Positions 1 to 64,000 of a DNA stretch of 64,000 nucleotides are shown here, piece by piece. Positions within the stretch are counted from its first letter, which is position 1. Each line of letters starts with the position of its first letter. This DNA is from Bacteroidales bacterium. Its GTDB lineage: Bacteria; Bacteroidota; Bacteroidia; Bacteroidales; P3. The translations under genes and the position numbers were made by a program. Under the pieces are notes generated by a model that did not search any database, had not been told where the DNA came from, and worked only from the letters and a program-made list of their open reading frames with translations. The stretch covers positions 1-64,000 of the forward strand of contig JAFZXE010000005.1 of assembly GCA_017616895.1 (NCBI GenBank), written 5' to 3'.

Positions 1-189
1 GTAAACCGTAAACCCTAAACCGTAAACCGTAAACCGTAAACTGTAAACCAAAAACAGTAAACAGTAAACCCTAAACCGTAAACAGTAACCCCTAAACCCT
101 AAACGGTAAACAGTAAACCGTAAACCCTAAACAGTAAACCGTAAACTGTAAACTGTAAACTGTAAACTGTAAACTAAAACCCCTAAACA
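1..189. repeat. Degenerate 7-bp tandem array (GTAAACC-like)
   Basis: The first 189 bases read as 27 consecutive heptamers of the form (G/C)TAAAC(C/A/T/G) with no change of phase, although individual units have diverged. The array runs from the window edge to within four bases of the ATG at 193. It resembles eukaryotic telomere repeats only superficially. Similar arrays recur at 1421-1560, 3601-3708 and 30781-30840. Confidence 0.9.
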
Positions 190-192
190 GTA

Positions 193-870
193 ATGTCAAA
201 TATAATAGATATATATCACGGTTCTGTCAATAAGATTGAGCATCCGGTTTTTGGAGCAGGCAAGTCATACAACGACTATGGACGAGGCTTTTACTGCACC
301 GAGCATGTGGAGCTGGCCAAGGAATGGGCTTGCTCGGCCGACAGTGATGGCTATGCCAACCACTATCAGCTTGACATAACTGGACTTAGTGTGCTAAATC
401 TCAATGGACCAGGATACAATATCTTGAATTGGCTTGCCATATTGCTCGAAAATCGCAAGTTCAACGTGGCCGAAGGTCTGCCGCAGCGGGCAAGGGCATA
501 CATTCTGGAGAACTTCAATGTAGATTACAAGAAGTACGACATCATCATTGGCTACCGTGCTAACGACTCTTACTTTTCCTACGCAGGCGACTTTGTGAAC
601 GGCACGCTTTCGTTAGCTGATCTCTCTGAGGCCATGCGCCTGGGCAAGTTGGGCGAGCAGGTGGTGCTGAAGTCTAAGAAGGCTTTCGAAGCGCTCACCT
701 TTGTGGAGGCCATCAAGGCTCCTCGTCAGGAGTACTTTGCCAAGTACAAGTATCGTGATGAGGAGGCTCGCGGCAAGTACCGTCAGATTGCGGCTAAACC
801 GTTGGCCGAGAATCAGACCTATGTAATTGATATCATTAGAAATAATTGGAAAAATGGCCAGAGCATATAA
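193..870 (+). CDS. DUF3990 family protein, likely ADP-ribosyltransferase-like toxin
   Basis: The 225-residue protein matches the DUF3990 pattern. It has YHGS near residues 8-11, a glycine/tyrosine block YGRGFYCT around 29-36 and a late GEQVV strand near 151. These resemble the H-Y-(E/Q) arrangement of the ADP-ribosyltransferase fold, so a NAD-dependent toxin acting in the cytoplasm is a reasonable guess. There is no signal peptide or membrane segment. The start ATG follows directly on the heptamer array. The gene overlaps the next one by 17 bases, which suggests translational coupling and fits a toxin-antitoxin arrangement. Family recall is good; the enzymatic role is inferred from fold similarity and is not shown by this sequence. 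Confidence 0.65.
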   Translation: MSNIIDIYHGSVNKIEHPVFGAGKSYNDYGRGFYCTEHVELAKEWACSADSDGYANHYQLDITGLSVLNLNGPGYNILNWLAILLENRKFNVAEGLPQRARAYILENFNVDYKKYDIIIGYRANDSYFSYAGDFVNGTLSLADLSEAMRLGKLGEQVVLKSKKAFEALTFVEAIKAPRQEYFAKYKYRDEEARGKYRQIAAKPLAENQTYVIDIIRNNWKNGQSI

Positions 871-1300
871 GAAGACATATCTTAACGGAGCGATGCACAA
901 TCTTGCCGTGATGCTCGATTGCGGTGTGCGCAAGTACGGCTACCCCATCGAAGAATTCTATGAGAAGTTCCTCGCCTCCGACGTGTCGAGACAGTTTGCT
1001 GGTGGCAATCCCCGTTATCTGGTTGGCATGTCGGGTGCCGAGTTGGCCGACAGTGTTGTGGAGGCCTCCGGTGGGACGGTGAAGAGTGATAATGATGGAA
1101 CCTATACAGTCGGTCCCGAGTATTGGGCCGGATGGGTGATGGCATACTATCAGTGGCTTTCGCGACGTAGCTTCGCTTATATGCACAGTATGGGCTTGGG
1201 TATTAGTGAGGTTGTGAGTATGTATTACCCGCTTCACGAGGCCGACATCTCGAAATTCGCCGCCGCCGCTGACAGCATTATCGAAAGAAACAGAAGGTGA
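854..1300 (+). CDS. Partner protein of DUF3990 gene, putative antitoxin
   Basis: This encodes 148 mostly helical residues with no motif I can name with certainty. Similar small genes commonly sit beside DUF3990 genes in Bacteroidota, where DUF3791-type proteins are the usual neighbours, so an antitoxin or chaperone role is inferred from context. The ATG at 854 lies inside the end of the upstream gene. An in-frame start at 827 is possible and would add nine residues. The C-terminal half has a tryptophan/tyrosine-rich stretch (about residues 89-112) that may form a hydrophobic interface. No DNA-binding helix-turn-helix is obvious. Confidence 0.55.
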   Translation: MARAYKKTYLNGAMHNLAVMLDCGVRKYGYPIEEFYEKFLASDVSRQFAGGNPRYLVGMSGAELADSVVEASGGTVKSDNDGTYTVGPEYWAGWVMAYYQWLSRRSFAYMHSMGLGISEVVSMYYPLHEADISKFAAAADSIIERNRR

Positions 1301-1420
1301 ATCTAGCTTCTCGATTAAGAGAGAGCAGAGGAGAAGAAAGTCCGGAGGACTCTCAATAGCGAAGCAGAGAACAAAGATTGTTCACTATGCCGAGCAAGAA
1401 AAAGACAACGAAGTCAAACC

Positions 1421-1560
1421 GTAAACAGTAAACAGTAAACAGTAACCCCTAAACCCTAAACCCTAAACAGTAAACTATAAACAGTAAACCCTAAACGGTA
1501 AACTATAAACCGTAAACCGTAAACCGTAAACGGTAAACCATAAACCCTAAGCAAATAAAC
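1421..1560. repeat. Second heptamer array upstream of ATPase gene
   Basis: About 20 heptamers of the GTAAACC type run with constant 7-bp phase up to roughly ten bases before the ATG at 1570. The remaining spacer (1301-1420) holds purine-rich sequence with no recognisable gene. Confidence 0.85.
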
Positions 1561-1569
1561 ATACCCGCA

Positions 1570-2826
1570 ATGATACAATCTATAATAATAGATAATTTCA
1601 GAGGAATTCGCCACCTCGACGTCAAGTTGGGTGGGCGCATGAACCTCTTTGCTGGTGAAAACGGAGCCGGCAAATCAACCGTGCTCCAGGCACTGCGCTA
1701 CCTCTTGTCATGGTATGTGGCACGACTGCTCAACCGCGACGGAAGAGGCCTGATGCTCTCCCAAAACGATATCACCAAGGGCCAACCCTTTTGCCGTCTG
1801 GTCATCACGCTCGACGACGGCACCTCATGGAAACTCTACAAGAAAAGCAACAAATACAGAGGCAAACCTACTGACCGAACCGATCTCTCATCCTTGACCA
1901 CCCTCACTGACGTCATGGTGAACGATCATGAGCGCTTCAGCGGATATGTGCATTTCCCTGTCGTCGGTTGCTATGGCGTGGACCGGGCCGTGGCCGAGGT
2001 GAAGCCCCGACTCTCCAAGAAAAGTAATATGGAGCCATTGGACGCTTACGAGGCACGCCTCAGCAACGGCCATAACTTCTCCAAATTCTTCAACTGGTTT
2101 CGCGAGGCCGAGGACTTGGAAAACGAGGAACTAAGGGACAACGGGACCATCAAGACTGATGGGCAGTTGAATGCGGTCAGAGTCGCCCTCGAACAGGTTT
2201 CACCCGACTATAGCCAATTCCGAGTGAGCCGTAGCCCGCGCGATTTCCTGATGGACAAAGATGGGCAACAGTTCAGCATCAATCAGCTGTCGGACGGCGA
2301 GAAATGCTATCTCACCCTGGTGGGCGACATAGCGCGCATGTTGGCGATGACCAACCGAGGGGCAGGCAATCCATTACAAGGCAAAGGGTGCATACTGGTC
2401 GACGAGGTTGACCTGCACTTGCATCCCGTTTGGCAGTCTGAGATACTGGGCCGCCTGACACAGATCTTCCCCGGATGCCAGTTCGTGATAACCACACACT
2501 CGCCCTTCGTCGTGTCCAACGTCAAGACGTTTGCCGACGACAAATTCTTCCTTATGGAGCAGTGCGAAGCGCGTGAGGTTGCTGGCAATACCTACGGAAG
2601 GCGCATCGATCAGATACTGCTGGAATTCTTCCATGTCGAGAGTCTCAGAAACGCAGAGGTGGAAGCAACGATCAACAAGATTTGGAGCCTACTCTCCACC
2701 AAGGATTATGAATCGGAAGAGTATAAGCGGCAGAAAGCACTGCTTCGCACCCAAATCGACAGCAGCGACGAGGCAATAGCAAAAATTAATCTGGAGGAAA
2801 TCAAACAGAGAAAGGCTGCAAAATGA
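1570..2826 (+). CDS. AAA ATPase of Septu/PtuA type
   Basis: This 418-residue ABC/SMC-like ATPase of the AAA_15/AAA_21 group has a Walker A GENGAGKST at residues 29-37, an LSDGE signature near 238, a Walker B ILVDEVDLHLHP around 275-286 and a switch histidine in TTHSP near 307. The layout is that of PtuA-type ATPases, which pair with an HNH nuclease in Septu phage defence and in some retrons. The stop overlaps the start of the HNH gene at 2823 by four bases, so the two are translationally coupled. No reverse transcriptase or retron RNA was seen next to it. The protein should be cytoplasmic and would gate or assemble the nuclease. Assignment to Septu rests on architecture and pairing. Confidence 0.75.
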   Translation: MIQSIIIDNFRGIRHLDVKLGGRMNLFAGENGAGKSTVLQALRYLLSWYVARLLNRDGRGLMLSQNDITKGQPFCRLVITLDDGTSWKLYKKSNKYRGKPTDRTDLSSLTTLTDVMVNDHERFSGYVHFPVVGCYGVDRAVAEVKPRLSKKSNMEPLDAYEARLSNGHNFSKFFNWFREAEDLENEELRDNGTIKTDGQLNAVRVALEQVSPDYSQFRVSRSPRDFLMDKDGQQFSINQLSDGEKCYLTLVGDIARMLAMTNRGAGNPLQGKGCILVDEVDLHLHPVWQSEILGRLTQIFPGCQFVITTHSPFVVSNVKTFADDKFFLMEQCEAREVAGNTYGRRIDQILLEFFHVESLRNAEVEATINKIWSLLSTKDYESEEYKRQKALLRTQIDSSDEAIAKINLEEIKQRKAAK

Positions 2827-3443
2827 GGAAGATTAACAAGCAGGTCCCACCAGAGGATTTGGCCAGATATGTGAGGAGGGAGAACCCTCAGAAATTTGAA
2901 GAAATCCATCACACCTCTCACTATCCCGAACTGTATGGAGAGTGCGTTGAGTATCTGAAGACCGAGCAGGACAACCTAAGCGGCTACACCGAGAAACCAT
3001 TGAGAAACGGAGTCCATATTGACCACTATCGAAAACAGGCTTTGTTCAACACACAGGATATGGTGTTTGGCTGGGAGAACCTGATAGCTGACGAGCACAA
3101 CTCCAGCTATGGCGCTGATTACAAAGACAGGCTTGTGACGATGAGGGAAGAGTATGCCAAGCTGATCAATCCGGTGTTGGACGACCCTCACCACTACCTC
3201 ACCTATATGGACGAGGGAATCATCAAGCCCGTTGACGGATTGGCTGAGCAAGATCGGGAAAAGGCCGAAAAGACCATCGAAGTGTTCAATCTGCGTCATC
3301 CCCTGCTGAAAGAGCTCCGTGAACGGGCCATCAGGATGGTGAAGGACTACAAGGTTCAAGGCCTCACCGATGCCGAGATACTCGAGGCTCTCCACGACTT
3401 CGGCTTCACCAGCGCCGTAGAGTACGCCCTGCAAGGCAACTGA
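2823..3443 (+). CDS. HNH nuclease of PtuB/TIGR02646 type
   Basis: The 206-residue protein has an HNH core: HIDH at residues 65-68, WENL at 84-87 and HNSSYGADYKD from 92. This matches the effector family TIGR02646 (PtuB) found in Septu and retron systems. Many relatives have a zinc-binding CxYCE segment just before the HNH core. Here the equivalent segment reads SGYTE (residues 53-57), so both cysteines are absent and the protein belongs to the cysteine-free subgroup or has lost zinc binding. It starts within the stop of the ATPase gene (ATGA overlap). The likely role is DNA cleavage once the ATPase partner is triggered by phage. Confidence 0.72.
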   Translation: MRKINKQVPPEDLARYVRRENPQKFEEIHHTSHYPELYGECVEYLKTEQDNLSGYTEKPLRNGVHIDHYRKQALFNTQDMVFGWENLIADEHNSSYGADYKDRLVTMREEYAKLINPVLDDPHHYLTYMDEGIIKPVDGLAEQDREKAEKTIEVFNLRHPLLKELRERAIRMVKDYKVQGLTDAEILEALHDFGFTSAVEYALQGN

Positions 3444-4019
3444 GGGAATAAATCCACACCCTCAGCGACCTTCGTATGATGTGAGATGGCTGATGTATTA
3501 ACCAAAACGAAAAACAGTAAGTTTCTAAGCAACTAAGCAACTAAGCCCCTAAGCAATTAAACCACTAAACAATTAAACCACTAAGCTACTAAGTTTTCAA
3601 TAAACCCTAAACCCTAAACGGTAAACTGTAAACGGTAAACTGTAAACCGTAAACTATAACCCTTAACCACTAACCCTTAACTTTTAACTCTTAACTCTTA
3701 ACTAAACGGGAACTGCTTCGTATGTTGGCATCAATAGTTAAGAATTCAAAAAAAGAAGATTAACTTTTAACTCTTAACTCTTAACTCTTAACTGTCGTAA
3801 TCCTGCGGTAATCCATCCGTAATCCTGTCCTAAGTAAAAACTTTTCACTTTTTTTTAACTGAATTACTCCCTCGCACCGCCTCACAAGTACCGCTCCAGG
3901 CACATTTGCGGTGCGAGGCACACGCAAAAGAGTCTTCCGCTATATAAGTAAGGTGTCAGCCAGAGGCCTCGCAGGCTACGCCACAGGCGGCTACGAACGT
4001 AGAACGCGAGATAAAGAAT
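3444..4019. repeat. Repeat-rich spacer, no gene seen
   Basis: This 576-base spacer contains CTAAGCAA-type octamers (about 3522-3595), GTAAACC heptamers (3601-3660), and TTAACTC heptamers (3661-3708 and again 3762-3794). I see no coding potential and no consensus promoter. The last 100 bases before the next gene are GC-richer and lack repeats. Confidence 0.75.
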
Positions 4020-4949
4020 ATGAACGACGAAGAATATTGCCGAATAGTAAAGCTGGACACATTGGAGTCTTGTCGTGACTATATGAAAGTCATGACCGAT
4101 TTCTATTTCGACACCATCTTTGTAACATGTGGTAAACCAGTTCATTCTGTTAATCTTAACGATGCACGGACGTGGCTCCAGATGATGTTTTCGAAGAGTG
4201 TTCACTTCGCAAGGGCACTCGAAGGCTTCGACTATTATAAAGGGTTCCTCCATTTGAATCGAATCACAGACCATACGGTTTTGTTCTCGCTTGTTCGCGA
4301 TATGTTTGAGAGTTATATATCCTTTGGGCTCATCTATACGCTCCCAAGTACAGAGCAGCAAAGCGACTTGCTTTATTACCTCTTTGCTCATGCTGGACTC
4401 CAAGAGCGTTTTGACAACTTATCGGAGGATGCCCAAAGTAATAACCCAGAGTGGCTTCGCGATCAAAAGCAACAAATAGATGCCTGTAAGCAGAACATAT
4501 ATGAGAATGAACTCTACAAAAACAATGAGGGCGTCCGTAAGGTTGTAGATAATGCGCTAAAGTCAAAGGTTAATAAGTACCGTTATCGTTTTGCTGATGA
4601 CAATCTGATGGTATTTGTGCCATACGAGCAGGATGAAACGCTCAAGTTGCTTGGAATAAACTCTTCAGTATTTGAAGGGATATACCATTATTTTAGCTTG
4701 ATGACCCATCCTTCAGCTGTCGCTATCGATCAATTCTCTGTTGCATACAAGAACCTCGAAGAGGGTTCTATCATGCTTGCATCAACAGCCACACGATATG
4801 CAATATCGATATTGAGCCTTTTCATTCGTGAATATGCAAAGTTGTTCCCAGAAGTTCAGACTCTGTTTTCTATGCTGTCCAAATCTAAATGTCACCTCCT
4901 ATCGCTTTATGGCGATATTGTGATAAAAGATGCACACAGGAGTTACTAG
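4020..4949 (+). CDS. Hypothetical helical protein, DUF5677-like in style
   Basis: I do not recognise the family with confidence. The 309-residue protein is predicted to be mostly alpha-helical and soluble, with no signal peptide and no membrane segment. It has many aromatic and acidic residues and a conserved-looking block YHYFSLMTHPSA around 222-233, reminiscent of DUF5677-type or HEPN-like helical proteins. It is followed 86 bases later by a large nuclease-like gene on the same strand, and both are AT-rich, so they may be one acquired unit. A role in defence is a contextual guess only. Confidence 0.45.
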   Translation: MNDEEYCRIVKLDTLESCRDYMKVMTDFYFDTIFVTCGKPVHSVNLNDARTWLQMMFSKSVHFARALEGFDYYKGFLHLNRITDHTVLFSLVRDMFESYISFGLIYTLPSTEQQSDLLYYLFAHAGLQERFDNLSEDAQSNNPEWLRDQKQQIDACKQNIYENELYKNNEGVRKVVDNALKSKVNKYRYRFADDNLMVFVPYEQDETLKLLGINSSVFEGIYHYFSLMTHPSAVAIDQFSVAYKNLEEGSIMLASTATRYAISILSLFIREYAKLFPEVQTLFSMLSKSKCHLLSLYGDIVIKDAHRSY

Positions 4950-5035
4950 GAGGATTGCGACTTAATACCGTTTTTGGATCGATCTTAAACATAGGGTTTG
5001 TCAATCGGTATGGATAATAACGAATAATAAAAAGG

Positions 5036-7300
5036 ATGAGTGATATAGTAGCAAATTATCAGAAAATAATTGAGATAATGACAGAGTCTCAGTTTAGAGA
5101 CTTTGTCCTTCTCTATCATAAGGAGTATTATGCTCCTTGTGAAGTTACTATTGTTGATGGACCTTATGATGGAGGTCAAGATATCGAGATTCGTAAGCAG
5201 CATCGTGTGTTAAAATGTCAAATACAGGTTACTGTTCAAGAAAAGAATATTGAGACAAAGATAATGAGTGATGTTAGAAAGGCTTTTCTCAATTGTGAAC
5301 AATACGATCATCTCGATACGCTATATTTCTTTGTTAACCATCCAATTTCTAACTCTGTGCAAATGCGTATTCGTAAGCAGGCTCAGGCTGAAGGGATTAA
5401 TCTACAAATACAAGATTCCAAGTTTATGGCAGAAAGATCATCAGAGTATTCTTCTCTGAGGGATTTTTTGTCTAACATACTTGATGTGTCCTTACCCAAA
5501 TCTGATACAATCGATTCTAAGGTTCAAATTGTATATGAAGCGGTTTCGCAACAGAGTGGTATAAAAGCTATAAAAGAGGAACTAATAAAGACTTTCTTTC
5601 TAAAAGTTCTTTATGATAAAGGTGAGGCGACAGTGGCTGAAATATCAGCAGAGTTGGATGACGTGTTTATGAATGTCGTAAAACACCATTATTATGAAAC
5701 GTTGGCTGGTAAATTGAATGGTGTATATATTGAACAGATTCCTGACACTAAACCTAAAAGGTACACATTATTGCCAGAAGCAAAGGAATATGTAACTTCA
5801 GTTTATCTATCCGAAAAAACAAAAATACTAGAGTTACGTAACAGATATGAAACTGTTAGTAAAGAAAACGGAGTTTCTATTTCATTTGATAATATTTACC
5901 CATACATTGAACAACTTTATGATGACAACTGTAATCCGGAAAATGGAATGTTTTCGGATGTCGTTGAAGAACATCTGAATCAGCTGACCAATTATGTGAA
6001 GGAAAATATCAATGTTACCTCTGGTGAAATTGACAAAATAACCACACAGCTTTTATCCGTCTTTGATATTAATGACTATACAGGTAAACAGAGTGCAACA
6101 AAAATGTTGATTAACCTTTTTAAGGACAATCAAATTGATGGCTATCTTGCACAGAAGAATCGTAGTTTGCTTTTTGACACACCAGTCTTGATTCAGTATT
6201 TATGCTATCTTTTTAAGGATTTGGAGGATTATAAGTATCAACCTTTCCAGAATGTGCGTACTCTGATAAAAACAATAGAGGATCCACGGCTAAATGTAAC
6301 AACATTTACATTAGAGGGCTATTTTAAAGAGATGGTGTCGCATTTGAGTAGTGCGATACTAATTGGACGCTATTTGGAAGTACCAGAGATACGAGAACTT
6401 GGAAAATCAAAAAACAGCTTTTATAATTTCTATATAGAGGTTTCCTCTCGCGAAGAGGTGGGTGGGATGGATGAATTCATAGAAAGTGTTCTTGATATAG
6501 ATGAACTCCCGGATTCTCGAAATAAACTCGAGAGCATTCTAGAACAAAAGTTGCGTGAACAGCTTGAAATACTCGGATTGAGAGAAGAAAGAAGATATGA
6601 AATAGAAAACTGGCAGGAATATAAAAAAGAGTATGACTATGCGTTGTTAAATACAAGTGGAGAACGTAAATCTAATACCGCTCGGATTAATGATTTAAAT
6701 GCAATAATATATCTTTCATACGTCCCCTTTGATAGCGACTATTATCTAGTTACATGGGATGCAACTTTTGATAAGGCACGTACAGAATTGAAGATCAGAC
6801 ATTCAGATATGAGTGATTGGTATCTATACTCACCGCAGCAGTTATCAGGAACATTCTCGTTGTTAAACTTTAAAATCAATCCCACATTCATCACAAGTAA
6901 TATACTGTCGCTTATTGATGGCAGTCTTGCTTCTAATTTAGATGCAAAAAGTTTTGTGGATACCGTAATAGAGTTTCTGCAGGGTTCTTCTGATTCAAAG
7001 ATGAAAGTGGCTAAAAATCTTGCAAAATTGCGTAAATCATTATATAGGGCAGAAGTAACAGGATATGAGGCTGAGGATGAGAAACCTATAGATGACTTGC
7101 TGACTGATATATTAGACTATACAATAAAAGATGAGCAAAAATATGAATTATTTGTTCAGATAATGCAATCCGAGGAATGTATAAAAGGCATTGCTGACAT
7201 ATTAGAGAAAAACCTTGTGCTTTGGGAACAGGGCAATTATAACAAAGATACTTTGAATAAAGGTGTCGAAGATTATTTGAATGGTTTTGAACGTACGTAA
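5036..7300 (+). CDS. Large protein with PD-(D/E)XK-like N-terminus and PIN-like C-terminal region
   Basis: This 754-residue protein has no family name I can give. The first 150 residues look like an Mrr-type restriction nuclease fold: a DGGQDIEI strand at 45-52 followed by a strand with alternating glutamines (residues 62-69), where the usual E/Q-x-K is degenerate. A winged-helix-like middle follows. From about residue 378 there is a pattern seen in PIN-domain RNases: LLFDTPVLIQYL, then a glutamate near 427 in TLEGYFKE, then VTWDATFDKA near 575. The two could make a protein that senses or cuts nucleic acid. It has no membrane segment. The gene is AT-rich and stands in a defence-like neighbourhood. 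Domain calls come from pattern inspection by eye. Confidence 0.5.
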   Translation: MSDIVANYQKIIEIMTESQFRDFVLLYHKEYYAPCEVTIVDGPYDGGQDIEIRKQHRVLKCQIQVTVQEKNIETKIMSDVRKAFLNCEQYDHLDTLYFFVNHPISNSVQMRIRKQAQAEGINLQIQDSKFMAERSSEYSSLRDFLSNILDVSLPKSDTIDSKVQIVYEAVSQQSGIKAIKEELIKTFFLKVLYDKGEATVAEISAELDDVFMNVVKHHYYETLAGKLNGVYIEQIPDTKPKRYTLLPEAKEYVTSVYLSEKTKILELRNRYETVSKENGVSISFDNIYPYIEQLYDDNCNPENGMFSDVVEEHLNQLTNYVKENINVTSGEIDKITTQLLSVFDINDYTGKQSATKMLINLFKDNQIDGYLAQKNRSLLFDTPVLIQYLCYLFKDLEDYKYQPFQNVRTLIKTIEDPRLNVTTFTLEGYFKEMVSHLSSAILIGRYLEVPEIRELGKSKNSFYNFYIEVSSREEVGGMDEFIESVLDIDELPDSRNKLESILEQKLREQLEILGLREERRYEIENWQEYKKEYDYALLNTSGERKSNTARINDLNAIIYLSYVPFDSDYYLVTWDATFDKARTELKIRHSDMSDWYLYSPQQLSGTFSLLNFKINPTFITSNILSLIDGSLASNLDAKSFVDTVIEFLQGSSDSKMKVAKNLAKLRKSLYRAEVTGYEAEDEKPIDDLLTDILDYTIKDEQKYELFVQIMQSEECIKGIADILEKNLVLWEQGNYNKDTLNKGVEDYLNGFERT

Positions 7301-7841
7301 TAATTAAGGGTATTTATTTGAGACTTCGAGCCGACAGGTCTTTACACGCAGCCTGTGGCTCAATAGATGACGGCAGGCATCCCGTGGTCCTCCGCACAGT
7401 TACGGGTTCTGTCTGATAGCCGCAGACAAGATAGTACAGAAGGGGAAAAATCACATCTTCCATCTTAACAATCTTCTGCGAAACTGATTGGATTTCACGA
7501 ACAAACAATATGAATTTATAGATGTTAATCACATCATTAATCTATAACCAATGGTTCCCTATTGCGTAGTCGGTGGTAACTGAATGTGCTAGGAGGATTA
7601 TTCCATACAAACTAACAGTTTCTCTTTAAAGAATACTATTATTAATATTCAATAATGCGCTATCGTGTGAATCATGTGGCAGTGAGGCGTGGTTGGAGCG
7701 GGAATTTGAAGGCATTGTACGAGTTGGGTGGATATGGCAAAGTATAGAACCAACGAATATAATTCGATTTATTGTGACAAATGAGAAACAGTGATTTGTG
7801 AAATTGTTATTTAATTAATCTTTTTTATCATTTATTACATC
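7301..7841. other. Spacer before polysaccharide operon, no clear gene
   Basis: These 541 bases separate the nuclease-like gene from the polysaccharide operon. There is a 30-codon open frame at 7654-7746 starting MRYRVNHVAV, with no recognised homology, which could be a remnant. I found no TAnnTTTG promoter close to 7842. The last 60 bases are very AT-rich and probably carry the operon's leader. Confidence 0.5.
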
Positions 7842-8882
7842 ATGAAATACAAACTTCTTTCTGTTGGGAAAGATAAAGAATTACCCCCATCGATCAATAT
7901 AGGTGATTATGTACAGGCATTGGCGGCATCTCAGTTTTTACCAACAATAGATGGTTTTATAGATAGGGATAACGATTTAAAATCATATGATGGTGATGAG
8001 TGTAAAGTAATAATGAATGGATGGTACATGCATAAACCGCAAAATTGGCCTCCTTCATCAAAAATCATACCTTTATTTGTCGCGTTCCATATAAACTCAG
8101 CATATAAAGAATTCTTCAAAAAAAAGAGCAGTATAGACTATTTAAAGCAATATGAGCCTATTGGATGTCGTGATCCGTACACTCTAGAGTTCTTAAAATC
8201 GCAAAATGTAAAAGCTTATTTTTCTGCTTGTTTAACATTAACGCTTGGGGAAAAATACACTTCAATAGAAAAGGGTGAGAATATATATTTTGTTGACCCT
8301 TATGTTTATTATTGCATTTCATTATCAGAAATAGTCAATACTCTTTTTTCTTATATTTTCAACTTTAGATGTATTAATAGTTTGGCAAAAAAATTCGTTC
8401 CATATAAAATGGAAAAGAACCTGATTCGCAGGATATATGGTGTATCATGTTTCTACAGACAATACAGCAAGGTGTTTCCCAAAAATATTCTATTGAATGC
8501 AAGATACATATCTCATATAAGTAAAGAATATAGAGAAAGATGTCCTACTGAACGTGAATTGCTTAAAGAAGCAGAACGTTTAATTATAAATTATTCTAAA
8601 GCTAAACTTGTCATTACATCTAGAATTCATTGCGCATTGCCATGTTTAGGCATTGGTACTAATGTTATATTTGTAAAAGATGCTAATTTAGATGAAAGCA
8701 ATGCCTCTAGATTAAATGGTTTGACATCATTCTTTAATATTTTAGACTCGAGAAAAGGTATTCTGAGTTATAATAATAAGAAGGTAAATTATGAAACAAT
8801 CTTAAATCTTCATAACGACAACAGTTGGGAGAAATATTCGGATGATTTAAAAAGGAGATGCTCAGAATTTGTTAATTCCTAA
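7842..8882 (+). CDS. Polysaccharide pyruvyl transferase family protein
   Basis: The 346-residue protein fits family PF04230, enzymes that add pyruvate ketals to sugar residues using phosphoenolpyruvate, or related transferases of the CsaB/WcaK type. Visible marks are NIGDY at residues 19-23, IGCRDPYT around 106-113, SACLTLTL around 129-136 and a C-terminal SRIHCALPCLG near 259-269. It has no signal peptide, so it should act at the cytoplasmic face of the membrane on lipid-linked glycan intermediates. It is the first gene of a long co-directional operon for surface polysaccharide synthesis. The exact acceptor sugar cannot be told. Confidence 0.8.
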   Translation: MKYKLLSVGKDKELPPSINIGDYVQALAASQFLPTIDGFIDRDNDLKSYDGDECKVIMNGWYMHKPQNWPPSSKIIPLFVAFHINSAYKEFFKKKSSIDYLKQYEPIGCRDPYTLEFLKSQNVKAYFSACLTLTLGEKYTSIEKGENIYFVDPYVYYCISLSEIVNTLFSYIFNFRCINSLAKKFVPYKMEKNLIRRIYGVSCFYRQYSKVFPKNILLNARYISHISKEYRERCPTERELLKEAERLIINYSKAKLVITSRIHCALPCLGIGTNVIFVKDANLDESNASRLNGLTSFFNILDSRKGILSYNNKKVNYETILNLHNDNSWEKYSDDLKRRCSEFVNS

Positions 8883-8923
8883 AGTGTATATAAAGTGTTG
8901 CGATCATTTCGGGGAGGTTGGAT

Positions 8924-10342
8924 ATGGAGTCAAGATACAAACGATTAGGAAAAAATTCAATAATAGTTTTTTTGGGCAATGCCGGTAGTAAGATTATTGG
9001 CATATTGATGTTGCCATTTTATACTCATTATTTATCCACTTCTGGATATGGAACGTATGATATTGTAAATACATATTCGGCGGTTTTGCTTCCTTTTGTG
9101 ACCTGTTGTATAGCTGATAGCATATTTATTTTCCCTAAGGATAAAAGTATATTAGATAAAACAAGATATTTCACATCTGGACTTATTTTTTGCTCATTTA
9201 CTTTAGCTATTGTTCTTTTTTTATCATATCTTATAAGCATTGCGTTTCCTTGTAGTTTTATTGGCAGATATGTTTGGTGGATTGTCGGTTTGACATTTTC
9301 AACATTTATATTGAATTATGTACAACAATTTACAAGAAGTATAGACAAAATGATAGTCTATAGTCTTACTGGGATAGTGCATGTTTTGGCAATAGCTCTT
9401 CTATCACTGGTTTTACTACCGACTTACAAGTTAAATGGATATCTTTTAGCCTTGATTATTTCCTCTCTAATTTCTGCCGTTTTTGCTCTTTTATTTTCCA
9501 AGTCTCTTAAATATTTTAGACTAAAAGAATACAACAAGAGGCATCTAATTGAATTGTTACGATATGGTGTGCCACTTATACCAAATACAGTTATGTGGTG
9601 GCTTGTGGATGGAATTAATCGTCCGATAATGATGAGTGAAATAGGAACAGACGCAATAGGTATATATGCGATAGCGAATAAGATGCCAGGTTTTATATCT
9701 ATGTTATTCGTTGTTTTTTCTAACGCTTGGGGCATATCAATGCTTGAGGAATATGGAAAAAAAGACTTTAATTTGTTCTTCAATAGGACAATGAAAAATC
9801 TTGTTTTCGTAATTGCCATAGGATCTTCATTATTGATAACTTGTAGCAAATTAATGGTTTCTATTTTGGCATCTTCTGAATTCAACTCTGCATGGAAATA
9901 TGTTCCAATTCTCATTGTGGGTGTAATGTTTCAATATATTTCAACTCTTGTTGGTGGTGTGTTCATGGCAGAACGTAAAAGCAAGTATTTCTTTTATTCA
10001 AGCGTTCTGGGAGCGACTGTTTCTGTTTTGATGACATTTGCTTTAATCAAGGTTTGTGCTCTCTATGGCGTTTGTATTGCAGTTACACTTTCTTTTATGT
10101 GCATGGCAATAGTTCGTATAAAGTATGCATGGAAAAGTATTAACCTATTTGATATTCGATATTATGTTTTTACATTTTTTGTTTTAATACTACAAGCTTG
10201 CATATATATATTCAATTGGGGGGTATTGGTTGATATTGTAACGATGGTGGTGTCCATTACACTTATAGTTATGCTTAATAGAAAAGAACTATCTGCAGTA
10301 ATGTTACTATTAAAAAGAATAATAAAAAAAGATGAATTATGA
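8924..10342 (+). CDS. wzx: Oligosaccharide flippase (Wzx/MATE-like)
   Basis: This is a very hydrophobic protein of about 472 residues with roughly 12-14 predicted membrane helices, starting with a short basic N-terminus and the typical block where IGILMLPFYTHYLS precedes a GYG turn. This is the signature layout of polysaccharide exporters of the MVF/MOP superfamily, which flip undecaprenyl-linked repeat units across the inner membrane. The ATG at 8924 is preceded by a purine-rich GGGGAGG at 8911-8917, a better start than the in-frame TTG at 8918. The next gene begins within its stop (ATGA, 10339-10342). Strongly AT-rich. Confidence 0.85.
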   Translation: MESRYKRLGKNSIIVFLGNAGSKIIGILMLPFYTHYLSTSGYGTYDIVNTYSAVLLPFVTCCIADSIFIFPKDKSILDKTRYFTSGLIFCSFTLAIVLFLSYLISIAFPCSFIGRYVWWIVGLTFSTFILNYVQQFTRSIDKMIVYSLTGIVHVLAIALLSLVLLPTYKLNGYLLALIISSLISAVFALLFSKSLKYFRLKEYNKRHLIELLRYGVPLIPNTVMWWLVDGINRPIMMSEIGTDAIGIYAIANKMPGFISMLFVVFSNAWGISMLEEYGKKDFNLFFNRTMKNLVFVIAIGSSLLITCSKLMVSILASSEFNSAWKYVPILIVGVMFQYISTLVGGVFMAERKSKYFFYSSVLGATVSVLMTFALIKVCALYGVCIAVTLSFMCMAIVRIKYAWKSINLFDIRYYVFTFFVLILQACIYIFNWGVLVDIVTMVVSITLIVMLNRKELSAVMLLLKRIIKKDEL

Positions 10343-11454
10343 AAATAATTGAACTAATCCCAAGCTTGGACTTTGGAGGTGCTGAAAGATTTGTTGCTGA
10401 TATATGCAATTCTTTTGTATCCAAAGGGAATCACGTTGTTCTTATCACTTTTTGTAATGCCAAAGGCAAAGATTCTTTTTATCCCGTATTATCAGATAAA
10501 GTAGAATTGAAATGTTTGGGTAACATGACAAAAGTCAAATTATTATATCCATTTTTTATATTATACTACATTCTCAAAGAAAGGCCAACGGTAGTTCATT
10601 CACATCTGAATAGTGTCATGTATTTATTTTTTTCTTTGTTTTTATCAAAAAAAATCAAATTTGTGCACACCGTTCATAATGATGCCTATAAAGAGGCTGG
10701 AGGCTATTGGGGACGCGTGTATAGGAAATTTACCATGGGGCGTTTCATCCTCCCTGTAACGATATCCAAAGAATCTCAAAAATCTTTTTACTCAATGTAT
10801 AATAGGTCTTCTTGTCTTATCTATAATGGAAGATCCTTGGATGAATCGGATAAAGCGGTTGAAAAACAAATATTTGATGAAATACTAAGATTAAAAGACA
10901 ATCCGGACTCATTTGTTATTGTTAATTTGGCCAGATTTGCAGAACAAAAAAACCAATTAAGTCTTGTAAAGGCAGTAAACAGGATTAATGAAAAAAAACA
11001 AATTATTGATTTGTATATCATAGGTAGTTATAGCCATTCTAAGGAGGCGATTGACATTTACAATAATATATCTAGGATAAGAACCAGTAATATTCATTTA
11101 CTTGGAGCTAAAAATAATGCATCAATTTACTTGAATTTTGCAGATGCATTTTGTCTCAGTTCGATTTTTGAAGGTATGCCTATTTCGATAATTGAAAGTT
11201 TTTCAAAAGGATGCCCTGTTTTATCTACACCTGTTGGTGGTGTTGTCGACATGGTAGAGGATGGCGTTAATGGACTTTTATCTAAAGATACAAATATTGA
11301 AAGTATCGTGGATATGCTGGATAGATTTTGTGGTATGAGCTCAGGTGAAAGAGCAAGGTTAAGTGAAAATGCAAAAGAATCCTATGCTTTGTATTCAATG
11401 GATACTTGTACATCTGCATATTTATCATGCTTTTATAACAATACACAATATTAA
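10339..11454 (+). CDS. Glycosyltransferase family 4 protein
   Basis: A GT-B fold glycosyltransferase of 371 residues. The N-terminal SLDFGGAERFV motif (residues 9-19) and the C-terminal EGMPISIIESFSKGCPV block (about 277-293), which holds the EX7E nucleotide-sugar site, are typical of GT4. It would add one sugar of the repeat unit at the cytoplasmic membrane face. The start overlaps the flippase stop by four bases, showing tight operon coupling. The donor sugar is not predictable. Confidence 0.82.
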   Translation: MKIIELIPSLDFGGAERFVADICNSFVSKGNHVVLITFCNAKGKDSFYPVLSDKVELKCLGNMTKVKLLYPFFILYYILKERPTVVHSHLNSVMYLFFSLFLSKKIKFVHTVHNDAYKEAGGYWGRVYRKFTMGRFILPVTISKESQKSFYSMYNRSSCLIYNGRSLDESDKAVEKQIFDEILRLKDNPDSFVIVNLARFAEQKNQLSLVKAVNRINEKKQIIDLYIIGSYSHSKEAIDIYNNISRIRTSNIHLLGAKNNASIYLNFADAFCLSSIFEGMPISIIESFSKGCPVLSTPVGGVVDMVEDGVNGLLSKDTNIESIVDMLDRFCGMSSGERARLSENAKESYALYSMDTCTSAYLSCFYNNTQY

Positions 11455-11473
11455 TTAAAAACATTAATTTGAA

Positions 11474-12232
11474 ATGATCAGACCAATTATAATTGCTGGT
11501 CCTTGCGTCATTGAATCGCAGGAATGCTTAAATGAAGTTGCAGAAGAACTTGTTCGTCTGAACAAGAAATACGGCTTGGACATTATTTTCAAGTCATCCT
11601 TTGATAAGGCAAACCGTACATCTATCAGTTCATATCGTGGTCCGGGTATGGAAAAAGGACTGACGATGTTAAACGATATACGTGAGAAGTATGGTCTAAA
11701 ACTTCTGACGGATATACATGAATCATATCAGGCAGCACCAGTAGGGGAGGTGGTTGACGTACTCCAGATACCTGCATTCCTTTGCCGTCAGACAGATCTA
11801 TTGGTGGCAGCTGCCAAGACAGGAAAGGTGGTGAACATAAAGAAAGCTCAGTTCTTGAGTGGTATGGATATGGAGTTTCCAGTGCAAAAAGTACGGGAAG
11901 GTGGTAATAATAATGTATGGCTCACAGAGAGAGGGAATATGTATGGCTACAATAACCTTGCAGTAGACTTCCGTAATATTGCTGATATGAAGAAGTTTTC
12001 AGATACTGTTATTATGGATTGCACCCACTCTGTGCAGAGACCCGGTGCTGCAGGTGGCAAAACGGGTGGCAACCGTGAGTTTGTGCCTGCAATGGCTCTT
12101 GCGGCAAAAGCCTTTGGAGCAACTGGGTATTTCTTTGAGGTACACCCCAATCCAGAGAATGCAAAAAGCGATGGACCGAACATGCTTTATCTAAAAGATT
12201 TTGAAAGTGTTGTGAAATCCCTACTTGACTGA
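11474..12232 (+). CDS. kdsA: 3-deoxy-8-phosphooctulonate synthase (Kdo-8-P synthase)
   Basis: The 252-residue protein condenses arabinose-5-phosphate with PEP to give Kdo-8-phosphate. Diagnostic blocks are AGPCVIES at residues 8-15, KSSFDKANRTS around 40-50, LTERGNMYGYNNLAVDFRN around 150-168, and DCTHSVQ followed by a GG-rich segment. The cysteine in AGPC (residue 11) marks the metal-dependent class, whereas the E. coli type has asparagine there. It heads a kdsA-kdsC-kdsD-cytidylyltransferase set inside the polysaccharide operon, so this copy probably supplies Kdo or a related acid for the exported glycan rather than only for lipid A. Confidence 0.93.
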   Translation: MIRPIIIAGPCVIESQECLNEVAEELVRLNKKYGLDIIFKSSFDKANRTSISSYRGPGMEKGLTMLNDIREKYGLKLLTDIHESYQAAPVGEVVDVLQIPAFLCRQTDLLVAAAKTGKVVNIKKAQFLSGMDMEFPVQKVREGGNNNVWLTERGNMYGYNNLAVDFRNIADMKKFSDTVIMDCTHSVQRPGAAGGKTGGNREFVPAMALAAKAFGATGYFFEVHPNPENAKSDGPNMLYLKDFESVVKSLLD

Positions 12233-12233
12233 T

Positions 12234-12701
12234 ATGGATATTAAGATGTTAGTCCTTGACGTTGACGGCACGTTAACGGACGGTAAAATATACATGTCGG
12301 CCAATGGCGAATTGATGAAGGCTTTCAATATCAAGGATGGCTTTGCTCTTGCTAATTTATGTAAGCACGGTATAGAACCCATCATTATTACAGGGAGGTC
12401 TTCTGAGATTGTAAAACGTCGTTGCGAGGAACTTGGTATCCAGGAACTGCATCAAGGCGTGGCAGACAAGGCTGAATGCTTGAAAGAAGTTTGCGAAAAG
12501 AAAGGGATATCCACAAAACAATGTGCATATATTGGTGATGACATTAACGACATCGATTGCATGATGCTTTGCGGTCATAAGGCCGCCCCATCTGATGCAT
12601 TGAATGGTGTTAAAGATGTAGTTGACTATATCTGTGAAACTCGTGGTGGCGAGGGTGCAGTACGTGAGTATTGTAATTATATCATTGAAAAACTTAAATA
12701 A
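12234..12701 (+). CDS. kdsC: KdsC-type HAD phosphatase (Kdo-8-P phosphatase)
   Basis: This 155-residue HAD-superfamily phosphatase has the nucleophile motif LDVDGTLTDG (Asp9 and Asp11), a motif II threonine in IIITGRSS and a motif IV IGDDINDID. These match C0-type tetrameric KdsC enzymes, which release phosphate from Kdo-8-P. The ATG at 12234 lies one base after the kdsA stop. A TTG at 12225 in the same frame would overlap kdsA and is less likely. Spacing and order make it part of the Kdo activation pathway with its neighbours. Confidence 0.9.
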   Translation: MDIKMLVLDVDGTLTDGKIYMSANGELMKAFNIKDGFALANLCKHGIEPIIITGRSSEIVKRRCEELGIQELHQGVADKAECLKEVCEKKGISTKQCAYIGDDINDIDCMMLCGHKAAPSDALNGVKDVVDYICETRGGEGAVREYCNYIIEKLK

Positions 12702-12708
12702 AATCATA

Positions 12709-13656
12709 ATGAAAGATTACAACAAATATGCAGTCAAGTGCTTCAAGGATGAGGCAGAATCGATTCTTGATCTGATACCGCAATTAACGGATGACTTTTC
12801 AAAGGCAGTAGAGCTTGTGCTCAAAAGTAAAGGCCGTTTTATCATCACCGGTGTAGGCAAATCTGGTCATGTGGGTGCAAAGATTGCCGCCACCTTGGCA
12901 AGTACAGGAACACCATCATTCTTTGTAAATCCTTTGGATGCATATCATGGCGATTTGGGTATGTTTACGCCTGATGATGTGGTTATGGCTATCAGTTACT
13001 CTGGTAATACAGATGAGCTTCTTCGTTTCTTGCCATTGTTGATTGACAGAAAAATACCTATCATTGGTGTATCAGGTAATCCTCAGTCTTTATTGGCACA
13101 GTATTCCACATGTCATTTGAATATTAAGGTTAAGAGAGAAGCTGATCCCAATAACTTGGCACCTACTTCATCAACAACAGCTACTATTGCTATGGGGGAT
13201 GCTATAGCCTGTGCTTTGATTGAGGCACGTAACTTTCAGCCTATGGACTTTGCACAATTTCATCCAGGCGGTAGTCTTGGAAAGAAATTGTTGTCAAGGG
13301 TAAAAGATTTCATGGTGTCAAAGAATTTACCCAGGGTGACTCTTAATCAGAAGATTTCGGAAACCATTATTGAGATTAGTAAAACAAAGCAAGGTATTGC
13401 AGTTGCGATAGAAAATGGAAAGATTGCAGGTGTGGTTACTGACGGAGATGTGCGTCGCGCTATGCAAAACCATCAGGACAAGTTCTTTGACTTAACTGTC
13501 AATGACATTATGAGTACAGCTCCGAAACTTATTAAAGATACAGCGAAACTGCAAGAAGCAGGCGATATGATGAGAAAGTATAATATTCATTCACTAGTTG
13601 TCGTAAACGATGCTAATGAACTTGTTGGTATTATAGATGCCTTCAGTTGCATTTAA
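12709..13656 (+). CDS. kdsD: Arabinose-5-phosphate isomerase (SIS plus two CBS domains)
   Basis: The 315-residue protein has an N-terminal SIS domain (GVGKSGHVGAKIAATLASTG near residues 46-65, then SYSGNTDELL near 102-111) and two C-terminal CBS motifs with VVTDGDVRRA between them. This is the KdsD/KpsF layout, converting ribulose-5-phosphate into arabinose-5-phosphate for KdsA. The frame is open upstream to 12622, inside kdsC, but the ATG at 12709, seven bases after the kdsC stop, gives the usual length. The C-terminus ends in IIDAFSCI, an unusual close for the second CBS domain but without a visible frameshift. Confidence 0.9.
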   Translation: MKDYNKYAVKCFKDEAESILDLIPQLTDDFSKAVELVLKSKGRFIITGVGKSGHVGAKIAATLASTGTPSFFVNPLDAYHGDLGMFTPDDVVMAISYSGNTDELLRFLPLLIDRKIPIIGVSGNPQSLLAQYSTCHLNIKVKREADPNNLAPTSSTTATIAMGDAIACALIEARNFQPMDFAQFHPGGSLGKKLLSRVKDFMVSKNLPRVTLNQKISETIIEISKTKQGIAVAIENGKIAGVVTDGDVRRAMQNHQDKFFDLTVNDIMSTAPKLIKDTAKLQEAGDMMRKYNIHSLVVVNDANELVGIIDAFSCI

Positions 13657-13678
13657 ACTATAAATACAGATAATTAAT

Positions 13679-14320
13679 ATGAAAGTAGTGGCTTTTGTTC
13701 CCATCCGTTTGAACAGCAAGAGGGTGGTTGGAAAGAACTTAAAGTTGTTGGGAAATAAACCGTTGCTGTGCTATATCCTTGACACACTTGTAAAGGTAAA
13801 GCGCATAGACGAAGTTTATGTGTATTGCAGTAACGAAGATATTATCAAGTATCTGCCTACCGGTGTGAAGTTTTTGAAACGCCCAGAGTTTCTGGATAGA
13901 GATGAGACATTGGGGAAAGAAATATATGAAGAGTTTACAAAAACAGTAGATGCTGATGTCTATATACTCGCTCACACTACTTCTCCATTCCTGAAAGTGT
14001 CAACTGTTGAAAATGCATTGAACAAGATACTTGACGAGGATTATGATTCTGCATTCAGTGCAGAGAAGATTCAGACCTTTGCATGGTACAATGGCAAGAC
14101 ATTGAACTATGATTTGAAAGATATTCCTAGGACTCAAACAATAGAACCTGTCTATTTTGAGACAAGTGCTTTCTTTATGTTCAAAAGAGACGTTTGGAAA
14201 GTTCATAAACAGCGTATCGGTTTTAAACCATATTTTGCCATAGTGGAAAAAATTGAAGGTGTTGATATAGACTGGCCGGAAGATTTTGAATTTGCGGAGA
14301 AAATTATTAAAACATATTGA
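13679..14320 (+). CDS. CMP-sugar synthetase (acylneuraminate cytidylyltransferase family)
   Basis: This 213-residue nucleotidyltransferase begins FVPIRLNSKRVVGKNLK. That is the CTP-binding P-loop of the NeuA/PseF/KdsB superfamily, with the spacing of NeuA-type enzymes rather than classic KdsB. An AHTTSPF segment near residues 98-104 and a late DIDWPEDFEFAE are also typical of this family. Following kdsA, kdsC and kdsD it most likely makes CMP-Kdo or the CMP form of a modified ulosonic acid. The substrate is inferred from the neighbours. Confidence 0.8.
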   Translation: MKVVAFVPIRLNSKRVVGKNLKLLGNKPLLCYILDTLVKVKRIDEVYVYCSNEDIIKYLPTGVKFLKRPEFLDRDETLGKEIYEEFTKTVDADVYILAHTTSPFLKVSTVENALNKILDEDYDSAFSAEKIQTFAWYNGKTLNYDLKDIPRTQTIEPVYFETSAFFMFKRDVWKVHKQRIGFKPYFAIVEKIEGVDIDWPEDFEFAEKIIKTY

Positions 14321-14379
14321 AGTTTATTTGCGAGTATTTATAGTGGAGTGTAAGGGTGTAGTACATAATATTTGATATC

Positions 14380-15435
14380 GTGGAAATTTTGATTTTTCAA
14401 CTGATATTTATTGCGTTATGGGGTGGGCTTGTTTATAAGATCATGTATAAAAGTCCACAGAAGAATGCATTGTTTTTATCGGTGGCTTTTTTTTCAATGT
14501 GGTATATTCACTCAATGGTGAATCCAGATACATTTAATGACTTGCCTAAATACAGAGAAGTTTTTAATTCAATAGGTATTACACAATGGGGTAGAATATC
14601 AAACCATTGGGCTGCAGTCGATATGGAGTTGGGATATTTATATATGAATAAACTAGTATATAAACTAACTTCATCCTTTTCTGTTTTCTTATGGATATAT
14701 AGTTTTATTATGCTTATCTTGTATTTCCGTACAATAGATAAATATTCTCCGTATTTGGTTCTATCTGTATTGTTGGTTTTGTTAATTCCATATAATCAGT
14801 CTCTTTTTGTTATAAGGCAACATATGGCGGTTGCTATTTATTTTGCGTCTATCCCACTAATTTTGGAACGAAAGCTTTTTTCTTTTTTGTTGGTGGCAAT
14901 ATTGGCTTTTTTTATACACAGATCTTCAATTATTTTTATTCCTGTATATTTCCTTTATTTTTTCAATGGAAGGCGGTTGGTTTATGTTTTATTGTCTTTT
15001 ATAGTGTTGTTTGTGGTTTTTTGGGGTAGTATAACGGTATTAAGTGCATCTTTTTTTGATTATGGTTGGTTTGCACAGCAAGCGGAAGGTAGAACGAATA
15101 TATCAACATTTATTCAGGTTTTAATGTTTTTTTTATTATATGTGTTTGCCCTTGGAAAATCAGTTTTCAATATAGGAATAAATAAATTAATTTTTTGTAT
15201 TTTATTTCTGTCTCTTTTTTTTAATGGTATTAGTATTGGTCTAAATATTGGAAGAATGGCTATTTATTATAATGTTATAAGTATTTTGTCCATTCCGATC
15301 TCTCTAAAATATATAAAAAGCACAGTTGTTAGATCTGTTATCAGCGTAACAATTGTTTTATTACTTTTTGTCCAGATGATATATGGGAGTAATAGCCAGT
15401 ATTATGAAAAAATGGAATTAATTTCTTTTTTTTAA
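14380..15435 (+). CDS. EpsG/Wzy-type polysaccharide polymerase
   Basis: This 351-residue integral membrane protein has about 10 predicted helices and resembles the EpsG family of O-antigen/EPS polymerases: WYIHSMVNPDTFNDLPKYRE early, then a periplasmic loop, then VIRQHMAVAIYFAS and an HRSSIIFIPVYF segment. It would join flipped repeat units on the periplasmic side. The frame opens with GTG at 14380; no ATG lies nearby that keeps the first helix. Very AT-rich, as usual for Wzy genes. Confidence 0.78.
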   Translation: MEILIFQLIFIALWGGLVYKIMYKSPQKNALFLSVAFFSMWYIHSMVNPDTFNDLPKYREVFNSIGITQWGRISNHWAAVDMELGYLYMNKLVYKLTSSFSVFLWIYSFIMLILYFRTIDKYSPYLVLSVLLVLLIPYNQSLFVIRQHMAVAIYFASIPLILERKLFSFLLVAILAFFIHRSSIIFIPVYFLYFFNGRRLVYVLLSFIVLFVVFWGSITVLSASFFDYGWFAQQAEGRTNISTFIQVLMFFLLYVFALGKSVFNIGINKLIFCILFLSLFFNGISIGLNIGRMAIYYNVISILSIPISLKYIKSTVVRSVISVTIVLLLFVQMIYGSNSQYYEKMELISFF

Positions 15436-15442
15436 GTAATTG

Positions 15443-16600
15443 ATGAATAAAATATTATTTTTTGATACGACATGGAATCAGATGATGCGCGTGGGTAATA
15501 TGGTATCTGCTGAGATGAAGGAAATGGCAGACATACAAACCTATGGGCTCGTTTTTGAAACCTCTGAAAAACCTTTATCGCCAGAGGGATGTAAACATAC
15601 TTTTGATGACATTCTTGTTACCCACAACATATATGATGTAGAAGGGTTTATTAGAAGAATAAAACCTGACGTGGCAATATTTGCACAGAACACAACTCCT
15701 GACCTTGGCGCAATCTATTTTGCTCAGAAACAGGGAGTAAAAATTGCAATGATGCAGCATGGATTGTTGTATGATGGAGCCAGCCTGAATAATGTACGTG
15801 TAGGAGAAATATTCGCGGCCATGAAGATGGCGAAAAAAACGGCCTCTTACTTCAATATCATGCGAGTGATGTGCAAGAAAGAGGGAAAGTCTTTTGGCAA
15901 ACTTATTAAGAACATTATTTCTGAAAAAAAGAATGTAACGACTACGGTGCAGAATTATTTCAATCCTCCACTAAGAGGAGAGTGTGCTTTTGTGATTGGT
16001 GAACACTGGCGCGACTATTATCATAATAATTATGGTTACGACAAAGATAAAATCTACGTTATGGGCAATCATGATTTGGATGATTTGGATGAAAACGCCA
16101 CAATTGAAAATGCCATCTGCTATATTCCCAGCGTTCACGTAGAAGATGGAAAGGTGCAATTGGATGTTTTTAATGAGTATCTGAAATGTTTGAAGGATGC
16201 GATTCCTGCTGGTACAAAGATGTATATTAAGCTCCATCCACGTAGTAATAAGAAGATATATACAGACATCCTTGGTGAGGAACACATTGTATATGTTTCG
16301 GGTAACGAACTACCCTATGTGAACACATATATCGGTCACAACTCATCGCTACTTTCGAAAGCACTACAGATTTCAGGAAAACTCATACTTTGGGGGTTTA
16401 AAGAAGAGAAGGAACTTTTCTATGAGGATTTTGCGTATGCCGTATGCCATGATGGAGAGTCTCTGAAGACAGCAGTCGCCAAAGCCCTTCAAGACAAAGG
16501 GAATGGAAGAAAAAACGATATTGTACGTTTCTCATACAGGAATCCTATTGGGGCGTATAAATATTGTGGTACAAAACTATTGGAATTGTACGGTAAATGA
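15443..16600 (+). CDS. Putative capsule glycosyltransferase, polysialyl/Kdo-transferase-like
   Basis: The 385-residue protein looks like a GT-B transferase of the capsule type. It has a glycine/histidine block AMMQHGLLYDG near residues 103-113, KLHPRSNKK at 263-271 and GHNSSLLSKAL near 298-308. The HP motif and a downstream serine pair are seen in bacterial sialyltransferases and Kdo transferases that use CMP-sugars, which fits the CMP-sugar synthetase two genes upstream. The family is not certain. The start is taken at the ATG at 15443, because the TTG at 15440 adds nothing conserved. The next gene overlaps it by four bases. Confidence 0.6.
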   Translation: MNKILFFDTTWNQMMRVGNMVSAEMKEMADIQTYGLVFETSEKPLSPEGCKHTFDDILVTHNIYDVEGFIRRIKPDVAIFAQNTTPDLGAIYFAQKQGVKIAMMQHGLLYDGASLNNVRVGEIFAAMKMAKKTASYFNIMRVMCKKEGKSFGKLIKNIISEKKNVTTTVQNYFNPPLRGECAFVIGEHWRDYYHNNYGYDKDKIYVMGNHDLDDLDENATIENAICYIPSVHVEDGKVQLDVFNEYLKCLKDAIPAGTKMYIKLHPRSNKKIYTDILGEEHIVYVSGNELPYVNTYIGHNSSLLSKALQISGKLILWGFKEEKELFYEDFAYAVCHDGESLKTAVAKALQDKGNGRKNDIVRFSYRNPIGAYKYCGTKLLELYGK

Positions 16601-17763
16601 TAAAGGTATTACAATTAGTGGGAGGAGGAGAGGCTATTGGCGGTGTCGAGAAGATGCTGCTGAGTTACTATTCTTTTATGGATAGAGAAAAAGTTTGTTT
16701 TGACTTTTGTTTTTATAGGAAATCGACAGTTGAGGCAGACCAGAATGTGACAAATGGATTATTGTCCATGTCACAAGTTTTTGATTTAAGGGCTTTTGAA
16801 AACACTGGCGTTTTTTCTGGATATGTGCGGTCAATCAAGAGAGTTGCTGAGATAATAAAGAATAATGGATATGATATAGTGCATATTAATGCAGGGCGGC
16901 CTCCATTGTTAATTTGCGGACTAATATCGGCAAAAAAGGCAGGTGTAAAAAAAATCATCATACACTCACACAGTACTAAGGGGGTTTCGAACCGATCGAC
17001 TATAACTGACTTCGTATATAGGATGATGTCATTGGCTCTACAATCTGTTTTCAGGCGTAATGCAACCATACTAGCTGGGTGCTCTAAGGAGGCTGCACAA
17101 TTTATGTTTGGGAAGAGTGTGACTTCGACTTCTAAATATATGCCCATTAGAAATGCGATAGTAGTAAACCCATTTCTTTTTAACAAAGGATTACGACAAC
17201 AAGTAAGAGAAGAGATGCAAGCTGACGAGAAAACCCTTGTTGTCGGACATGTGGGTAGTTTTTCTACTCCGAAGAATCATTTGTTTCTGATAGATGTCTA
17301 TTATGAGATAAAGAAAAGGATACCCAATAGCAAATTATGGCTTGCTGGTAATGGAAACTTAAAAGAAGGAGCAGAGCAATATGCGAAAGATCTTGGATTA
17401 CAAAATGATGTGTTGTTCCTTGGAGAGCGAAAAGACGCGAACAGGTTATACCAAGGCATGGATATGATGGTATTTCCTTCTTTATGGGAAGGCCTATCAG
17501 TTTCTATTGTAGAAGCACAAGCGGCATCGCTTCCTGTATTTGCCTCATCCAACATATCGCCCGAGCACAAAATAACGAATAAACTCCGTTTTGTTGATTT
17601 GTCAAAAGGGGCTGAATTCTGGGCCGAATATATCATTAAAGAAATGCAGAATGAGGTAAATCGGAAAGATATGACAGATCAAATAACTCAGAGAGGATAT
17701 AACATTGAGGTAGAAGCTGCGGCGTTGCAAAATACCTACATCAAAATGATAAATGTTAATTAA
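16597..17763 (+). CDS. Glycosyltransferase family 4 protein
   Basis: A 388-residue GT-B fold transferase. The N-terminal GGVEKMLLSYYS, the central VGHVGSFSTPKNH and the C-terminal FPSLWEGLSVSIVEAQA (EX7E-type site) are clear GT4 marks, close to capsule synthesis enzymes of the EpsF/CapM type. ATGA overlap with the upstream gene indicates translational coupling. It is cytoplasmic or membrane-associated and probably adds a hexose or HexNAc in repeat-unit assembly. Confidence 0.82.
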   Translation: MIKVLQLVGGGEAIGGVEKMLLSYYSFMDREKVCFDFCFYRKSTVEADQNVTNGLLSMSQVFDLRAFENTGVFSGYVRSIKRVAEIIKNNGYDIVHINAGRPPLLICGLISAKKAGVKKIIIHSHSTKGVSNRSTITDFVYRMMSLALQSVFRRNATILAGCSKEAAQFMFGKSVTSTSKYMPIRNAIVVNPFLFNKGLRQQVREEMQADEKTLVVGHVGSFSTPKNHLFLIDVYYEIKKRIPNSKLWLAGNGNLKEGAEQYAKDLGLQNDVLFLGERKDANRLYQGMDMMVFPSLWEGLSVSIVEAQAASLPVFASSNISPEHKITNKLRFVDLSKGAEFWAEYIIKEMQNEVNRKDMTDQITQRGYNIEVEAAALQNTYIKMINVN

Positions 17764-17776
17764 TATTGTCGTTGAC

Positions 17777-19060
17777 ATGAAACTTAGAAATATACCTTTT
17801 TCACCGCCAGACATGACGGATGTCGAGTGTAATGAAGTAAGGGAAGCAATTCTTTCTGGTTGGATTACCACAGGTCCTCGTACAAAAAAACTGGAACGGG
17901 AACTCTCGGAGTTTGTTCATACAGATAAAACGGTGTGTTTGAACTCCGCTACCGCCGCTATGGAGATGGTACTGCATCTGCTGGACCTTGGCCCTGATGA
18001 CGAGGTGATAGTGCCGGCTTATACTTATACTGCTACGGCGTCTGTTACGCAACATGTGGGTTGTAAACTGGTTATGGTGGATTCGCAGAAAGACTCTGTC
18101 GAAATGGACTACGACCAACTGGAACGTGCCATAACGGAACATACCAAGGTGATAGTGCCTGTGGATTTGGCTGGCATCATCGCTGACTATGACCGTGTGT
18201 TTGAGATTGTGGAGGCAAAGAAGGGTTTGTTTAAGCCTAACAATGCTTTGCAGGCTAAGATTGGTAGGATAGTGGTGTCTGCTGACTGTGCACATAGCTT
18301 TGGCGCAAGCCGCAAAGGCAAGATGGCTGGTGAGATTGCAGACTTCTCTTCATTCAGTTTCCATGCGGTTAAGAATTTCACTACGGCTGAAGGTGGTGCT
18401 ATGACTTGGAATCTTCCTTTCGGGAACGAAATGGTTAAGGTTAACGTCAACGTTAAGGTGGAAGATTATTTCCCGAATGTGCCTAAGAAGGAGGGGGGGG
18501 CTTGGAATGAGTTGCTTTATCGCTTGAGCCAGTTGTTCTCGTTGCATGGCCAGAACAAGGATGCGTTGGCTAAGACAAAGCTGGGCGCCTGGGAGTATGA
18601 CATCATTGGCCCTTGGTATAAGTGCAATATGACTGATATCATGGCCGCACTTGGATTGGTTCAGATGGAACGCTATCCTAAGCTTTTGGAACGTCGTTTC
18701 GAGATTGTCGCTAAGTATAATGAGGCTCTTAAAGACCTACCAGTGGCGGTGCTGAATCATAAGGGTGCTGACCATTGCTCTTCTCACCACCTTTATCTGG
18801 TACGTCTGCTTGGTAAGACTCGTGACGAGGTCAATAAGGTGGTAGAAAAGATGGCTGAACGTGGCATTGCTACCAATGTCCACTACAAGCCGCTGCCTAT
18901 GATGACAGCATACAAGGCACTGGGCTTCGATATCAAGGACTATCCCAACGCTTACCACCTCTTCGAGAACGAAATCACCCTGCCGCTGCACACAAATCTG
19001 ACGGACGAGGATGTTGAATATGTGATTAGCAACTTCGTTGAGGTGATTGAGAACATGTAA
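17777..19060 (+). CDS. DegT/DnrJ/EryC1/StrS aminotransferase
   Basis: This 427-residue PLP-dependent sugar aminotransferase has GWITTGPRT at 28-36, the AYTYTATA block at 81-88, SADCAHSFGA at 168-177 and the catalytic lysine at 199 in SFHAVKN. It would aminate a keto-sugar nucleotide (for example a 4-keto-6-deoxy sugar) for the polysaccharide. An in-frame ATG at 17753 exists but overlaps the upstream gene. Codon positions 239-241 are encoded by a run of eight G (18493-18500), which could slip during replication and switch the gene off. Base composition is less AT-rich than its upstream neighbours. Confidence 0.88.
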   Translation: MKLRNIPFSPPDMTDVECNEVREAILSGWITTGPRTKKLERELSEFVHTDKTVCLNSATAAMEMVLHLLDLGPDDEVIVPAYTYTATASVTQHVGCKLVMVDSQKDSVEMDYDQLERAITEHTKVIVPVDLAGIIADYDRVFEIVEAKKGLFKPNNALQAKIGRIVVSADCAHSFGASRKGKMAGEIADFSSFSFHAVKNFTTAEGGAMTWNLPFGNEMVKVNVNVKVEDYFPNVPKKEGGAWNELLYRLSQLFSLHGQNKDALAKTKLGAWEYDIIGPWYKCNMTDIMAALGLVQMERYPKLLERRFEIVAKYNEALKDLPVAVLNHKGADHCSSHHLYLVRLLGKTRDEVNKVVEKMAERGIATNVHYKPLPMMTAYKALGFDIKDYPNAYHLFENEITLPLHTNLTDEDVEYVISNFVEVIENM

Positions 19061-19097
19061 TTACCACGAAATATTCGTGTAATTTATCATTAATTTT

Positions 19098-19568
19098 ATG
19101 ACCGATTTCTCCCAATATGCCAATAAGGTCTATAAGATTATAGGTGCTGCAATGACCGTACATTCTGAATTAGGGTGGGGTTTGCTTGAGCCTGTCTATC
19201 AGGAGGCGCTGCATTTAGAACTGCTCGAACGTGGTGTTGCCAATGATAGAGAGATTGAGGTTCCGATATATTACAAAAAGCACCTCTTGGAGAAGAAGTA
19301 TAGGATGGATATTGTTGTGGATGATATTGTTGTAGAATTGAAGTCAGTCACTAATCTGATTCCAGCACACCGGGCACAGTTGTGCAACTACTTACGATTA
19401 ACTCGTAAACCTCTCGGTCTTTTGATTAACTTTGGCGAAGAGTGTCTGATTGGTGAGCGATGGGCTTATGATGCAGATAGCAACGTGTGTTTTATTGTGA
19501 ATCGCAACATGGAACCAATTGATGAGGCGGATTATAGTTATCTGCTTGATACTGTCGTGAATGAGTGA
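19098..19568 (+). CDS. GxxExxY protein (PDDEXK_3 family)
   Basis: The 156-residue protein carries the family's namesake motif GLLEPVY at residues 28-34, followed by a DIVVDDIVVELKSV strand pair (about 72-85) that supplies the D...ExK residues of the PD-(D/E)XK nuclease fold. Proteins of this family are common in Bacteroidota, often inside polysaccharide loci. Their function is unproven, although a nuclease fold is expected. It sits between the aminotransferase and the initiating transferase on the same strand. Confidence 0.85.
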   Translation: MTDFSQYANKVYKIIGAAMTVHSELGWGLLEPVYQEALHLELLERGVANDREIEVPIYYKKHLLEKKYRMDIVVDDIVVELKSVTNLIPAHRAQLCNYLRLTRKPLGLLINFGEECLIGERWAYDADSNVCFIVNRNMEPIDEADYSYLLDTVVNE

Positions 19569-19661
19569 ATGTCGATTGCTATGTAATTTGATCACGAATC
19601 GCTGTCTCAGAAATAATTAATGAGAAATTAATGATATAATTAATGTGAATTAACGTAATAA

Positions 19662-20255
19662 ATGAAAAGGGTATTCGATGTGATTGCGAGCGGACTTGGA
19701 CTCATAGTGCTGAGTCCGCTCTTTTTGATTCTTGCTATCTGGATTAAGCTGGACAGCAAAGGGCCTGTTTTTTATCGTCAGGTGCGTGTGGGCAAAGACA
19801 ACAAAGACTTCCGTATCTTCAAGTTCCGCTCCATGAGAGTGGGAGCGGACAAAGGAAGTCTTGTGACTATTGGCGGTCATGATTCTCGTATCACTCGAAG
19901 CGGGTATTTTATCCGTAAGTTCAAGTTCGATGAGCTCCCCCAATTAATCAATGTCTTTGTTGGGGACATGTCGTTGGTAGGCCCTCGCCCTGAGGTACGT
20001 CATTATGTGGATTACTGGACACCAGAGCAGATGCATGTGCTCGATGTCAGGCCCGGCATCACCGACCCTGCATCCATCAAATTCAGGAATGAGAATGAAC
20101 TGATGGAAAAGGCTGAAGATCCTGAAAAGTACTACATCGAGGTCATCATGCAGGAAAAGATCAAGTTATATCTGGAATACGTGAAACATCATTCATTTTT
20201 GGGTGATATCGGATTGATATTTAAAACATTTTGGGTGATTGTAACAGAACGGTGA
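19662..20255 (+). CDS. Undecaprenyl-phosphate sugar-1-phosphate transferase (small PGT)
   Basis: The 197-residue protein is a monotopic phosphoglycosyl transferase of the bacterial sugar transferase family (PF02397, WcaJ/PglC-like). A single hydrophobic N-terminal segment (residues 5-28) ends with KLDSKGPVFYRQ. FKFRSM follows near 52-57, then DELPQLINVFVGDMSLVGPRPE at 82-103 with the catalytic Asp-Glu pair. It starts glycan assembly by moving a sugar phosphate to undecaprenyl phosphate at the inner membrane. Its place near the end of the operon is common in Bacteroidota. Confidence 0.92.
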   Translation: MKRVFDVIASGLGLIVLSPLFLILAIWIKLDSKGPVFYRQVRVGKDNKDFRIFKFRSMRVGADKGSLVTIGGHDSRITRSGYFIRKFKFDELPQLINVFVGDMSLVGPRPEVRHYVDYWTPEQMHVLDVRPGITDPASIKFRNENELMEKAEDPEKYYIEVIMQEKIKLYLEYVKHHSFLGDIGLIFKTFWVIVTER

Positions 20256-20390
20256 TTTATAATGAAGTGCTGTTATTCTCCATGGATTTTGGGTGTGTGA
20301 CACCTTTGTAAGTCTATCGTATGTGGGGAGGATGTGTGCAGCTCAAAGGGATTGAAGTTACAATGTTTGATGTCAGAAAATTGTTGTAAG

Positions 20391-20807
20391 ATGAAGATAA
20401 TCGACCGGTCTTTACTTGATAAGGTTTCATCGGAGGCAAAAGAATCACCACGTTTGCGGATGAACTACAACTTCCATCAGTCGTTGGATGATAAGTGCCA
20501 TCGTATGCTGAATGCCGTTGAACAAGGTGCTGATATTCCTATCCACAAGCATCCAGACAAAGATGAATCATTTGTGGTCCTTAGAGGCAAGGTAAGGTCT
20601 ACGACATACAATGACGACGGCACTGTTATCGACAGTGTTGTTCTCTCCCTTGAAAATGGCATCTACGGCGTTGACATTCCCAAAGGAGTTTGGCATAAAC
20701 TCGAATCCCTCGAACCCGCCAGCGTCATCTTCGAATGCAAAGCCGGCCCGTTCGTGGAGCATGAGGAGGAAGGGGTTCTGGAAGTGAAAAGTGAAGGCTG
20801 CGGTTAA
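20391..20807 (+). CDS. WbuC family cupin protein
   Basis: The 138-residue protein has a cupin metal-binding core IPIHKHPDKDESFVVLRG (about residues 48-65) and DIPKGVWHKL near 97-106, matching WbuC, a cupin found at the end of O-antigen and capsule loci. Its function is not established; sugar isomerisation or metal-dependent editing has been suggested for the group. The ATG at 20391 gives the family's usual start MKIIDRSLL; the frame is open further upstream but poorly conserved. Confidence 0.82.
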   Translation: MKIIDRSLLDKVSSEAKESPRLRMNYNFHQSLDDKCHRMLNAVEQGADIPIHKHPDKDESFVVLRGKVRSTTYNDDGTVIDSVVLSLENGIYGVDIPKGVWHKLESLEPASVIFECKAGPFVEHEEEGVLEVKSEGCG

Positions 20808-21011
20808 GCAAGAGGAGAGCTAAGTTTGCTTAGGCTATCCCGAGCGTGAGCAGTCTCGACTGGAGGTCAGGAATGAAGAGTGAAAAGTTTAGATCAATCA
20901 TAAAAGGTATTTGGGCTTTTTGCTCTTTTGTGAGTTGGAAGGAGAGGGGGCACTTGAAGAGTGGAACCGCATAGGCAAAGAACTAAAGGAATAATAAATA
21001 ACCGCCACATA

Positions 21012-21233
21012 ATGCTTACAATAAAAGATCTATACGACATTGTTGAGGACAAGATTGCTAATGAAGCTCAAAAGACCATCATTCGGAATAACATGCCGCC
21101 ATATATAGCAGAGAGGATGTGCGCCGCCATTGACGGAAAAGAAAAAGCAGAACACTTTCAACGGCTGTTGATGGAGTATAACGAATGGCTGGCAGAACAA
21201 CAACGCCAGCAAGAGGCGGTGTTGCGGTTTTGA
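21012..21233 (+). CDS. Small helical protein of unknown function
   Basis: This encodes 73 residues, acidic/basic and predicted helical, ending in a glutamine-rich stretch (LAEQQRQQEA). I do not recognise it. The ATG at 21012 is preceded by an AT-rich spacer after the polysaccharide operon. The gene is co-directional with the defence-like genes that follow and could be a small regulatory or partner protein. Coding status rests on the clean open frame and amino-acid composition. Confidence 0.5.
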   Translation: MLTIKDLYDIVEDKIANEAQKTIIRNNMPPYIAERMCAAIDGKEKAEHFQRLLMEYNEWLAEQQRQQEAVLRF

Positions 21234-21339
21234 GGGAGTATTATGGGTGAGGAATACAGATGTCACAGAGAGGACAGAAATACTATACATTGTATTTTGA
21301 TAGGGAAAAGTAATCGCAAGAAAAGCTGCATATTTGACA

Positions 21340-22146
21340 ATGGAACTCTTTGAAAGCCAAGTGGCTCATAATAAGGAATATCAATCGCACAAGATATTTC
21401 CTCTGTTAGACTCCCTTGTGGAGTTTTACAGCGTTGTTTATATGCTTGGTCCGGATTTCCTTACCCATGGTGTACTGTCGGGACTGCTGAATATCGACAA
21501 GGTCGTATGCAGTTCGTTATCGGGAACACTTGACTCAGTAAGGGTAGTGCTGAAAGAGGGCAGACTAAACGATGCGTATGCGCTGTTGAGGAAGTATTAT
21601 GATGGTATCATTATCGCGATATATGTCAATGTATATATTGCCGAGAATTATAGTTTGGACAACTTTATTGTTGAAAAGATTCAGAATTGGGTCAAGAACA
21701 AGCAGAAACTTCCTTCATCTGAGAAGATGCTCAAGGCGATAAGAAATCATAAACCGCTGGAGGACTTGGAAAAACTGTTTGATTTTGACGGTTTATACTA
21801 CAGGATAAGACGGTTGACAAATGGAAATACGCACTATAATAAGTTGTATTACCTTTGGCTGAATAATAATATGGTTCATAACCCAAGGCGGTTAAAGGAA
21901 CTTGACAACATATACGCCTGCACGCTGCACTTGTTTATCTTGCATTTCGCCTATATGTATTCTCTTAACCCGCATTATATGATGTCAACTGATTATGTGG
22001 ATGCGTTGGATGTGGGAGCGCAGCCTGAAGAAGGCTCTCAATATTGGGTGGCACCCTACGTGAAGGAAGTGTTTGATAAGTATGTTGTGACAATACGGCC
22101 TGATGTGGCTGAGTATATGAGAAATCATACAGAAATGGAACTGTGA
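21340..22146 (+). CDS. Hypothetical helical protein
   Basis: The 268-residue soluble protein is mostly helical, with no signal peptide and no family I can name. It has the general look of the protein at 4020 (amphipathic helices, a YDGIIIAIYVNVYI segment near 88-101, and an internal NGNTHYNKLYYLWLNN block), so both may belong to the same loosely defined helical group near defence genes. The start is the ATG at 21340; a TTG at 21334 is in frame. A run of eight G follows the stop directly. Confidence 0.5.
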   Translation: MELFESQVAHNKEYQSHKIFPLLDSLVEFYSVVYMLGPDFLTHGVLSGLLNIDKVVCSSLSGTLDSVRVVLKEGRLNDAYALLRKYYDGIIIAIYVNVYIAENYSLDNFIVEKIQNWVKNKQKLPSSEKMLKAIRNHKPLEDLEKLFDFDGLYYRIRRLTNGNTHYNKLYYLWLNNNMVHNPRRLKELDNIYACTLHLFILHFAYMYSLNPHYMMSTDYVDALDVGAQPEEGSQYWVAPYVKEVFDKYVVTIRPDVAEYMRNHTEMEL

Positions 22147-22175
22147 GGGGGGGGCTTCAAAAAGGATGTTGAATC

Positions 22176-22405
22176 ATGACGCAAGATGAAAGATGGATGG
22201 TATGGAATAATGAGGTGAACGACTTCATTGAAAGAGAGCATAGGAATCCATCGAAGCACTGCATAGAGGAGCATCTGATGCTAAACTTCATTAAGCACAA
22301 TCGCAAGCTGTTTAATGCGGAAAAATGAAAGCAGGTAGAGTTGGAAAGTTTAATGAACTGATGAGGTTGGTAGAGAAGTATAGGAGGAAGAATCAGTATG
22401 AATAA
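22176..22405 (+). pseudogene. Split small helicase-associated-like protein (frameshift or ATGA-coupled pair)
   Basis: Two short frames overlap by four bases: 22176-22328 (50 residues, with FIEREHRNPSKHCIEEHLML) and 22325-22405 (26 residues, ending VEKYRRKNQYE). Together they reconstruct a protein of about 76 residues of a kind common in Bacteroidales near mobile and defence genes. It has a tryptophan, then an FI...R.PSK...E segment as in helicase-associated repeats, and an RKNQY-type tail. The break after NAEK is best explained by a frameshift. A coupled two-part gene is less likely. The identification is by remembered pattern. Confidence 0.5.
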
Positions 22406-22415
22406 TTAAAACACT

Positions 22416-24542
22416 ATGCTAAAACTTATTGCGATTCAAAACATCAAGCCCGGTAAAAAGGAGATACAAAATCCGAGACGGTATAATAATATCTGTAAGA
22501 TATTACAACCCGACTCGACCTATTTCCTATATAAGGGATATTCTATTGCAAAAGGGAAAATTACCAAAAGACCCAAACCAGTGTTGGGGGGCCATCTATA
22601 TTCTGATACGACTCCAAACATAGACATTTGTGCAATAGTTGGTAGGAATGGTAGCGGAAAGAGTTCGATAATAGAGCTTTATTTGCGTTTGATGAATAAT
22701 CTTGCTTATGTTTGCCATCCGGCAATTAATAATGGAAGATTATTCAATACCCAATTTGTGTGTGATGTCTTTGCAGTTGCTTATTTTGACGATACGGAAA
22801 CTGGTAGATGTCATATTGTGAAACAGTGTGGTGCAATCATTGAGTATATGATTGATGGTGAGGTCATTTTCAGGCATGATTATAATAAACCTTTAAAGGA
22901 ACCAGGAATGCCATTGGATGAGTTCCCTTCCTCTGATTTGGCTAGGGAATGCTTGAGTTCTTTGTGCTATACAATGGTAATTAATTATTCAGCCTATTCT
23001 TACAACAATGAAGACTATTTGCCTGAATGGAATACGGAGTTTAATAACAGCACTAAAGACGAGAGGACTGAAGCTGAACGTATGGAGGATAGATGCTGGA
23101 TAGATTCCCTTTTTCATAAGAATGATGGTTATCAACTACCGATAGTTCTTAATCCATTCAGAGAAAATGGTATGGTTGATTATAACAACGAACGAGAGTT
23201 AACTCAAGAACGGCTGTATGGTATGTCGTTGTTGTCGGAATCACCTTTGGATTTAATATTGGATGGTTTGGTGGTTGACTCTTTTGTATTTGACGTTGAT
23301 GATGACCTAAATCCAGTAGGTAAAACGACGTATGCATCTTATAAGGTACTTTCGGAAATGTTCATCTTGCGTGCTAATAGTAAAATGAGTGGCAGCCAAA
23401 CAGAACATAAGGCAGACGAGGTGGGTAAACAAATTGTTGGAACATGGAGTAAGTGTTTTGGTGTTGATTTGGAGGCTTGTATCGTTGATGAGATATTTGA
23501 TGATGGTAATAAGCGAAATTCCAATGTGTTACAGGCTGTTAATTATATTGTGTATAAAACATTAAAAATAGCTCATACATACCCCAATTATCAATATTAC
23601 AGTAATATAGGGCAAAATCTGCATAAAATCGAGAAATTCGTAAAAGAGTTATATCAAGATAATAGCCATATCACACTTAAGATTAGAAGAAGCATAGCTT
23701 TTATCATATTTCGACATTATAAAAACGGGGAGTACTCTGTTAATAAGTTTAGGAAGTCATTATCGCGAACCTTACATAATCGAAAGTCAAAATGTGCGAA
23801 GGCAAAAAAACAATACCCAGTGGAACGCTTTGCAGATTTGCCAGAGTATGAGTGGATGGATAATGATTTTATGCCTGCACCTTCGTTTAAGGTCAATATG
23901 TACCTTAAGGACACAAAAACAGGTGGTTCCCTTATAAGTTTATCGGCAATGAGTTCGGGCGAGCGCCAAATTATTAATTCGTTGTCAACAATGGCATATC
24001 ATCTTTCGAATATTGATTCGGTTTGGGATAGAGTCTCTGATGTTTCCAATGAGATAACTTATAAAAATATTTGTGTGTTTTTTGACGAGATGGATTTATA
24101 TCTACATCCTGAGTTTCAGACAAGGATGATTGATGTAATGATTAAGATTGTTCAAGGACTTCATCTGAAACATATAAAAGGAATTCAAGTGATTTGTGCC
24201 ACCCACTCTCCATTTATACTCTCGGATATTTTAAGAAACAATGTTTTGTATTTGCAAAAAGGAAGTGAATACAAGTCAGATAAAAAAATACGCACATTTG
24301 CAGCTAATATAGGGGATTTGCTGTGTGACTCATTCTTTATGAAAGAAGGGTTGATAGGTTGCTTCGCCAGGGACAATGTGGAATCTCTTGTGGACTGGCT
24401 GGAAGATGAAGGAGATAATGCAAAATGGGATGTTAGGACGGCAGATGATTTTGTTGATATAGTAGATGACCCATTAGTTAGAATGCAATTAAAGATGATG
24501 TTGATGGAATACAAGAAGGAAAAGGAACTTGCAAATGCGTAA
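22416..24542 (+). CDS. Large AAA ATPase (PtuA-like/AAA_15) of a defence-like operon
   Basis: A 708-residue ATPase with Walker A GRNGSGKSS at residues 76-84, preceded by an unusual 70-residue N-terminal part; an AMSSGERQ signature near 510-517; Walker B VFFDEMDLYLHPE near 552-564; and ATHSPF near 595. The several hundred residues between A and B contain the SMC-like arms. It is larger than the ATPase at 1570 and clearly a different subgroup. Its 3' end overlaps the HNH gene by eight bases. It probably senses phage or foreign DNA and controls the adjacent nuclease. Confidence 0.75.
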   Translation: MLKLIAIQNIKPGKKEIQNPRRYNNICKILQPDSTYFLYKGYSIAKGKITKRPKPVLGGHLYSDTTPNIDICAIVGRNGSGKSSIIELYLRLMNNLAYVCHPAINNGRLFNTQFVCDVFAVAYFDDTETGRCHIVKQCGAIIEYMIDGEVIFRHDYNKPLKEPGMPLDEFPSSDLARECLSSLCYTMVINYSAYSYNNEDYLPEWNTEFNNSTKDERTEAERMEDRCWIDSLFHKNDGYQLPIVLNPFRENGMVDYNNERELTQERLYGMSLLSESPLDLILDGLVVDSFVFDVDDDLNPVGKTTYASYKVLSEMFILRANSKMSGSQTEHKADEVGKQIVGTWSKCFGVDLEACIVDEIFDDGNKRNSNVLQAVNYIVYKTLKIAHTYPNYQYYSNIGQNLHKIEKFVKELYQDNSHITLKIRRSIAFIIFRHYKNGEYSVNKFRKSLSRTLHNRKSKCAKAKKQYPVERFADLPEYEWMDNDFMPAPSFKVNMYLKDTKTGGSLISLSAMSSGERQIINSLSTMAYHLSNIDSVWDRVSDVSNEITYKNICVFFDEMDLYLHPEFQTRMIDVMIKIVQGLHLKHIKGIQVICATHSPFILSDILRNNVLYLQKGSEYKSDKKIRTFAANIGDLLCDSFFMKEGLIGCFARDNVESLVDWLEDEGDNAKWDVRTADDFVDIVDDPLVRMQLKMMLMEYKKEKELANA

Positions 24543-25557
24543 AATAAGGATTGATGCTGATGTTGAAAGTATAGCCGACGAGTTTCAGCTGGAGCTGGAT
24601 AAACATAAAACAGAAATATTGCAGGCTATAAGAGAACTTAAGGAAAAGTTTGACGGCAGTCATTCTTTGACCAGAAAAGGCACGGCCATGGATGCGGCTG
24701 AAGTGAAGAAGTGCTATGATTACATAGACCAATTAGAAAATGACTATGATAACGGCTCGCTGACACTAATGAAACCAAATGATTTCGAGAAGACCCATCA
24801 GACATATAAAGGTTATTTGAAAGACCAGGAACTAAAATGGAGTATCAGCATAGATCGCGATAAGGCAACACCGTTGCATAGACGCCTGACGGGAGCGATG
24901 GGATATCAGACAATAGTAAGAGATGAAATCTATCCACCGCTGATGAGGAAAATGGGCATCAAGGCCTGCGTGTATTGCAATGCCAACTATACGGTTTCGG
25001 CAGAAAAAGGTAGCGGGAAAGGCTATTTTGAGTTGGATCATTGGAAACCTGAATCGAAGTATCCGTTTCTATGTACATCGTTCTACAATTTGCAACCATG
25101 TTGCCCTCATTGCAATAAACGCAAAAGTGCAAGTGACAAATATGAGTTCTTGAAATTGTACGAAGAAGATCAGAATGTACCGCTTGACGTTTTTGAGTTC
25201 CAGATAACAAAGGGTAGTATTGTTCGGTATTTTAATAAATTGGATACCAGTCATATTAAGGTGTCATTCAAGGCAACTGATGCCAGTGTGAAAAAACTAA
25301 GGAATGACGCAGAACAGAAGTTCGGAATTGAGGGTATATATAACGAGCATATCGATGTGATTGAAGAAATGTTGTGGCGGGCTAAATTCTATGATAATGT
25401 TATAGTAGGATCGATGACATGGTTATATGGTAAACGCAATTCAATAGTGGATGTTGCGCGTTTCAAACTTGGAACTTATGCCGAAGAGGACGAAATTCAT
25501 AAACGTCCGTTGACGAAGATGATGCAGGATTTAGGAAAACAATTGGGGATTATTTAA
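24535..25557 (+). CDS. HNH endonuclease with zinc-binding cysteines
   Basis: The 340-residue protein has a helical N-terminal third and a central HNH domain: CVYC at 145-148, FELDHW at 166-171 (His169), CPHCNK at 190-195. The cysteine pairs form the zinc site that is missing from the HNH protein at 2823. A helical C-terminal part of about 140 residues follows. The ATG at 24535 lies inside the ATPase gene, and a TTG at 24529 is also in frame. It should be the DNA-cutting effector of the ATPase/HNH pair. The next gene starts 31 bases later. Confidence 0.8.
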   Translation: MRKIRIDADVESIADEFQLELDKHKTEILQAIRELKEKFDGSHSLTRKGTAMDAAEVKKCYDYIDQLENDYDNGSLTLMKPNDFEKTHQTYKGYLKDQELKWSISIDRDKATPLHRRLTGAMGYQTIVRDEIYPPLMRKMGIKACVYCNANYTVSAEKGSGKGYFELDHWKPESKYPFLCTSFYNLQPCCPHCNKRKSASDKYEFLKLYEEDQNVPLDVFEFQITKGSIVRYFNKLDTSHIKVSFKATDASVKKLRNDAEQKFGIEGIYNEHIDVIEEMLWRAKFYDNVIVGSMTWLYGKRNSIVDVARFKLGTYAEEDEIHKRPLTKMMQDLGKQLGII

Positions 25558-25588
25558 TTCAATATTTTGATTAAGATTTTTTTCGAAT

Positions 25589-27505
25589 ATGAAAGAATAC
25601 AAAATAATCAGTGTCGAATCCAGAAAAGGTGGTGTGGGTAAGACTACTGCAGCGTTGAATATCGGCTATCTTTTGAAAAAAAGATACCATGTTCTTTTGC
25701 TGGACATTGACATTACTGGTACAAGTATCAGAGCCATTCAGGAGTCTAGATTTTGGATGAATGATACTCGCCTTCTGACTGAGGAAGGGGACCAACCCAT
25801 CAATCTGTTACAATATTTTACTAATTCGTATTTAAAGGGGGAGGATTTGTTTTCTTTTACATCCAAACAAGAGGCTGGGAAAGTATGCGTTTATGATGAC
25901 GAGATCAATGTAATAGCTTCTGAACTATATGGCGATGATGCTGCGTTGCTTTACGACCCCTCATTACTATTGGATAATCTTCATGTTTACTGGCTTACAA
26001 AACTTATCACATCTATCTGCGAAGGATTTGCTGGCTGCTTTAAAGACCGAAAACCGAGTGTTATTATCCTCGATAATTCACCAGGGTTTGTTGGGATTGG
26101 AAAGGCCGTGCATGATATAATGACAGATATGGGGCCGGAAAGGGCTAAATTTATTACGGTATCGTCACTTGACATACAAGATTTCGAATCGAGTTTGAAA
26201 TCGGTGTGTGCTTTGCATCAGCAATATACGGATAAGTATTATGGCGCAAGGTATCCAGAGACTCAAAAAGGTGATGAGAAGTTTTACGCACAGGTGCAAT
26301 TGTCAGGAACTACCAAATATGTTTACTATCGTACACATACGAGAGAATCTTATTTGAAGTCATATCAGGGGCTGATAATTAATAAAGTTGCCAAGGGTAT
26401 TGTGGAAGGCCGTACTAGGTATGATTTTAAGAAGAAACTGACTCCAAAGCTTGAAGAAATATATGAGGGTTTGTACGAAGACAAAATCAAAGATTATCTG
26501 GTTCCTTTCGACAATGTGTTGTTAACCCAGTTTTACGGTGTTTTTGAGGAGAAGTTGGGAGTGCAAAATGAAAATCTGTCAACATTAAAGAAACGTTTGG
26601 CAACCATTGAATGGCAGATTAAGATGTTGGATGAATTGGATGCCAAAGTATTGCCTTACGATTTATTGCGTCGTGCAGATGGTTTTGACAAAACTATTGA
26701 TACATTAAAAGGTGCCCTGATTGCCAGTGGCTATGATGTGATTGCCTCAAAATTCAATCCTGATTGGTCGCCAGTGGAACCATTGCGAAAGATGATTGCT
26801 GTCTTGAAAGACATTGGCTTTACTTCAGAAAGCTTCGAATTATATGTTCCGAGAAGAAACCGTATGGAGCGTGAAATGGGTTATTTTCACGGAATAGCAT
26901 CAAAGGCCGTAACCTATGCGGGTGAGCAGCAACAGGAGCTAGTGTGGCTCGCTTCTGCCGTTGCCTCGGTTGCTTGTGAATTGAGTTTCTGTTACTCGAA
27001 TAAGATATTGTGGAACAACAATCGAGCATGGAGCAGCGACGAGACTTGGGGCGCCAGTAAGGAAAAATGGGCAAATATGGTAAACGATGCTTTAACTGAC
27101 TGGATGTTGGGGATTGCTGACGGCTATTCTAATCATAGAAGTGAGAGACCGGCATTGGCCGCTTATGTGTTGAGCGACGATGCATCAGTTTACGACAAGT
27201 ACTTAGGTGAGTTATTTGACAGGGCGGAGTTTTTCTCAACCTTGAAGTCGTTTGTAAGTAGATTGATGGATTTAGGATCAGATATGCAGACATTGGTAAA
27301 CTTGATTCGTGCAATAACAGTCAACAATGAAGGAAGCTACACTGTGGATGTTGATTTCGTACCATTTCTCAATCGTAAAATAATCGAAAAAAAATATGAC
27401 TATTCACTGGCTAATGATGTGATGTATAGTGAATTGCGTGATTCTGACTATATGGCTGCCTTTAAGGAGGTTATTGATAGAGTTATTCACAATTGGGGAT
27501 TATAG
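25589..27505 (+). CDS. ParA/MinD-like ATPase with long C-terminal extension
   Basis: The 638-residue protein begins with a deviant Walker A RKGGVGKTTAALN (Lys13 and Lys18), then LLLDIDITGTS (Walker A') and VIILDNSPG (Walker B) near 150-158. The ParA/MinD core is about 270 residues; the remaining 370 are helical and unlike chromosome-partitioning ParA proteins. There is no ParB gene beside it. It lies between an HNH nuclease gene and an HD-domain gene with 31- and 3-base gaps, so it is part of the same transcription unit. A dimerising switch ATPase that positions or regulates the effectors is a plausible but unproven role. Confidence 0.75.
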   Translation: MKEYKIISVESRKGGVGKTTAALNIGYLLKKRYHVLLLDIDITGTSIRAIQESRFWMNDTRLLTEEGDQPINLLQYFTNSYLKGEDLFSFTSKQEAGKVCVYDDEINVIASELYGDDAALLYDPSLLLDNLHVYWLTKLITSICEGFAGCFKDRKPSVIILDNSPGFVGIGKAVHDIMTDMGPERAKFITVSSLDIQDFESSLKSVCALHQQYTDKYYGARYPETQKGDEKFYAQVQLSGTTKYVYYRTHTRESYLKSYQGLIINKVAKGIVEGRTRYDFKKKLTPKLEEIYEGLYEDKIKDYLVPFDNVLLTQFYGVFEEKLGVQNENLSTLKKRLATIEWQIKMLDELDAKVLPYDLLRRADGFDKTIDTLKGALIASGYDVIASKFNPDWSPVEPLRKMIAVLKDIGFTSESFELYVPRRNRMEREMGYFHGIASKAVTYAGEQQQELVWLASAVASVACELSFCYSNKILWNNNRAWSSDETWGASKEKWANMVNDALTDWMLGIADGYSNHRSERPALAAYVLSDDASVYDKYLGELFDRAEFFSTLKSFVSRLMDLGSDMQTLVNLIRAITVNNEGSYTVDVDFVPFLNRKIIEKKYDYSLANDVMYSELRDSDYMAAFKEVIDRVIHNWGL

Positions 27506-27508
27506 CAA

Positions 27509-28678
27509 ATGAAAATGAAATTCTCTTATGATGATTTCCGGGAGAACTATCTTCATAGCGATGCTTTGATGCCTCTATCGCCACTCAAGCCATTGGAAAT
27601 AATTGATATGGGCAAGTATGACAAGGCTTTGGATGATTGGGGGATTGAGCGGCGTATCAGAAAAACCTTCGATGAGCTGGAAAGGAGATTAGGCTCCAAG
27701 TATTTCTCAGAATTCGAACGCGTTCAAACAAAAGTTAAGGAGTATGGCTCGTTCATGTTCCCTTTATATAAAATACTCTTCCTAGATATTGCGTGCGAAG
27801 ACTGGTTGTCGTTAGTTGATTTTCACAAAGGGTTTAGTCGAGACCATTCGGTACACCAACCTTTGACAGCGTATATTGTATGCAAGCTATTGGGTGGTGG
27901 AGATATCGCGGAATCGTTTCAAATACAAGATGCTTCCTTATTAGACAAGGCGCTTGATGTTATAATTGATGGGCAGGGCACCAAATATCTTCGAGACAGG
28001 CTTGCTTTTTATGATTCTTCATCAAAGCTTCTGTCTGGAGATAGGAATGCATGGAAAGCTGTTTTTTATCAAACTGCAATAATCACAGCCATGTATCATG
28101 ACTTGGGTTATCCATGGCAGTTCATCGACAGGATGCACGATTTTTTAAAAGATGATATTTTGCTTTGTGGGCGTTTGCCAAAAGGTAGCTCTGCAATACA
28201 TTCATACATTACTGCGCACAACGAAGAGTTGATGTTTCGCCCTTTCTATAATTATGGGGAAAGCGGCGCTTCAACTGATGATATAAAAGAAGATCTGTTT
28301 GAGCATATTCTACATAATTCACATGGGTTACCGGGTGCACTTGCTTATCATGCCTATAATAACGAGTACTGTTCAAAAACCCCAACTGACTCTTTTGGGC
28401 TCATCAAATTCTGTCAGGAGTGGAGTTGCCTCGCAATTTTGATGCATGATATGCAAAAAGCACACGCTACAAAGGATTCGAGTTTTCCACGACTTGATTT
28501 CAATACAGACCCGCTGTCGTACATTATTGCACTGGCAGATACTTTGGAAGATTTCAATCGGCCAAGTGCCAGTATCGACAAAACAGAGACGGGATGTGAG
28601 ATAAAATATACCTTTCCTTCGTTATCTGTTGAATTAAGGTGTATGTACAGCAGGACGTATTTGAGAATAAGGCGGTAG
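27509..28678 (+). CDS. HD-domain phosphohydrolase-like protein, probably 3'-truncated
   Basis: The 389-residue protein has a spaced HD set: DHSVH at 112-116, YHDLGYP at 196-202, NSHG at 270-273, MHDM at 312-315 and ALADTLEDF at 341-349. This fits metal-dependent HD phosphohydrolases or nucleotidases. It follows the ParA-like gene by three bases. The last dozen residues (from CMYSRTYL) are encoded in DNA that, in another frame, encodes the middle of an AlbA_2 domain. The native C-terminus therefore appears to have been replaced at about 28636. Nucleotide or nucleic-acid hydrolysis in defence is a contextual inference. Confidence 0.68.
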   Translation: MKMKFSYDDFRENYLHSDALMPLSPLKPLEIIDMGKYDKALDDWGIERRIRKTFDELERRLGSKYFSEFERVQTKVKEYGSFMFPLYKILFLDIACEDWLSLVDFHKGFSRDHSVHQPLTAYIVCKLLGGGDIAESFQIQDASLLDKALDVIIDGQGTKYLRDRLAFYDSSSKLLSGDRNAWKAVFYQTAIITAMYHDLGYPWQFIDRMHDFLKDDILLCGRLPKGSSAIHSYITAHNEELMFRPFYNYGESGASTDDIKEDLFEHILHNSHGLPGALAYHAYNNEYCSKTPTDSFGLIKFCQEWSCLAILMHDMQKAHATKDSSFPRLDFNTDPLSYIIALADTLEDFNRPSASIDKTETGCEIKYTFPSLSVELRCMYSRTYLRIRR

Positions 28679-29766
28679 TTCTTATTACCATTCCTAAAGG
28701 CAGTTTGACGCCATACACATATCGGGCTCGCTATTATGTGTTACAAGGCGAAGAACCGGCTGTGGCAACGAATGATTATCTGGCACGTCTGCTACGGGAT
28801 TCATCGGCCATGCAGTCGGCTTGGGAGCGGGTAAATAATCTATATGCCAATGAAGAGGATTTGGACGAAAGGTTAATGTCTGATGTATATGACAAAGGCC
28901 TTTCGTTAGGACGTTTGTCAAAATCTTCTAATGGGCTAAGAGGACTATTATCTGAGCTTCATTTATTGCGGACTTCTGAGATGGCAAATGGTACTGTGGC
29001 TCTTTTTGCTCGTGAAACAAAGGGCTTGTTGCCTCAATGCCGGTTGAGGATTCAGTTGATGTCGCGTGGCAAGATTGCAGACCAATATGATGACCTGTAT
29101 TTCATTGAGGGGAATATTTTCAATGTTCAAAAGGAGGCGATAAGCTACTTCAAAGAACGTCTTCCCAGGGTGGCTTATTTCTTTAAAGACAGGGCAGGAC
29201 GTTACAATGATTTCGAGTACCCGATAGATGTTCTGGATGAAGCTATTTCAAATGCATTGATTCATAGGGACTATGAGGATATCTCGGATGAAGTGACTGT
29301 GTTTATCTATACTGATAGGATAGAGATTACAAATTCAGGTGTTTTGCCGGATAATCTTGTTTCCGGTAAGAGTAGGGTTTTGCCTCATGGTTCCGTGTTG
29401 AGGAACCCGTTGATGGCTGAGATATTCTATGTGGCCGGTGAGATGGAAAAGACAGGTCGCGGAATGTATCTTATCTCTAATACGATGAAAGAGGCGGGAC
29501 GGAAACTTCCGGAATGGTTGTCTGCCAACGGGAAGACGACCTTGATGATTTATAGCAAAAAGGAAGAATTAACCATTAATGAACGAATCCGTTATTTCCT
29601 GTCTTGTTGGGAAACGGGTAAGGAGTTTACCAGGACGGACTATATGGACTCGTTTGAGAAGAAACCTTCAAAGGGAACGGTCCAAAATGATTTACTTCTA
29701 ATGCTCAAGCTGGGCCTGACTGAGAAGTCTGGAGCTGGTCCTTCTACAAAGTATAGGATCAAATAA
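28639..29766 (+). pseudogene. RecG/Schlafen-AlbA-type ATP-binding protein, N-terminally truncated
   Basis: The open frame gives 375 residues that start in the last part of an AlbA_2 domain (VLITIPKGS, then YYVLQGEEP). They continue through the RecG-like ATP-binding region, with DEAISNALIHRDY near residues 202-214 and EKTGRGMYLI near 274-283, and end in a winged-helix tail. Family members normally have about 120 more N-terminal residues, including the start of AlbA_2. Those are missing here, and the frame is fused at about 28636 to the end of the HD gene. It may still be translated from an internal start (GTG or ATG near 28637-28642). I call it a remnant left by a deletion or recombination. 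Confidence 0.65.
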
Positions 29767-29865
29767 TTGTCCGATTTTGTCCGATTTGTAATGTAAGTTG
29801 CTGAAAAAAAGGTTGTTTATATAATGATTGGAAATGGGATTGTTGTTCGATAATCGGACAATTAT
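29763..29865. repeat. 14-bp perfect inverted repeat after the AlbA/RecG remnant
   Basis: ATAATTGTCCGATT at 29763-29776 is repeated in inverse as AATCGGACAATTAT at 29852-29865, 75 bases apart. An extra direct TTGTCCGATT lies at 29775-29784. It starts at the remnant's stop codon. It could be a large terminator-like stem, a regulator site or the scar of a mobile element. The rest of the spacer to 30094 shows no gene. Confidence 0.7.
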
Positions 29866-30094
29866 ATTGTGTGGCTAATGCAGGCTTTCAAAAGGGGAAG
29901 GGGGATAGGTGGCGATGAACCCGAACGTTGGGCTGATTTACGACACAAGGATAGTGGCTTGCAGTGCCCAACAATTCCTATTAAATCCGTAGCATTTATT
30001 AGTAAATGTATAAAGAGTCAGAGCTGGTCTCCACAACGTGGAACCGACTCTGATTCCCCCTGACATCTGATTGCTGGATACCTCAAACCAGCAT

Positions 30095-30682
30095 CTATGC
30101 CGACAGCTGCCTGCTAACTGCTAATGTTATCCTCCTCATCATCCTCCGTTCCAGCTGGTACACCTCCCGCATCGTGAGATGCAGATGGATTGAGATTTCT
30201 TTATAGTCGTTGTATTCCCGCACTGCCTTCAGGTACTCTTCCAGTTCTTGGATGCCCCTCACGTTCTCGAACGCAATCGCGTATGCGGCATCTGTCATGT
30301 CGAGATTCTCTTCCGCCGCAACCTCTTGCGTCAGATCTTCGAGTGATACTGTCTCTGGTTTGTTCGCATACTGTTCAGCGTGTTTCGAGATCAGGTTAGA
30401 GGCAATCGCTATCAGCTGTAGGGCGAGCGACCGTCTCGGGTTCCACTGCCATGCCCCGCTGATGAGTTTGTAGCAGGCTTCGCTGCGGAAGTAATCGACG
30501 GCGGGCATGCCGAGGACTGCTTCGCTGAAGGCTCCGTTCTTGCTCATGTTACGCAGTTTCCACCGCAGGAATACTAGGAGTTGTTTGATGGATGTCTGCC
30601 ATTCGGTTTCGCTGATGTTTTTCAGACTTTCTTTTGCTTCGCATCTCTGAGATGCCATGTTTCTTTTCTTAATGTTGTTCAT
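30095..30682 (-). CDS. Hypothetical protein with sigma-region-4-like HTH
   Basis: The 195-residue protein is largely helical. The C-terminal 45 residues (YKEISIHLHLTMREVYQLERRM) have the spacing of a sigma-factor region 4 or similar helix-turn-helix, which suggests DNA binding. No region 2 of a sigma factor is obvious. It stands alone on the minus strand, downstream of a DUF6266-like gene with which it may be co-transcribed. The spacer between them contains a run of ten C (30738-30747) and GTAAACC-type heptamers. A start at residue 9 (30658) is also possible. Confidence 0.45.
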   Translation of the reverse strand: MNNIKKRNMASQRCEAKESLKNISETEWQTSIKQLLVFLRWKLRNMSKNGAFSEAVLGMPAVDYFRSEACYKLISGAWQWNPRRSLALQLIAIASNLISKHAEQYANKPETVSLEDLTQEVAAEENLDMTDAAYAIAFENVRGIQELEEYLKAVREYNDYKEISIHLHLTMREVYQLERRMMRRITLAVSRQLSA

Positions 30683-30780
30683 CTTTTTTGTTTTTTTGTG
30701 TTTATGAAAATGTTTCCATAAAACAACGTTTCCCTTACCCCCCCCCCAGACCCTCGCCCCTAGACTCTAGACAAAAAACC

Positions 30781-30840
30781 AAACAGTAAACCGTAAACTG
30801 TTAACCGTAAACTAAAACAACAGTAAACGGTAAACAGTAA
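30781..30840. repeat. Short GTAAAC heptamer array
   Basis: Degenerate GTAAACC/GTTAACC heptamers of the same family as at positions 1-189, placed between the two minus-strand genes and preceded by a C10 homopolymer at 30738-30747. Confidence 0.75.
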
Positions 30841-30855
30841 ACCCTCAGCCTTGCT

Positions 30856-31590
30856 TTACGCCACCAGGTACGAGCCCGTGATGATGCCGTGGATGATGCG
30901 GTTCGCGTCCGAAAGCTCGCCCAGCAGGATGCTATACACTTTCGTGTCGATTGTGAATGGGTCGTTGCCGTTGATGTTCCCGATAGGACCGTTCCATGTA
31001 CTTGAGTTCGTCAGCGTCGTGTTGAACGCTATGATGTCATAGCGTACTGCGTTCCCTTTTATTCGGGGCAGATATACCGTCTGCGGTGTGCCGTCCGACT
31101 CGAAGGTCGTCATGTTTGAACCTATCGGAGTGCTTTTCTCGTCGAATGCCGTCACCTGGTAGGCTACGATCTCTCCGTCAGGTGCCGTGATGCTTTGGTT
31201 TGCCGAGGTGAACGTCAGCTCCAGGTCAGGGGAGATGACTTGTTGTGTTTTGGAGTTGAATTTGTTTTCGAAGTCGTCCAGAGATAACTTGGCCTGGTCG
31301 TTCGATACGGTCGAGGCGTGGTATGCTATTGAACGAATCAGGTTTTGTGCCTTGCTGGCGTCTCTCTCGATTTTGACGAGGTTCGCCATCAGGATGTCAT
31401 CCCAGAGTTTCGTGAACTGCGAGGCAAGTTTGAATCTCATGCGCACTTGCATCTGTTTCTCGCTTTTCGGGTCCTTCCTCGACGCCGCCAACTTTGAGAT
31501 AATCTGGTTCCCGTCGCGGACACTGTAGGTGAAACCGCCGATTTGTCCTTTCCAAGGGCTTGTGATTGGGTTGAATGCTGTCTTTCCCAT
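30856..31590 (-). CDS. DUF6266-like family protein
   Basis: The 244-residue protein begins MGKTAFNPITSPWKGQIGGF and has a KDPKSEKQMQVRMRFKLA segment at about residues 37-54. This is the pattern of DUF6266-type Bacteroidota proteins (a GG-containing start, a K(N/D)P.(T/S)..Q...R.RF box, then beta-rich fibronectin-like repeats). No signal peptide is seen at this start; the frame is open upstream to 31764, but that part is not conserved. Function is unknown. A second, clearer DUF6266 gene lies at the right edge of the window. Confidence 0.55.
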   Translation of the reverse strand: MGKTAFNPITSPWKGQIGGFTYSVRDGNQIISKLAASRKDPKSEKQMQVRMRFKLASQFTKLWDDILMANLVKIERDASKAQNLIRSIAYHASTVSNDQAKLSLDDFENKFNSKTQQVISPDLELTFTSANQSITAPDGEIVAYQVTAFDEKSTPIGSNMTTFESDGTPQTVYLPRIKGNAVRYDIIAFNTTLTNSSTWNGPIGNINGNDPFTIDTKVYSILLGELSDANRIIHGIITGSYLVA

Positions 31591-31753
31591 GATGATTGTG
31601 TTTTGGTGAATAAAAAAGGTTAGTCGTTTTGGAGATATATCTTCACTTATGTAATGGCCCTGCGAAATGTTAAATTGGTCAAAGCCCCTGTTAAAAGATG
31701 TTAAGATTGCGAAAAAAAGCGCTTTTGGCGCCATGCCAAACGTTAATAACCAC

Positions 31754-31860
31754 GACTTAACCATGACTTAACTATGACTTAACTATGACTTAACCACAAC
31801 TTAACCATGACTTAACTATGACTTAACCACAACTTAACAACGACTTAACTACGACTTAAC
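31754..31860. repeat. 11-bp tandem minisatellite (GACTTAACCAT)
   Basis: Nearly ten consecutive 11-bp units of GACTTAAC(C/T)A(T/C) lie upstream of the DUF6266-like gene, with only point differences and no indels. The unit differs from the 7-bp families but shares its period with the repeats at 38883-38984. Confidence 0.9.
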
Positions 31861-32202
31861 CCCCAAAACAACCGTAAACCGTAAGCCAGCAACCCGCTGC
31901 CCCTGTTTTTTTTGTTTTTTGTTTTTGTTATCGTTATTATCCTCTTGCCCTGAGACCCTAGACTCTTGACCCTAGACGATTGACCCTGGACTCTTGACCC
32001 TAGACTCTTGCCCCTAGACTCTAGCCCCAAGCCCTAAGGCGTGCCTCACCGCTATCTCGAACACCAAAGACTGTAAGCCATAAATGATAGCCGGAAAAAC
32101 TGTAAACCTTATCACTCGAAAATCTAACTTTTTAGCTGTTCCCTAAAAAAGTAGTAATTTTGTACCTCGTAATTCATCATTCGCAACAAGTAATATCTTG
32201 AT
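31861..32202. repeat. Repeat-bearing spacer with promoter for the aminotransferase gene
   Basis: The spacer contains a 14-bp (2 x 7) tandem family of the form GACCCTAGACTCTT at about 31952-32030 and scattered GTAAACC units. The last 60 bases carry a Bacteroidota-type promoter: TAATTTTG at 32155-32162, 40 bases before the ATG at 32203. No gene is seen. Confidence 0.7.
32155..32162 (+). promoter_or_regulatory. Bacteroidota -7 promoter element (TAATTTTG)
   Basis: It matches TAnnTTTG and lies 40 bases upstream of the aminotransferase ATG. A T-rich stretch about 20 bases further upstream could be the -33 element. Confidence 0.6.
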
Positions 32203-33624
32203 ATGTCTGAGAGAAAACGAATCTACCTCTGCCTTGCTCACATGAGCGACGCTGGACTTGAACAGAAATACATTCAGGAGGCTTTTGACACCAACTGGGT
32301 CGTCCCCCTGGGTCCTAATATTAATGGCTTTGAGAAAGACCTTGAAGACTTCGTTAACAACCGTGAACCATCAACCACAAACCTTGAACCTTTGGCTAAA
32401 CGTGTTGTGGCTTTGAGCTCTGGCACGGCAGCTGTCCATCTCGCACTCATCGCCTGTGGTGTGCAGCCTGGTGACGAGGTATGTGTGCAGAGTTTCACCT
32501 TCTGTGCTTCGGCAAATCCTATTGCTTATTTGGGTGCTACCCCTGTTTTCATTGACTCCGAGCAGGACACCTGGAACATGGATCCCGACCTGCTGGAAGA
32601 AGCCATCAAAGACCGCATCGCTAAGACTGGCAAGAAACCTAAAGCCATCATCCCTGTTTCGCTGTATGGTATGCCGTATAGGATCGACCGTATCATGGAA
32701 ATCGCCGACAAATATGGTATATCCGTGATAGAGGACTCGGCAGAAGGTTTAGGTACGCGCTATAACGGACAGTCGTTAGGCACATTCGGCAAATATGGGG
32801 TGCTCAGCTTCAACGGCAACAAGATGATAACCACCTCCGGCGGTGGTGCCTTGGTATGTCCTGATGCGGATGCTTGGAAAAAGATTATGTGGTTAGCCAC
32901 TCAGGCGAGAGAGAGCTACCCGTATTATCAGCATGAGACAATCGGTTACAACTATCGCATGAGTAATATCTGTGCTGGTATCGGTCGTGGGCAGATGACC
33001 GTCGTGAACGACCACATCAACCACCACAAGCACGTGCAGAAGATGTATGAGGAACTGCTCGCCGACGTAAAAGGCATAACCGTCCACTCCCAACCCATCC
33101 TTAACTCTAACCATTCGGTGGGTAACCCAGAGGTGGCTTCCAATTTCAAGTCTCACCCTTCAGTGGGTGAACCAGAGGGGTCTTCCAATTTTAAGTCTCA
33201 CCCTTTAGGGGGAGATTTAGAGGGGGCTTCGGGCGCTTTCGACAGCAACTACTGGCTCTGCACCATCACCCTAGACCCGGATTTGAAAATCAAAGGGCAG
33301 GAGAACGCCTACAAGACCGTCGTGACTGGTGCTGTAGGTGGTGCCGCCGGTGTTATACATGTGGCTGATTCTGCAACAACCGACTGCCAGCCCAACGACA
33401 ACGTAGAGGCTTTGCGTGTATTCATGGATGCCGCAGCTGTCGAGGCAAGACCAGTATGGAAGCCCATGCACAAGCAGCCGGTGTACAAAGATGCCCCAGC
33501 TTATGTCAATGGTGTTTCCGAGTCCATCTTCAAAGTAGGCATGTGTCTCCCCGCCGGCCCCTATGTGAGCGACGAAGATGTGAAGTACATAGTTGAAACC
33601 ATCAAGAGTGCAATAGTTGGATAA
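32203..33624 (+). CDS. DegT/DnrJ/EryC1/StrS aminotransferase with in-frame repeat insertions
   Basis: A 473-residue PLP-dependent sugar aminotransferase. Its marks are LSSGTAAVHLAL at 71-82, SFTFCASANP at 97-106, EDSAEGLG at 177-184 and the catalytic lysine 207 in SFNGNKM. Family members are typically 380-430 residues. Here residues 302-346 are three tandem 15-residue units (see 33106-33240). Residues 53-66 (NREPSTTNLEPLAK) also look like translated low-complexity spacer sequence. Both inserts keep frame and lie outside the motifs listed, so the enzyme may remain active. The gene has its own promoter and stands apart from the polysaccharide operon. Confidence 0.85.
   Translation: MSERKRIYLCLAHMSDAGLEQKYIQEAFDTNWVVPLGPNINGFEKDLEDFVNNREPSTTNLEPLAKRVVALSSGTAAVHLALIACGVQPGDEVCVQSFTFCASANPIAYLGATPVFIDSEQDTWNMDPDLLEEAIKDRIAKTGKKPKAIIPVSLYGMPYRIDRIMEIADKYGISVIEDSAEGLGTRYNGQSLGTFGKYGVLSFNGNKMITTSGGGALVCPDADAWKKIMWLATQARESYPYYQHETIGYNYRMSNICAGIGRGQMTVVNDHINHHKHVQKMYEELLADVKGITVHSQPILNSNHSVGNPEVASNFKSHPSVGEPEGSSNFKSHPLGGDLEGASGAFDSNYWLCTITLDPDLKIKGQENAYKTVVTGAVGGAAGVIHVADSATTDCQPNDNVEALRVFMDAAAVEARPVWKPMHKQPVYKDAPAYVNGVSESIFKVGMCLPAGPYVSDEDVKYIVETIKSAIVG
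33106..33240. repeat. Three tandem 45-bp units inside an aminotransferase gene
   Basis: Three exactly adjacent 45-bp units (33106-33150, 33151-33195, 33196-33240) each encode 15 residues beginning SN/SH and containing VG(N/E)PE or an equivalent. The third unit diverges at its end. The unit resembles spacer-type repeats (GGTGAACCAGAGGGG) rather than normal aminotransferase sequence, and the length is a multiple of three. Confidence 0.9.
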
Positions 33625-33770
33625 GACATTCCATAAAAAAAGTCGGATAGAAAGGACATCCTATAGATATAAATAGTCGGAAAGAAAGGCATTCTATCGA
33701 ACTATAAAAAGTCGGATAGAAAGATATTCCAAAGAATCAAAAATGTTCGGACAGAACGACATTCTATATG
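33616..33770. repeat. Imperfect ~34-bp direct repeats after the aminotransferase gene
   Basis: Units starting GTCGGATAGAAAGG occur at 33642, 33676, 33711 and about 33745, roughly 34 bp apart, each followed by a variant of ACATTCTAT. A shorter related copy begins at 33616, inside the last codons of the aminotransferase gene and across its stop. No distinct spacers are present, so this is not a CRISPR array. Confidence 0.8.
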
Positions 33771-34492
33771 AAAAAAAGTGGGGCAGGTAACAACCACCAG
33801 TCCCACGCATTTTTTATATAGTATCCCACAAATATCAACCCAAGCTCCCCAACCATCCCAACAACTCCGACCATCCCAATCCGCCAAACAAAAAAACATA
33901 TTAGCCTTTTTTCGTGATTTTCGAGTCTTTCGATGTGAAAAATAAAAAGAGTTTTCGCCCCCCTTTCGTCCTTTTCGCAAGATTTCGCAATCAAAAAAAC
34001 TTTCGTGTCTTTCGATGTTAAAAAAAGAAAAGTTTTCGCATCCTTTCGCAATTTTCGTCCTTTTTTGCAATCAAAAAAAACGTATTTTTCGGTGATATAA
34101 AAACAGAAGAAACAGCGAAGCGCATTTCATTTTCGCAAATTTCGCAAAAGCAATAAACCAGCCCCCCCCCAAAAAAAATCTTTTCGTGAATTTTCGAGTT
34201 TTTCGATGTTATAAAAAAACGCAAAGCAACAAGTGAAAAATCTTTTCGTGTCTTTCGTGTCTTTCGTGTCTTTCGATGTTAAAAAAAAAAATTCGCACCC
34301 TTTCGTCATTTACGCACCTTTTCGCAATCAAAAAAACGTATTTTTCGGTGATATAAAAACAGAAGAAACAGCGAAGCGCATTTCATTTTCGCAAATTTCG
34401 CAAAAGCAAGTAAAAATCTTTTCGTGAATTTTCGAGTTTTTCGATGTTTAAGAAAAAAAGTGTCTTTCGATGTTACCCCCCAAAAGAGCGCC
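33771..34492. repeat. TTTCG-rich repeat block with two long duplicated copies
   Basis: No convincing gene is present. The block is built of TTTCGTGTC and TTTCGATGTT motifs, including a tandem run at about 34242-34278. A segment of 86-87 bp at 34067-34153 recurs at 34324-34409, apparently differing only in an A-run. Each copy is followed within 25 bases by the same 30-bp TTTTCGTGAATTTTCGAG motif. Homopolymers C9 and A8 lie at about 34162-34178. Confidence 0.85.
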
Positions 34493-35617
34493 TTAGCACC
34501 CCTCGCGTAGCCTGTACATCTTACCTGGCAGACAGCGGATGATGTTCTCCAGTTCCAAGTTGAGCAGAATCCCAGCCACCTTAGGTAGAGGAAATGCCGT
34601 CCGTTCGCATATTGCTTCAATCCCGAGCATGTCCTCTTGGCGCAGCATCTCCACGACAGACTGTTCTTCAGAGCTGAGGGTAGGGAAGAGTTTCTGCTGT
34701 TCACCCCCTTGAGAGGAAAGACGCTCCCAACCGAGGTTGAAGTAGAAGTTGTCAGAGTTGGTGTAGATGATTGCCTTGTTGTTGGCGAGCAGATTGTTGC
34801 ATCCGCGTGAGTAGGTGTCAGATATGCGGCCTGGAACGGCAAACACCTCGCGGTGGTAGCTGTTGGCTATGTTCGCCGTGATGAGGGCACCGCCTTTCTC
34901 GCTGGCCTCCACCACTATGACGGCGTCAGCAAGAGCCGCTATGATGCGGTTGCGAGCGGGAAAGTTAGAGGGACTGATTTGCGTATAGCTCAGGTATTCG
35001 GTAAGCAGGCACCCTCCATGTTCCAGCATATTCATCGCCAGCTTGCGGTTCTGAGTGGGGTAGAGCCTGTCTAGGCCGTGTCCCAGTACACCTACTGTGG
35101 GTAGGTTGTTTGAAATGGCTGCGCTGTGTGCGGCTGTATCGACCCCGTATGCCAAACCGCTGACTATGACCATATCGTCACATTTCAGCTCCCCAACTAT
35201 CTTCTCCGTCATATCACGTCCGTATGGCGTAATCCTGCGTGTGCCCACCACGCCTACTATTCGTTTGGCATTAAGGTTGCATTGTCCTTGACTGTAGAGC
35301 AGTGGTGGAGTATCGGCGCAGTCGCTACGGTTGAGCCGTTGTGGATAGTCAGCATCTGTACAGAAGAGAGGGGTGATGTTGTTGCGCTCGATGAAGGCAC
35401 ATTCCTCTTCAGCACGTTTTAGCGTAGCTTTGCTTGCTATGGATTCGGTAATGTCTCTGTGGTTTCCGAATATCTGGTTGAGTCCTTTACGAGACATGTT
35501 GAACAGCTGAGCAGGTTCACCACATAGTTCTATGAGCTGCCTGTAGCTTTTGCAGCCTATGCCTGGTGTGATGGCCAGCGCTATTCTGTATATCAGGTCG
35601 CTATTCGGCATCGGCAA
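34493..35617 (-). CDS. dprA: DNA-processing protein DprA
   Basis: The 374-residue protein loads RecA on incoming single-stranded DNA during natural transformation. Its Rossmann-like core shows GVVGTRRITPYG at about 122-133, SGLAYGVDTAAH near 153-164, GHGLDRLYP near 178-186 and FPARNRIIAAL near 219-229. It has an N-terminal SAM-like region and a C-terminal winged helix. Its start overlaps the end of clpC by 17 bases, so both are probably co-transcribed. An alternative start two residues later (35611) is equally good. Confidence 0.93.
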   Translation of the reverse strand: MPMPNSDLIYRIALAITPGIGCKSYRQLIELCGEPAQLFNMSRKGLNQIFGNHRDITESIASKATLKRAEEECAFIERNNITPLFCTDADYPQRLNRSDCADTPPLLYSQGQCNLNAKRIVGVVGTRRITPYGRDMTEKIVGELKCDDMVIVSGLAYGVDTAAHSAAISNNLPTVGVLGHGLDRLYPTQNRKLAMNMLEHGGCLLTEYLSYTQISPSNFPARNRIIAALADAVIVVEASEKGGALITANIANSYHREVFAVPGRISDTYSRGCNNLLANNKAIIYTNSDNFYFNLGWERLSSQGGEQQKLFPTLSSEEQSVVEMLRQEDMLGIEAICERTAFPLPKVAGILLNLELENIIRCLPGKMYRLREGC

Positions 35618-38201
35618 CGGGTAAGGGTTCGCTGTCGCTGATGGCTTGGTCGAGTAGGGCGGAGGTCTCGCCTTTCACGATGTCGAAGGATATTTTCTCA
35701 TCCGCACCTTCGCCGCTGGCTGTGATGTTGATGGTGTCGCCTGGCAGGATGTCTGACTTGATGATTTCATCGGCCAAGTCATCCTCTATATATCGTTGGA
35801 TGGCTCGTTTCAGCGGACGTGCGCCATATTGCTCGTCCCAACCTTTCTTGAGGATATAGTCTTTGGCGGCCTCGTCGATATTGACTTCATATCCCATATC
35901 TTTGATGCGTGTGAAAAGACCTTTCAGCTCAATTGAGATGATTTTGTGTATGTCGGTGCGTCCCAAGGAGTTGAAGTAAACGATATCGTCAATGCGGTTG
36001 AGAAATTCGGGTGCAAAGGCTTTCTTCAAAGCTTTGTCAATCACATCGCGTTTCATTGCATCCTTCTCCGACTCACGTGCCGCTGTGCTGAAACCAACTC
36101 CTGTGCCGAAATCTTTAAGCTGACGGCTGCCGATGTTGGAGGTCATAATGATAATGGTGTTCTTGAAATCGACCTTGCGGCCCATGCCGTCGGTGAGTTG
36201 TCCGTCGTCAAGGACTTGGAGCAACACGTTGAACACATCGGGGTGGGCTTTCTCTATTTCGTCCAGCAGCACTATTGAGTATGGTTTACGGCGCACACGC
36301 TCGGTAAGTTGGCCGCCCTCTTCGTATCCGACGTATCCCGGAGGCGCTCCAATGAGGCGGCTGACGGCGAACTTCTCCATATATTCGCTCATGTCGATGC
36401 GTATCATTGAATTCTCGCTGTCGAACAGGTACTTGGCCAGCACTTTGGTGAGGTAGGTCTTGCCGACGCCTGTCGGACCGAGGAAGAGGAATGAACCTAT
36501 TGGTTTTCCTGGGTCTTTCAGGCCTGCACGGTTGCGGCGTATGGCTTTGCTTATCTGTTTGATAGCCTCATCCTGACCTATCACTTTGCCTTGCAACTCG
36601 CTTTCCATCTGCAGCAGGCGGGTGCTCTCGTTTTCGGCTATGCGCTGCACGGGCACGCCGGTCATCATGGCAATGACTTCGGATATGTCGTTTTCGGTCA
36701 CTTTCGGACGGTTCTTCTTCTGCTCGTTGAGCCATGCCTCTTCGACGCGATGCTTCTCTTCGTTGAGTTCGCGAAGTTTGTCTCGGTATGTCGCCATATC
36801 GAGGAATTTCTTCTGCTCTTTGAGTCGCTGCTTGGCTTCGGTGGCTTCGGCAATCTGCTTCTCGAGCTCGGCTATCTCGGGCGGCACCTCGATGTTGGCT
36901 ATGCGTATGCGCGCACCCGCTTCGTCCATGACATCTATAGCCTTGTCGGGCAGCAGGCGGTCGGTGACATATCGTTCCGAGAGTGCCACACAGGCCTCAA
37001 GCGCAGCCTCTGTATATTCCACTATGTGGTGGTCTTCGTATTTCGGAGCAATGTTCTTCAGTATTTGAAGAGTCTCGTCGGGTGTGGCGGGTTCGACCAG
37101 TACTTTCTGGAAACGGCGTTCGAGGGCTCCGTCTTTCTCTATGTACTGGCGGTACTCGTCGAGAGTGGTGGCTCCGATGCACTGTAGTTCCCCGCGGGCC
37201 AATGCCGGCTTGAACATATTTGATGCGTCGAGCGATCCACTTGCGCTGCCTGCACCCACTATGGTGTGAATCTCGTCGATGAATATGATTATGTCGCGGT
37301 TCTTCTCCAGCTCGTTCAGGATGGCTTTCATACGCTCCTCAAACTGTCCGCGGTATTTGGTGCCAGCTACAAGCGAGCCTAAATCCAACGTGATTATACG
37401 TTTGTTATACAACGTCATAGGAACTCTGCCCTCAACTATCCTTTGTGCCAGCCCTTCGGCAATGGACGACTTGCCCACGCCGGGTTCTCCTATGAGTATG
37501 GGGTTGTTTTTCTTGCGGCGGGAGAGTATCTGGGCGATACGTTCTATTTCTTTCTCGCGTCCCACGATGGGGTCGAGGTTGCCTTGACGCGCCATCTCGG
37601 TCAGGTCGCGTCCGAAGTTCTCCAATGCAGGGGTTTTCGAGTCGGCTGCAGAGTGCGAGCGCTTCGGAGCCTCGTCCGGGTCGGGAAAGGGGTTGTCGTT
37701 GTCGTCCTCGCTGGTTTGGTTGCTGAAGTCGAATCCCGAATCCTCTGCGGGGTCGTCTGCAGGCAGGTTGCTTTCCAGAAGTTTGTAGAATGTCTCGTAT
37801 GTCACGCCCGATTTGACGAGCATCTGCGCTACGAGGTTCACGTCTTCTTTGAGTATGGCGAGTATCAGGTGTTCGGTCTTGATTTCCTTGGCCTTTAGCT
37901 TTGTTGACTCAAGGTAACTGAGGCGGAGCACTTTCTCGGCCTGTCTGAGCATCGGTATCTGGCTGTCGTCCGAGTAACGTATGTCGCTTTCGGGCTGTCC
38001 CACACGATTTTCTATCTCCCGTTTAAGGGCAGCCATATCCACATCGAGGGTGGCTAGATACATGACGGCCGAACATTCCTTCTCCCTCAGTATTCCGAGG
38101 AACAGGTGTTCTACGCCGATGGAGTTGTTCTTTAATCTGATGGCTTCGTCGCGGCTATTGGCGACTGCATTCTTCACGTTTTGGCTGAGCCGTGCTTCCA
38201 T
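35601..38201 (-). CDS. clpC: ATP-dependent Clp protease ATP-binding subunit ClpC
   Basis: The 866-residue Hsp100 unfoldase has two N-terminal Clp-N repeats (residues 1-145), an acidic linker, a first AAA domain with GEPGVGKS, a coiled middle region (about 420-500) and a second AAA domain with GPTGVGKT near 570, finishing with a Clp-D2-small domain. It feeds substrates to ClpP in the cytoplasm. The length and layout are those of Bacteroidota ClpC. The gene has its own TAnnTTTG promoter (38258-38265, reverse) and is followed by dprA. Confidence 0.93.
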
Positions 38202-38257
38202 ATTGAATAGTTAGCATTTATATACATATTGGTTGTTCCTGCGCGGAAAACCGAATG

Positions 38258-38265
38258 CAAAGGTA
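38258..38265 (-). promoter_or_regulatory. Bacteroidota -7 promoter element for clpC (TACCTTTG)
   Basis: On the minus strand TACCTTTGC lies 57-64 bases before the clpC ATG and matches TAnnTTTG. No sure -33 element was identified. Confidence 0.65.
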
Positions 38266-38437
38266 CAACCAATCGTTTGTCCGCAGGAGTGTGTGTCAGG
38301 AGTATTTTCAACAGACAAGTGTTGATTTGATAAAACAGGCGGCAATCGTCGGACAGCCGCCTGTTGTTAAGCAATAATACAGCACATGCTCCAATGGTCG
38401 GAGGTACTGTGAAAAATCGACGCTATGTCGAAGGAAT

Positions 38438-38560
38438 TTACTGCTGAACGTTTTCGACAACCGAACCGCGATAAGCGGGGCAGGTGTGGTGCATCGACTC
38501 GCAGGAAGCAAGAACTAATACTGCTGCAGCGACAGAAAGGATTGCGATAACTTTTTTCAT
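38438..38560 (-). CDS. Small lipoprotein (40 residues)
   Basis: This short gene is easily missed. It encodes 40 residues starting MKKVIAILSVAAAVLVLASC. The positive N-terminus, hydrophobic core and lipobox LASC place the lipidated cysteine at residue 20, leaving a mature peptide of 21 residues with HH and one more cysteine. A Bacteroidota promoter (TACTTTTG at 38591-38598, reverse) stands 31 bases upstream of the ATG. The shape resembles small entericidin-like lipoproteins, but I cannot assign a family. It is transcribed away from the repeats at 38883-38984. Confidence 0.75.
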   Translation of the reverse strand: MKKVIAILSVAAAVLVLASCESMHHTCPAYRGSVVENVQQ

Positions 38561-38590
38561 AATGGTGTTGCGTTTACTTATTTTGTGCTG

Positions 38591-38598
38591 CAAAAGTA
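38591..38598 (-). promoter_or_regulatory. Bacteroidota -7 promoter element (TACTTTTG)
   Basis: TACTTTTGCAG on the minus strand, 31 bases upstream of the small lipoprotein ATG, matches TAnnTTTG. A TTG occurs about 15 bases further upstream. Confidence 0.65.
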
Positions 38599-38882
38599 CT
38601 ACTTGTTGCGCAATGGGTAGTGAGTTTTAAGATAATTTATTAAATGCCCAATGTTGATAACCTGTTGATAAGTTTGTCCTATGCCTCTGCCGAGTGGTGT
38701 GGATTATGGTACGATATTTGTGGTTCAAGGTAGTCGGAGAGCCTTTTCTGAACGGCTCGTTAAGTGGATTCAAACCCCAACGACCTCCCTGCCGACCACC
38801 ATGTATTCTATGCGCTGCCGTGAAGCCATCTCGCGACAATATCTATGTCATAGTCTCTTATGGTCAAGGTTCACTCGGCTAT

Positions 38883-38984
38883 GAGTCGAGGTTGAGTCGA
38901 AGTTGAGTCGAAGTTGACTGCTCTTTAATCTAGAATTACCCTATAATTATCCTAGAGTTATCCTAGAATTACCCTAGAATTGCA
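38883..38984. repeat. Two adjacent 11-bp tandem repeats
   Basis: GAGTCGA(G/A)GTT is repeated three times from 38883 to 38915, and CTAGAATTACC-type units five times from 38930 to 38984, both with an 11-bp period and no indels. The region 38640-39117 otherwise contains no convincing gene. Confidence 0.85.
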
Positions 38985-39117
38985 CAAACCGTCCAAATGG
39001 CTAATATGCAGGTCTTTATTATTATATCTTTGATATAATAATCGGTGTTCTCAAAGCGTGTTGGCAAAACGACAGAAGTGGTTCGTATGGTCAACGGTCA
39101 ATTTCAAATGTTTTTAG

Positions 39118-39125
39118 TATCTTTG
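39118..39125 (+). promoter_or_regulatory. Bacteroidota -7 promoter element (TATCTTTG)
   Basis: TATCTTTGC matches TAnnTTTG and lies about 255 bases upstream of the lipoprotein ATG at 39380, which implies a long structured leader. A small hairpin AAAGCG/CGCTTT (39180-39195), followed by T-rich sequence, lies between. Confidence 0.6.
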
Positions 39126-39202
39126 CAGTCGTAAAACTAAAAAACATGACATAATCAGAACATAGTCAAATAACATACTAAAGCGTATTCGCTTTTCTTT
39201 TG

Positions 39203-39315
39203 CGTACGGAAATTCTGGTAAAATTTCTTAATCTTTCAGCACGAGAAAGGGGAAACGCTCACGACCACCGTGAGCTTTCTTGTTTGCTGAAAGGGTTTAC
39301 CAGAGCCTCCGTACG
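39203..39315 (+). ncRNA. Nested long hairpin in lipoprotein leader, candidate structured RNA
   Basis: Five co-axial stems can be drawn by eye: CGTACGGA (39203-39210) with 39308-39315; CTGGTAAA (39215-39222) with 39296-39303; CTTTCAGCA (39233-39241) with 39285-39293; CGAGAAAG (39242-39249) with 39275-39282, one G-U pair; GCTCACG (39257-39263) with 39269-39275, closing an ACCAC loop. The result is one 113-nt rod with internal loops, downstream of a promoter and 65 bases before the ATG. It could be a regulatory leader, a free small RNA of the 6S type, or a palindromic mobile repeat. I do not match it to a known RNA family. Confidence 0.6.
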
Positions 39316-39379
39316 AACAAATCAAGTTCACGGCTTTTTTATTGTACAAAACGAATAATCAATTAAAATCTAAAACACA

Positions 39380-39829
39380 ATGAAAAAAACATTATTTATC
39401 ACAGCAATCGCCCTGCTTACTTTAAGTATGGTATCCTGCCACAAAGAAGAAGAAAACAATAATAACTCAACTCCACAAGACACCACTCAAACACAAAAAC
39501 ACAATGTAGAATTGGAATACAATGGTTCCACAACAGAGGGATTAATAAATATATCCATGGATACTATTTACAAATATAATGCTGACAAATACGTTGATAC
39601 AATATTTATGATACCCGTTCCAAACGATCAATTTGCAACATTCAATGCTCAAAAGATGAAAAATGTAGTTAATACTTTGCGTCCACGTCATGAAATAAAC
39701 CCAAATAAAGTCTTCGGCAAGGGGGATTTACAGTTGAGTAGCGTGATTCCAGAACATCCAGAGATTGTTCGTTTCTTTGCTGATACTCTAGGGTATAATG
39801 TAATTTTCAATGGCACCAAATCCAGATAA
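39380..39829 (+). CDS. Lipoprotein of unknown function
   Basis: The 149-residue protein has a clear SPII signal: MKKTLFITAIALLTLSMVSC, with the lipidated cysteine at residue 20, followed by a Lys/Glu/Asn-rich tether. The mature part has no family I recognise; it contains a repeated (D)TIYKYNADKY/DTIFMI element and a C-terminal ADTLGYNVIFNG segment. It should sit in the outer or inner membrane. It has a promoter and a long structured leader upstream, and a terminator hairpin 19 bases downstream, so it is a single-gene unit. Confidence 0.75.
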   Translation: MKKTLFITAIALLTLSMVSCHKEEENNNNSTPQDTTQTQKHNVELEYNGSTTEGLINISMDTIYKYNADKYVDTIFMIPVPNDQFATFNAQKMKNVVNTLRPRHEINPNKVFGKGDLQLSSVIPEHPEIVRFFADTLGYNVIFNGTKSR

Positions 39830-39847
39830 ATAACTTTAATAAAAAAA

Positions 39848-39870
39848 GGCGGCAGTTGCCGTCTTTTTTT
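39848..39870 (+). terminator. Intrinsic terminator after lipoprotein gene
   Basis: GGCGGC (39848-39853) pairs with GCCGTC (39858-39863) around an AGTT loop and is followed by seven T. Confidence 0.85.
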
Positions 39871-39922
39871 ATTGCGTTATTTTTTGATATTTTTTACCAT
39901 ATGCTACGTAGGCAAGGAAAAC

Positions 39923-40153
39923 ATGAAATTGATCTTCAAAATTTTACCAATTTTTATATATGTATTGATACCGGCAACTGTCAATGCAGAAGAGTGCAAT
40001 TATGATTCACAATTAGAATGCGAAAACCATACAGACTTGTGTATCTGGGACACAACCAATAACCCGTTGTGCCGGATTTGCAATCCGGCACTTCTTTTTC
40101 TCGGGATTACAAATTCTAGTAAGATGATGTTGCGGGTTTTTCGCGTGAGATGA
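39923..40153 (+). CDS. Small secreted cysteine-rich protein, 3' end overwritten by a repeat element
   Basis: The 76-residue frame begins with a signal peptide MKLIFKILPIFIYVLIPATV with likely cleavage after NA (residue 22). A short cysteine-rich part follows, with CNYDSQLECENHTDLCIW and then CRIC. Five cysteines within about 31 residues suggest a disulfide-bonded secreted peptide. The last 25 residues or so (CNPALLFLGI onward) are encoded by a palindromic element (40064-40214), so the native C-terminus may be lost. It has no promoter of its own that I can identify and lies just after a terminator. Coding status is moderate. Confidence 0.5.
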   Translation: MKLIFKILPIFIYVLIPATVNAEECNYDSQLECENHTDLCIWDTTNNPLCRICNPALLFLGITNSSKMMLRVFRVR

Positions 40154-40214
40154 TTTGTTTCAGCGGAGCTCAAGACCATGCCCTGCGGTCAGGCACGGAA
40201 ATCCGCAACAACGG
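40064..40214. mobile_element. MITE-like palindromic element with CCGTTGT termini
   Basis: CCGTTGT (40064-40070) and its inverse ACAACGG (40208-40214) bound 151 bases that begin with a perfect 10-bp hairpin (GTGCCGGATT at 40069-40078, TGC loop, 40082-40091). The element then contains CGGGATTACAAA and a second GC-rich palindrome GCCCTGCGGTCAGGC at about 40177-40191. It holds no gene and overlaps the 3' end of the small secreted protein. Similar CCGGATT...AATCCGG elements are common between Bacteroidota genes, by recollection. Confidence 0.5.
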
Positions 40215-40230
40215 TACATATCGTTAGCAA

Positions 40231-40821
40231 CTAATCACTAAACGTGTGAAGGGGTGTCAACAGGTTGTCTAAGTGTCTCATCATCGAGTAGGAACTTTGG
40301 AGGGCTTGGTGGCGTTCTTGGGGTGTTAACCACACGGCTTGGGTGATGCCTTCTTCCGATTGCGGCTTGGTGGGCGAGGGGAGATGTGTGGTCATCAGAT
40401 ACCACCAGGTTTGTTTGAGCGTCCAGTCTCCGTAGGTGTTGTAGATATGGAAGGTGGAGGTGAGCAGCGGCCCAATTGTGAGGTTCTCAACTCCCGTCTC
40501 TTCGCTCACTTCTCGTAGTGCTGCCTGGCTGGTGGATTCGCCGTCTTCGACTTTGCCTTTGGGCAGGTCCCAGCGGTCGTTGCGGTTGATGAGAAGGGTC
40601 CTTCCGTCGGGTGCGGAAACTATTCCTCCTGCTGCCTCGATGAAAAGAAAATGGCGTTTGAGGTGGGCTAGAAAATCGTCTTCGCTGACGCCGACAAGCT
40701 GAACCGATTGTCTGCGTTTAACGAGCGTGTCGAGAGCATCGGCGATGTCGTCGGAGGTTACGACGCCTTCTGGGGCGGCTTCGCCGACGTAGAGCGTTTG
40801 GGTTTGGTAGAAGAGTAGCAT
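40231..40821 (-). CDS. NUDIX hydrolase
   Basis: The 196-residue protein has a complete Nudix box from Gly89 to Val111 (GKVEDGE, then REVSEETGV), preceded by DRWDLPKG. It would hydrolyse a nucleoside diphosphate linked to another moiety; the substrate is not predictable. The N-terminal 60 residues are an extra region common to Bacteroidota homologues that precede pyrE. The gene is divergent from pyrE, with 133 bases between them. Confidence 0.88.
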   Translation of the reverse strand: MLLFYQTQTLYVGEAAPEGVVTSDDIADALDTLVKRRQSVQLVGVSEDDFLAHLKRHFLFIEAAGGIVSAPDGRTLLINRNDRWDLPKGKVEDGESTSQAALREVSEETGVENLTIGPLLTSTFHIYNTYGDWTLKQTWWYLMTTHLPSPTKPQSEEGITQAVWLTPQERHQALQSSYSMMRHLDNLLTPLHTFSD

Positions 40822-40942
40822 TTTGTGGGTTTTTTAGCTGTAAGCTGTAAGTTTTAAGTGATTAGCGGCGGTGGTTGGAGAGCGAAATCTCTTAATTATA
40901 TGAAGAAATAATAATAAATAACGTGGTTATAAAAAAAAAGTG

Positions 40943-40950
40943 TATTTTTG
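40943..40950 (+). promoter_or_regulatory. Bacteroidota -7 element directly before pyrE (TATTTTTG)
   Basis: TATTTTTG ends four bases before the pyrE ATG. Transcription from it would begin at or next to the start codon, giving a leaderless or nearly leaderless mRNA. Confidence 0.6.
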
Positions 40951-40954
40951 CGGT

Positions 40955-41617
40955 ATGAAAACAAACGAAATTACAGCAGTACAGACAGCGAAATCGCTGT
41001 TACAGGTGAAAGCTATAAAGCTTAACAACGAAAATCCTTTTACTTGGGCCTCTGGCCGTAAATCTCCCATTTATTGCGACAACCGCGTGACGTTGTCGTA
41101 TCCCGAGATTCGCACCTATATCCGCCAGCAGTTTGTCGAAGCACTCAACGAGTATTTCGGTGATTGCGAGATGATAGCAGGTGTGGCGACGGGCGGTATT
41201 GCGCAGGGTGTGCTGGTGGCACAGGACCTTTGCAAACCGTTTTGCTATGTGCGCTCTGAACAGAAATCGCACGGCTTGACCAACCAGATCGAGGGCGATG
41301 TCCACGAAGGTCAGTCGGTGGTGGTGATAGAGGACTTGGTATCGACGGGCAAAAGCAGCCTTATTGCGGTGAACGCCTTGAGGGAGAAGGGATGCAAAGT
41401 GAAGGGAATGTTGGCGATATTCACCTACGGGCTTGATGTGGCGCTGAAAAACTTCGCCGAGGCGAAGGTGGAGCTGCACACGCTTACTAACTACAACACT
41501 CTTATTGGGGTTGCTCGCGACGAAAACTATATCTCTAACGAGGAGATGTCGTCGTTGGCCGACTGGAGAGTGAACCCCGAGAAGTGGTCTGACGAGAGAA
41601 TCGCAATGGGTAAATAG
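40955..41617 (+). CDS. pyrE: Orotate phosphoribosyltransferase
   Basis: This 220-residue enzyme of pyrimidine synthesis converts orotate and PRPP to OMP. The PRPP loop is VVVIEDLVSTGKS near residues 122-134, and FTWASGRKSPIYCDNR near 29-44 is the conserved N-terminal block. The ATG at 40955 gives the normal start; the frame is open a few codons upstream, but that region is promoter. It is followed by a spacer of TCAGCAGT octamers. Confidence 0.93.
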   Translation: MKTNEITAVQTAKSLLQVKAIKLNNENPFTWASGRKSPIYCDNRVTLSYPEIRTYIRQQFVEALNEYFGDCEMIAGVATGGIAQGVLVAQDLCKPFCYVRSEQKSHGLTNQIEGDVHEGQSVVVIEDLVSTGKSSLIAVNALREKGCKVKGMLAIFTYGLDVALKNFAEAKVELHTLTNYNTLIGVARDENYISNEEMSSLADWRVNPEKWSDERIAMGK

Positions 41618-41651
41618 CTGTCAGCAGTCAGCAGTTAGCAGTCTGCAGTTA

Positions 41652-42764
41652 GTGGTTGAAAAGTCAAAAAGGTTGAAAGGTTTGAAAAGGAATAAGATTA
41701 TTGGTCTATTGTTCTGGGGCCTGATAATGGGTTCTTCGATGTCGGCTGTGGGCCAGACGGTCTCCGATGTGTCTTTCTCGCTTAAAGATAAGGAACTCAC
41801 GGTGACCTACTCGCTCGACGCTCCTGCGGCCATACGTCTGCGTGTGGTGTCGCACATTGGCGACCAGATATATGTGAGCGACCCCATACAGAACCTCAGC
41901 GGCGATGTCGGCCCCAAGGTTGCGGCTGGCACGGAGAAACATATTATGGCATACGATATGCCCGAAATCCGTGGATTGGACACCAACGAGTTCCACTTCA
42001 TCGTCGAGGTTGACGACGGCTCGGTTAATGTCTATGTCAACGACTTTGTGCTGAAGATGTTGCCGGTCGAAGGTGGCACGTTTGTGATGGGACACGGTAA
42101 GAAAGACGGCACTTTGTATCATTGTGAGTCGTCTGAACCGGCCCACAAGGTGACTGTGAGCGATTTCTACCTGGGTCAGTACGAGGTTACTCAGAAACTC
42201 TGGGAGACGGTCATGGGCGAGAACCCGTCGAAATGGAAAGACAACGACAGCCTTCCGGTAGAGTCGGTCTCGTGGAACGACGCACAGGTGTTCATCGCAC
42301 GTCTCAGCCAGATGACCGGCTACCGTTTCCGCCTTCCCACCGAAGCCGAATGGGAATATGCGGCACGCGGGGGGAAGAAAAGCAAAGGTTATACATATCC
42401 TGGCACTACCAAGAATCTGTCCGACTATGCGTGGCTGGGCGTCAACTCGGGCAACCGTACCCACCCTGTCGGACAGAAGCTGCCCAACGAGCTGGGTCTC
42501 TACGATATGGCCGGCAACGTGTGGGAATGGTGCAACGACTGGGTGTCCGACTACACCTCAGCCGAGCAATACAACCCCCAAGGACCTAAGACGGGCGAAA
42601 ACAAGATTGCGCGTGGCGGCTGTATGATAAGTCCGGCGTGGGGTTGCTCGGTGAGCGACCGCTGCTGGTATCTGCCCGATCACGGCTACGGCTTCTACGG
42701 CTTCCGCCTGGCACTCGACTCAGTCGAACGCGACACTGGTGAGGAAGAAGAAGAGGTGTATTAA
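41652..42764 (+). CDS. SUMF1/formylglycine-generating-enzyme-like secreted protein
   Basis: The protein has a signal sequence (IIGLLFWGLIMGSSMSAVGQ), a beta-rich N-terminal part of about 110 residues and a C-terminal FGE-sulfatase domain (PF03781). That domain shows FVMGHG near 148, QYEVTQKLWETVMGENPS near 176-193, RLPTEAEWEYAARGG near 226-240 and GNVWEWCNDW near 289-298, ending in GFRLAL. Many Bacteroidota relatives are structural rather than enzymatic. The start is uncertain: GTG at 41652 lies in TTGAAAAG-type spacer repeats, and a TTG near 41676 or ATG at 41727 are alternatives. Periplasmic or surface location is likely. Confidence 0.75.
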   Translation: MVEKSKRLKGLKRNKIIGLLFWGLIMGSSMSAVGQTVSDVSFSLKDKELTVTYSLDAPAAIRLRVVSHIGDQIYVSDPIQNLSGDVGPKVAAGTEKHIMAYDMPEIRGLDTNEFHFIVEVDDGSVNVYVNDFVLKMLPVEGGTFVMGHGKKDGTLYHCESSEPAHKVTVSDFYLGQYEVTQKLWETVMGENPSKWKDNDSLPVESVSWNDAQVFIARLSQMTGYRFRLPTEAEWEYAARGGKKSKGYTYPGTTKNLSDYAWLGVNSGNRTHPVGQKLPNELGLYDMAGNVWEWCNDWVSDYTSAEQYNPQGPKTGENKIARGGCMISPAWGCSVSDRCWYLPDHGYGFYGFRLALDSVERDTGEEEEEVY

Positions 42765-42837
42765 TTTTGAATTTTGAAAGTTGAATTTTGAAAAATAGTT
42801 TTAAGCTGTAAGTTTTAAGTAGTCGGCAGTCGGTATT

Positions 42838-42890
42838 GTCAATTCACAATTCACAATTCACAACTTCACAATTTCGCAACTTCACAGATT
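42838..42890. repeat. TTCACAA(TT) short repeat spacer
   Basis: Six to seven copies of TTCACAA(T/C)TTC-like 9-bp units run up to the hpt start. The spacer before it has TTGAATTTTGAAA units and TTTAAGCTGTAAG. Related TCAGCAGT octamers occupy 41620-41650 and 43432-43458. Confidence 0.75.
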
Positions 42891-42895
42891 ACATC

Positions 42896-43426
42896 ATGAT
42901 TCAGGTTCTCGATAAGAAGTTCAAACCATATATCTCGGCGGCGGAGGTGGCTGAGATTGTTAGGGATCTGGCTGCGCGTCTGTCGGCCGACTATAAGGGC
43001 AAGTTCCCGCTTATGATGCCTATACTTAACGGCACCATCTTCTTTGCGGCCGACCTTCTGCGTGCGATGGACATCGACAGCGAGGTCTCCTTCGTGAAGA
43101 TGTCGTCATATTCGGGCACTCAGAGCTCGGGACAGGTGAAAGAGCTTATAGGCTTCTCCGAAAATGTTACAGGACGTGATGTGGTGTTGATCGAGGACGT
43201 TATCGAAACCGGCATCTCGATGGATTATACGTTGAAGCGCCTCTGGGAGCTGAAGCCTGCGAGCGTGAAGATATGCACGCTGGTGTTCAAACCTCACATG
43301 TTCCAGAAAGACTTTAAGATCGACTATATCGGCCGCGAAATCGGCGATGCCTTCATCGTCGGCTACGGCTTCGACTACAACGGTCACGGAAGGACATACA
43401 AGGACATCTATGTGTTGGATGAATAG
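42896..43426 (+). CDS. hpt: Hypoxanthine phosphoribosyltransferase
   Basis: This 176-residue purine salvage enzyme carries the PRPP loop VVLIEDVIETGISM near 98-111 and a conserved SSYSGTQSSG flexible loop near 72-81, with KPHMF and DYIGREI later. It makes IMP/GMP from hypoxanthine or guanine and PRPP in the cytoplasm. The ATG at 42896 is chosen because the in-frame codons upstream are repeat sequence that encodes a low-complexity leader. Confidence 0.92.
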   Translation: MIQVLDKKFKPYISAAEVAEIVRDLAARLSADYKGKFPLMMPILNGTIFFAADLLRAMDIDSEVSFVKMSSYSGTQSSGQVKELIGFSENVTGRDVVLIEDVIETGISMDYTLKRLWELKPASVKICTLVFKPHMFQKDFKIDYIGREIGDAFIVGYGFDYNGHGRTYKDIYVLDE

Positions 43427-43531
43427 TGTTTAGTAGTCAGCAGTCAGTGGTCAGCAGTCCTTCGGACAACGAAAACACAAACGATAACGATAACCTATCA
43501 ACATATCCACATATCAACATAATTCAAACCG

Positions 43532-43924
43532 ATGAAACGGATAAAGATAGTTCTTTTAATGGCAGGCGCGATACTGATGGCTGTATCGTGTCAGAAACCG
43601 TTTGTTCCTGAAAAGACGATGCTTTACGGCACTTGGGTTAGCGGAGACACGCACTATCGGTTTGACAACACCTACCGCGACTACGAGCTGTTCGACAGCA
43701 CCACCGTTAAGGTCAATGGCGCCTACTGGAACCCCTCCGACGACGTGAGCGAGGACGAGGCCCAGGCGGTCATCTGGTCGCTCGACGAAGCGGATATCAC
43801 CGTGGTCAAGCAGATGTATATGGGTGGCAAGGTGCCTCATAGCTACACCATTACCGCTCTCACCCCGACCACTATGACCTGGAAAGACAACTATAACGCA
43901 ACCACAACATTCACAAAGCAATGA
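43532..43924 (+). CDS. Small lipoprotein, lipocalin-like
   Basis: The 130-residue protein has a lipobox AVSC with the lipidated cysteine at residue 20. The mature domain has WVSGDTHYRF near 35-44 and TMTWKDNYNATTTFTK at the end, a beta-rich pattern like Bacteroidota lipocalin-type lipoproteins (GTW...YRF...). Its stop overlaps the start of the AsmA-like gene by four bases, so both are probably co-expressed and may share a role at the cell envelope. Confidence 0.7.
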   Translation: MKRIKIVLLMAGAILMAVSCQKPFVPEKTMLYGTWVSGDTHYRFDNTYRDYELFDSTTVKVNGAYWNPSDDVSEDEAQAVIWSLDEADITVVKQMYMGGKVPHSYTITALTPTTMTWKDNYNATTTFTKQ

Positions 43925-46900
43925 CAACCGAGGTTACAGAGCGACCGACGAAACGCATGCCCAAATGGCTTAAGGCCACACTCATCTCGCTGGGCGGCAT
44001 CCTGGGTTTGGTGGTTGTGGCCGTCGCGGTGGTTTGCTGGATAGTGTTCTCGCCCTCCAAGCTCACCTCGATAGTCAACAAGGTGGCGAAAGACGTGGTT
44101 ACTTGCGAGGTCGATTTCGAGCGGGTGAGTCTCTCACTCTTCAAGACCTTCCCCTACGCGGGATTGGATGTGCACAACGTCACGTTGGTCAACCCCGTCG
44201 AGGGTGCGCCAAGCGACACCTTGGCTCATATCTCCGACCTGATTCTCGCCGTCAACGCCAAACAGTTCATCCATCACGGCGACATCGTGGTGAAACAGCT
44301 TCTGCTCGAAGGCACGATGGCCAACATCTACGTCTCCGACAACGGTGTAGCCAACTACGACATACTTCCGCCCGACGAGGACACCACCTCCGAAAGCAAA
44401 CCTTTCAAGTTGCCCGACTATATCGATATCGAGAAGGTGAAGATTAGCCACCTCGACGCCAACTACAACGACTATCACAGCGGCCTGTTCGCCGAGGTCA
44501 ACGATTTCGGAGCCACCGTCAAAGGCGGCTGGCAGGATGCCAAAGCCAACCTCGACGCCGAAATCAAATCCAAAGAGCTCTCCCTCGTCACCGCCGACAG
44601 TCTTCAGAACGAGAAGCTTACCGTCTCGCTCTCCAAACTCAAAATCAGCGCCGACGGCAAGATGAAAGACTCCACTTCGGCCGACGCGAAACTGAAGGTC
44701 AACCTCTCCGACATAGTGCTGTACACCTGCGACACCGCCGGTGCCGAGGTCGTCTCGGCGACTTTCGACAAGCTGCAGCTTTCGGCCGACGCACGCGGCT
44801 GGCTCAACGATATGGCCGGCTCGCTCAAGCTCTCGCTGCCCAAAGGCGATGTGTCGGTCTCTGGTATGGATTATGTCACCGAGCCGCTCAAGTCGCGCAA
44901 AGGCGACCTCCTCTCTCTGAAAGCTCCCTTCAAGCTTAATCTCGACAACCGCTCGCTCTCCCTCACCGACGCCGAGCTCTCGGTTGCCGAATGGGCGCTG
45001 CAGGTGGCCGGCGACGTCGAGTTGCCCCGCGAAGAGCGTCCGCTCAACCTCAACCTCGCCTTCAACACCAGCCGCTGGGATGCCGGCGAACTGCTCAAAG
45101 TCCTACCGGCCAAGTTCACCTCTTGGAAAAAAGGTATGACGCTCGACGCCGACCTCCAGGTTACCGACGGCAAAGTCGTGGGTGTGGTCACCGACAGCAC
45201 GATGCCTAAAATCGACGCACGAGTCGAGCTGCGCGACGGCAAGTTCTACTACTCCAAGGCCGTCCCCTATCATATAAATAATGTGGCGGGCGATGTCGTC
45301 GCCGACCTCGACCTGAACAAAGGCGCCGTCTCTAACGTCAAGATTGAACGCCTCGATGCCGACGTCGATAAGAACCACGTGAGCGTCAAAGGAACCCTCC
45401 TCGACCTCATGGGCCGTCAGGATTTGGACGCCGACCTCAAAGCCCGACTCGATATAGCCGACCTCGAACCCTTCCTCGACAGCGTGCCCGTCGATGTTAA
45501 GGGCAATGCCAACATAGCGGTACACCTCAGAGCGCTCGTCAAAAACCTCACCGCCCTCGACCTCACCAAGATCAAGGCCCAAGGCTCGGTGGTGGTCGAT
45601 AAGCTCGATGTGGTTTACGACACAATCCACGCCACTTCGCCCAGGTTGAATGTTGACCTGCAGCTGCCGGCCATCCGCCGCACCGCCAAAGTGGGCGAGG
45701 TCTTGTCGGCCCAAATTTCCAGCCAGACACTCAACGTCGAGATGCCCAACCAGAAAATCGACGCCTCGCTCAACAACGTGATCATCGACGTGGGACTCTC
45801 CAATGTGCTCGAGAAAGGCACGCCGCTGGCCGTCGCCTTCGACATCAAGACCGCCGCCGTCAAAGCCTCGATGGACACCATCGACCTCAACACCAACTCC
45901 CTCGCCCTCGACGGCAGCATCAAGTACGACTCCACCAAGCGCAACCTCCTCAAACAGCTCAACCCCGACCTCGACATCGACCTGCGCAACGCGCGCCTGA
46001 AGCTGCCCGGAAGCAACGAGCCGCTCATCATGCCCGTCTTCAAGTTCAACTACAAGCCCGAGCTTTGTCAGATTCAGGAACTCGACCTCCATTTCGGCAT
46101 GAGCGACTACCATCTCGACGGCTCCGTCACCGGACTTGAAGATTGGCTCAACCACGAAGCCATGCTCAAGGGCACACTCAACTTCACCTCCAACTATACC
46201 GACCTCGACCAGCTCCTCGACATTATAAGCGGCATCGGCGTCGAGAAAGACACCCTCGAGCGGCAGCGCCAGGAAGACCACGTAGCCAAGGAGGCCAACC
46301 CCTTCATCGTACCCAAGGATGTCGATTTCCGCCTCAACACACGCATCAACCACACCTCCGCATTTGGCAACGAGCTCAGCTCTGTCGCCGGCGGCATCAC
46401 CATCAAGGACGGCACCATGCTCTGCGACCAGATCGGTTTCGTATGCAAAGCCGCCAAGATGCAGCTTACCGCTGTCTATAAATCGCCGCGCGTCAACCAC
46501 CTCTTCCTCGGTTTCGACTTCCATCTGCTTGACATACAGATTGCCGAACTCATCGACATGATACCCTATATCGACACCATCGTGCCGATGCTCGCCTCCT
46601 TCGACGGCAACGCCGACTTCCACCTCGCCGCCGAGACCTACCTCAACGCCTACTACAAACCCAAGATGAGCACCCTCCTCGGCGCCGCCGCCATCACGGG
46701 TAAAGACCTCGTGGTGCTCGACAGCAAGACCTTCGACCAGATCGCCAAGCTCCTCATGTTCAAGAAGAGCACCGTCAACAAGATCGACACCCTCGATGTC
46801 GAGATCGCTGTCTTCGACCGCGAAGCCGAGGTCTATCCCTTCGTCATCACTATGGACAAGTACAAGGTCTGTGCCGCCGGCCGCCACAACCTCGACAACG

Positions 46901-47139
46901 CCTACGACTACCATATCGAGCTCCTCAAGAGTCCGTTGCCCACTCGTCTCGCCGTTGACATCAACGGAGTGATGCCAAAGCTCAACTTCAAGCTCGGCAA
47001 AGTCAAATACGCCGAACTCTACAAGCCCGAGCGTCAGAACGCCGTGCAGCAGCGCACGATGGCCCTGAAAAACATGATACGCCAATCCCTCGAACGCAAC
47101 GTAAAAGAAGAAACCCGCAACGCAAAGAGGTTCGATTAG
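43921..47139 (+). CDS. AsmA-like family protein
   Basis: The 1072-residue protein has one N-terminal transmembrane helix (about residues 19-42) and a long, beta-rich periplasmic region of repeated LDADL/VDLDL-type strands, as in the AsmA/TamB-like bridge proteins. These are thought to move lipids between membranes. The C-terminal AsmA_2-like part has DGNADFHLAAET near 894-905 and VDINGVMPKLNFKLGKVKY near 1012-1030. The gene is GC-rich with C-ending codons, and this produces long open frames on the opposite strand that are not genes. It is coupled to the small lipoprotein upstream (ATGA overlap). Confidence 0.82.
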   Translation: MTTEVTERPTKRMPKWLKATLISLGGILGLVVVAVAVVCWIVFSPSKLTSIVNKVAKDVVTCEVDFERVSLSLFKTFPYAGLDVHNVTLVNPVEGAPSDTLAHISDLILAVNAKQFIHHGDIVVKQLLLEGTMANIYVSDNGVANYDILPPDEDTTSESKPFKLPDYIDIEKVKISHLDANYNDYHSGLFAEVNDFGATVKGGWQDAKANLDAEIKSKELSLVTADSLQNEKLTVSLSKLKISADGKMKDSTSADAKLKVNLSDIVLYTCDTAGAEVVSATFDKLQLSADARGWLNDMAGSLKLSLPKGDVSVSGMDYVTEPLKSRKGDLLSLKAPFKLNLDNRSLSLTDAELSVAEWALQVAGDVELPREERPLNLNLAFNTSRWDAGELLKVLPAKFTSWKKGMTLDADLQVTDGKVVGVVTDSTMPKIDARVELRDGKFYYSKAVPYHINNVAGDVVADLDLNKGAVSNVKIERLDADVDKNHVSVKGTLLDLMGRQDLDADLKARLDIADLEPFLDSVPVDVKGNANIAVHLRALVKNLTALDLTKIKAQGSVVVDKLDVVYDTIHATSPRLNVDLQLPAIRRTAKVGEVLSAQISSQTLNVEMPNQKIDASLNNVIIDVGLSNVLEKGTPLAVAFDIKTAAVKASMDTIDLNTNSLALDGSIKYDSTKRNLLKQLNPDLDIDLRNARLKLPGSNEPLIMPVFKFNYKPELCQIQELDLHFGMSDYHLDGSVTGLEDWLNHEAMLKGTLNFTSNYTDLDQLLDIISGIGVEKDTLERQRQEDHVAKEANPFIVPKDVDFRLNTRINHTSAFGNELSSVAGGITIKDGTMLCDQIGFVCKAAKMQLTAVYKSPRVNHLFLGFDFHLLDIQIAELIDMIPYIDTIVPMLASFDGNADFHLAAETYLNAYYKPKMSTLLGAAAITGKDLVVLDSKTFDQIAKLLMFKKSTVNKIDTLDVEIAVFDREAEVYPFVITMDKYKVCAAGRHNLDNAYDYHIELLKSPLPTRLAVDINGVMPKLNFKLGKVKYAELYKPERQNAVQQRTMALKNMIRQSLERNVKEETRNAKRFD

Positions 47140-47282
47140 GTGCGTGGGTAATTGAAAATTGAAAAGACAATATTGCCCCCTCGACCATTGACTCATCAGT
47201 TAAAAGATAAGAAAACTGGAATATTTCTTCAATAATTTGAATTATTTCTCTCCGAAAACAAACAATTAAACAATAAACAATC

Positions 47283-49337
47283 ATGAACGAAAAAATCCTC
47301 CAAGACCTCGCCCAGCTGGGCATCACCGACGTCAAGTCCCTTCACTATAACCCCACCTACGAAGAACTCTTCGACTTCGAGATGGACCCCTCACTCGAGG
47401 GCTACGACAAAGGCCAGCTCACCGAGCTCGACGCCGTCAACGTCATGACCGGCATCTATACCGGCCGCTCGCCCAAAGACAAATATATCGTCATGGACGA
47501 GAACTCCAAGGACACCGTCTGGTGGACCACCGACGGCTATAAGAACGACAACCACCCCATGAGCGAAGAAGTGTGGCGTCAGATGCGCGACCTCGCCAAA
47601 CGTCAGCTCTGCGGCAAAGACCTCTTCGTCGTCGATGCCTTCTGCGGCGCCAACAAAGACACCCGCATGTCCGTCCGCTTCGTCATGGAAGTCGCTTGGC
47701 AGGCCCATTTCGTCCGCAATATGTTCATCAAACCCACCGACGACGAGCTCAAGACCTTCACCCCCAACTTCACCGTCTATGCCGCCTCCAAGGCCAAGGT
47801 CGAAAACTATAAAGAGCTCGGCCTCAACAGCGACACCTGCGTCGCCTTCAACGTCACCTCGCGCGAGCAGGTCATCCTCAACACCTGGTACGGCGGTGAG
47901 ATGAAGAAAGGCATGTTCTCCATGATGAACTACTACCTCCCCCTTCAGGGCATCGCAGCCATGCACTGCTCCGCCAATACCGACATGCAGGGCAAACATA
48001 CCGCCATCTTCTTCGGCCTCTCCGGCACAGGCAAGACCACCCTCTCCACCGACCCCAAACGTCTCCTCATCGGCGACGACGAGCACGGCTGGGATGACGA
48101 CGGCGTCTTCAACTTCGAAGGCGGCTGCTACGCCAAAGTCATCAACCTCGACAAAGACAGCGAGCCCGACATCTACAACGCCATACGCCGCAACGCTCTC
48201 CTCGAGAACGTCACCGTTGACAAAGACGGCAAGATAGACTTCGCCGACAAATCCGTCACCGAGAACACCCGCGTCTCCTATCCCATCGACCATATCGAGA
48301 AGATCGTCCGTCCCGTCTCCGCAGCACCCGCTGCCGACAACGTCATCTTCCTCTCGGCCGACGCTTTCGGCGTCCTGCCTCCCGTCTCGGTGCTCACCCC
48401 CGACCAGTGCAAATACTACTTCCTCAGCGGCTTCACCGCTAAGCTCGCCGGCACCGAACGCGGCATCACCGAGCCCACGCCCACCTTCAGTGCCTGCTTC
48501 GGCCAGGCCTTCCTCGAGCTCCATCCCACCAAGTATGCCGAAGAGCTCGTGAAGCGTATGGAGAAATCCGGCGCCAAGGCTTATCTCGTCAATACCGGCT
48601 GGAACGGAACCGGCAAGCGCATCTCCATCAAGGACACCCGCGGCATCATCGACGCCATCCTCGACGGCTCCATCCTTAAGGCTCAAACCAAGAAGATACC
48701 CTATTTCGACTTCGAGGTGCCCACCGCACTCCCAGGCGTTGACCCCAAGATTCTCGACCCGCGCGACACCTATGCCGACGCAAAGGTGTGGGACGAGAAA
48801 GCACGCGACCTCGCAGCCCGTTTCATCAAAAACTTCGAGAAGTTCACCACCAACCCCGAAGGCAAGAAACTCGTCGCCGCCGGCCCGAAAAACAATGAAA
48901 CACCAACAAATAATAGTATTAACCAAAATTCAAAAAATATGGAAAAACTACGTACCAACCGCGGTCTGCTCAAAACCATCCTGCTCTCCGCAATCACCTT
49001 CGGCATCTATGCTCTCGTTGTGTACTGCCACATGTCGAGCGAAATCAACAAGATCGCTACCAAGTATGACGGCAAGCACACCATGTTCTTCCTCTGGGTA
49101 TGCCTGCTCTCTGGCCTCACCCTGGGCATCCTCCCGCTTGTGTGGATTCACAAGTTCTGCAACCGTATCGACGCCGAAATGACCCGTCGCGGCATTGAGC
49201 ACAACTTCAGCTCCAATACCTGGTGGGGTTGGGGATTCTTCGGTTCACTCATCATCGTCGGACCCTTCATCTTCATGTACAGACTTTTCAAGAACTTCAA
49301 CGCCCTCTGCGCCAACTTCAACGAGAAAGGCGAATAA
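47283..49337 (+). CDS. pckA: PEP carboxykinase (ATP) fused in frame to a DUF4234-type membrane protein
   Basis: Residues 1-536 are a complete ATP-dependent PEP carboxykinase: [11 protein letters not shown] near 56-66, [13 protein letters not shown] near 242-254, [22 protein letters not shown] near 262-283, finishing at AAGPK. No stop follows. A 16-residue Asn/Thr/Ser-rich linker (537-552), which looks like translated spacer, leads into Met553. From there about 130 residues resemble a separate DUF4234 protein ([18 protein letters not shown] and two further hydrophobic helices, then FKNFNALC). The ATG at 48939 could still start that protein independently. This is either a recent stop-codon loss, giving a membrane-tethered enzyme, or a sequencing error in the stop region. 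A terminator follows at 49361. Confidence 0.85.
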
Positions 49338-49360
49338 AAGTTCAACCCTACACAACAAAC

Positions 49361-49391
49361 AAAAGCCGTGCCCTCAAAAAGCACGGCTTTT
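49361..49391 (+). terminator. Intrinsic terminator after pckA fusion
   Basis: AAAAGCCGTGC (49361-49371) pairs perfectly with GCACGGCTTTT (49381-49391) and ends in a T-run. The hairpin would also work in the minus direction. Confidence 0.9.
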
Positions 49392-49409
49392 CCTTTAGCC
49401 CATCACACC

Positions 49410-49495
49410 ACAACTCTGGTCACAGGTCACTGATCACAGGTCACAGGTTATATGTTATAGGTTATAGGTCACAGATCATAGGTCACAGGTAACTT
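49410..49495. repeat. GGTCACAG octamer repeats, left flank of the 36-bp-repeat gene array
   Basis: About nine copies of GGTCACAG or GGTTATAG run in tandem. The same family reappears at 52144-52196, so the two arrays bracket the 49.5-52.1 kb gene block. The spacer 49496-49677 shows no gene. Confidence 0.85.
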
Positions 49496-49677
49496 GAAAC
49501 TTGTGTCGAAGACCATGAGTACCGCTAATTAATTGAATTTTTCGAGTGCAGCCAGCGTCAAAAGCGATCCTACGCCTCCACGAAGATGGCGTCGTAGAAT
49601 CTACCAAATACAGTCTCTGCTGAAAACTGAAGAAAGAACTGTAACACAATAAAACCAACAACCCAGTGTGCACAAAA

Positions 49678-49703
49678 GGAAAGCCCTTTCCATAGGGCTT
49701 TCC
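49678..49703 (-). terminator. Terminator hairpin at the 3' end of the minus-strand lipoprotein genes
   Basis: GGAAAGCCCT (49678-49687) and AGGGCTTTCC (49694-49703) form a 10-bp stem. On the minus strand it is followed by TTTTG. Confidence 0.75.
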
Positions 49704-49705
49704 GC

Positions 49706-49741
49706 GTTTTAATCGCCTAACATAATGGAGGTATTACAACT
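49706..49741. repeat. 36-bp repeat, copy 1 of 3
   Basis: GTTTTAATCGCCTAACATAA begins the copy. It shares 31 of 36 bases with copy 2 and 32 of 36 with copy 3, without gaps. It lies 15 bases downstream of the stop of the gene at 49757. The ends are imperfect inverted repeats (GTTTTAAT against ATTACAAC). Confidence 0.85.
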
Positions 49742-49756
49742 AAACATATATTTTAA

Positions 49757-50047
49757 TTACAGCTTCTCCAATAGCAGTTCTATTGTACGTTCGTTAACAG
49801 CCTTATTAAGCTGATAATCTCTTTCAGAAACCTTGCCCTCTAAATGTTGCAGTTCAAGGTCATCAAGTTCTTGTTGTATGGTTTTTATCTGTTCTAAAAG
49901 TGCATCATCCATGGAAGTGGTGTTTGTCTGTGAAACAGAATCTAGCACTGATTCATATTTGTTTGAACCCGTGTTGTTACAGCCACACAGCAACAATGAG
50001 GATAAGAGTAGTAACGTGCCAATTATTGAAAAAACTTTATGTCTCAT
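49757..50047 (-). CDS. Small lipoprotein with coiled-coil tail
   Basis: The 96-residue protein has a lipobox LCGC with lipidated cysteine 23, a short Asn/Ser tether and a helical segment (about residues 46-96) rich in Glu/Gln/Leu that is probably a coiled coil. It starts three bases after the stop of the upstream lipoprotein gene (50051-50971), so the two form one unit. The family is unknown; the two proteins may interact at the membrane. Confidence 0.7.
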   Translation of the reverse strand: MRHKVFSIIGTLLLLSSLLLCGCNNTGSNKYESVLDSVSQTNTTSMDDALLEQIKTIQQELDDLELQHLEGKVSERDYQLNKAVNERTIELLLEKL

Positions 50048-50050
50048 CTT

Positions 50051-50971
50051 TTATAGTTTGTTCTTATTGAATATTTTAACAACCTGATACTGCGAATCGA
50101 AATCATCCACTGTTAAATTTGAAGCCATGTCACTGCCGTTTGAAACATAACCAACAGGAGGATTTGAGAGTATGGAAGCATGTCTTTCCAAACAACCAGT
50201 CTTTTTCATTACAACAAAGATTACCTCATTTTGATATGACTTTTTTATTGCGGCGGCATTTGAGAATGAAATCGTTGATGTATGAGCAAAGTCATTCCCG
50301 TAATCAGCGTAATTGCCTAAATACTCACCATAACCTGCCCAACGAGAAAATCTGTATGACATTTCTGACAATTTTACAAGTTTTCCATTGGAATAGGAAT
50401 AAACGCCTATTGGGGGTAATTTGGGGTCTTTATCTTTTGATGTGATTGATAGTTTGGTAAGGACAAATATTTCGTCTTTTTCAGCATCTTGATAATGCCA
50501 TGAATCATCATAGGCATCAGATACCCATCGTTTGCCCATAGAAATTGATTTAATATTTGCAGTGTTATTATCAAATGTAATGTTTGTACTTTCTTTTAAT
50601 ATCTTAAATCCCAATGCTCTTTTTTGAGCTTCTTTCTCAGCTTTTTCCTTGGATTCTTTTTCGGCCTTTTCTCTGGCTTCTTTTTCAGCTTTTTCTATCT
50701 TGTTAACGATACCTTCTGCCTCTGAAGCCTCAGGAGAAGATGGGAACTTTTTGATTAATTTGTTCAATACGACCTTCGCAGAATCGTTACGATTGTTAGC
50801 AATAAGCTCGTGACCTAGTGCAAGAAGATTTGTCGGAGTGTTTTGAAGTTCCTCGACCTGTTCTTTGAGAGCCTGATTCTCTTTTTGTAATGCTTCATAC
50901 TCATCTCGACTAAAATTGTCGCAAGAAACAATAATTAGAACCAGACTTAACCATAGTAAACCTTTTTTCAT
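50051..50971 (-). CDS. Lipoprotein with coiled coil and TPR-like region
   Basis: The 306-residue protein starts MKKGLLWLSLVLIIVSC (lipidated cysteine 17). Residues 22-45 form a coiled coil, 48-92 resemble a tetratricopeptide unit (LALGHELIANNRNDSAKVVL), and 92-120 are a charged Lys/Glu/Ala helix. The C-terminal 190 residues form an unfamiliar domain with aromatic-rich RFSRWAGYGEYLGNYADYG near 208-226. It is not assigned to a family. It lies between copies 1 and 2 of the 36-bp repeat, with a partner lipoprotein gene directly downstream. Confidence 0.65.
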   Translation of the reverse strand: MKKGLLWLSLVLIIVSCDNFSRDEYEALQKENQALKEQVEELQNTPTNLLALGHELIANNRNDSAKVVLNKLIKKFPSSPEASEAEGIVNKIEKAEKEAREKAEKESKEKAEKEAQKRALGFKILKESTNITFDNNTANIKSISMGKRWVSDAYDDSWHYQDAEKDEIFVLTKLSITSKDKDPKLPPIGVYSYSNGKLVKLSEMSYRFSRWAGYGEYLGNYADYGNDFAHTSTISFSNAAAIKKSYQNEVIFVVMKKTGCLERHASILSNPPVGYVSNGSDMASNLTVDDFDSQYQVVKIFNKNKL

Positions 50972-50994
50972 AATTGTTTGTTTTTTGTATTATA

Positions 50995-51030
50995 GTTTTA
51001 GTTACCTAACATAATGGAGGTGTTATAACT
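50995..51030. repeat. 36-bp repeat, copy 2 of 3
   Basis: GTTTTAGTTACCTAACATAA opens this copy, in the same orientation as the other two. It lies 70 bases downstream of the DUF4268 gene stop and 23 bases upstream of the start of the next lipoprotein gene. Confidence 0.85.
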
Positions 51031-51100
51031 GTATGGTTCGCCGTTTCGTATTAATTTCATCATAGCATTATTATTATTGCAGGTTGAAAGAATTTCTTTA

Positions 51101-52060
51101 CTACTTTATCTTCCTAATATCCCCGTAATAGGGTTTTACAATCTTGTGCAATTCCATCATCGTCTTATGCATCCAATCAAACAGTCTCAACCAATCTGAT
51201 TTGTCCCTGATGTCTGCTTCCAATTTAACACCCACATAGGAGGCATTCTTCTCATCCAACCTTTTCCATTCAATTTTCTTGCATTGGAGACCGTCTATCT
51301 GAACCTTGCACTTGTTCTCTATCAAATCATATCTTGATTTGTTCTGGGATGGATTGTCTCCACCCAAATATATCTGTACCCCAATCCAGTTCTTAACTGT
51401 AAGGATGTTAGCATAGTGGAAGCCGGCAATGCCCACACGGAAATCACTCCAATGGTCAGTGGTGGCACGAGCGTGTGTAAGAGAATCAAGCCCCTTTTTA
51501 TCCACGAAGTCAAAGTAGGCATTCCAGAAATCAAGTCTCAACTTTTCGGTCTCTGTATTACCGGAAACCTGTTTCTTGATGGTTTTTGACCAGTTGTTCG
51601 GTTTGGCAACGATGTCAAACTGCGGCGCCAATGCACTATCACCAATCTTGAATAGTCTTACCTCAATGCCGAAGAAGTTATAGTTGTCATCGGTAATGCT
51701 GTTGAGCCAGTCGATGGCAGCCCTGTGCTCTTCATCAAAAGATTTTGCGATCCAGATGGCAGTGTATGCATCAAGTCCGGAACAGTATGTGATTACCTTA
51801 CCAAGATGGTCGTGGTCTGTCTTTTCTAACTGGTTCTCTATAACAACACACCTGTCTGTGTTGATGTCCTTGCAGAGTATGTCAGCAGAGAATGTCCCGA
51901 CCTTTGCTTCTTGCTCCTGTACCTCCAATTCCATTCCTACTGTATCTCCAAGAAGGTTGATGTTGTCATCTTCTGCAAGCCAAGGTGTGAAATCCTTAGC
52001 CTCGTCTTTCCAGAAGTCTCGTAGTTCTACTTTTTCAAGTCTTCCAAGTTGTGCTTTCAT
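51101..52060 (-). CDS. DUF4268 domain protein, PD-(D/E)XK-like
   Basis: The 319-residue protein has an N-terminal nuclease-like part: ADILCKD near 59-65 followed by CVVIENQLEKTDHDHLGK near 71-88, the D...ExQ pattern of restriction-like folds. The C-terminal DUF4268 domain has LDFWNAYFDFVDKKG near 174-188 and aromatic blocks. Such proteins are common as stand-alone accessory genes and are thought to belong to restriction or defence. It lies alone between copies 2 and 3 of the 36-bp repeat. Confidence 0.8.
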   Translation of the reverse strand: MKAQLGRLEKVELRDFWKDEAKDFTPWLAEDDNINLLGDTVGMELEVQEQEAKVGTFSADILCKDINTDRCVVIENQLEKTDHDHLGKVITYCSGLDAYTAIWIAKSFDEEHRAAIDWLNSITDDNYNFFGIEVRLFKIGDSALAPQFDIVAKPNNWSKTIKKQVSGNTETEKLRLDFWNAYFDFVDKKGLDSLTHARATTDHWSDFRVGIAGFHYANILTVKNWIGVQIYLGGDNPSQNKSRYDLIENKCKVQIDGLQCKKIEWKRLDEKNASYVGVKLEADIRDKSDWLRLFDWMHKTMMELHKIVKPYYGDIRKIK

Positions 52061-52116
52061 ATATTGAAGTGCTTTATTTTCGTAATAAGATTATTTTAGT
52101 TTTGCCAGCCCTGTGA

Positions 52117-52152
52117 GTTTTAATTGCTTAGCATAATGGAGGTATTACAACA
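52117..52152. repeat. 36-bp repeat, copy 3 of 3
   Basis: GTTTTAATTGCTTAGCATAA opens this copy. It lies 31 bases downstream of the stop at 52184 and 56 bases upstream of the DUF4268 ATG. GGTCACAG octamers begin at its right end. Confidence 0.85.
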
Positions 52153-52196
52153 TGGTCACTGACCGCAGGTCACAGGTTATAGGTCACAGGTCACTG
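52144..52196. repeat. GGTCACAG octamer repeats, right flank of the gene array
   Basis: Five to six units of GGTCAC(A/T)G/GGTTATAG in tandem, the same family as at 49410-49495, running into the last codons of the gene at 52184. Confidence 0.75.
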
Positions 52197-53986
52197 AGAT
52201 TTATCCATCGACTGTCATGTTTCAGATATACTTGTGGATTCCAGTTTTTTTTGTCGGAGTATTTTTGAGGTTTCCAGAAACGATGGCTTTTGTGTGTCCT
52301 TTTGAAATATCGGCAATCGATATCCTTATCAGTCAACAGAAAGTAACGTCCATGCCATTTGACATACCCGTATATCGGACGATAGTCATTCACCGTTTCA
52401 ATCCGCACAAATGTCAGCAACTTCTCAGAACCGTCAACCTGTATCGTCGAATCCCCCAAAAACTCTTTTATCCCCTCCGCCGCATCGGTGTCGATTTCTT
52501 GAATATCCCTTAACGAGAGATTCCACATCCATTTAGCCTTCTCCCCGTCGGGGTCGGAATCCCATTTCCCACGATTCAGTATTTTCCGAAGACCACTGTC
52601 GGTGACTTTGTATCGCCGTACTGCACATGTTGCCGTGTCCGGTGGCGGCACAAGGGTAGTATCGAACCTCCGCCATCCGCTGTCCACCGAGTGAAGGTGG
52701 TCGTAATAAAACTCCAGAATCGTTCCTGACATATCATCTGGATGGTAAACACCTCGCTGCTTCATGTAAGTATTCAGCCTCGAGCCACCCCATAGGCCCC
52801 AGTTGTTTCGCATCCACAGCCCCAGGCCGAAATGGAATTTAGACATCTCCTTCCGGCTGAATTGCGCCCTTATGGTCAGACGGTCCTTTGTATAGAGCAG
52901 GGTGTCCAGGACGTTGAAACATTCTTGGAGGTTGCGGGGTATGTATATGCCGTCGATTGTGTCTGCCACAAGCCTACGTTTGTATTCCGCTTGCCTTCGC
53001 CTTTCCACAATCCTCCCCTCCCTTTTCGCCGTCACTTCGTTCCTTTTCCGCATCGACACCCAAAACCTCTTGTGCCATATCTCTATCTCGTCAGGGTAGT
53101 CTATGACGTCGAAAACCATCTTGCTGACGATTTGGCGGATTTTGGCTTCCGGCAGGCTGTCGCGGTTCTCCAGATTCACAATCTCCGCATGGCCCCTCCT
53201 GTCTATACGCAGTAAAAGCCTTACATAGTAGTATTTATATCTTGGAGAGAAAGAGCCGCCCTCAGTTACCATACCCATCCGCTTAGCAAATTCAACCTCG
53301 CTCTCATCGTCGGTGTAGTTCCTTGGACTGTTGAACATGGTCTCTATGCGGCGCTGCTCGGGAATAGCCTGCAGTTGCTCCAGAGATAGCGTTTCGAACG
53401 GCTGAATGTCTATTCTGGCGGATGGAAGGTGGACACAAGCGAGCCTGTGGGTGGCGGTGAATATTAAAACGGAGTCGCCGACGGCGAAGGTGGGCGTTTG
53501 GGAAACCAAGCTGTCGCGACTCGTAAGCGGGCGCCTCCAGTCTCGCTCCATGTCGTAAAACAGCCTGCAGGTTGAAGAGTCGTTATTGCATCCAGTCACC
53601 TCCCGTAGCGTTAATTGCTTGAAAACGGAGTCCCTGTGATAAAGAGTGAACGAGTGTGTGTGCGATGGCCCATCCTGCGGACCAAAATCATAGTTAAGCA
53701 GGTGGAGCACGTATTGACCGTCGTTGCTGACAAAAAGTTTGCCAGAGGACAGACAAAAGGGGATGGAGTAGAGTAGTTGAGAGGAGCGGGAGTCGTATAT
53801 GTCGGTGCGGCCAAGGGTGGTGATGTCGAGGTTTGCGGCAGGCGTGGATTTTGCGTAATATAGGCCGTTAGGGGAATAGACGGTGACGATGGTGTTATAT
53901 AAAGGATAGAATTGAGCGAATCCCGAATTGGCCACCATCAGGAGAAAGAAGATGAATGATATGTTCGGTTTGCTGTTGATGGGCAA
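52184..53986 (-). CDS. Secreted protein with DUF6794 domain
   Basis: The protein has about 600 residues. From the TTG at 53986 it would begin LPINSKPNISFIFFLLMVAN with cleavage before QFYPLYN, a standard signal peptide. The frame is open further upstream to 54109, but that stretch overlaps the promoter of the opposite gene. The N-terminal half is beta-rich (WD/propeller-like short strands). The middle holds a DUF6794-type block: IPRNLQECFNVLDTLL, then FGLGLWMRNNWGLWGGSRL and HPDDMSGTILEFYY. Function is unknown. The start codon is the least certain point. Confidence 0.65.
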   Translation of the reverse strand: MPINSKPNISFIFFLLMVANSGFAQFYPLYNTIVTVYSPNGLYYAKSTPAANLDITTLGRTDIYDSRSSQLLYSIPFCLSSGKLFVSNDGQYVLHLLNYDFGPQDGPSHTHSFTLYHRDSVFKQLTLREVTGCNNDSSTCRLFYDMERDWRRPLTSRDSLVSQTPTFAVGDSVLIFTATHRLACVHLPSARIDIQPFETLSLEQLQAIPEQRRIETMFNSPRNYTDDESEVEFAKRMGMVTEGGSFSPRYKYYYVRLLLRIDRRGHAEIVNLENRDSLPEAKIRQIVSKMVFDVIDYPDEIEIWHKRFWVSMRKRNEVTAKREGRIVERRRQAEYKRRLVADTIDGIYIPRNLQECFNVLDTLLYTKDRLTIRAQFSRKEMSKFHFGLGLWMRNNWGLWGGSRLNTYMKQRGVYHPDDMSGTILEFYYDHLHSVDSGWRRFDTTLVPPPDTATCAVRRYKVTDSGLRKILNRGKWDSDPDGEKAKWMWNLSLRDIQEIDTDAAEGIKEFLGDSTIQVDGSEKLLTFVRIETVNDYRPIYGYVKWHGRYFLLTDKDIDCRYFKRTHKSHRFWKPQKYSDKKNWNPQVYLKHDSRWINLSDL

Positions 53987-54098
53987 TTGTTTAATTATAA
54001 AGATGATACGTTGTTTTACGCTGACTCGGAACGAGAATGTAAAAATACGAAAAAAAGGGTGAATAGAAAAATGAAAATTGAAAATCGAAATTATGTTG

Positions 54099-54106
54099 TA
54101 TCTTTG
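54099..54106 (+). promoter_or_regulatory. Bacteroidota promoter for riboswitch transcript (TATCTTTG)
   Basis: TATCTTTG matches TAnnTTTG, with a TTG at 54078-54080 separated by 18 bases as the -33 element. It lies just before the cobalamin riboswitch. Confidence 0.75.
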
Positions 54107-54167
54107 CACTCGGTTTGGTTGCCGATAGGAGAGGGGAGAGATCTGGGAAACGACACATCCATAGCTC

Positions 54168-54330
54168 TTTAGGCATCAAAAGGGAAGTACGGTGAAAGTC
54201 CGTCGCAGTCCCGCTGCTGTAAGTTCATCACACACATCCGCAGTCCGTTTCGTGGTCACTATGCGTCGCCATAGGCGTATGGGAAGGCCGAGACAGCGGA
54301 GAACGAGCCAGAAGACCTGCCAAACCATAT
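54168..54330 (+). promoter_or_regulatory. Cobalamin riboswitch
   Basis: Conserved elements appear in order: AGGGAAGTAC at 54181, GGTGAAAGTCCGTC at 54191-54204, GTCCCGCTGCTGT at 54208-54220, a variable arm, GGGAAGGCCGAGACAGCGGA at 54281-54300, and the B12-box end GCCAGAAGACCTGCC at 54307-54321. This is the adenosylcobalamin/B12 aptamer that normally represses cobalamin uptake or synthesis genes when cobalamin is plentiful. Boundaries are estimated from the conserved cores. Confidence 0.93.
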
Positions 54331-54395
54331 TTTGAATCGGCTACGCTTTCGAGGAAAAAGCAAGTCAGTGTTCCTTTGTGGACGTCAGTTGACTG

Positions 54396-54428
54396 TTGGG
54401 TACATACGCCCAATCTTTAGTTTTTTTT
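54396..54428 (+). terminator. Likely riboswitch-controlled terminator
   Basis: TTGGG (54396-54400) pairs with CCCAA (54409-54413), followed by CTTTAG and eight T. It lies between the aptamer and the ATG at 54496 and could be the expression platform. The stem is short, so the call is tentative. Confidence 0.45.
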
Positions 54429-54495
54429 CCATTCATGGTGTTGGCCGTTCGAAAACAGAAAGGTCAACATTATTAACTTTTTAAAACATATTATT

Positions 54496-56136
54496 ATGGT
54501 AAAAAAACTACTTACATTTTTCTTCGGTATCTGCCTTATGGCAGGTGCAGCTACTGCACAGACCGAATCGTCCATCGATGCCGACAGCATTGTCTATTGG
54601 ATTGGTGAAGGTGAGGATCAGGCAATCTTGGTTGTCGATTTTGGTACCACCGCTCTCGCATGGGGTTACCGTTTCGACGAGTCGGACGGTTTGACCGTTG
54701 ACGACATGATTGGCGACATTTTGGAGGCGGACCCGCGTTTCTATGATGGCTATGACGAGAACTACGACGATGCTTACATCTTCATCCAGCGTCCTCAGTA
54801 TCAGCTTTCGTGCGCATACGCCGCTTTCAAGATTGGCGAAACAATCTATGATCTGGACGATTATGATTTCGACGAAGTTGACCTTGCTGATGGCATGTTG
54901 GTTAAGGTGAGCTCGGAGACGTCGGGTGTTTGGAGCACTCCTATTGTGGCCATTTCCATCAAGGAAGTCCCTGTTGACGCTACAATTGATGCTGCGGATG
55001 TGACCTACTGGGTTGGCGAAGGTGCAAACAGCGCCGTCATCGCCGTCGATTGGTCGAATCCCGGTGTTGCTATGGCTTGGGGAATCCATTACGATGGAAC
55101 TCTGGATGTTGAAGACGCTCTCAACTATCTTGCATCCAATGACAGCCGTGTTACCGTTGAATCCAACTCAATCAACTTTGACGAGGGTTCGCTCCACTTT
55201 GCTTTCCAGGATGTTGACGGCAACTACCTCCAGTTCGTCCTCGATGGAAACGGCTATGCCGGTTGGAGCGACGAAATCAGCAACGGCTCGTTCCTTAAGG
55301 TTGGAGAATCACTCTTCGCCGAGGGTGTTGACTCTGTCTATTGGGATGGCTATGGTTGGTTCCCGACGTATGTTGTGTGGCCTACTGAAATCCTCCCTGT
55401 TTTCGAGCCGCTGCCAACCCCGCTGCCTACCGATGCAACCATCTCGGCTGACGCTATCACCTACTGGGTTGGCGAAGGCAATAACAAGATGATCTTTGTG
55501 GTCAACTGGCCCGACACCGCTTTGGCTTGGGGCTACAAATTCGCTACCGAGACCGTCTCCATGACCACCGTGATGGACGCTATCAAGGCTGCCGACAGCC
55601 GTTTCGACTATGTTGTGGGCCAATATGGTCTTGAAAATATCACCTTCACTGATGGCAATGTGAACCTCACAGGTGCTCAGTACAGCTACTGGGAGCAACA
55701 CAAAAACGGACTCGGTGGATATGCAGCTTTTGGTATGGGTGATTCCTTCCAGAACGGTGACATCAACCTCTGGGCCGATGCTGCAGCTGGTGAAGTTGCT
55801 GACAGAGGTTTCTATGCTGGATATGGATTCTATGATATCAATGCCTATCCTATGACCATTCACCCCGTCAGCGCTCCTGCTGATCCTCAGCCACAGGGCA
55901 TCGACGAGGTCGCGGGCATCAATGTGAAGGTTTATCCTAACCCCGCTTCGAGCGTACTCAACGTGATGTGTGGTTCGATGGAAGGCGACGCCGTCATCTA
56001 CGACATGACCGGCCGCAAGGTCTATAGCCAGGCTATCAATGGCGAAAGCATGACCATCAACACCTCTGTGCTTGCCAACGGTGTCTATATGCTCCACATC
56101 GGCAACACCACCACCAAAGTGGTCGTAAGACACTAG
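54496..56136 (+). CDS. T9SS-exported protein with three repeated domains, cobalamin-regulated
   Basis: The 546-residue protein has a signal peptide ending ATAQ (about residue 21). Three copies of a domain of roughly 145 residues each open with YW(I/V)GEG, followed by a hydrophobic strand and AWG(Y/I) (about residues 34, 173 and 321). A C-terminal T9SS type A sorting domain (VKVYPNPASSVLNV...GVYMLHI) ends in VVVRH. It should be released or anchored at the surface by type IX secretion. The cobalamin riboswitch directly upstream implies a role in cobalamin acquisition or sparing, for example surface binding, but no family function is known to me. It is very acidic. Confidence 0.8.
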   Translation: MVKKLLTFFFGICLMAGAATAQTESSIDADSIVYWIGEGEDQAILVVDFGTTALAWGYRFDESDGLTVDDMIGDILEADPRFYDGYDENYDDAYIFIQRPQYQLSCAYAAFKIGETIYDLDDYDFDEVDLADGMLVKVSSETSGVWSTPIVAISIKEVPVDATIDAADVTYWVGEGANSAVIAVDWSNPGVAMAWGIHYDGTLDVEDALNYLASNDSRVTVESNSINFDEGSLHFAFQDVDGNYLQFVLDGNGYAGWSDEISNGSFLKVGESLFAEGVDSVYWDGYGWFPTYVVWPTEILPVFEPLPTPLPTDATISADAITYWVGEGNNKMIFVVNWPDTALAWGYKFATETVSMTTVMDAIKAADSRFDYVVGQYGLENITFTDGNVNLTGAQYSYWEQHKNGLGGYAAFGMGDSFQNGDINLWADAAAGEVADRGFYAGYGFYDINAYPMTIHPVSAPADPQPQGIDEVAGINVKVYPNPASSVLNVMCGSMEGDAVIYDMTGRKVYSQAINGESMTINTSVLANGVYMLHIGNTTTKVVVRH

Positions 56137-56355
56137 GTGAGAATGCGTTAATGCGTTAACGTGTTAATGCATTAACGTGTTAATGTGTTAGTGGGTGAAT
56201 TGTGAGATTGGAGGCTGGATGCCTCGATATTTTCCCGGCATTGGCAGAGATGCCTCGCCGGGAACCAAGGAAAAAAGAAATAATGTTTTGAAAACCGTCG
56301 CAACAGGGCGTACCCCGTGTACGCCCCCACGATAGGTGAAAACGCAAGAATAACC

Positions 56356-57408
56356 ATGCAAATTCAAAATTCAAAATTCAACTTTCAAAATTTAAAATAT
56401 CCGCTGACTTTGGCCTTGCTCATAGTGTGTGGTGTGTGCGCACATGGGCAGGGCCCGTTCTGCGGCATTGTGGGTACCGAAGGGTGCACGGCAGTAAAAT
56501 GCAACGACCCCCGCATCATCGGCTGGGCGACGGGCTGTGAGGTGGTATTCGGCCCGGTTGACTTGCGAGGACACCCCGACTCGATTGTGACATTCGCATC
56601 CAACGGCAATAATGCCATAGGGCCCGTTGTATTAGGGAATAATGATTCATACAATACATATCCAGTCGTTCCGCTCGGCGATGGTGGCTACGCTACTGTC
56701 ACCTTCGACGAACCTATACATAACGTCAACGGATATGACTTTGCGGTATTTGAAAACTCGTTTGACGACTACTTTCTCGAGCTTGCCTTCGTGGAGGTGA
56801 GCTCGGACGGAGAACGCTTTGTGCGGTTTCCCGCCACTTCGCTGACTCAGACAGAGACGCAGATAGGCGGCATGGGACAGCTAGACGCCACCTATATCAA
56901 CAACCTGGCTGGCAAGTATCGCGGTGGCTGGGGCACTCCGTTCGATTTGGAGGAACTGCGCGACAGCACGGGTATCGACATCGACAACATCACACATGTG
57001 CGTGTGGTTGACGTTGTGGGCAGCATCGACCCGGCTTATGGAACCTACGACGCCTACGGACATATCATCAACGACCCATTCCCGACATTCAGCTACAGCG
57101 CAGGCTACGACCTGGACGGAGTGTGCGTGCTGGGCGAGTCGTCGTCTATCAGCGCTCCGCAGCACTCGGTCATCAAGAGCGTCTATCCCAATCCCGCCAG
57201 CGACAGAGTGGTGGTATCGCTCAATCCTGCAAACCTGCAGTCGGGCAATCAGACAATCTATATCTACGACATCTCTGGACGTTGCATGATGGAACGTGTT
57301 GTGCCTGCATCATCCAGCAGCGTAAGCATCTCCACCGCGCAACTCAGAAACGGCGTTTACATAGTCAAGGCTGGCGCAGAGACCGTCCGCCTGATGGTGG
57401 CAAGGTAG
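56356..57408 (+). CDS. T9SS-exported cell-surface protein, likely co-regulated with the upstream gene
   Basis: The protein has about 350 residues, with a signal peptide (LTLALLIVCGVCAHGQ) after a repeat-derived N-terminus and a beta-sandwich-like body: GGYATVTFDEPI, NGYDFAVFENSFDD, LAFVEVSSDGERFVRFPATS. It ends in a type A sorting domain (SVYPNPASDRVVV...GVYIVKAG...LMVAR). Similar surface proteins occur in Bacteroidota cobalamin and nutrient uptake loci, by recollection. It lies 219 bases downstream of the riboswitch-controlled gene on the same strand with only repeats between, and a terminator follows at 57502, so both are probably one transcript. Confidence 0.78.
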   Translation: MQIQNSKFNFQNLKYPLTLALLIVCGVCAHGQGPFCGIVGTEGCTAVKCNDPRIIGWATGCEVVFGPVDLRGHPDSIVTFASNGNNAIGPVVLGNNDSYNTYPVVPLGDGGYATVTFDEPIHNVNGYDFAVFENSFDDYFLELAFVEVSSDGERFVRFPATSLTQTETQIGGMGQLDATYINNLAGKYRGGWGTPFDLEELRDSTGIDIDNITHVRVVDVVGSIDPAYGTYDAYGHIINDPFPTFSYSAGYDLDGVCVLGESSSISAPQHSVIKSVYPNPASDRVVVSLNPANLQSGNQTIYIYDISGRCMMERVVPASSSSVSISTAQLRNGVYIVKAGAETVRLMVAR

Positions 57409-57501
57409 GGTAGGGATTGCGTTAATGCGTTATTGTGTTAATGCGTTAGTGGTTGAATTAAAACAGAAACTCATTATCAATCAATAGCCATCTCTTTGGC
57501 G

Positions 57502-57530
57502 AAAAGCGTACTTTCGGGTGCGCTTTTTTG
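57502..57530 (+). terminator. Intrinsic terminator, bidirectional
   Basis: AAAAGCGTAC (57502-57511) pairs with GTGCGCTTTT (57518-57527), with one G-U pair, and a T-run follows. It separates the two convergent transcription units. The spacer before it contains GTTAATGCG repeats, like 56142-56200. Confidence 0.85.
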
Positions 57531-57556
57531 TGTAAGGAACGTCAAAGTTCTGTTAT

Positions 57557-58549
57557 TTACAGTCGGTCCAGGGGCGAGTAGGTGTTTCGTATGCGGATTG
57601 TGTCGCCAACGGTGTCGAGAGCAATCCAGCCCTCTTTAGCCATAGTGTTTATCACGCTTTCGTAGTCACGACTTCCTCTGAGCATCTCCACCTTGATTTT
57701 CATCTTAGGGTAAAACTTCATCCCAGAGACCGCTCTAAGCCGACTGTCGTTGTGGTATGGGTCGTTGATGAACATCTCAGTTGCGAAGTCGGGACTGTCG
57801 GTCTTGACATATACACTGTCGTTCATCCATCCGATTTCGCCGCACGCATCCGATGCCTGGCTCTTGGTAAGCACTGGGTTCATCGTGATGCGGTAGTTTT
57901 CGTTTTCAATGACGGTGGTTTTGGTCGCAGCTGTATTGAATGCAATTCCTAACAGTATGGCCATAATGCCATTGTTCAGTATGTGGAAACCTATCGACCA
58001 CAGTATGTTGTAGTTAATTACCAGGTACGATGCCAGTAAACCCATGCCGAACTTGTGCAGCACGGCAACGATGAACATCGGCAGGCTTTCGTCGGCACTA
58101 TAGTTGCCTATGTGCATCAATGCAAAAAGCAGCGACGAAAAGAGCATGAGCATGAACAGCCGCCGTGTGAGGTTGGAGCGGTAAACAACCATGATGGCTA
58201 TGCCCGCAGCCAACACTATCGGAGCCACCCACCAGGTGATGCTTAACGAGAACAAGGTCATCAGCGCAACCGAGGTATAGCCTGTCCAGCGTTTTCCGTT
58301 GCCCCACAGACGGAATACAAGCTCCTCATATACAGGTGCAACCACCCCTATGAAAATAATCATAGGCCAGATGCCTAACTTATAAACAATGCTGTATAGG
58401 GAGTCTAGGGTTTGCGTTCCAAACTCCCCTCCGGCGGTGTCGCCCATCGTGGCGATGCTATCCACAACAAGGGTAGCAAGGCAGGCTACCGTTATGCCGA
58501 GACCCCACCACAGCGCCCAGCGAAAAAGTTTAGGGTTGCGTGTTTTCAT
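57557..58549 (-). CDS. CPBP family intramembrane metalloprotease
   Basis: The protein of about 330 residues has 6-8 membrane helices in its first 210 residues and the CPBP (Abi) motifs: EELVFR (Glu75, Glu76, Arg80), FALMH (His146) and GFHILNN (His189). The C-terminal 120 residues are soluble and unusual for the family, with NENYRITMNPVLTK near 215 and a SPAC-like MLRGSRDYESVINTM segment. It may cleave membrane substrates or act in peptide maturation. The ATG at 58549 lies 23 bases after the stop of the upstream gene, so they are probably co-transcribed. Confidence 0.82.
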   Translation of the reverse strand: MKTRNPKLFRWALWWGLGITVACLATLVVDSIATMGDTAGGEFGTQTLDSLYSIVYKLGIWPMIIFIGVVAPVYEELVFRLWGNGKRWTGYTSVALMTLFSLSITWWVAPIVLAAGIAIMVVYRSNLTRRLFMLMLFSSLLFALMHIGNYSADESLPMFIVAVLHKFGMGLLASYLVINYNILWSIGFHILNNGIMAILLGIAFNTAATKTTVIENENYRITMNPVLTKSQASDACGEIGWMNDSVYVKTDSPDFATEMFINDPYHNDSRLRAVSGMKFYPKMKIKVEMLRGSRDYESVINTMAKEGWIALDTVGDTIRIRNTYSPLDRL

Positions 58550-58572
58550 AAGTGTATGTGTCAATTCACTAA

Positions 58573-59427
58573 TTATCGTTTACGTTTCAAGAGGGGCACG
58601 CTCCATGTTGTGACACGGGGTCGTAGCTCCCCGTTGATTGTCCACAGCCTCCAGGGGTATATGTCCATCAGGTAGGCCTTGAAGGCAAGTTGCAGTTCGG
58701 TTATGGGTTCTATCCCTGACGGAGAGAGCCACTTGATTTTGGCATCCTTCAGCCTCCCCGTCGAGTCTATCGCCATGTCATAGACGATGAAATACAAGGT
58801 GTTTATGGTGTCCAACGCAGGGTATTCCGCCATCTTGGGACGGAACCCCTCCAAAAACCGTTCCGTTTCACCGCTCCATTTCATCGTGTCCACGTCGAAA
58901 CCGTCCACGACGATATGGTTGTCAAAGATTTGGTCATTTATCACGATACCGTTCTCCACCGTCAGAAGCCGCTCACGCTCATAATTGCGCACCCATGCCA
59001 TGTGCTCGTAATATATCTCCCGACCTTGCCCCAGACGGAGCTTGCCCGTGAACCAGCTCGCCTCTATGTGACCTCCGGAATAGTATTTCTTAAACACGCG
59101 GCGCATGATTTTATCGTGCAGGGCAATTTCCACATATCTGTCATCCCTGTTGACCAGAACCGTCACGCTGTCGAGTATAAGATGTTGGCCTACAAGGCTC
59201 CAATGGCCTATGAAGCCGTCCCAATTATCAGTTGACTCGACGGTTTCCTTCGGCAGGCGGGCCTGCAGGGAATGATACAAAACGGAATCGGCATCGACGG
59301 GTCGCCCCATGAGCAGCCATCGTTGGCCGTCGATGTAAATGATATCGCAAGCCTGTCCAGTGGCGAACGCAGACAAGGAGAAGGACAGGAGAAGCAAAAG
59401 TAGCAACTGTTTTAGTGTAAGTTTCAT
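58573..59427 (-). CDS. Secreted protein of unknown function
   Basis: The protein has about 284 residues. The start at 59427 gives a strong signal peptide (MKLTLKQLLLLLLLSFSLSA, then FATGQA). The rest is beta-rich, with LGQGREIYYEHMAW near 133-146 and DIYPWRLWTINGELRPR near the end, the style of short TonB-like or DUF-type envelope proteins in Bacteroidota. I cannot name a family. It is followed by the CPBP protease gene. Confidence 0.6.
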   Translation of the reverse strand: MKLTLKQLLLLLLLSFSLSAFATGQACDIIYIDGQRWLLMGRPVDADSVLYHSLQARLPKETVESTDNWDGFIGHWSLVGQHLILDSVTVLVNRDDRYVEIALHDKIMRRVFKKYYSGGHIEASWFTGKLRLGQGREIYYEHMAWVRNYERERLLTVENGIVINDQIFDNHIVVDGFDVDTMKWSGETERFLEGFRPKMAEYPALDTINTLYFIVYDMAIDSTGRLKDAKIKWLSPSGIEPITELQLAFKAYLMDIYPWRLWTINGELRPRVTTWSVPLLKRKR

Positions 59428-59520
59428 ATTATAAAATTCATGTTTCATAATATCGAGTAGCAGATGGAGGAAAACGGAGCAGGGTGTTTTCTCCTGTATC
59501 CGCAGGGTTCCATTGCTGCA

Positions 59521-60777
59521 TCAATACCGCTCGACGAAGTCGGTTATTAGGCGGAAGATGGGTTCGTAGGTGGCGGTGATGAAGTTTTTGTAGCTGTCGT
59601 AGGTGGTGTGGTAGTATTTGAAGGCGTCGCCGCTCTCGTTCTCGAAGAGTATGCAGGGCACGTGCTTCTGGGCGAAGGGATAATGGTCGCTGTTGCCGGC
59701 CAGCTCGCCGCGGTTGAAGCCTCGGAAGTGGCTGCGCTCGCTGTTGATTTGTTCGAGGAGGGCGAAGCCGCGCATGCCTTCGTCGCTCACCTCGCAGTAC
59801 TGCACGGGGTTGTTGTCGCCTATCATGTCGAGGTTGAACAGATACCTTATCTGACTGAGTGGCACGAGGGGGTGCTCGGCGTAGTACTCCGACCCGTGCA
59901 GGCCTGCGTCCTCGCCCGAGAAGGCGATGAAATACATATCGTACTCGGGGCGATTCTTGGCGTAGTGAGCCGCAAGGGTGATGATGGCGGCGGTGCCAGA
60001 GGCGTTGTCGTTGGCGCCCGGGTAGAAGACTTTGTTGCCGAGGTTGCCGAGATGGTCGTAGTGGGCGGTGAAGACGAAGCAGCTGTCGTGCCGCCTGCCT
60101 TCGACCTTGGCTATCACGTTGAAACACTCAACCCCTTCGAGAAAGCGGTTCTCGATATCGACGGTGATGCTTTCGGCACGCTTCGGGAAGTCCGACGCCG
60201 CCCAAATTATGGGCTTGCCCATAACCTTCTCGCCGTAGGCCTTGTAGAACTTCAGCGGGCGCTCCCAAGTCTGAATCATGCCTGCGTTGGGACATTCGGT
60301 GCCTTTCTGTAGTTTTTGGAAATCCTTGCGGTGGCTGCGATACATGAACCAGAAGTCGCACACGACGAAGCAGTCCTTGTATTCAGGCTTTGCGAGGTCG
60401 GCCATCATCCGCTCGGCGTCGAAGTTGAGGGTGTCAACGTAATAGAGAGGGAAAGTTCCTTTGACTCCAGGCGAATATTCGCGCATGGCGAAGTCGATGC
60501 CGGGGGTGAGCCTGCGTCCATCGACAGACATAGCCATGTGGCCAGGGAAGGTGTTGATATCGAACGAGAAAGACTGTGTCGTCACCTGGTCAACGCCGAC
60601 CTTGCGGAATTCCTTTTCGATGTATCGTCCAGCCTTGTTGACGCCGTCCTTGGCGTAACCGCGACCTTGGTACTTGGCGGAACTGAGCTCCTTGACAATG
60701 CTCTTGTAATGAGCCATATCCTGCGCGTTGGCTTGGAGGCAGGAGAATGCCAGAAGAATGATAAAAAGCTTTTTCAT
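59521..60777 (-). CDS. M28 family zinc aminopeptidase
   Basis: The 418-residue exported peptidase has a signal peptide (MKKLFIILLAFSCLQANAQ) and the co-catalytic zinc ligands of M28: His239 in TAHYDHLG, Asp257 in PGANDNASG, the Glu289/Asp290 pair in SGEDAG, Asp317 in NLDMIGD and His390 in YYHTTYDS. It would cleave N-terminal residues from peptides in the periplasm or outside the cell. It is monocistronic or the last gene of a minus-strand group; the 93-base gap to the next gene is open. Confidence 0.92.
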   Translation of the reverse strand: MKKLFIILLAFSCLQANAQDMAHYKSIVKELSSAKYQGRGYAKDGVNKAGRYIEKEFRKVGVDQVTTQSFSFDINTFPGHMAMSVDGRRLTPGIDFAMREYSPGVKGTFPLYYVDTLNFDAERMMADLAKPEYKDCFVVCDFWFMYRSHRKDFQKLQKGTECPNAGMIQTWERPLKFYKAYGEKVMGKPIIWAASDFPKRAESITVDIENRFLEGVECFNVIAKVEGRRHDSCFVFTAHYDHLGNLGNKVFYPGANDNASGTAAIITLAAHYAKNRPEYDMYFIAFSGEDAGLHGSEYYAEHPLVPLSQIRYLFNLDMIGDNNPVQYCEVSDEGMRGFALLEQINSERSHFRGFNRGELAGNSDHYPFAQKHVPCILFENESGDAFKYYHTTYDSYKNFITATYEPIFRLITDFVERY

Positions 60778-60825
60778 TATGATATGTGGATATGTGACCT
60801 GTGACCTGTGCCCTGAGGCTGACTG

Positions 60826-61443
60826 CTAAATATTGGTTATTGTGTTTTGCAGTTGTTCGAGGAATCGTGCCGCGTGACCGCCGTCCATCTGCACATGGTG
60901 GAACTGGAACGAGATGGGCAACGTGGTCTTAAACAGTCCTTTGCGGTAGCGCCCCCACATGACCATAGGGTTGGTGAACTGGTCGGTGTACTGGTTGACG
61001 ATGGTGTCCAGCTCGGTGCCTATCATCGCGGAGGTTCCGATAACCATGTAGCCTTCGAGATAACGGCTTTCACATTCGGCAGCCGCCTTGGCGGTGAGCT
61101 CGAGATAGTCGCGGTTGAACTGCTGGAAGTCGTCGCTGAAGGGAATGTCGCAGGAGTTGATGTCGCCCTTGGCGTTGTTGACTATCACGTTGACGGCCAG
61201 GCGGTCATAACGGTAAAGCTTGCCAGCATCGGGCATTGTGTAGAACTCGTCGATGCCGCTGGCTGCACGGCCGATGCACCAGCAGAGGAGAGTGTTGAAC
61301 TTCACGCCCATTTTGCGGCTGGCACGCAGCAGGCGGCTCACGTCCAGGGTTTTGACCAGGGTGACCATCGGCATAGGCGAAGTCATCCAAAGCCTGAAAG
61401 CCTCTGCACGAGTGCTCTCCTGAGGGTTTATCTCGGTTTTCAT
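60826..61443 (-). CDS. CatA-like O-acetyltransferase
   Basis: The 205-residue protein resembles chloramphenicol acetyltransferase: RAEAFRLWM early, KFNTLLCWCIGRA near 48-60, and the catalytic HHVQMDGGHA with His183 and Asp187 (HxxxDG). It transfers acetyl from acetyl-CoA to a hydroxyl. Bacteroidota chromosomes carry many relatives not tied to drug resistance, so resistance should not be assumed. The gene lies nine bases after the stop of the YdeI-like gene, in a compact minus-strand cluster. Confidence 0.85.
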   Translation of the reverse strand: MKTEINPQESTRAEAFRLWMTSPMPMVTLVKTLDVSRLLRASRKMGVKFNTLLCWCIGRAASGIDEFYTMPDAGKLYRYDRLAVNVIVNNAKGDINSCDIPFSDDFQQFNRDYLELTAKAAAECESRYLEGYMVIGTSAMIGTELDTIVNQYTDQFTNPMVMWGRYRKGLFKTTLPISFQFHHVQMDGGHAARFLEQLQNTITNI

Positions 61444-61452
61444 TGTTTATCT

Positions 61453-61803
61453 TTATTTGTCGGCGGTTCCGGCGGCCAGCGCTCTACGACCCGCATCGGT
61501 CATCAACCCTCGTGCCTCCAGGTCAGCGCAGTGCTTTCGGTTCAGTTCCGTCCAATGGCTGCCTTTGCGTCTTGGGGAGAGGCGTTGAGCGAGGCGTCCG
61601 TCGGGCAGCCGCTTGCAGGTGGAGTCAATCCATCCAAAACAGAGTGCTTCTTCGACTATGTCAATATATCTTATCGCCCCATCCCGCACCGCTTTCGAGC
61701 GGTTGCTCACCACCCAGCAATGGTTGGCCGAGGTGTGGTTGGCTTGCAGCCACTCGCGCAGTTGGCTGCGATTGTCATATTCCAACAGGACGTCTATCTC
61801 CAT
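61453..61803 (-). CDS. YdeI/OmpD-associated family protein, short form
   Basis: The 116-residue protein shows the family's central block VEEALCFGWIDS (about residues 50-61), followed by SPRRKGSHWTELNRKH and a GLMTDAGRRAL segment. Full-length members are about 190 residues and have a further C-terminal helix pair, absent here, so this is a naturally short member or a truncation. Relatives are annotated as bacteriocin-protection or YdeI-like; the role is unknown. It is closely spaced with both neighbours. Confidence 0.8.
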   Translation of the reverse strand: MEIDVLLEYDNRSQLREWLQANHTSANHCWVVSNRSKAVRDGAIRYIDIVEEALCFGWIDSTCKRLPDGRLAQRLSPRRKGSHWTELNRKHCADLEARGLMTDAGRRALAAGTADK

Positions 61804-61808
61804 GTGGT

Positions 61809-62306
61809 TTATTGATTGAATGATGCCTTATATCTGGGCAACAGATATTTCCAAATAACGACAATATTGGCGACACCTATCAAACCGAACAACCCGCGAG
61901 CCGCTGCTTCGGGCATTAGCAGTCGGATGCCGTTCATGTCGCCGCCACCAAACAAACCGCACAGCACACACAAATACAGCGGGTCGATAAGCAGCAGCGC
62001 AAGCGTCACATACCACATTGCAGCCTTCAGCATTTCGCTCCTGGAGGAACATATCCGTTTGCTCAGCAGCACCAATATCCAAGCCGTCGCGAAAGTCGCC
62101 ACCGCGCCGGCAATGCAGAATATGCCCATCTGTGGGTTAGTCATCTGATACGAAAAGACATCAATCTGCAGCCCCAAGCCCATGAATCTTATGCTCTTGA
62201 ACACTCCGAGCGCCAGCGCCACCAGCAGGTGTGCCCCCTCGTGGATTACGTAGTAAACCACTACGGCGGCCAGAATACCGATATATTGTCTTGTACGTTT
62301 CGTCAT
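61809..62306 (-). CDS. Membrane HExxH metalloprotease-like protein (M50-like)
   Basis: The 165-residue protein has 4-5 predicted membrane helices and HEGAH at residues 22-26 in the first helix, the zinc motif of site-2 protease-like (M50) proteins. A second conserved NP/DG motif in a later helix is not obvious; DMNG lies near 122. It could be a small intramembrane protease or an inactive relative. Its ATG directly abuts the flavodoxin gene stop (no gap), so the genes are co-translated. Confidence 0.65.
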   Translation of the reverse strand: MTKRTRQYIGILAAVVVYYVIHEGAHLLVALALGVFKSIRFMGLGLQIDVFSYQMTNPQMGIFCIAGAVATFATAWILVLLSKRICSSRSEMLKAAMWYVTLALLLIDPLYLCVLCGLFGGGDMNGIRLLMPEAAARGLFGLIGVANIVVIWKYLLPRYKASFNQ

Positions 62307-63152
62307 CTATCGTATTACCTTGGTGAAGACGGGAGTCTCGCCCTCGAGGACGGTCACATACACCTGCAGCTCGCCGGCGGGCGGCATGTCGGCCTTTGCC
62401 TCGCGCGGCTTGTCCATTGCGACGAACAGATATTCCGTGCCGTTGGGGATGGTGCGCACCGCCACGCTCTTCGCCTCGGCGTTCAGCATCGGATAGCCAT
62501 CCACGGCGGTGTCGAATATGGCGGCCTCGTCGGCGCTGACATCGTGCATGTCGCCGAAGTCGGGCAGCGGAGTGTATTCGCCCTCGATGAATCCGCCAGC
62601 CTTCAGGAACTCCTCAACCTCCTTGGGCATGGCTTCCAGACGCGCGGCACGCACGCCATAGCCGGGCAGCACCTCGGCGTTGGGCTGCTTCGCTGCGAGG
62701 TCTTTGGCGCTGCTCTCAAGTCCGCCGCTGCCGAAAGTGCAGAACGGCACCACCTTCTTGCCGCTCAAGTCGGCCTGGTTGAGCCACGCAGCCACCGGCG
62801 GTGCGTAGGTGCCGAACCACACGGGATAGCCGATGAAAATCACGTCATACTGCGAAATGTCGGCAGTAAGCGGCTGAATCTCGGGCTTCACGCCCAGCTC
62901 GCGCTCCTGTATGCAACGCTCGATGGTGGCTTGGAAGTCGCCGTCGTAAGGCTGAGTGGCTACAATCTCCTCGATGTCAGCGTTCAGCAGGTTAGCAATC
63001 TGCTCGGCGACCGCCTTTGTGTTGGAGGTCTGCGAGTAGTAGAGCACCAGATATTTGGGCGATTCGTCCTTCGGCGCCTCTTTCTTCTGTCCGCACGACA
63101 CGGCAAGCATAGCCGTCGCCGCAACAATGGTCATAAGTTTAATGTGTTTCAT
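62307..63152 (-). CDS. Flavodoxin-domain lipoprotein
   Basis: The 281-residue protein has a lipobox AVSCG (lipidated cysteine 20), then a long-chain flavodoxin domain (Flavodoxin_4 type). LVLYYSQTSNTKAVAEQIA near 35-53 is the FMN phosphate loop, IGYPVWFGTYAPPV near 105-118 the second loop, and FGSGGLESS near 139-147. The C-terminal 80 residues are an additional beta-rich part. Unlike cytosolic flavodoxins it would work on the outer side of the inner membrane, perhaps as an exported electron carrier or quinone-type reductase. Start of a compact operon with a promoter at 63253-63260. Confidence 0.85.
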   Translation of the reverse strand: MKHIKLMTIVAATAMLAVSCGQKKEAPKDESPKYLVLYYSQTSNTKAVAEQIANLLNADIEEIVATQPYDGDFQATIERCIQERELGVKPEIQPLTADISQYDVIFIGYPVWFGTYAPPVAAWLNQADLSGKKVVPFCTFGSGGLESSAKDLAAKQPNAEVLPGYGVRAARLEAMPKEVEEFLKAGGFIEGEYTPLPDFGDMHDVSADEAAIFDTAVDGYPMLNAEAKSVAVRTIPNGTEYLFVAMDKPREAKADMPPAGELQVYVTVLEGETPVFTKVIR

Positions 63153-63252
63153 ATCTATTTGTATTTTAATTTGTTATTATCTTGGTTTGCATTTGCCGTT
63201 GCGTGAGCCGCAACGCACTCAGGGCGATAACGGTTCGTGGCTAATCGGTTTG

Positions 63253-63260
63253 CAAAGATA
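63253..63260 (-). promoter_or_regulatory. Bacteroidota -7 promoter element for flavodoxin operon (TATCTTTG)
   Basis: TATCTTTG on the minus strand stands about 100 bases before the flavodoxin ATG. The leader contains a 7-bp stem (CGTTGCG at 63197-63203 with 63209-63215, loop of five). Confidence 0.65.
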
Positions 63261-63274
63261 GGCAAATTTTGTCA

Positions 63275-64000
63275 TCAAGGCACGCCCGGAGGCCCAGTCG
63301 CCACCGAAACGCCCACAAACCCGTCGTTTTGAGTCATCGCCGACGGCCAGCGGGCAGTCAGGGATTGGCGGTTGGTGGTGGCGTTCACGCTATCGAGCAG
63401 CGATAGGGCAGAGTCTTCGCCCTCCGACACCGCCACAACCGTACTGTCCGACGCCGACCCGCTCTTCTCGTTCCGCCAGAAAGCATACACATACAGCGCG
63501 TCGCCCTGCCACTCCGCAGGCACCGCCACCGTCGTGTTCGTCGCTTGCGAAGTCGCCACGTCATAGTGCGTCTGCCCAACCGCTCGAGTGTAGTTATACA
63601 CCGTCATCGTCAGTTTCAACCCGTGGTTCGTCGGGCGAAACCAACTCACCTTCACACCATTCTCCTCACGCTCAACCACAACCCCCTGCGGCCTTGTCAG
63701 CGGCCCGCGAGCCGTCCGCACCTTCAGCGGGTCAATCAACCCGTCCCTCGTCAGAGCCTCCCCATACACCTGCTTCACTATGTTCGCCCTCTGCGAAATA
63801 CTCTTGTTGTACTCGCGGTAGCCCACCTTATACACATCCCCCAGCGACCGCACATACGACGATGCCAGCGCAAACCTTGTCCTGTGCTCCGTCTGTGCCG
63901 CCGTCCGCGGGTTACGTACACTCTCAGGCCGCGACCGCACCCGCAGCATGCCCCGCACCTCATATTGAATAATACCCCCCACCATCCCTGTGAAGTAAAG
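63275..64000 (-). CDS. DUF6266 family protein, 5' end outside the window
   Basis: At least 236 residues. The protein matches DUF6266: MVGGIIQYEVRGMLRVRSRP at the visible start, NPRTAAQTEHRTRFALASSY near 22-41, and later beta-rich fibronectin-like segments (VKVSWFRPTN near 110-119). The codons before the ATG at 63985 remain open to the window edge and encode LYFTG, which precedes MVGG in relatives, so the true start lies beyond 64000. Function unknown. The codons are GC-rich. It is related in general pattern to the gene at 30856-31590. Confidence 0.7.
   Translation of the reverse strand, partial: LYFTGMVGGIIQYEVRGMLRVRSRPESVRNPRTAAQTEHRTRFALASSYVRSLGDVYKVGYREYNKSISQRANIVKQVYGEALTRDGLIDPLKVRTARGPLTRPQGVVVEREENGVKVSWFRPTNHGLKLTMTVYNYTRAVGQTHYDVATSQATNTTVAVPAEWQGDALYVYAFWRNEKSGSASDSTVVAVSEGEDSALSLLDSVNATTNRQSLTARWPSAMTQNDGFVGVSVATGPPGVP

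Follow-up and report, generated by a model that had tools for sequence, protein, structure and literature searches.

A Septu-like ATPase–HNH pair followed by a ParA-type ATPase and an HD-like protein: a candidate four-gene defence operon in Bacteroidales

Results

Four tightly spaced genes lie in a block shared with a second genome

The locus lies in a 64,000-nucleotide stretch of DNA from a rumen-type gut bacterium of the Bacteroidales (hereafter the window), on a 136 kb contig of a draft genome that is 88% complete, comprises 31 contigs and is probably metagenome-assembled. Its four open reading frames (ORFs) are all on the + strand, and the ORF list bears out the coordinates and spacing first noted for them. 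The first gene (22416..24542, +) encodes a 708-aa ABC/SMC-type ATPase that is PtuA-like and falls in the PDC-M62A branch. The second (24535..25557, +, from an ATG) encodes a 340-aa HNH nuclease with two CxxC pairs that resembles PDC-M62B and PtuB; an alternative TTG start at 24529 gives 342 aa. The third (25589..27505, +) encodes a 638-aa P-loop ATPase of the ParA/MinD type (Pfam CbiA) with a C-terminal extension of about 390 residues, and the fourth (27509..28678, +) a 389-aa protein that we call HD-like by motif only and whose gene is truncated at its 3' end. Counted from the ATG at 24535, the ATPase and HNH genes overlap by 8 bases, and the following gaps are 31 and 3 bases. Promoter and terminator scans of the locus gave no excess over shuffled sequence.

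Using blastn, we found that the operon lies within a block (22212..28637, +) that is 89.6% identical to positions 5399-11824 of a locus (L034) in the genome RUG134. The left edge of this block falls inside a frameshifted remnant (22176..22405, +, read in two frames) of a small gene, a relative of which in Segatella copri is annotated 'helicase associated domain-containing protein'. Copies of the remnant also stand upstream of the RUG134 operon (80%) and, in a further genome (G346, 82%), upstream of another ATPase-HNH pair, and the remnant accounts for the single match, in Segatella copri, obtained when the DNA of the whole block was compared with plasmids and phages. Just past the right edge lies a 5'-truncated HATPase_c_4 gene (28639..29766, +; Pfam HATPase_c_4, 3.8e-16), which is outside the operon and marks the junction.

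Genes 1 and 2 encode a Septu-like pair of the PDC-M62 branch

The ATPase matches Pfam AAA_15 (2.8e-17) and AAA_21 (6.4e-14), and the HNH protein matches Pfam HNH (1.1e-5). Motifs are intact in both proteins (GRNGSGKS, SSGERQ, FFDEMD and THSP in the ATPase; CVYC, LDH and CPHCN in the nuclease), and HNH residues C147, C150, D170, H171, N187, C195 and N196 are invariant across 15 aligned sequences. The best PADLOC profiles were PDC-M62A for the ATPase (4.6e-47, residues 68-701) and PDC-M62B for the HNH protein (3.4e-40, residues 23-340), and the two matches adjoin across the 8-base overlap, as in a PDC-M62 locus. AriA, PtuA (1e-15) and PtuB (3.8e-10) matched more weakly. The composition is also that of Septu: a PtuA-type ABC ATPase adjoining a PtuB-type HNH protein that retains its catalytic and zinc residues. 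Against the curated NCBIfam PtuA and PtuB models, which represent the retron Ec78 form, the proteins scored 43.7 bits against a cut-off of 500 and 21 bits against 150, and the HNH protein had no match of note among PDB sequences. Elsewhere in the same window, at 1570-3443, there is also a canonical PtuA/PtuB pair (1.6e-117, 3.6e-55).

We then compared structures, using an ATPase model built with 16 sequences (pLDDT 72.6). Retron PtuA gave the top Z-score (14.7 over 262 residues, 3.9 A), followed by Septu PtuA (14.2-14.5), AriA (14.2) and the Rad50 and SMC heads (12.6-13.7); complexes of retron PtuAB with a further component were named among the matched structures. In a Foldseek search AriA came out on top, with whole-model TM-scores of 0.19-0.27. 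The predicted fold therefore fits PtuA, but PtuA, AriA and Rad50 are nearly tied.

Judged by its profiles, the pair is a member of the Septu-like branch that PADLOC names PDC-M62, consistent with the Septu-like character first attributed to it. In a Bacillus cereus group survey, 244 Septu calls also carried a duplicate call to a candidate system, which was PDC-M62 in 203 of them (PMC11811056). A study on an E. coli Septu describes the Walker and HNH residues as essential and reports cleavage of tRNA-Tyr in the variable loop (PMC13096335). Together with the PDC-M62 and Ptu profiles and the ATPase model, these E. coli findings make an infection-triggered, ATP-gated nuclease the most likely function of genes 1 and 2, by analogy.

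The second copy points to horizontal exchange and selection on all four genes

When 84,980 species genomes were scanned, a single locus came up, on contig ONBB01000001.1 of RUG134, an uncultured Bacteroidales genome of the same genus (G319 in our samples, treated as one genome with RUG134; we take RUG to stand for rumen). Gene order is the same (ATPase, 708 aa; HNH, 342 aa; ParA-like, 645 aa, or 638 aa from the ATG common to both copies; HD-like, 431 aa), and so are the spacings when counted from shared starts. A DUF4238 gene (327 aa, PF14022, 7.7e-39) begins 34 bases after the HD-like gene of RUG134, and a CBASS-type pair lies 4 kb beyond it. Strong resistance to T7 from a single DUF4238 protein is described in an earlier report (PMC9122126). 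The flanks of the two copies differ, and both copies sit among polysaccharide genes, as judged from translations and, for some, Pfam.

Stretches of core genes are more diverged between the two genomes than is the block. Over two stretches of ClpC, 984 and 1132 bases long, DNA identity is 77% and 70%, and two aminotransferase gene stretches share 72% and 74%. Because the block stands at 89.6% compared to 70-77% for these stretches, it was probably exchanged horizontally after the lineages split. Followed in 200-base steps from the beginning of the ATPase gene to a point within the HD-like gene, identity lies mostly at 80-94%; the last, incomplete step has the lowest value (77.6%). A tract inside the ATPase gene (22740-24139) reaches 95.5-99.5% and looks like a later exchange within that gene, which would explain the low dS of the ATPase (0.155, versus 0.43, 0.77 and 0.61 for the HNH, ParA-like and HD-like genes).

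Nei-Gojobori dN/dS was 0.129 for the ATPase, 0.155 for HNH, 0.056 for the ParA-like gene and 0.106 for the HD-like gene, of which 376 codons were used; each of the four has been kept by selection between the two copies. The sequence-only reading had asked whether the four genes co-occur in other genomes or form a chance junction unique to this one. The second copy, with selection on every gene, answers this in favour of an inherited and selected unit, represented by two copies in one genus.

Truncation of two genes at the right-hand junction of the window copy

The shared block runs only as far as 28637, which falls within gene 4; this truncation had escaped the sequence-only reading. The two gene 4 products have 376 residues in common, past which the RUG134 protein continues for 55 residues and the window protein for 13 different ones, the first three of which (RCM) are identical to the last three of the RUG134 protein. 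Across the junction, the first residue of the HATPase_c_4 ORF aligns to residue 82 of a 456-aa homologue in a relative (L164; residues 82-455, 53% identity), so the ORF is without the 81 N-terminal residues of the longer protein. Two genes cut at one point indicate either a deletion or an assembly join. An assembly join would fit a probably metagenome-assembled draft of this completeness and contig number, as well as the severing of two genes at one point, but the contig is 136 kb long; we consider a join unlikely. It would in any case leave the operon itself untouched, the operon being present in two assemblies.

Gene 4 may have lost its function in the window copy, either because the gene is dispensable or because this copy is decaying. 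With gene 4 damaged, the window copy alone is no basis for judging that gene, and the RUG134 copy is preferable.

The ParA-like protein carries an extension found only with the operon

The P-loop domain of the ParA-like protein spans about residues 1-250, ahead of the extension. It matches Pfam CbiA (4.2e-9; 36.9 bits against a cut-off of 25.4), and its motifs are intact: a deviant Walker A, KGGVGKTT, at residue 13, then LDIDITG and ILDNSPG. The labels first given to genes 1, 2 and 3 (AAA ATPase, HNH and ParA) are thus upheld by Pfam and by motif. The extension, searched as the C-terminal 388 residues, was present in two of 190 family genomes, those of the window and RUG134, and its dN/dS was 0.049. 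When the full-length protein was used as the query, 133 of 247 order-sample genomes matched, the window genome included. Among the matches listed, those other than the window gene extend no further than residue 107 and score at most 26 bits; since they end by residue 107, we did not count them as relatives. The extension appears to belong to no known family, with no relative found outside the operon.

Neither the extension nor the HD-like protein had a match in 72,556 plasmid records, 50,697 phage records or IMG/VR, and Pfam found no ParB among the proteins of the operon and the scanned neighbours. For want of a ParB gene, a ParABS partition system was rejected. The ParA P-loop and the horizontal movement of the block would suit a broader possibility, that genes 3 and 4 are partition or maintenance genes left over from a mobile element and unconnected with defence. 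We regard this as highly improbable: the block encodes no ParB match, the plasmid and phage records hold no match to the extension or the HD-like protein, and the extension is under selection. Partition ParAs, moreover, have a much smaller extension than this protein.

Gene 4 is HD-like by motif

Candidate HD metal residues in gene 4 are H113, H197-D198 and D344. We found no match to the protein in Pfam (up to E 10), PADLOC, NCBIfam, PHROGs or PDB; in PADLOC, neither it nor the ParA-like protein matched a PDC-M62 profile or anything better than E 0.008. The PF01966 profile matched six places in the window genome, gene 4 not among them. With hhalign, comparison to three HD protein sets that include several cut fragments gave probabilities below 1% and scores of 14.3, 22.9 and 20.3; the reversed control scored 13.7, 13.1 and 17.4, and unrelated profiles scored 16.6-19.3. 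One of these alignments sets HDLG of gene 4 on the HD motif, again at a probability below 1%. An H...HD...D pattern, written post hoc, occurred in one of 999 background ORFs of at least 150 aa, namely gene 4, and in nine of 20,000 shuffles, yet it recovered just nine of 23 true HD proteins (seven of 30 loci having been dropped for frames shorter than 200 aa). The structure model of gene 4, at a pLDDT of 35, is of no use. The HD label proposed from sequence alone is therefore a motif guess that no profile backs.

The HD-like protein occurs in the identical two of 190 family genomes as the ParA extension, each time behind the ATPase-HNH pair, so the opposite pattern, ParA-like and HD genes mostly apart from the pair, is not what we found. 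Searches for the extension and the HD-like protein in the order sample (247 genomes) gave one 57-residue match of 19.7 bits in an 83-residue frame, and in the phylum sample (395 genomes) five matches of 14-17 bits, all of which we attribute to chance.

Related pairs elsewhere have other partners or none

Related pairs occur in other genomes too: of 395 phylum genomes, 28 matched in a search with PDC-M62B, and of 119 genus genomes, 11 matched in a search with the HNH protein, the window genome included. From these we took 27 neighbourhoods, made up of 20 of 32 non-self phylum places (33 rows, one gene accounting for two) and seven of the ten genus places left after leaving out the window and RUG134. 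Three of nine plasmid records, one of them reached through the Segatella copri match to the left-edge remnant, bring the total to 30; four of the 30 stretches are shorter than 10 kb. In these neighbourhoods, tblastn (E 0.01) found the ATPase in 28 and HNH in 29, and relatives of the ParA-like, HD-like and DUF4238 proteins in none. Many of these pairs stand alone, and two (L079 and L068) lie downstream of the hsdR, hsdM and hsdS genes of type I restriction systems. Upstream genes were profiled for L079 and L068 only, with Pfam covering L079, L105 and two L104 genes. Pairs that stand alone or behind hsd genes suggest a module-like effector, and the type I restriction genes set a precedent for coupling to other modules. 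The pair thus looks like a module joined to differing partners, here ParA-like and HD-like proteins.

The 30 neighbourhoods lacking ParA-like and HD-like relatives also argue for two separate systems side by side, an ordinary Septu-like pair and an unrelated pair of ParA-extension and HD-like proteins, serving defence or something else, in one island and perhaps on one transcript. So does the crowding of the locus, with canonical PtuA/PtuB genes at 1570-3443 of the window and, downstream of the operon in RUG134, DUF4238 and CBASS-type genes; where other defence genes are this close, being adjacent says little by itself in favour of a unit. The sole larger gap, of 31 bases, separates the two halves. 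On the other side, the ParA-like and HD-like genes were not seen without the pair (two of two copies), the spacing is the same in both copies, and divergence and selection are alike over the four genes outside the exchanged tract. We judge two neighbouring systems to be a substantial possibility, if not the one we would favour.

Discussion

We propose that the operon is a horizontally moving, four-gene defence unit in which a Septu-class effector and a ParA/HD arm act in one pathway, and put its chances at about even. Conserved gene order and spacing speak for such a unit, as does the similar divergence of the four genes outside the exchanged tract; the number of copies, two in one genus, and the 30 other pair neighbourhoods lacking ParA-like and HD-like relatives speak against it. 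A defence role is suggested by analogy with the Septu relatives and by the surroundings of the operon. The ABC-type ATPase would hold the HNH nuclease in check until infection triggers it, and the nuclease would then cut nucleic acid, so that the infected cell stops phage production. Genes 3 and 4 are a co-inherited arm particular to this unit, which would most likely set when the effector fires, with the ParA-type ATPase as an ATP switch, its new C-terminal domain as a partner-binding or sensing part, and the HD-like protein as an enzyme or a partner of the switch. Control of the effector by these two proteins is suggested by ParA biology and by retrons, where PtuAB is held by an additional component; the shared pathway, the switch and a hydrolase role for gene 4 are what we infer. 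The stronger form of the initial proposal, one machine with two catalytic outputs, goes beyond these data: the HD assignment is a motif guess, gene 4 is truncated in the window, none of the 30 other pairs has ParA-like or HD-like partners, and the arrangement is represented by two copies only.

Each known system that resembles the operon departs from it at some point. PDC-M62 supplies the best profiles for genes 1 and 2, but genes 3 and 4 match none of its profiles and are absent from the 30 other neighbourhoods. Compared to Septu as represented by the canonical pair in the window, the PtuA and PtuB matches here are weak (1e-15 and 4e-10 versus 1.6e-117 and 3.6e-55), the ATPase is longer (708 versus 418 aa), and there are two extra genes. 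Retron type I-A PtuAB systems (Ec78/Eco7, Ec83) have a reverse transcriptase, in place of which this operon has the ParA-like and HD-like genes; a retron of this type was rejected, as Pfam detected no such enzyme in the 17 window proteins scanned, which take in the operon and its close neighbours, and Rfam no retron RNA in the window at the gathering threshold. Unlike AriA of PARIS, the ATPase is partnered by an HNH protein and not by AriB, a TOPRIM protein. The ParA-like protein shares its deviant Walker A, KGGVGKTT, and an above-cut-off CbiA match with ParA/MinD ATPases, but differs in its extension of about 390 residues, for which no relatives were found, and in having no ParB-type partner. 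In the open-licence papers listed by our searches we found no description of such a four-gene operon, of ParA-governed nuclease immunity or of a system that adds ParA and HD proteins to the pair, in keeping with the novelty first claimed.

The operon is best read as a Septu-like effector that has gained or kept a new ParA/HD arm, and would be more than a Septu variant if genes 3 and 4 gate the nuclease. Tentatively, and with some doubt, we suggest that a Septu-like, ATP-gated nuclease controlled by a ParA-type switch with a new C-terminal domain and a new HD-like enzyme, perhaps with DUF4238 as well, constitutes an undescribed defence system. Two copies in the collections searched limit its general weight. 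Septu-type pairs are found by themselves, within retrons and downstream of type I restriction genes, and so look like an effector open to combination with various partners. If our proposal is correct, a ParA-type switch would be a new way of triggering the pair, ParA ATPases would acquire an immune role, and two orphan proteins, the ParA extension and the HD-like protein, would gain a testable function.

Defence genes around the operon

The window carries a second ATPase-HNH pair, identified by profile matches as a canonical Septu pair (1570-3443; PtuA, 418 aa, E 1.6e-117; PtuB, 206 aa, E 3.6e-55) and lying 19 kb upstream of the four-gene operon, so that one locus holds two different Septu-class pairs. 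Near the canonical pair is a DUF3990 gene (193-870) matching PDC-M42A at 1.1e-43, and a 754-aa protein (5036-7300) had no match in PADLOC or Pfam at E 0.001. Elsewhere in the window we found a cobalamin riboswitch (54099-54338, 91.5 bits), an 11-base tandem array (31736-31867) and an AT-rich repeat cluster (33901-34488), the last containing an exact 80-base duplication (34074-34153 and 34330-34409).

In two stretches from other genomes, L079 (1287-10148) and L068 (5318-18021), genes for a PtuA-like ATPase and an HNH protein come immediately after the type I restriction genes hsdR-hsdM-hsdS; profiles were run for these two only, and gene lengths in L075, L077, L078 and L080 resemble theirs. This arrangement occurs in several families of the phylum. 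In L105 (1311-8470), from the same genus as the window, an ATPase-HNH pair lies behind four genes on its own strand, one for a D12 adenine methylase and three with no match in Pfam. In RUG134, which bears the second operon copy, a CBASS-type pair of a SLATT_4 membrane protein and a SMODS nucleotide cyclase (L034, 17143-18603) lies about 4 kb past the DUF4238 gene that follows that copy.

A helicase-associated gene remnant lies upstream of the operon in both the window genome (22176-22405) and RUG134 (G319:C8:269398-269601), and the same remnant lies upstream of another, distinct ATPase-HNH pair in a further genome (G346:C7:73336-73563). It possibly marks a common site at which defence genes insert or recombine.
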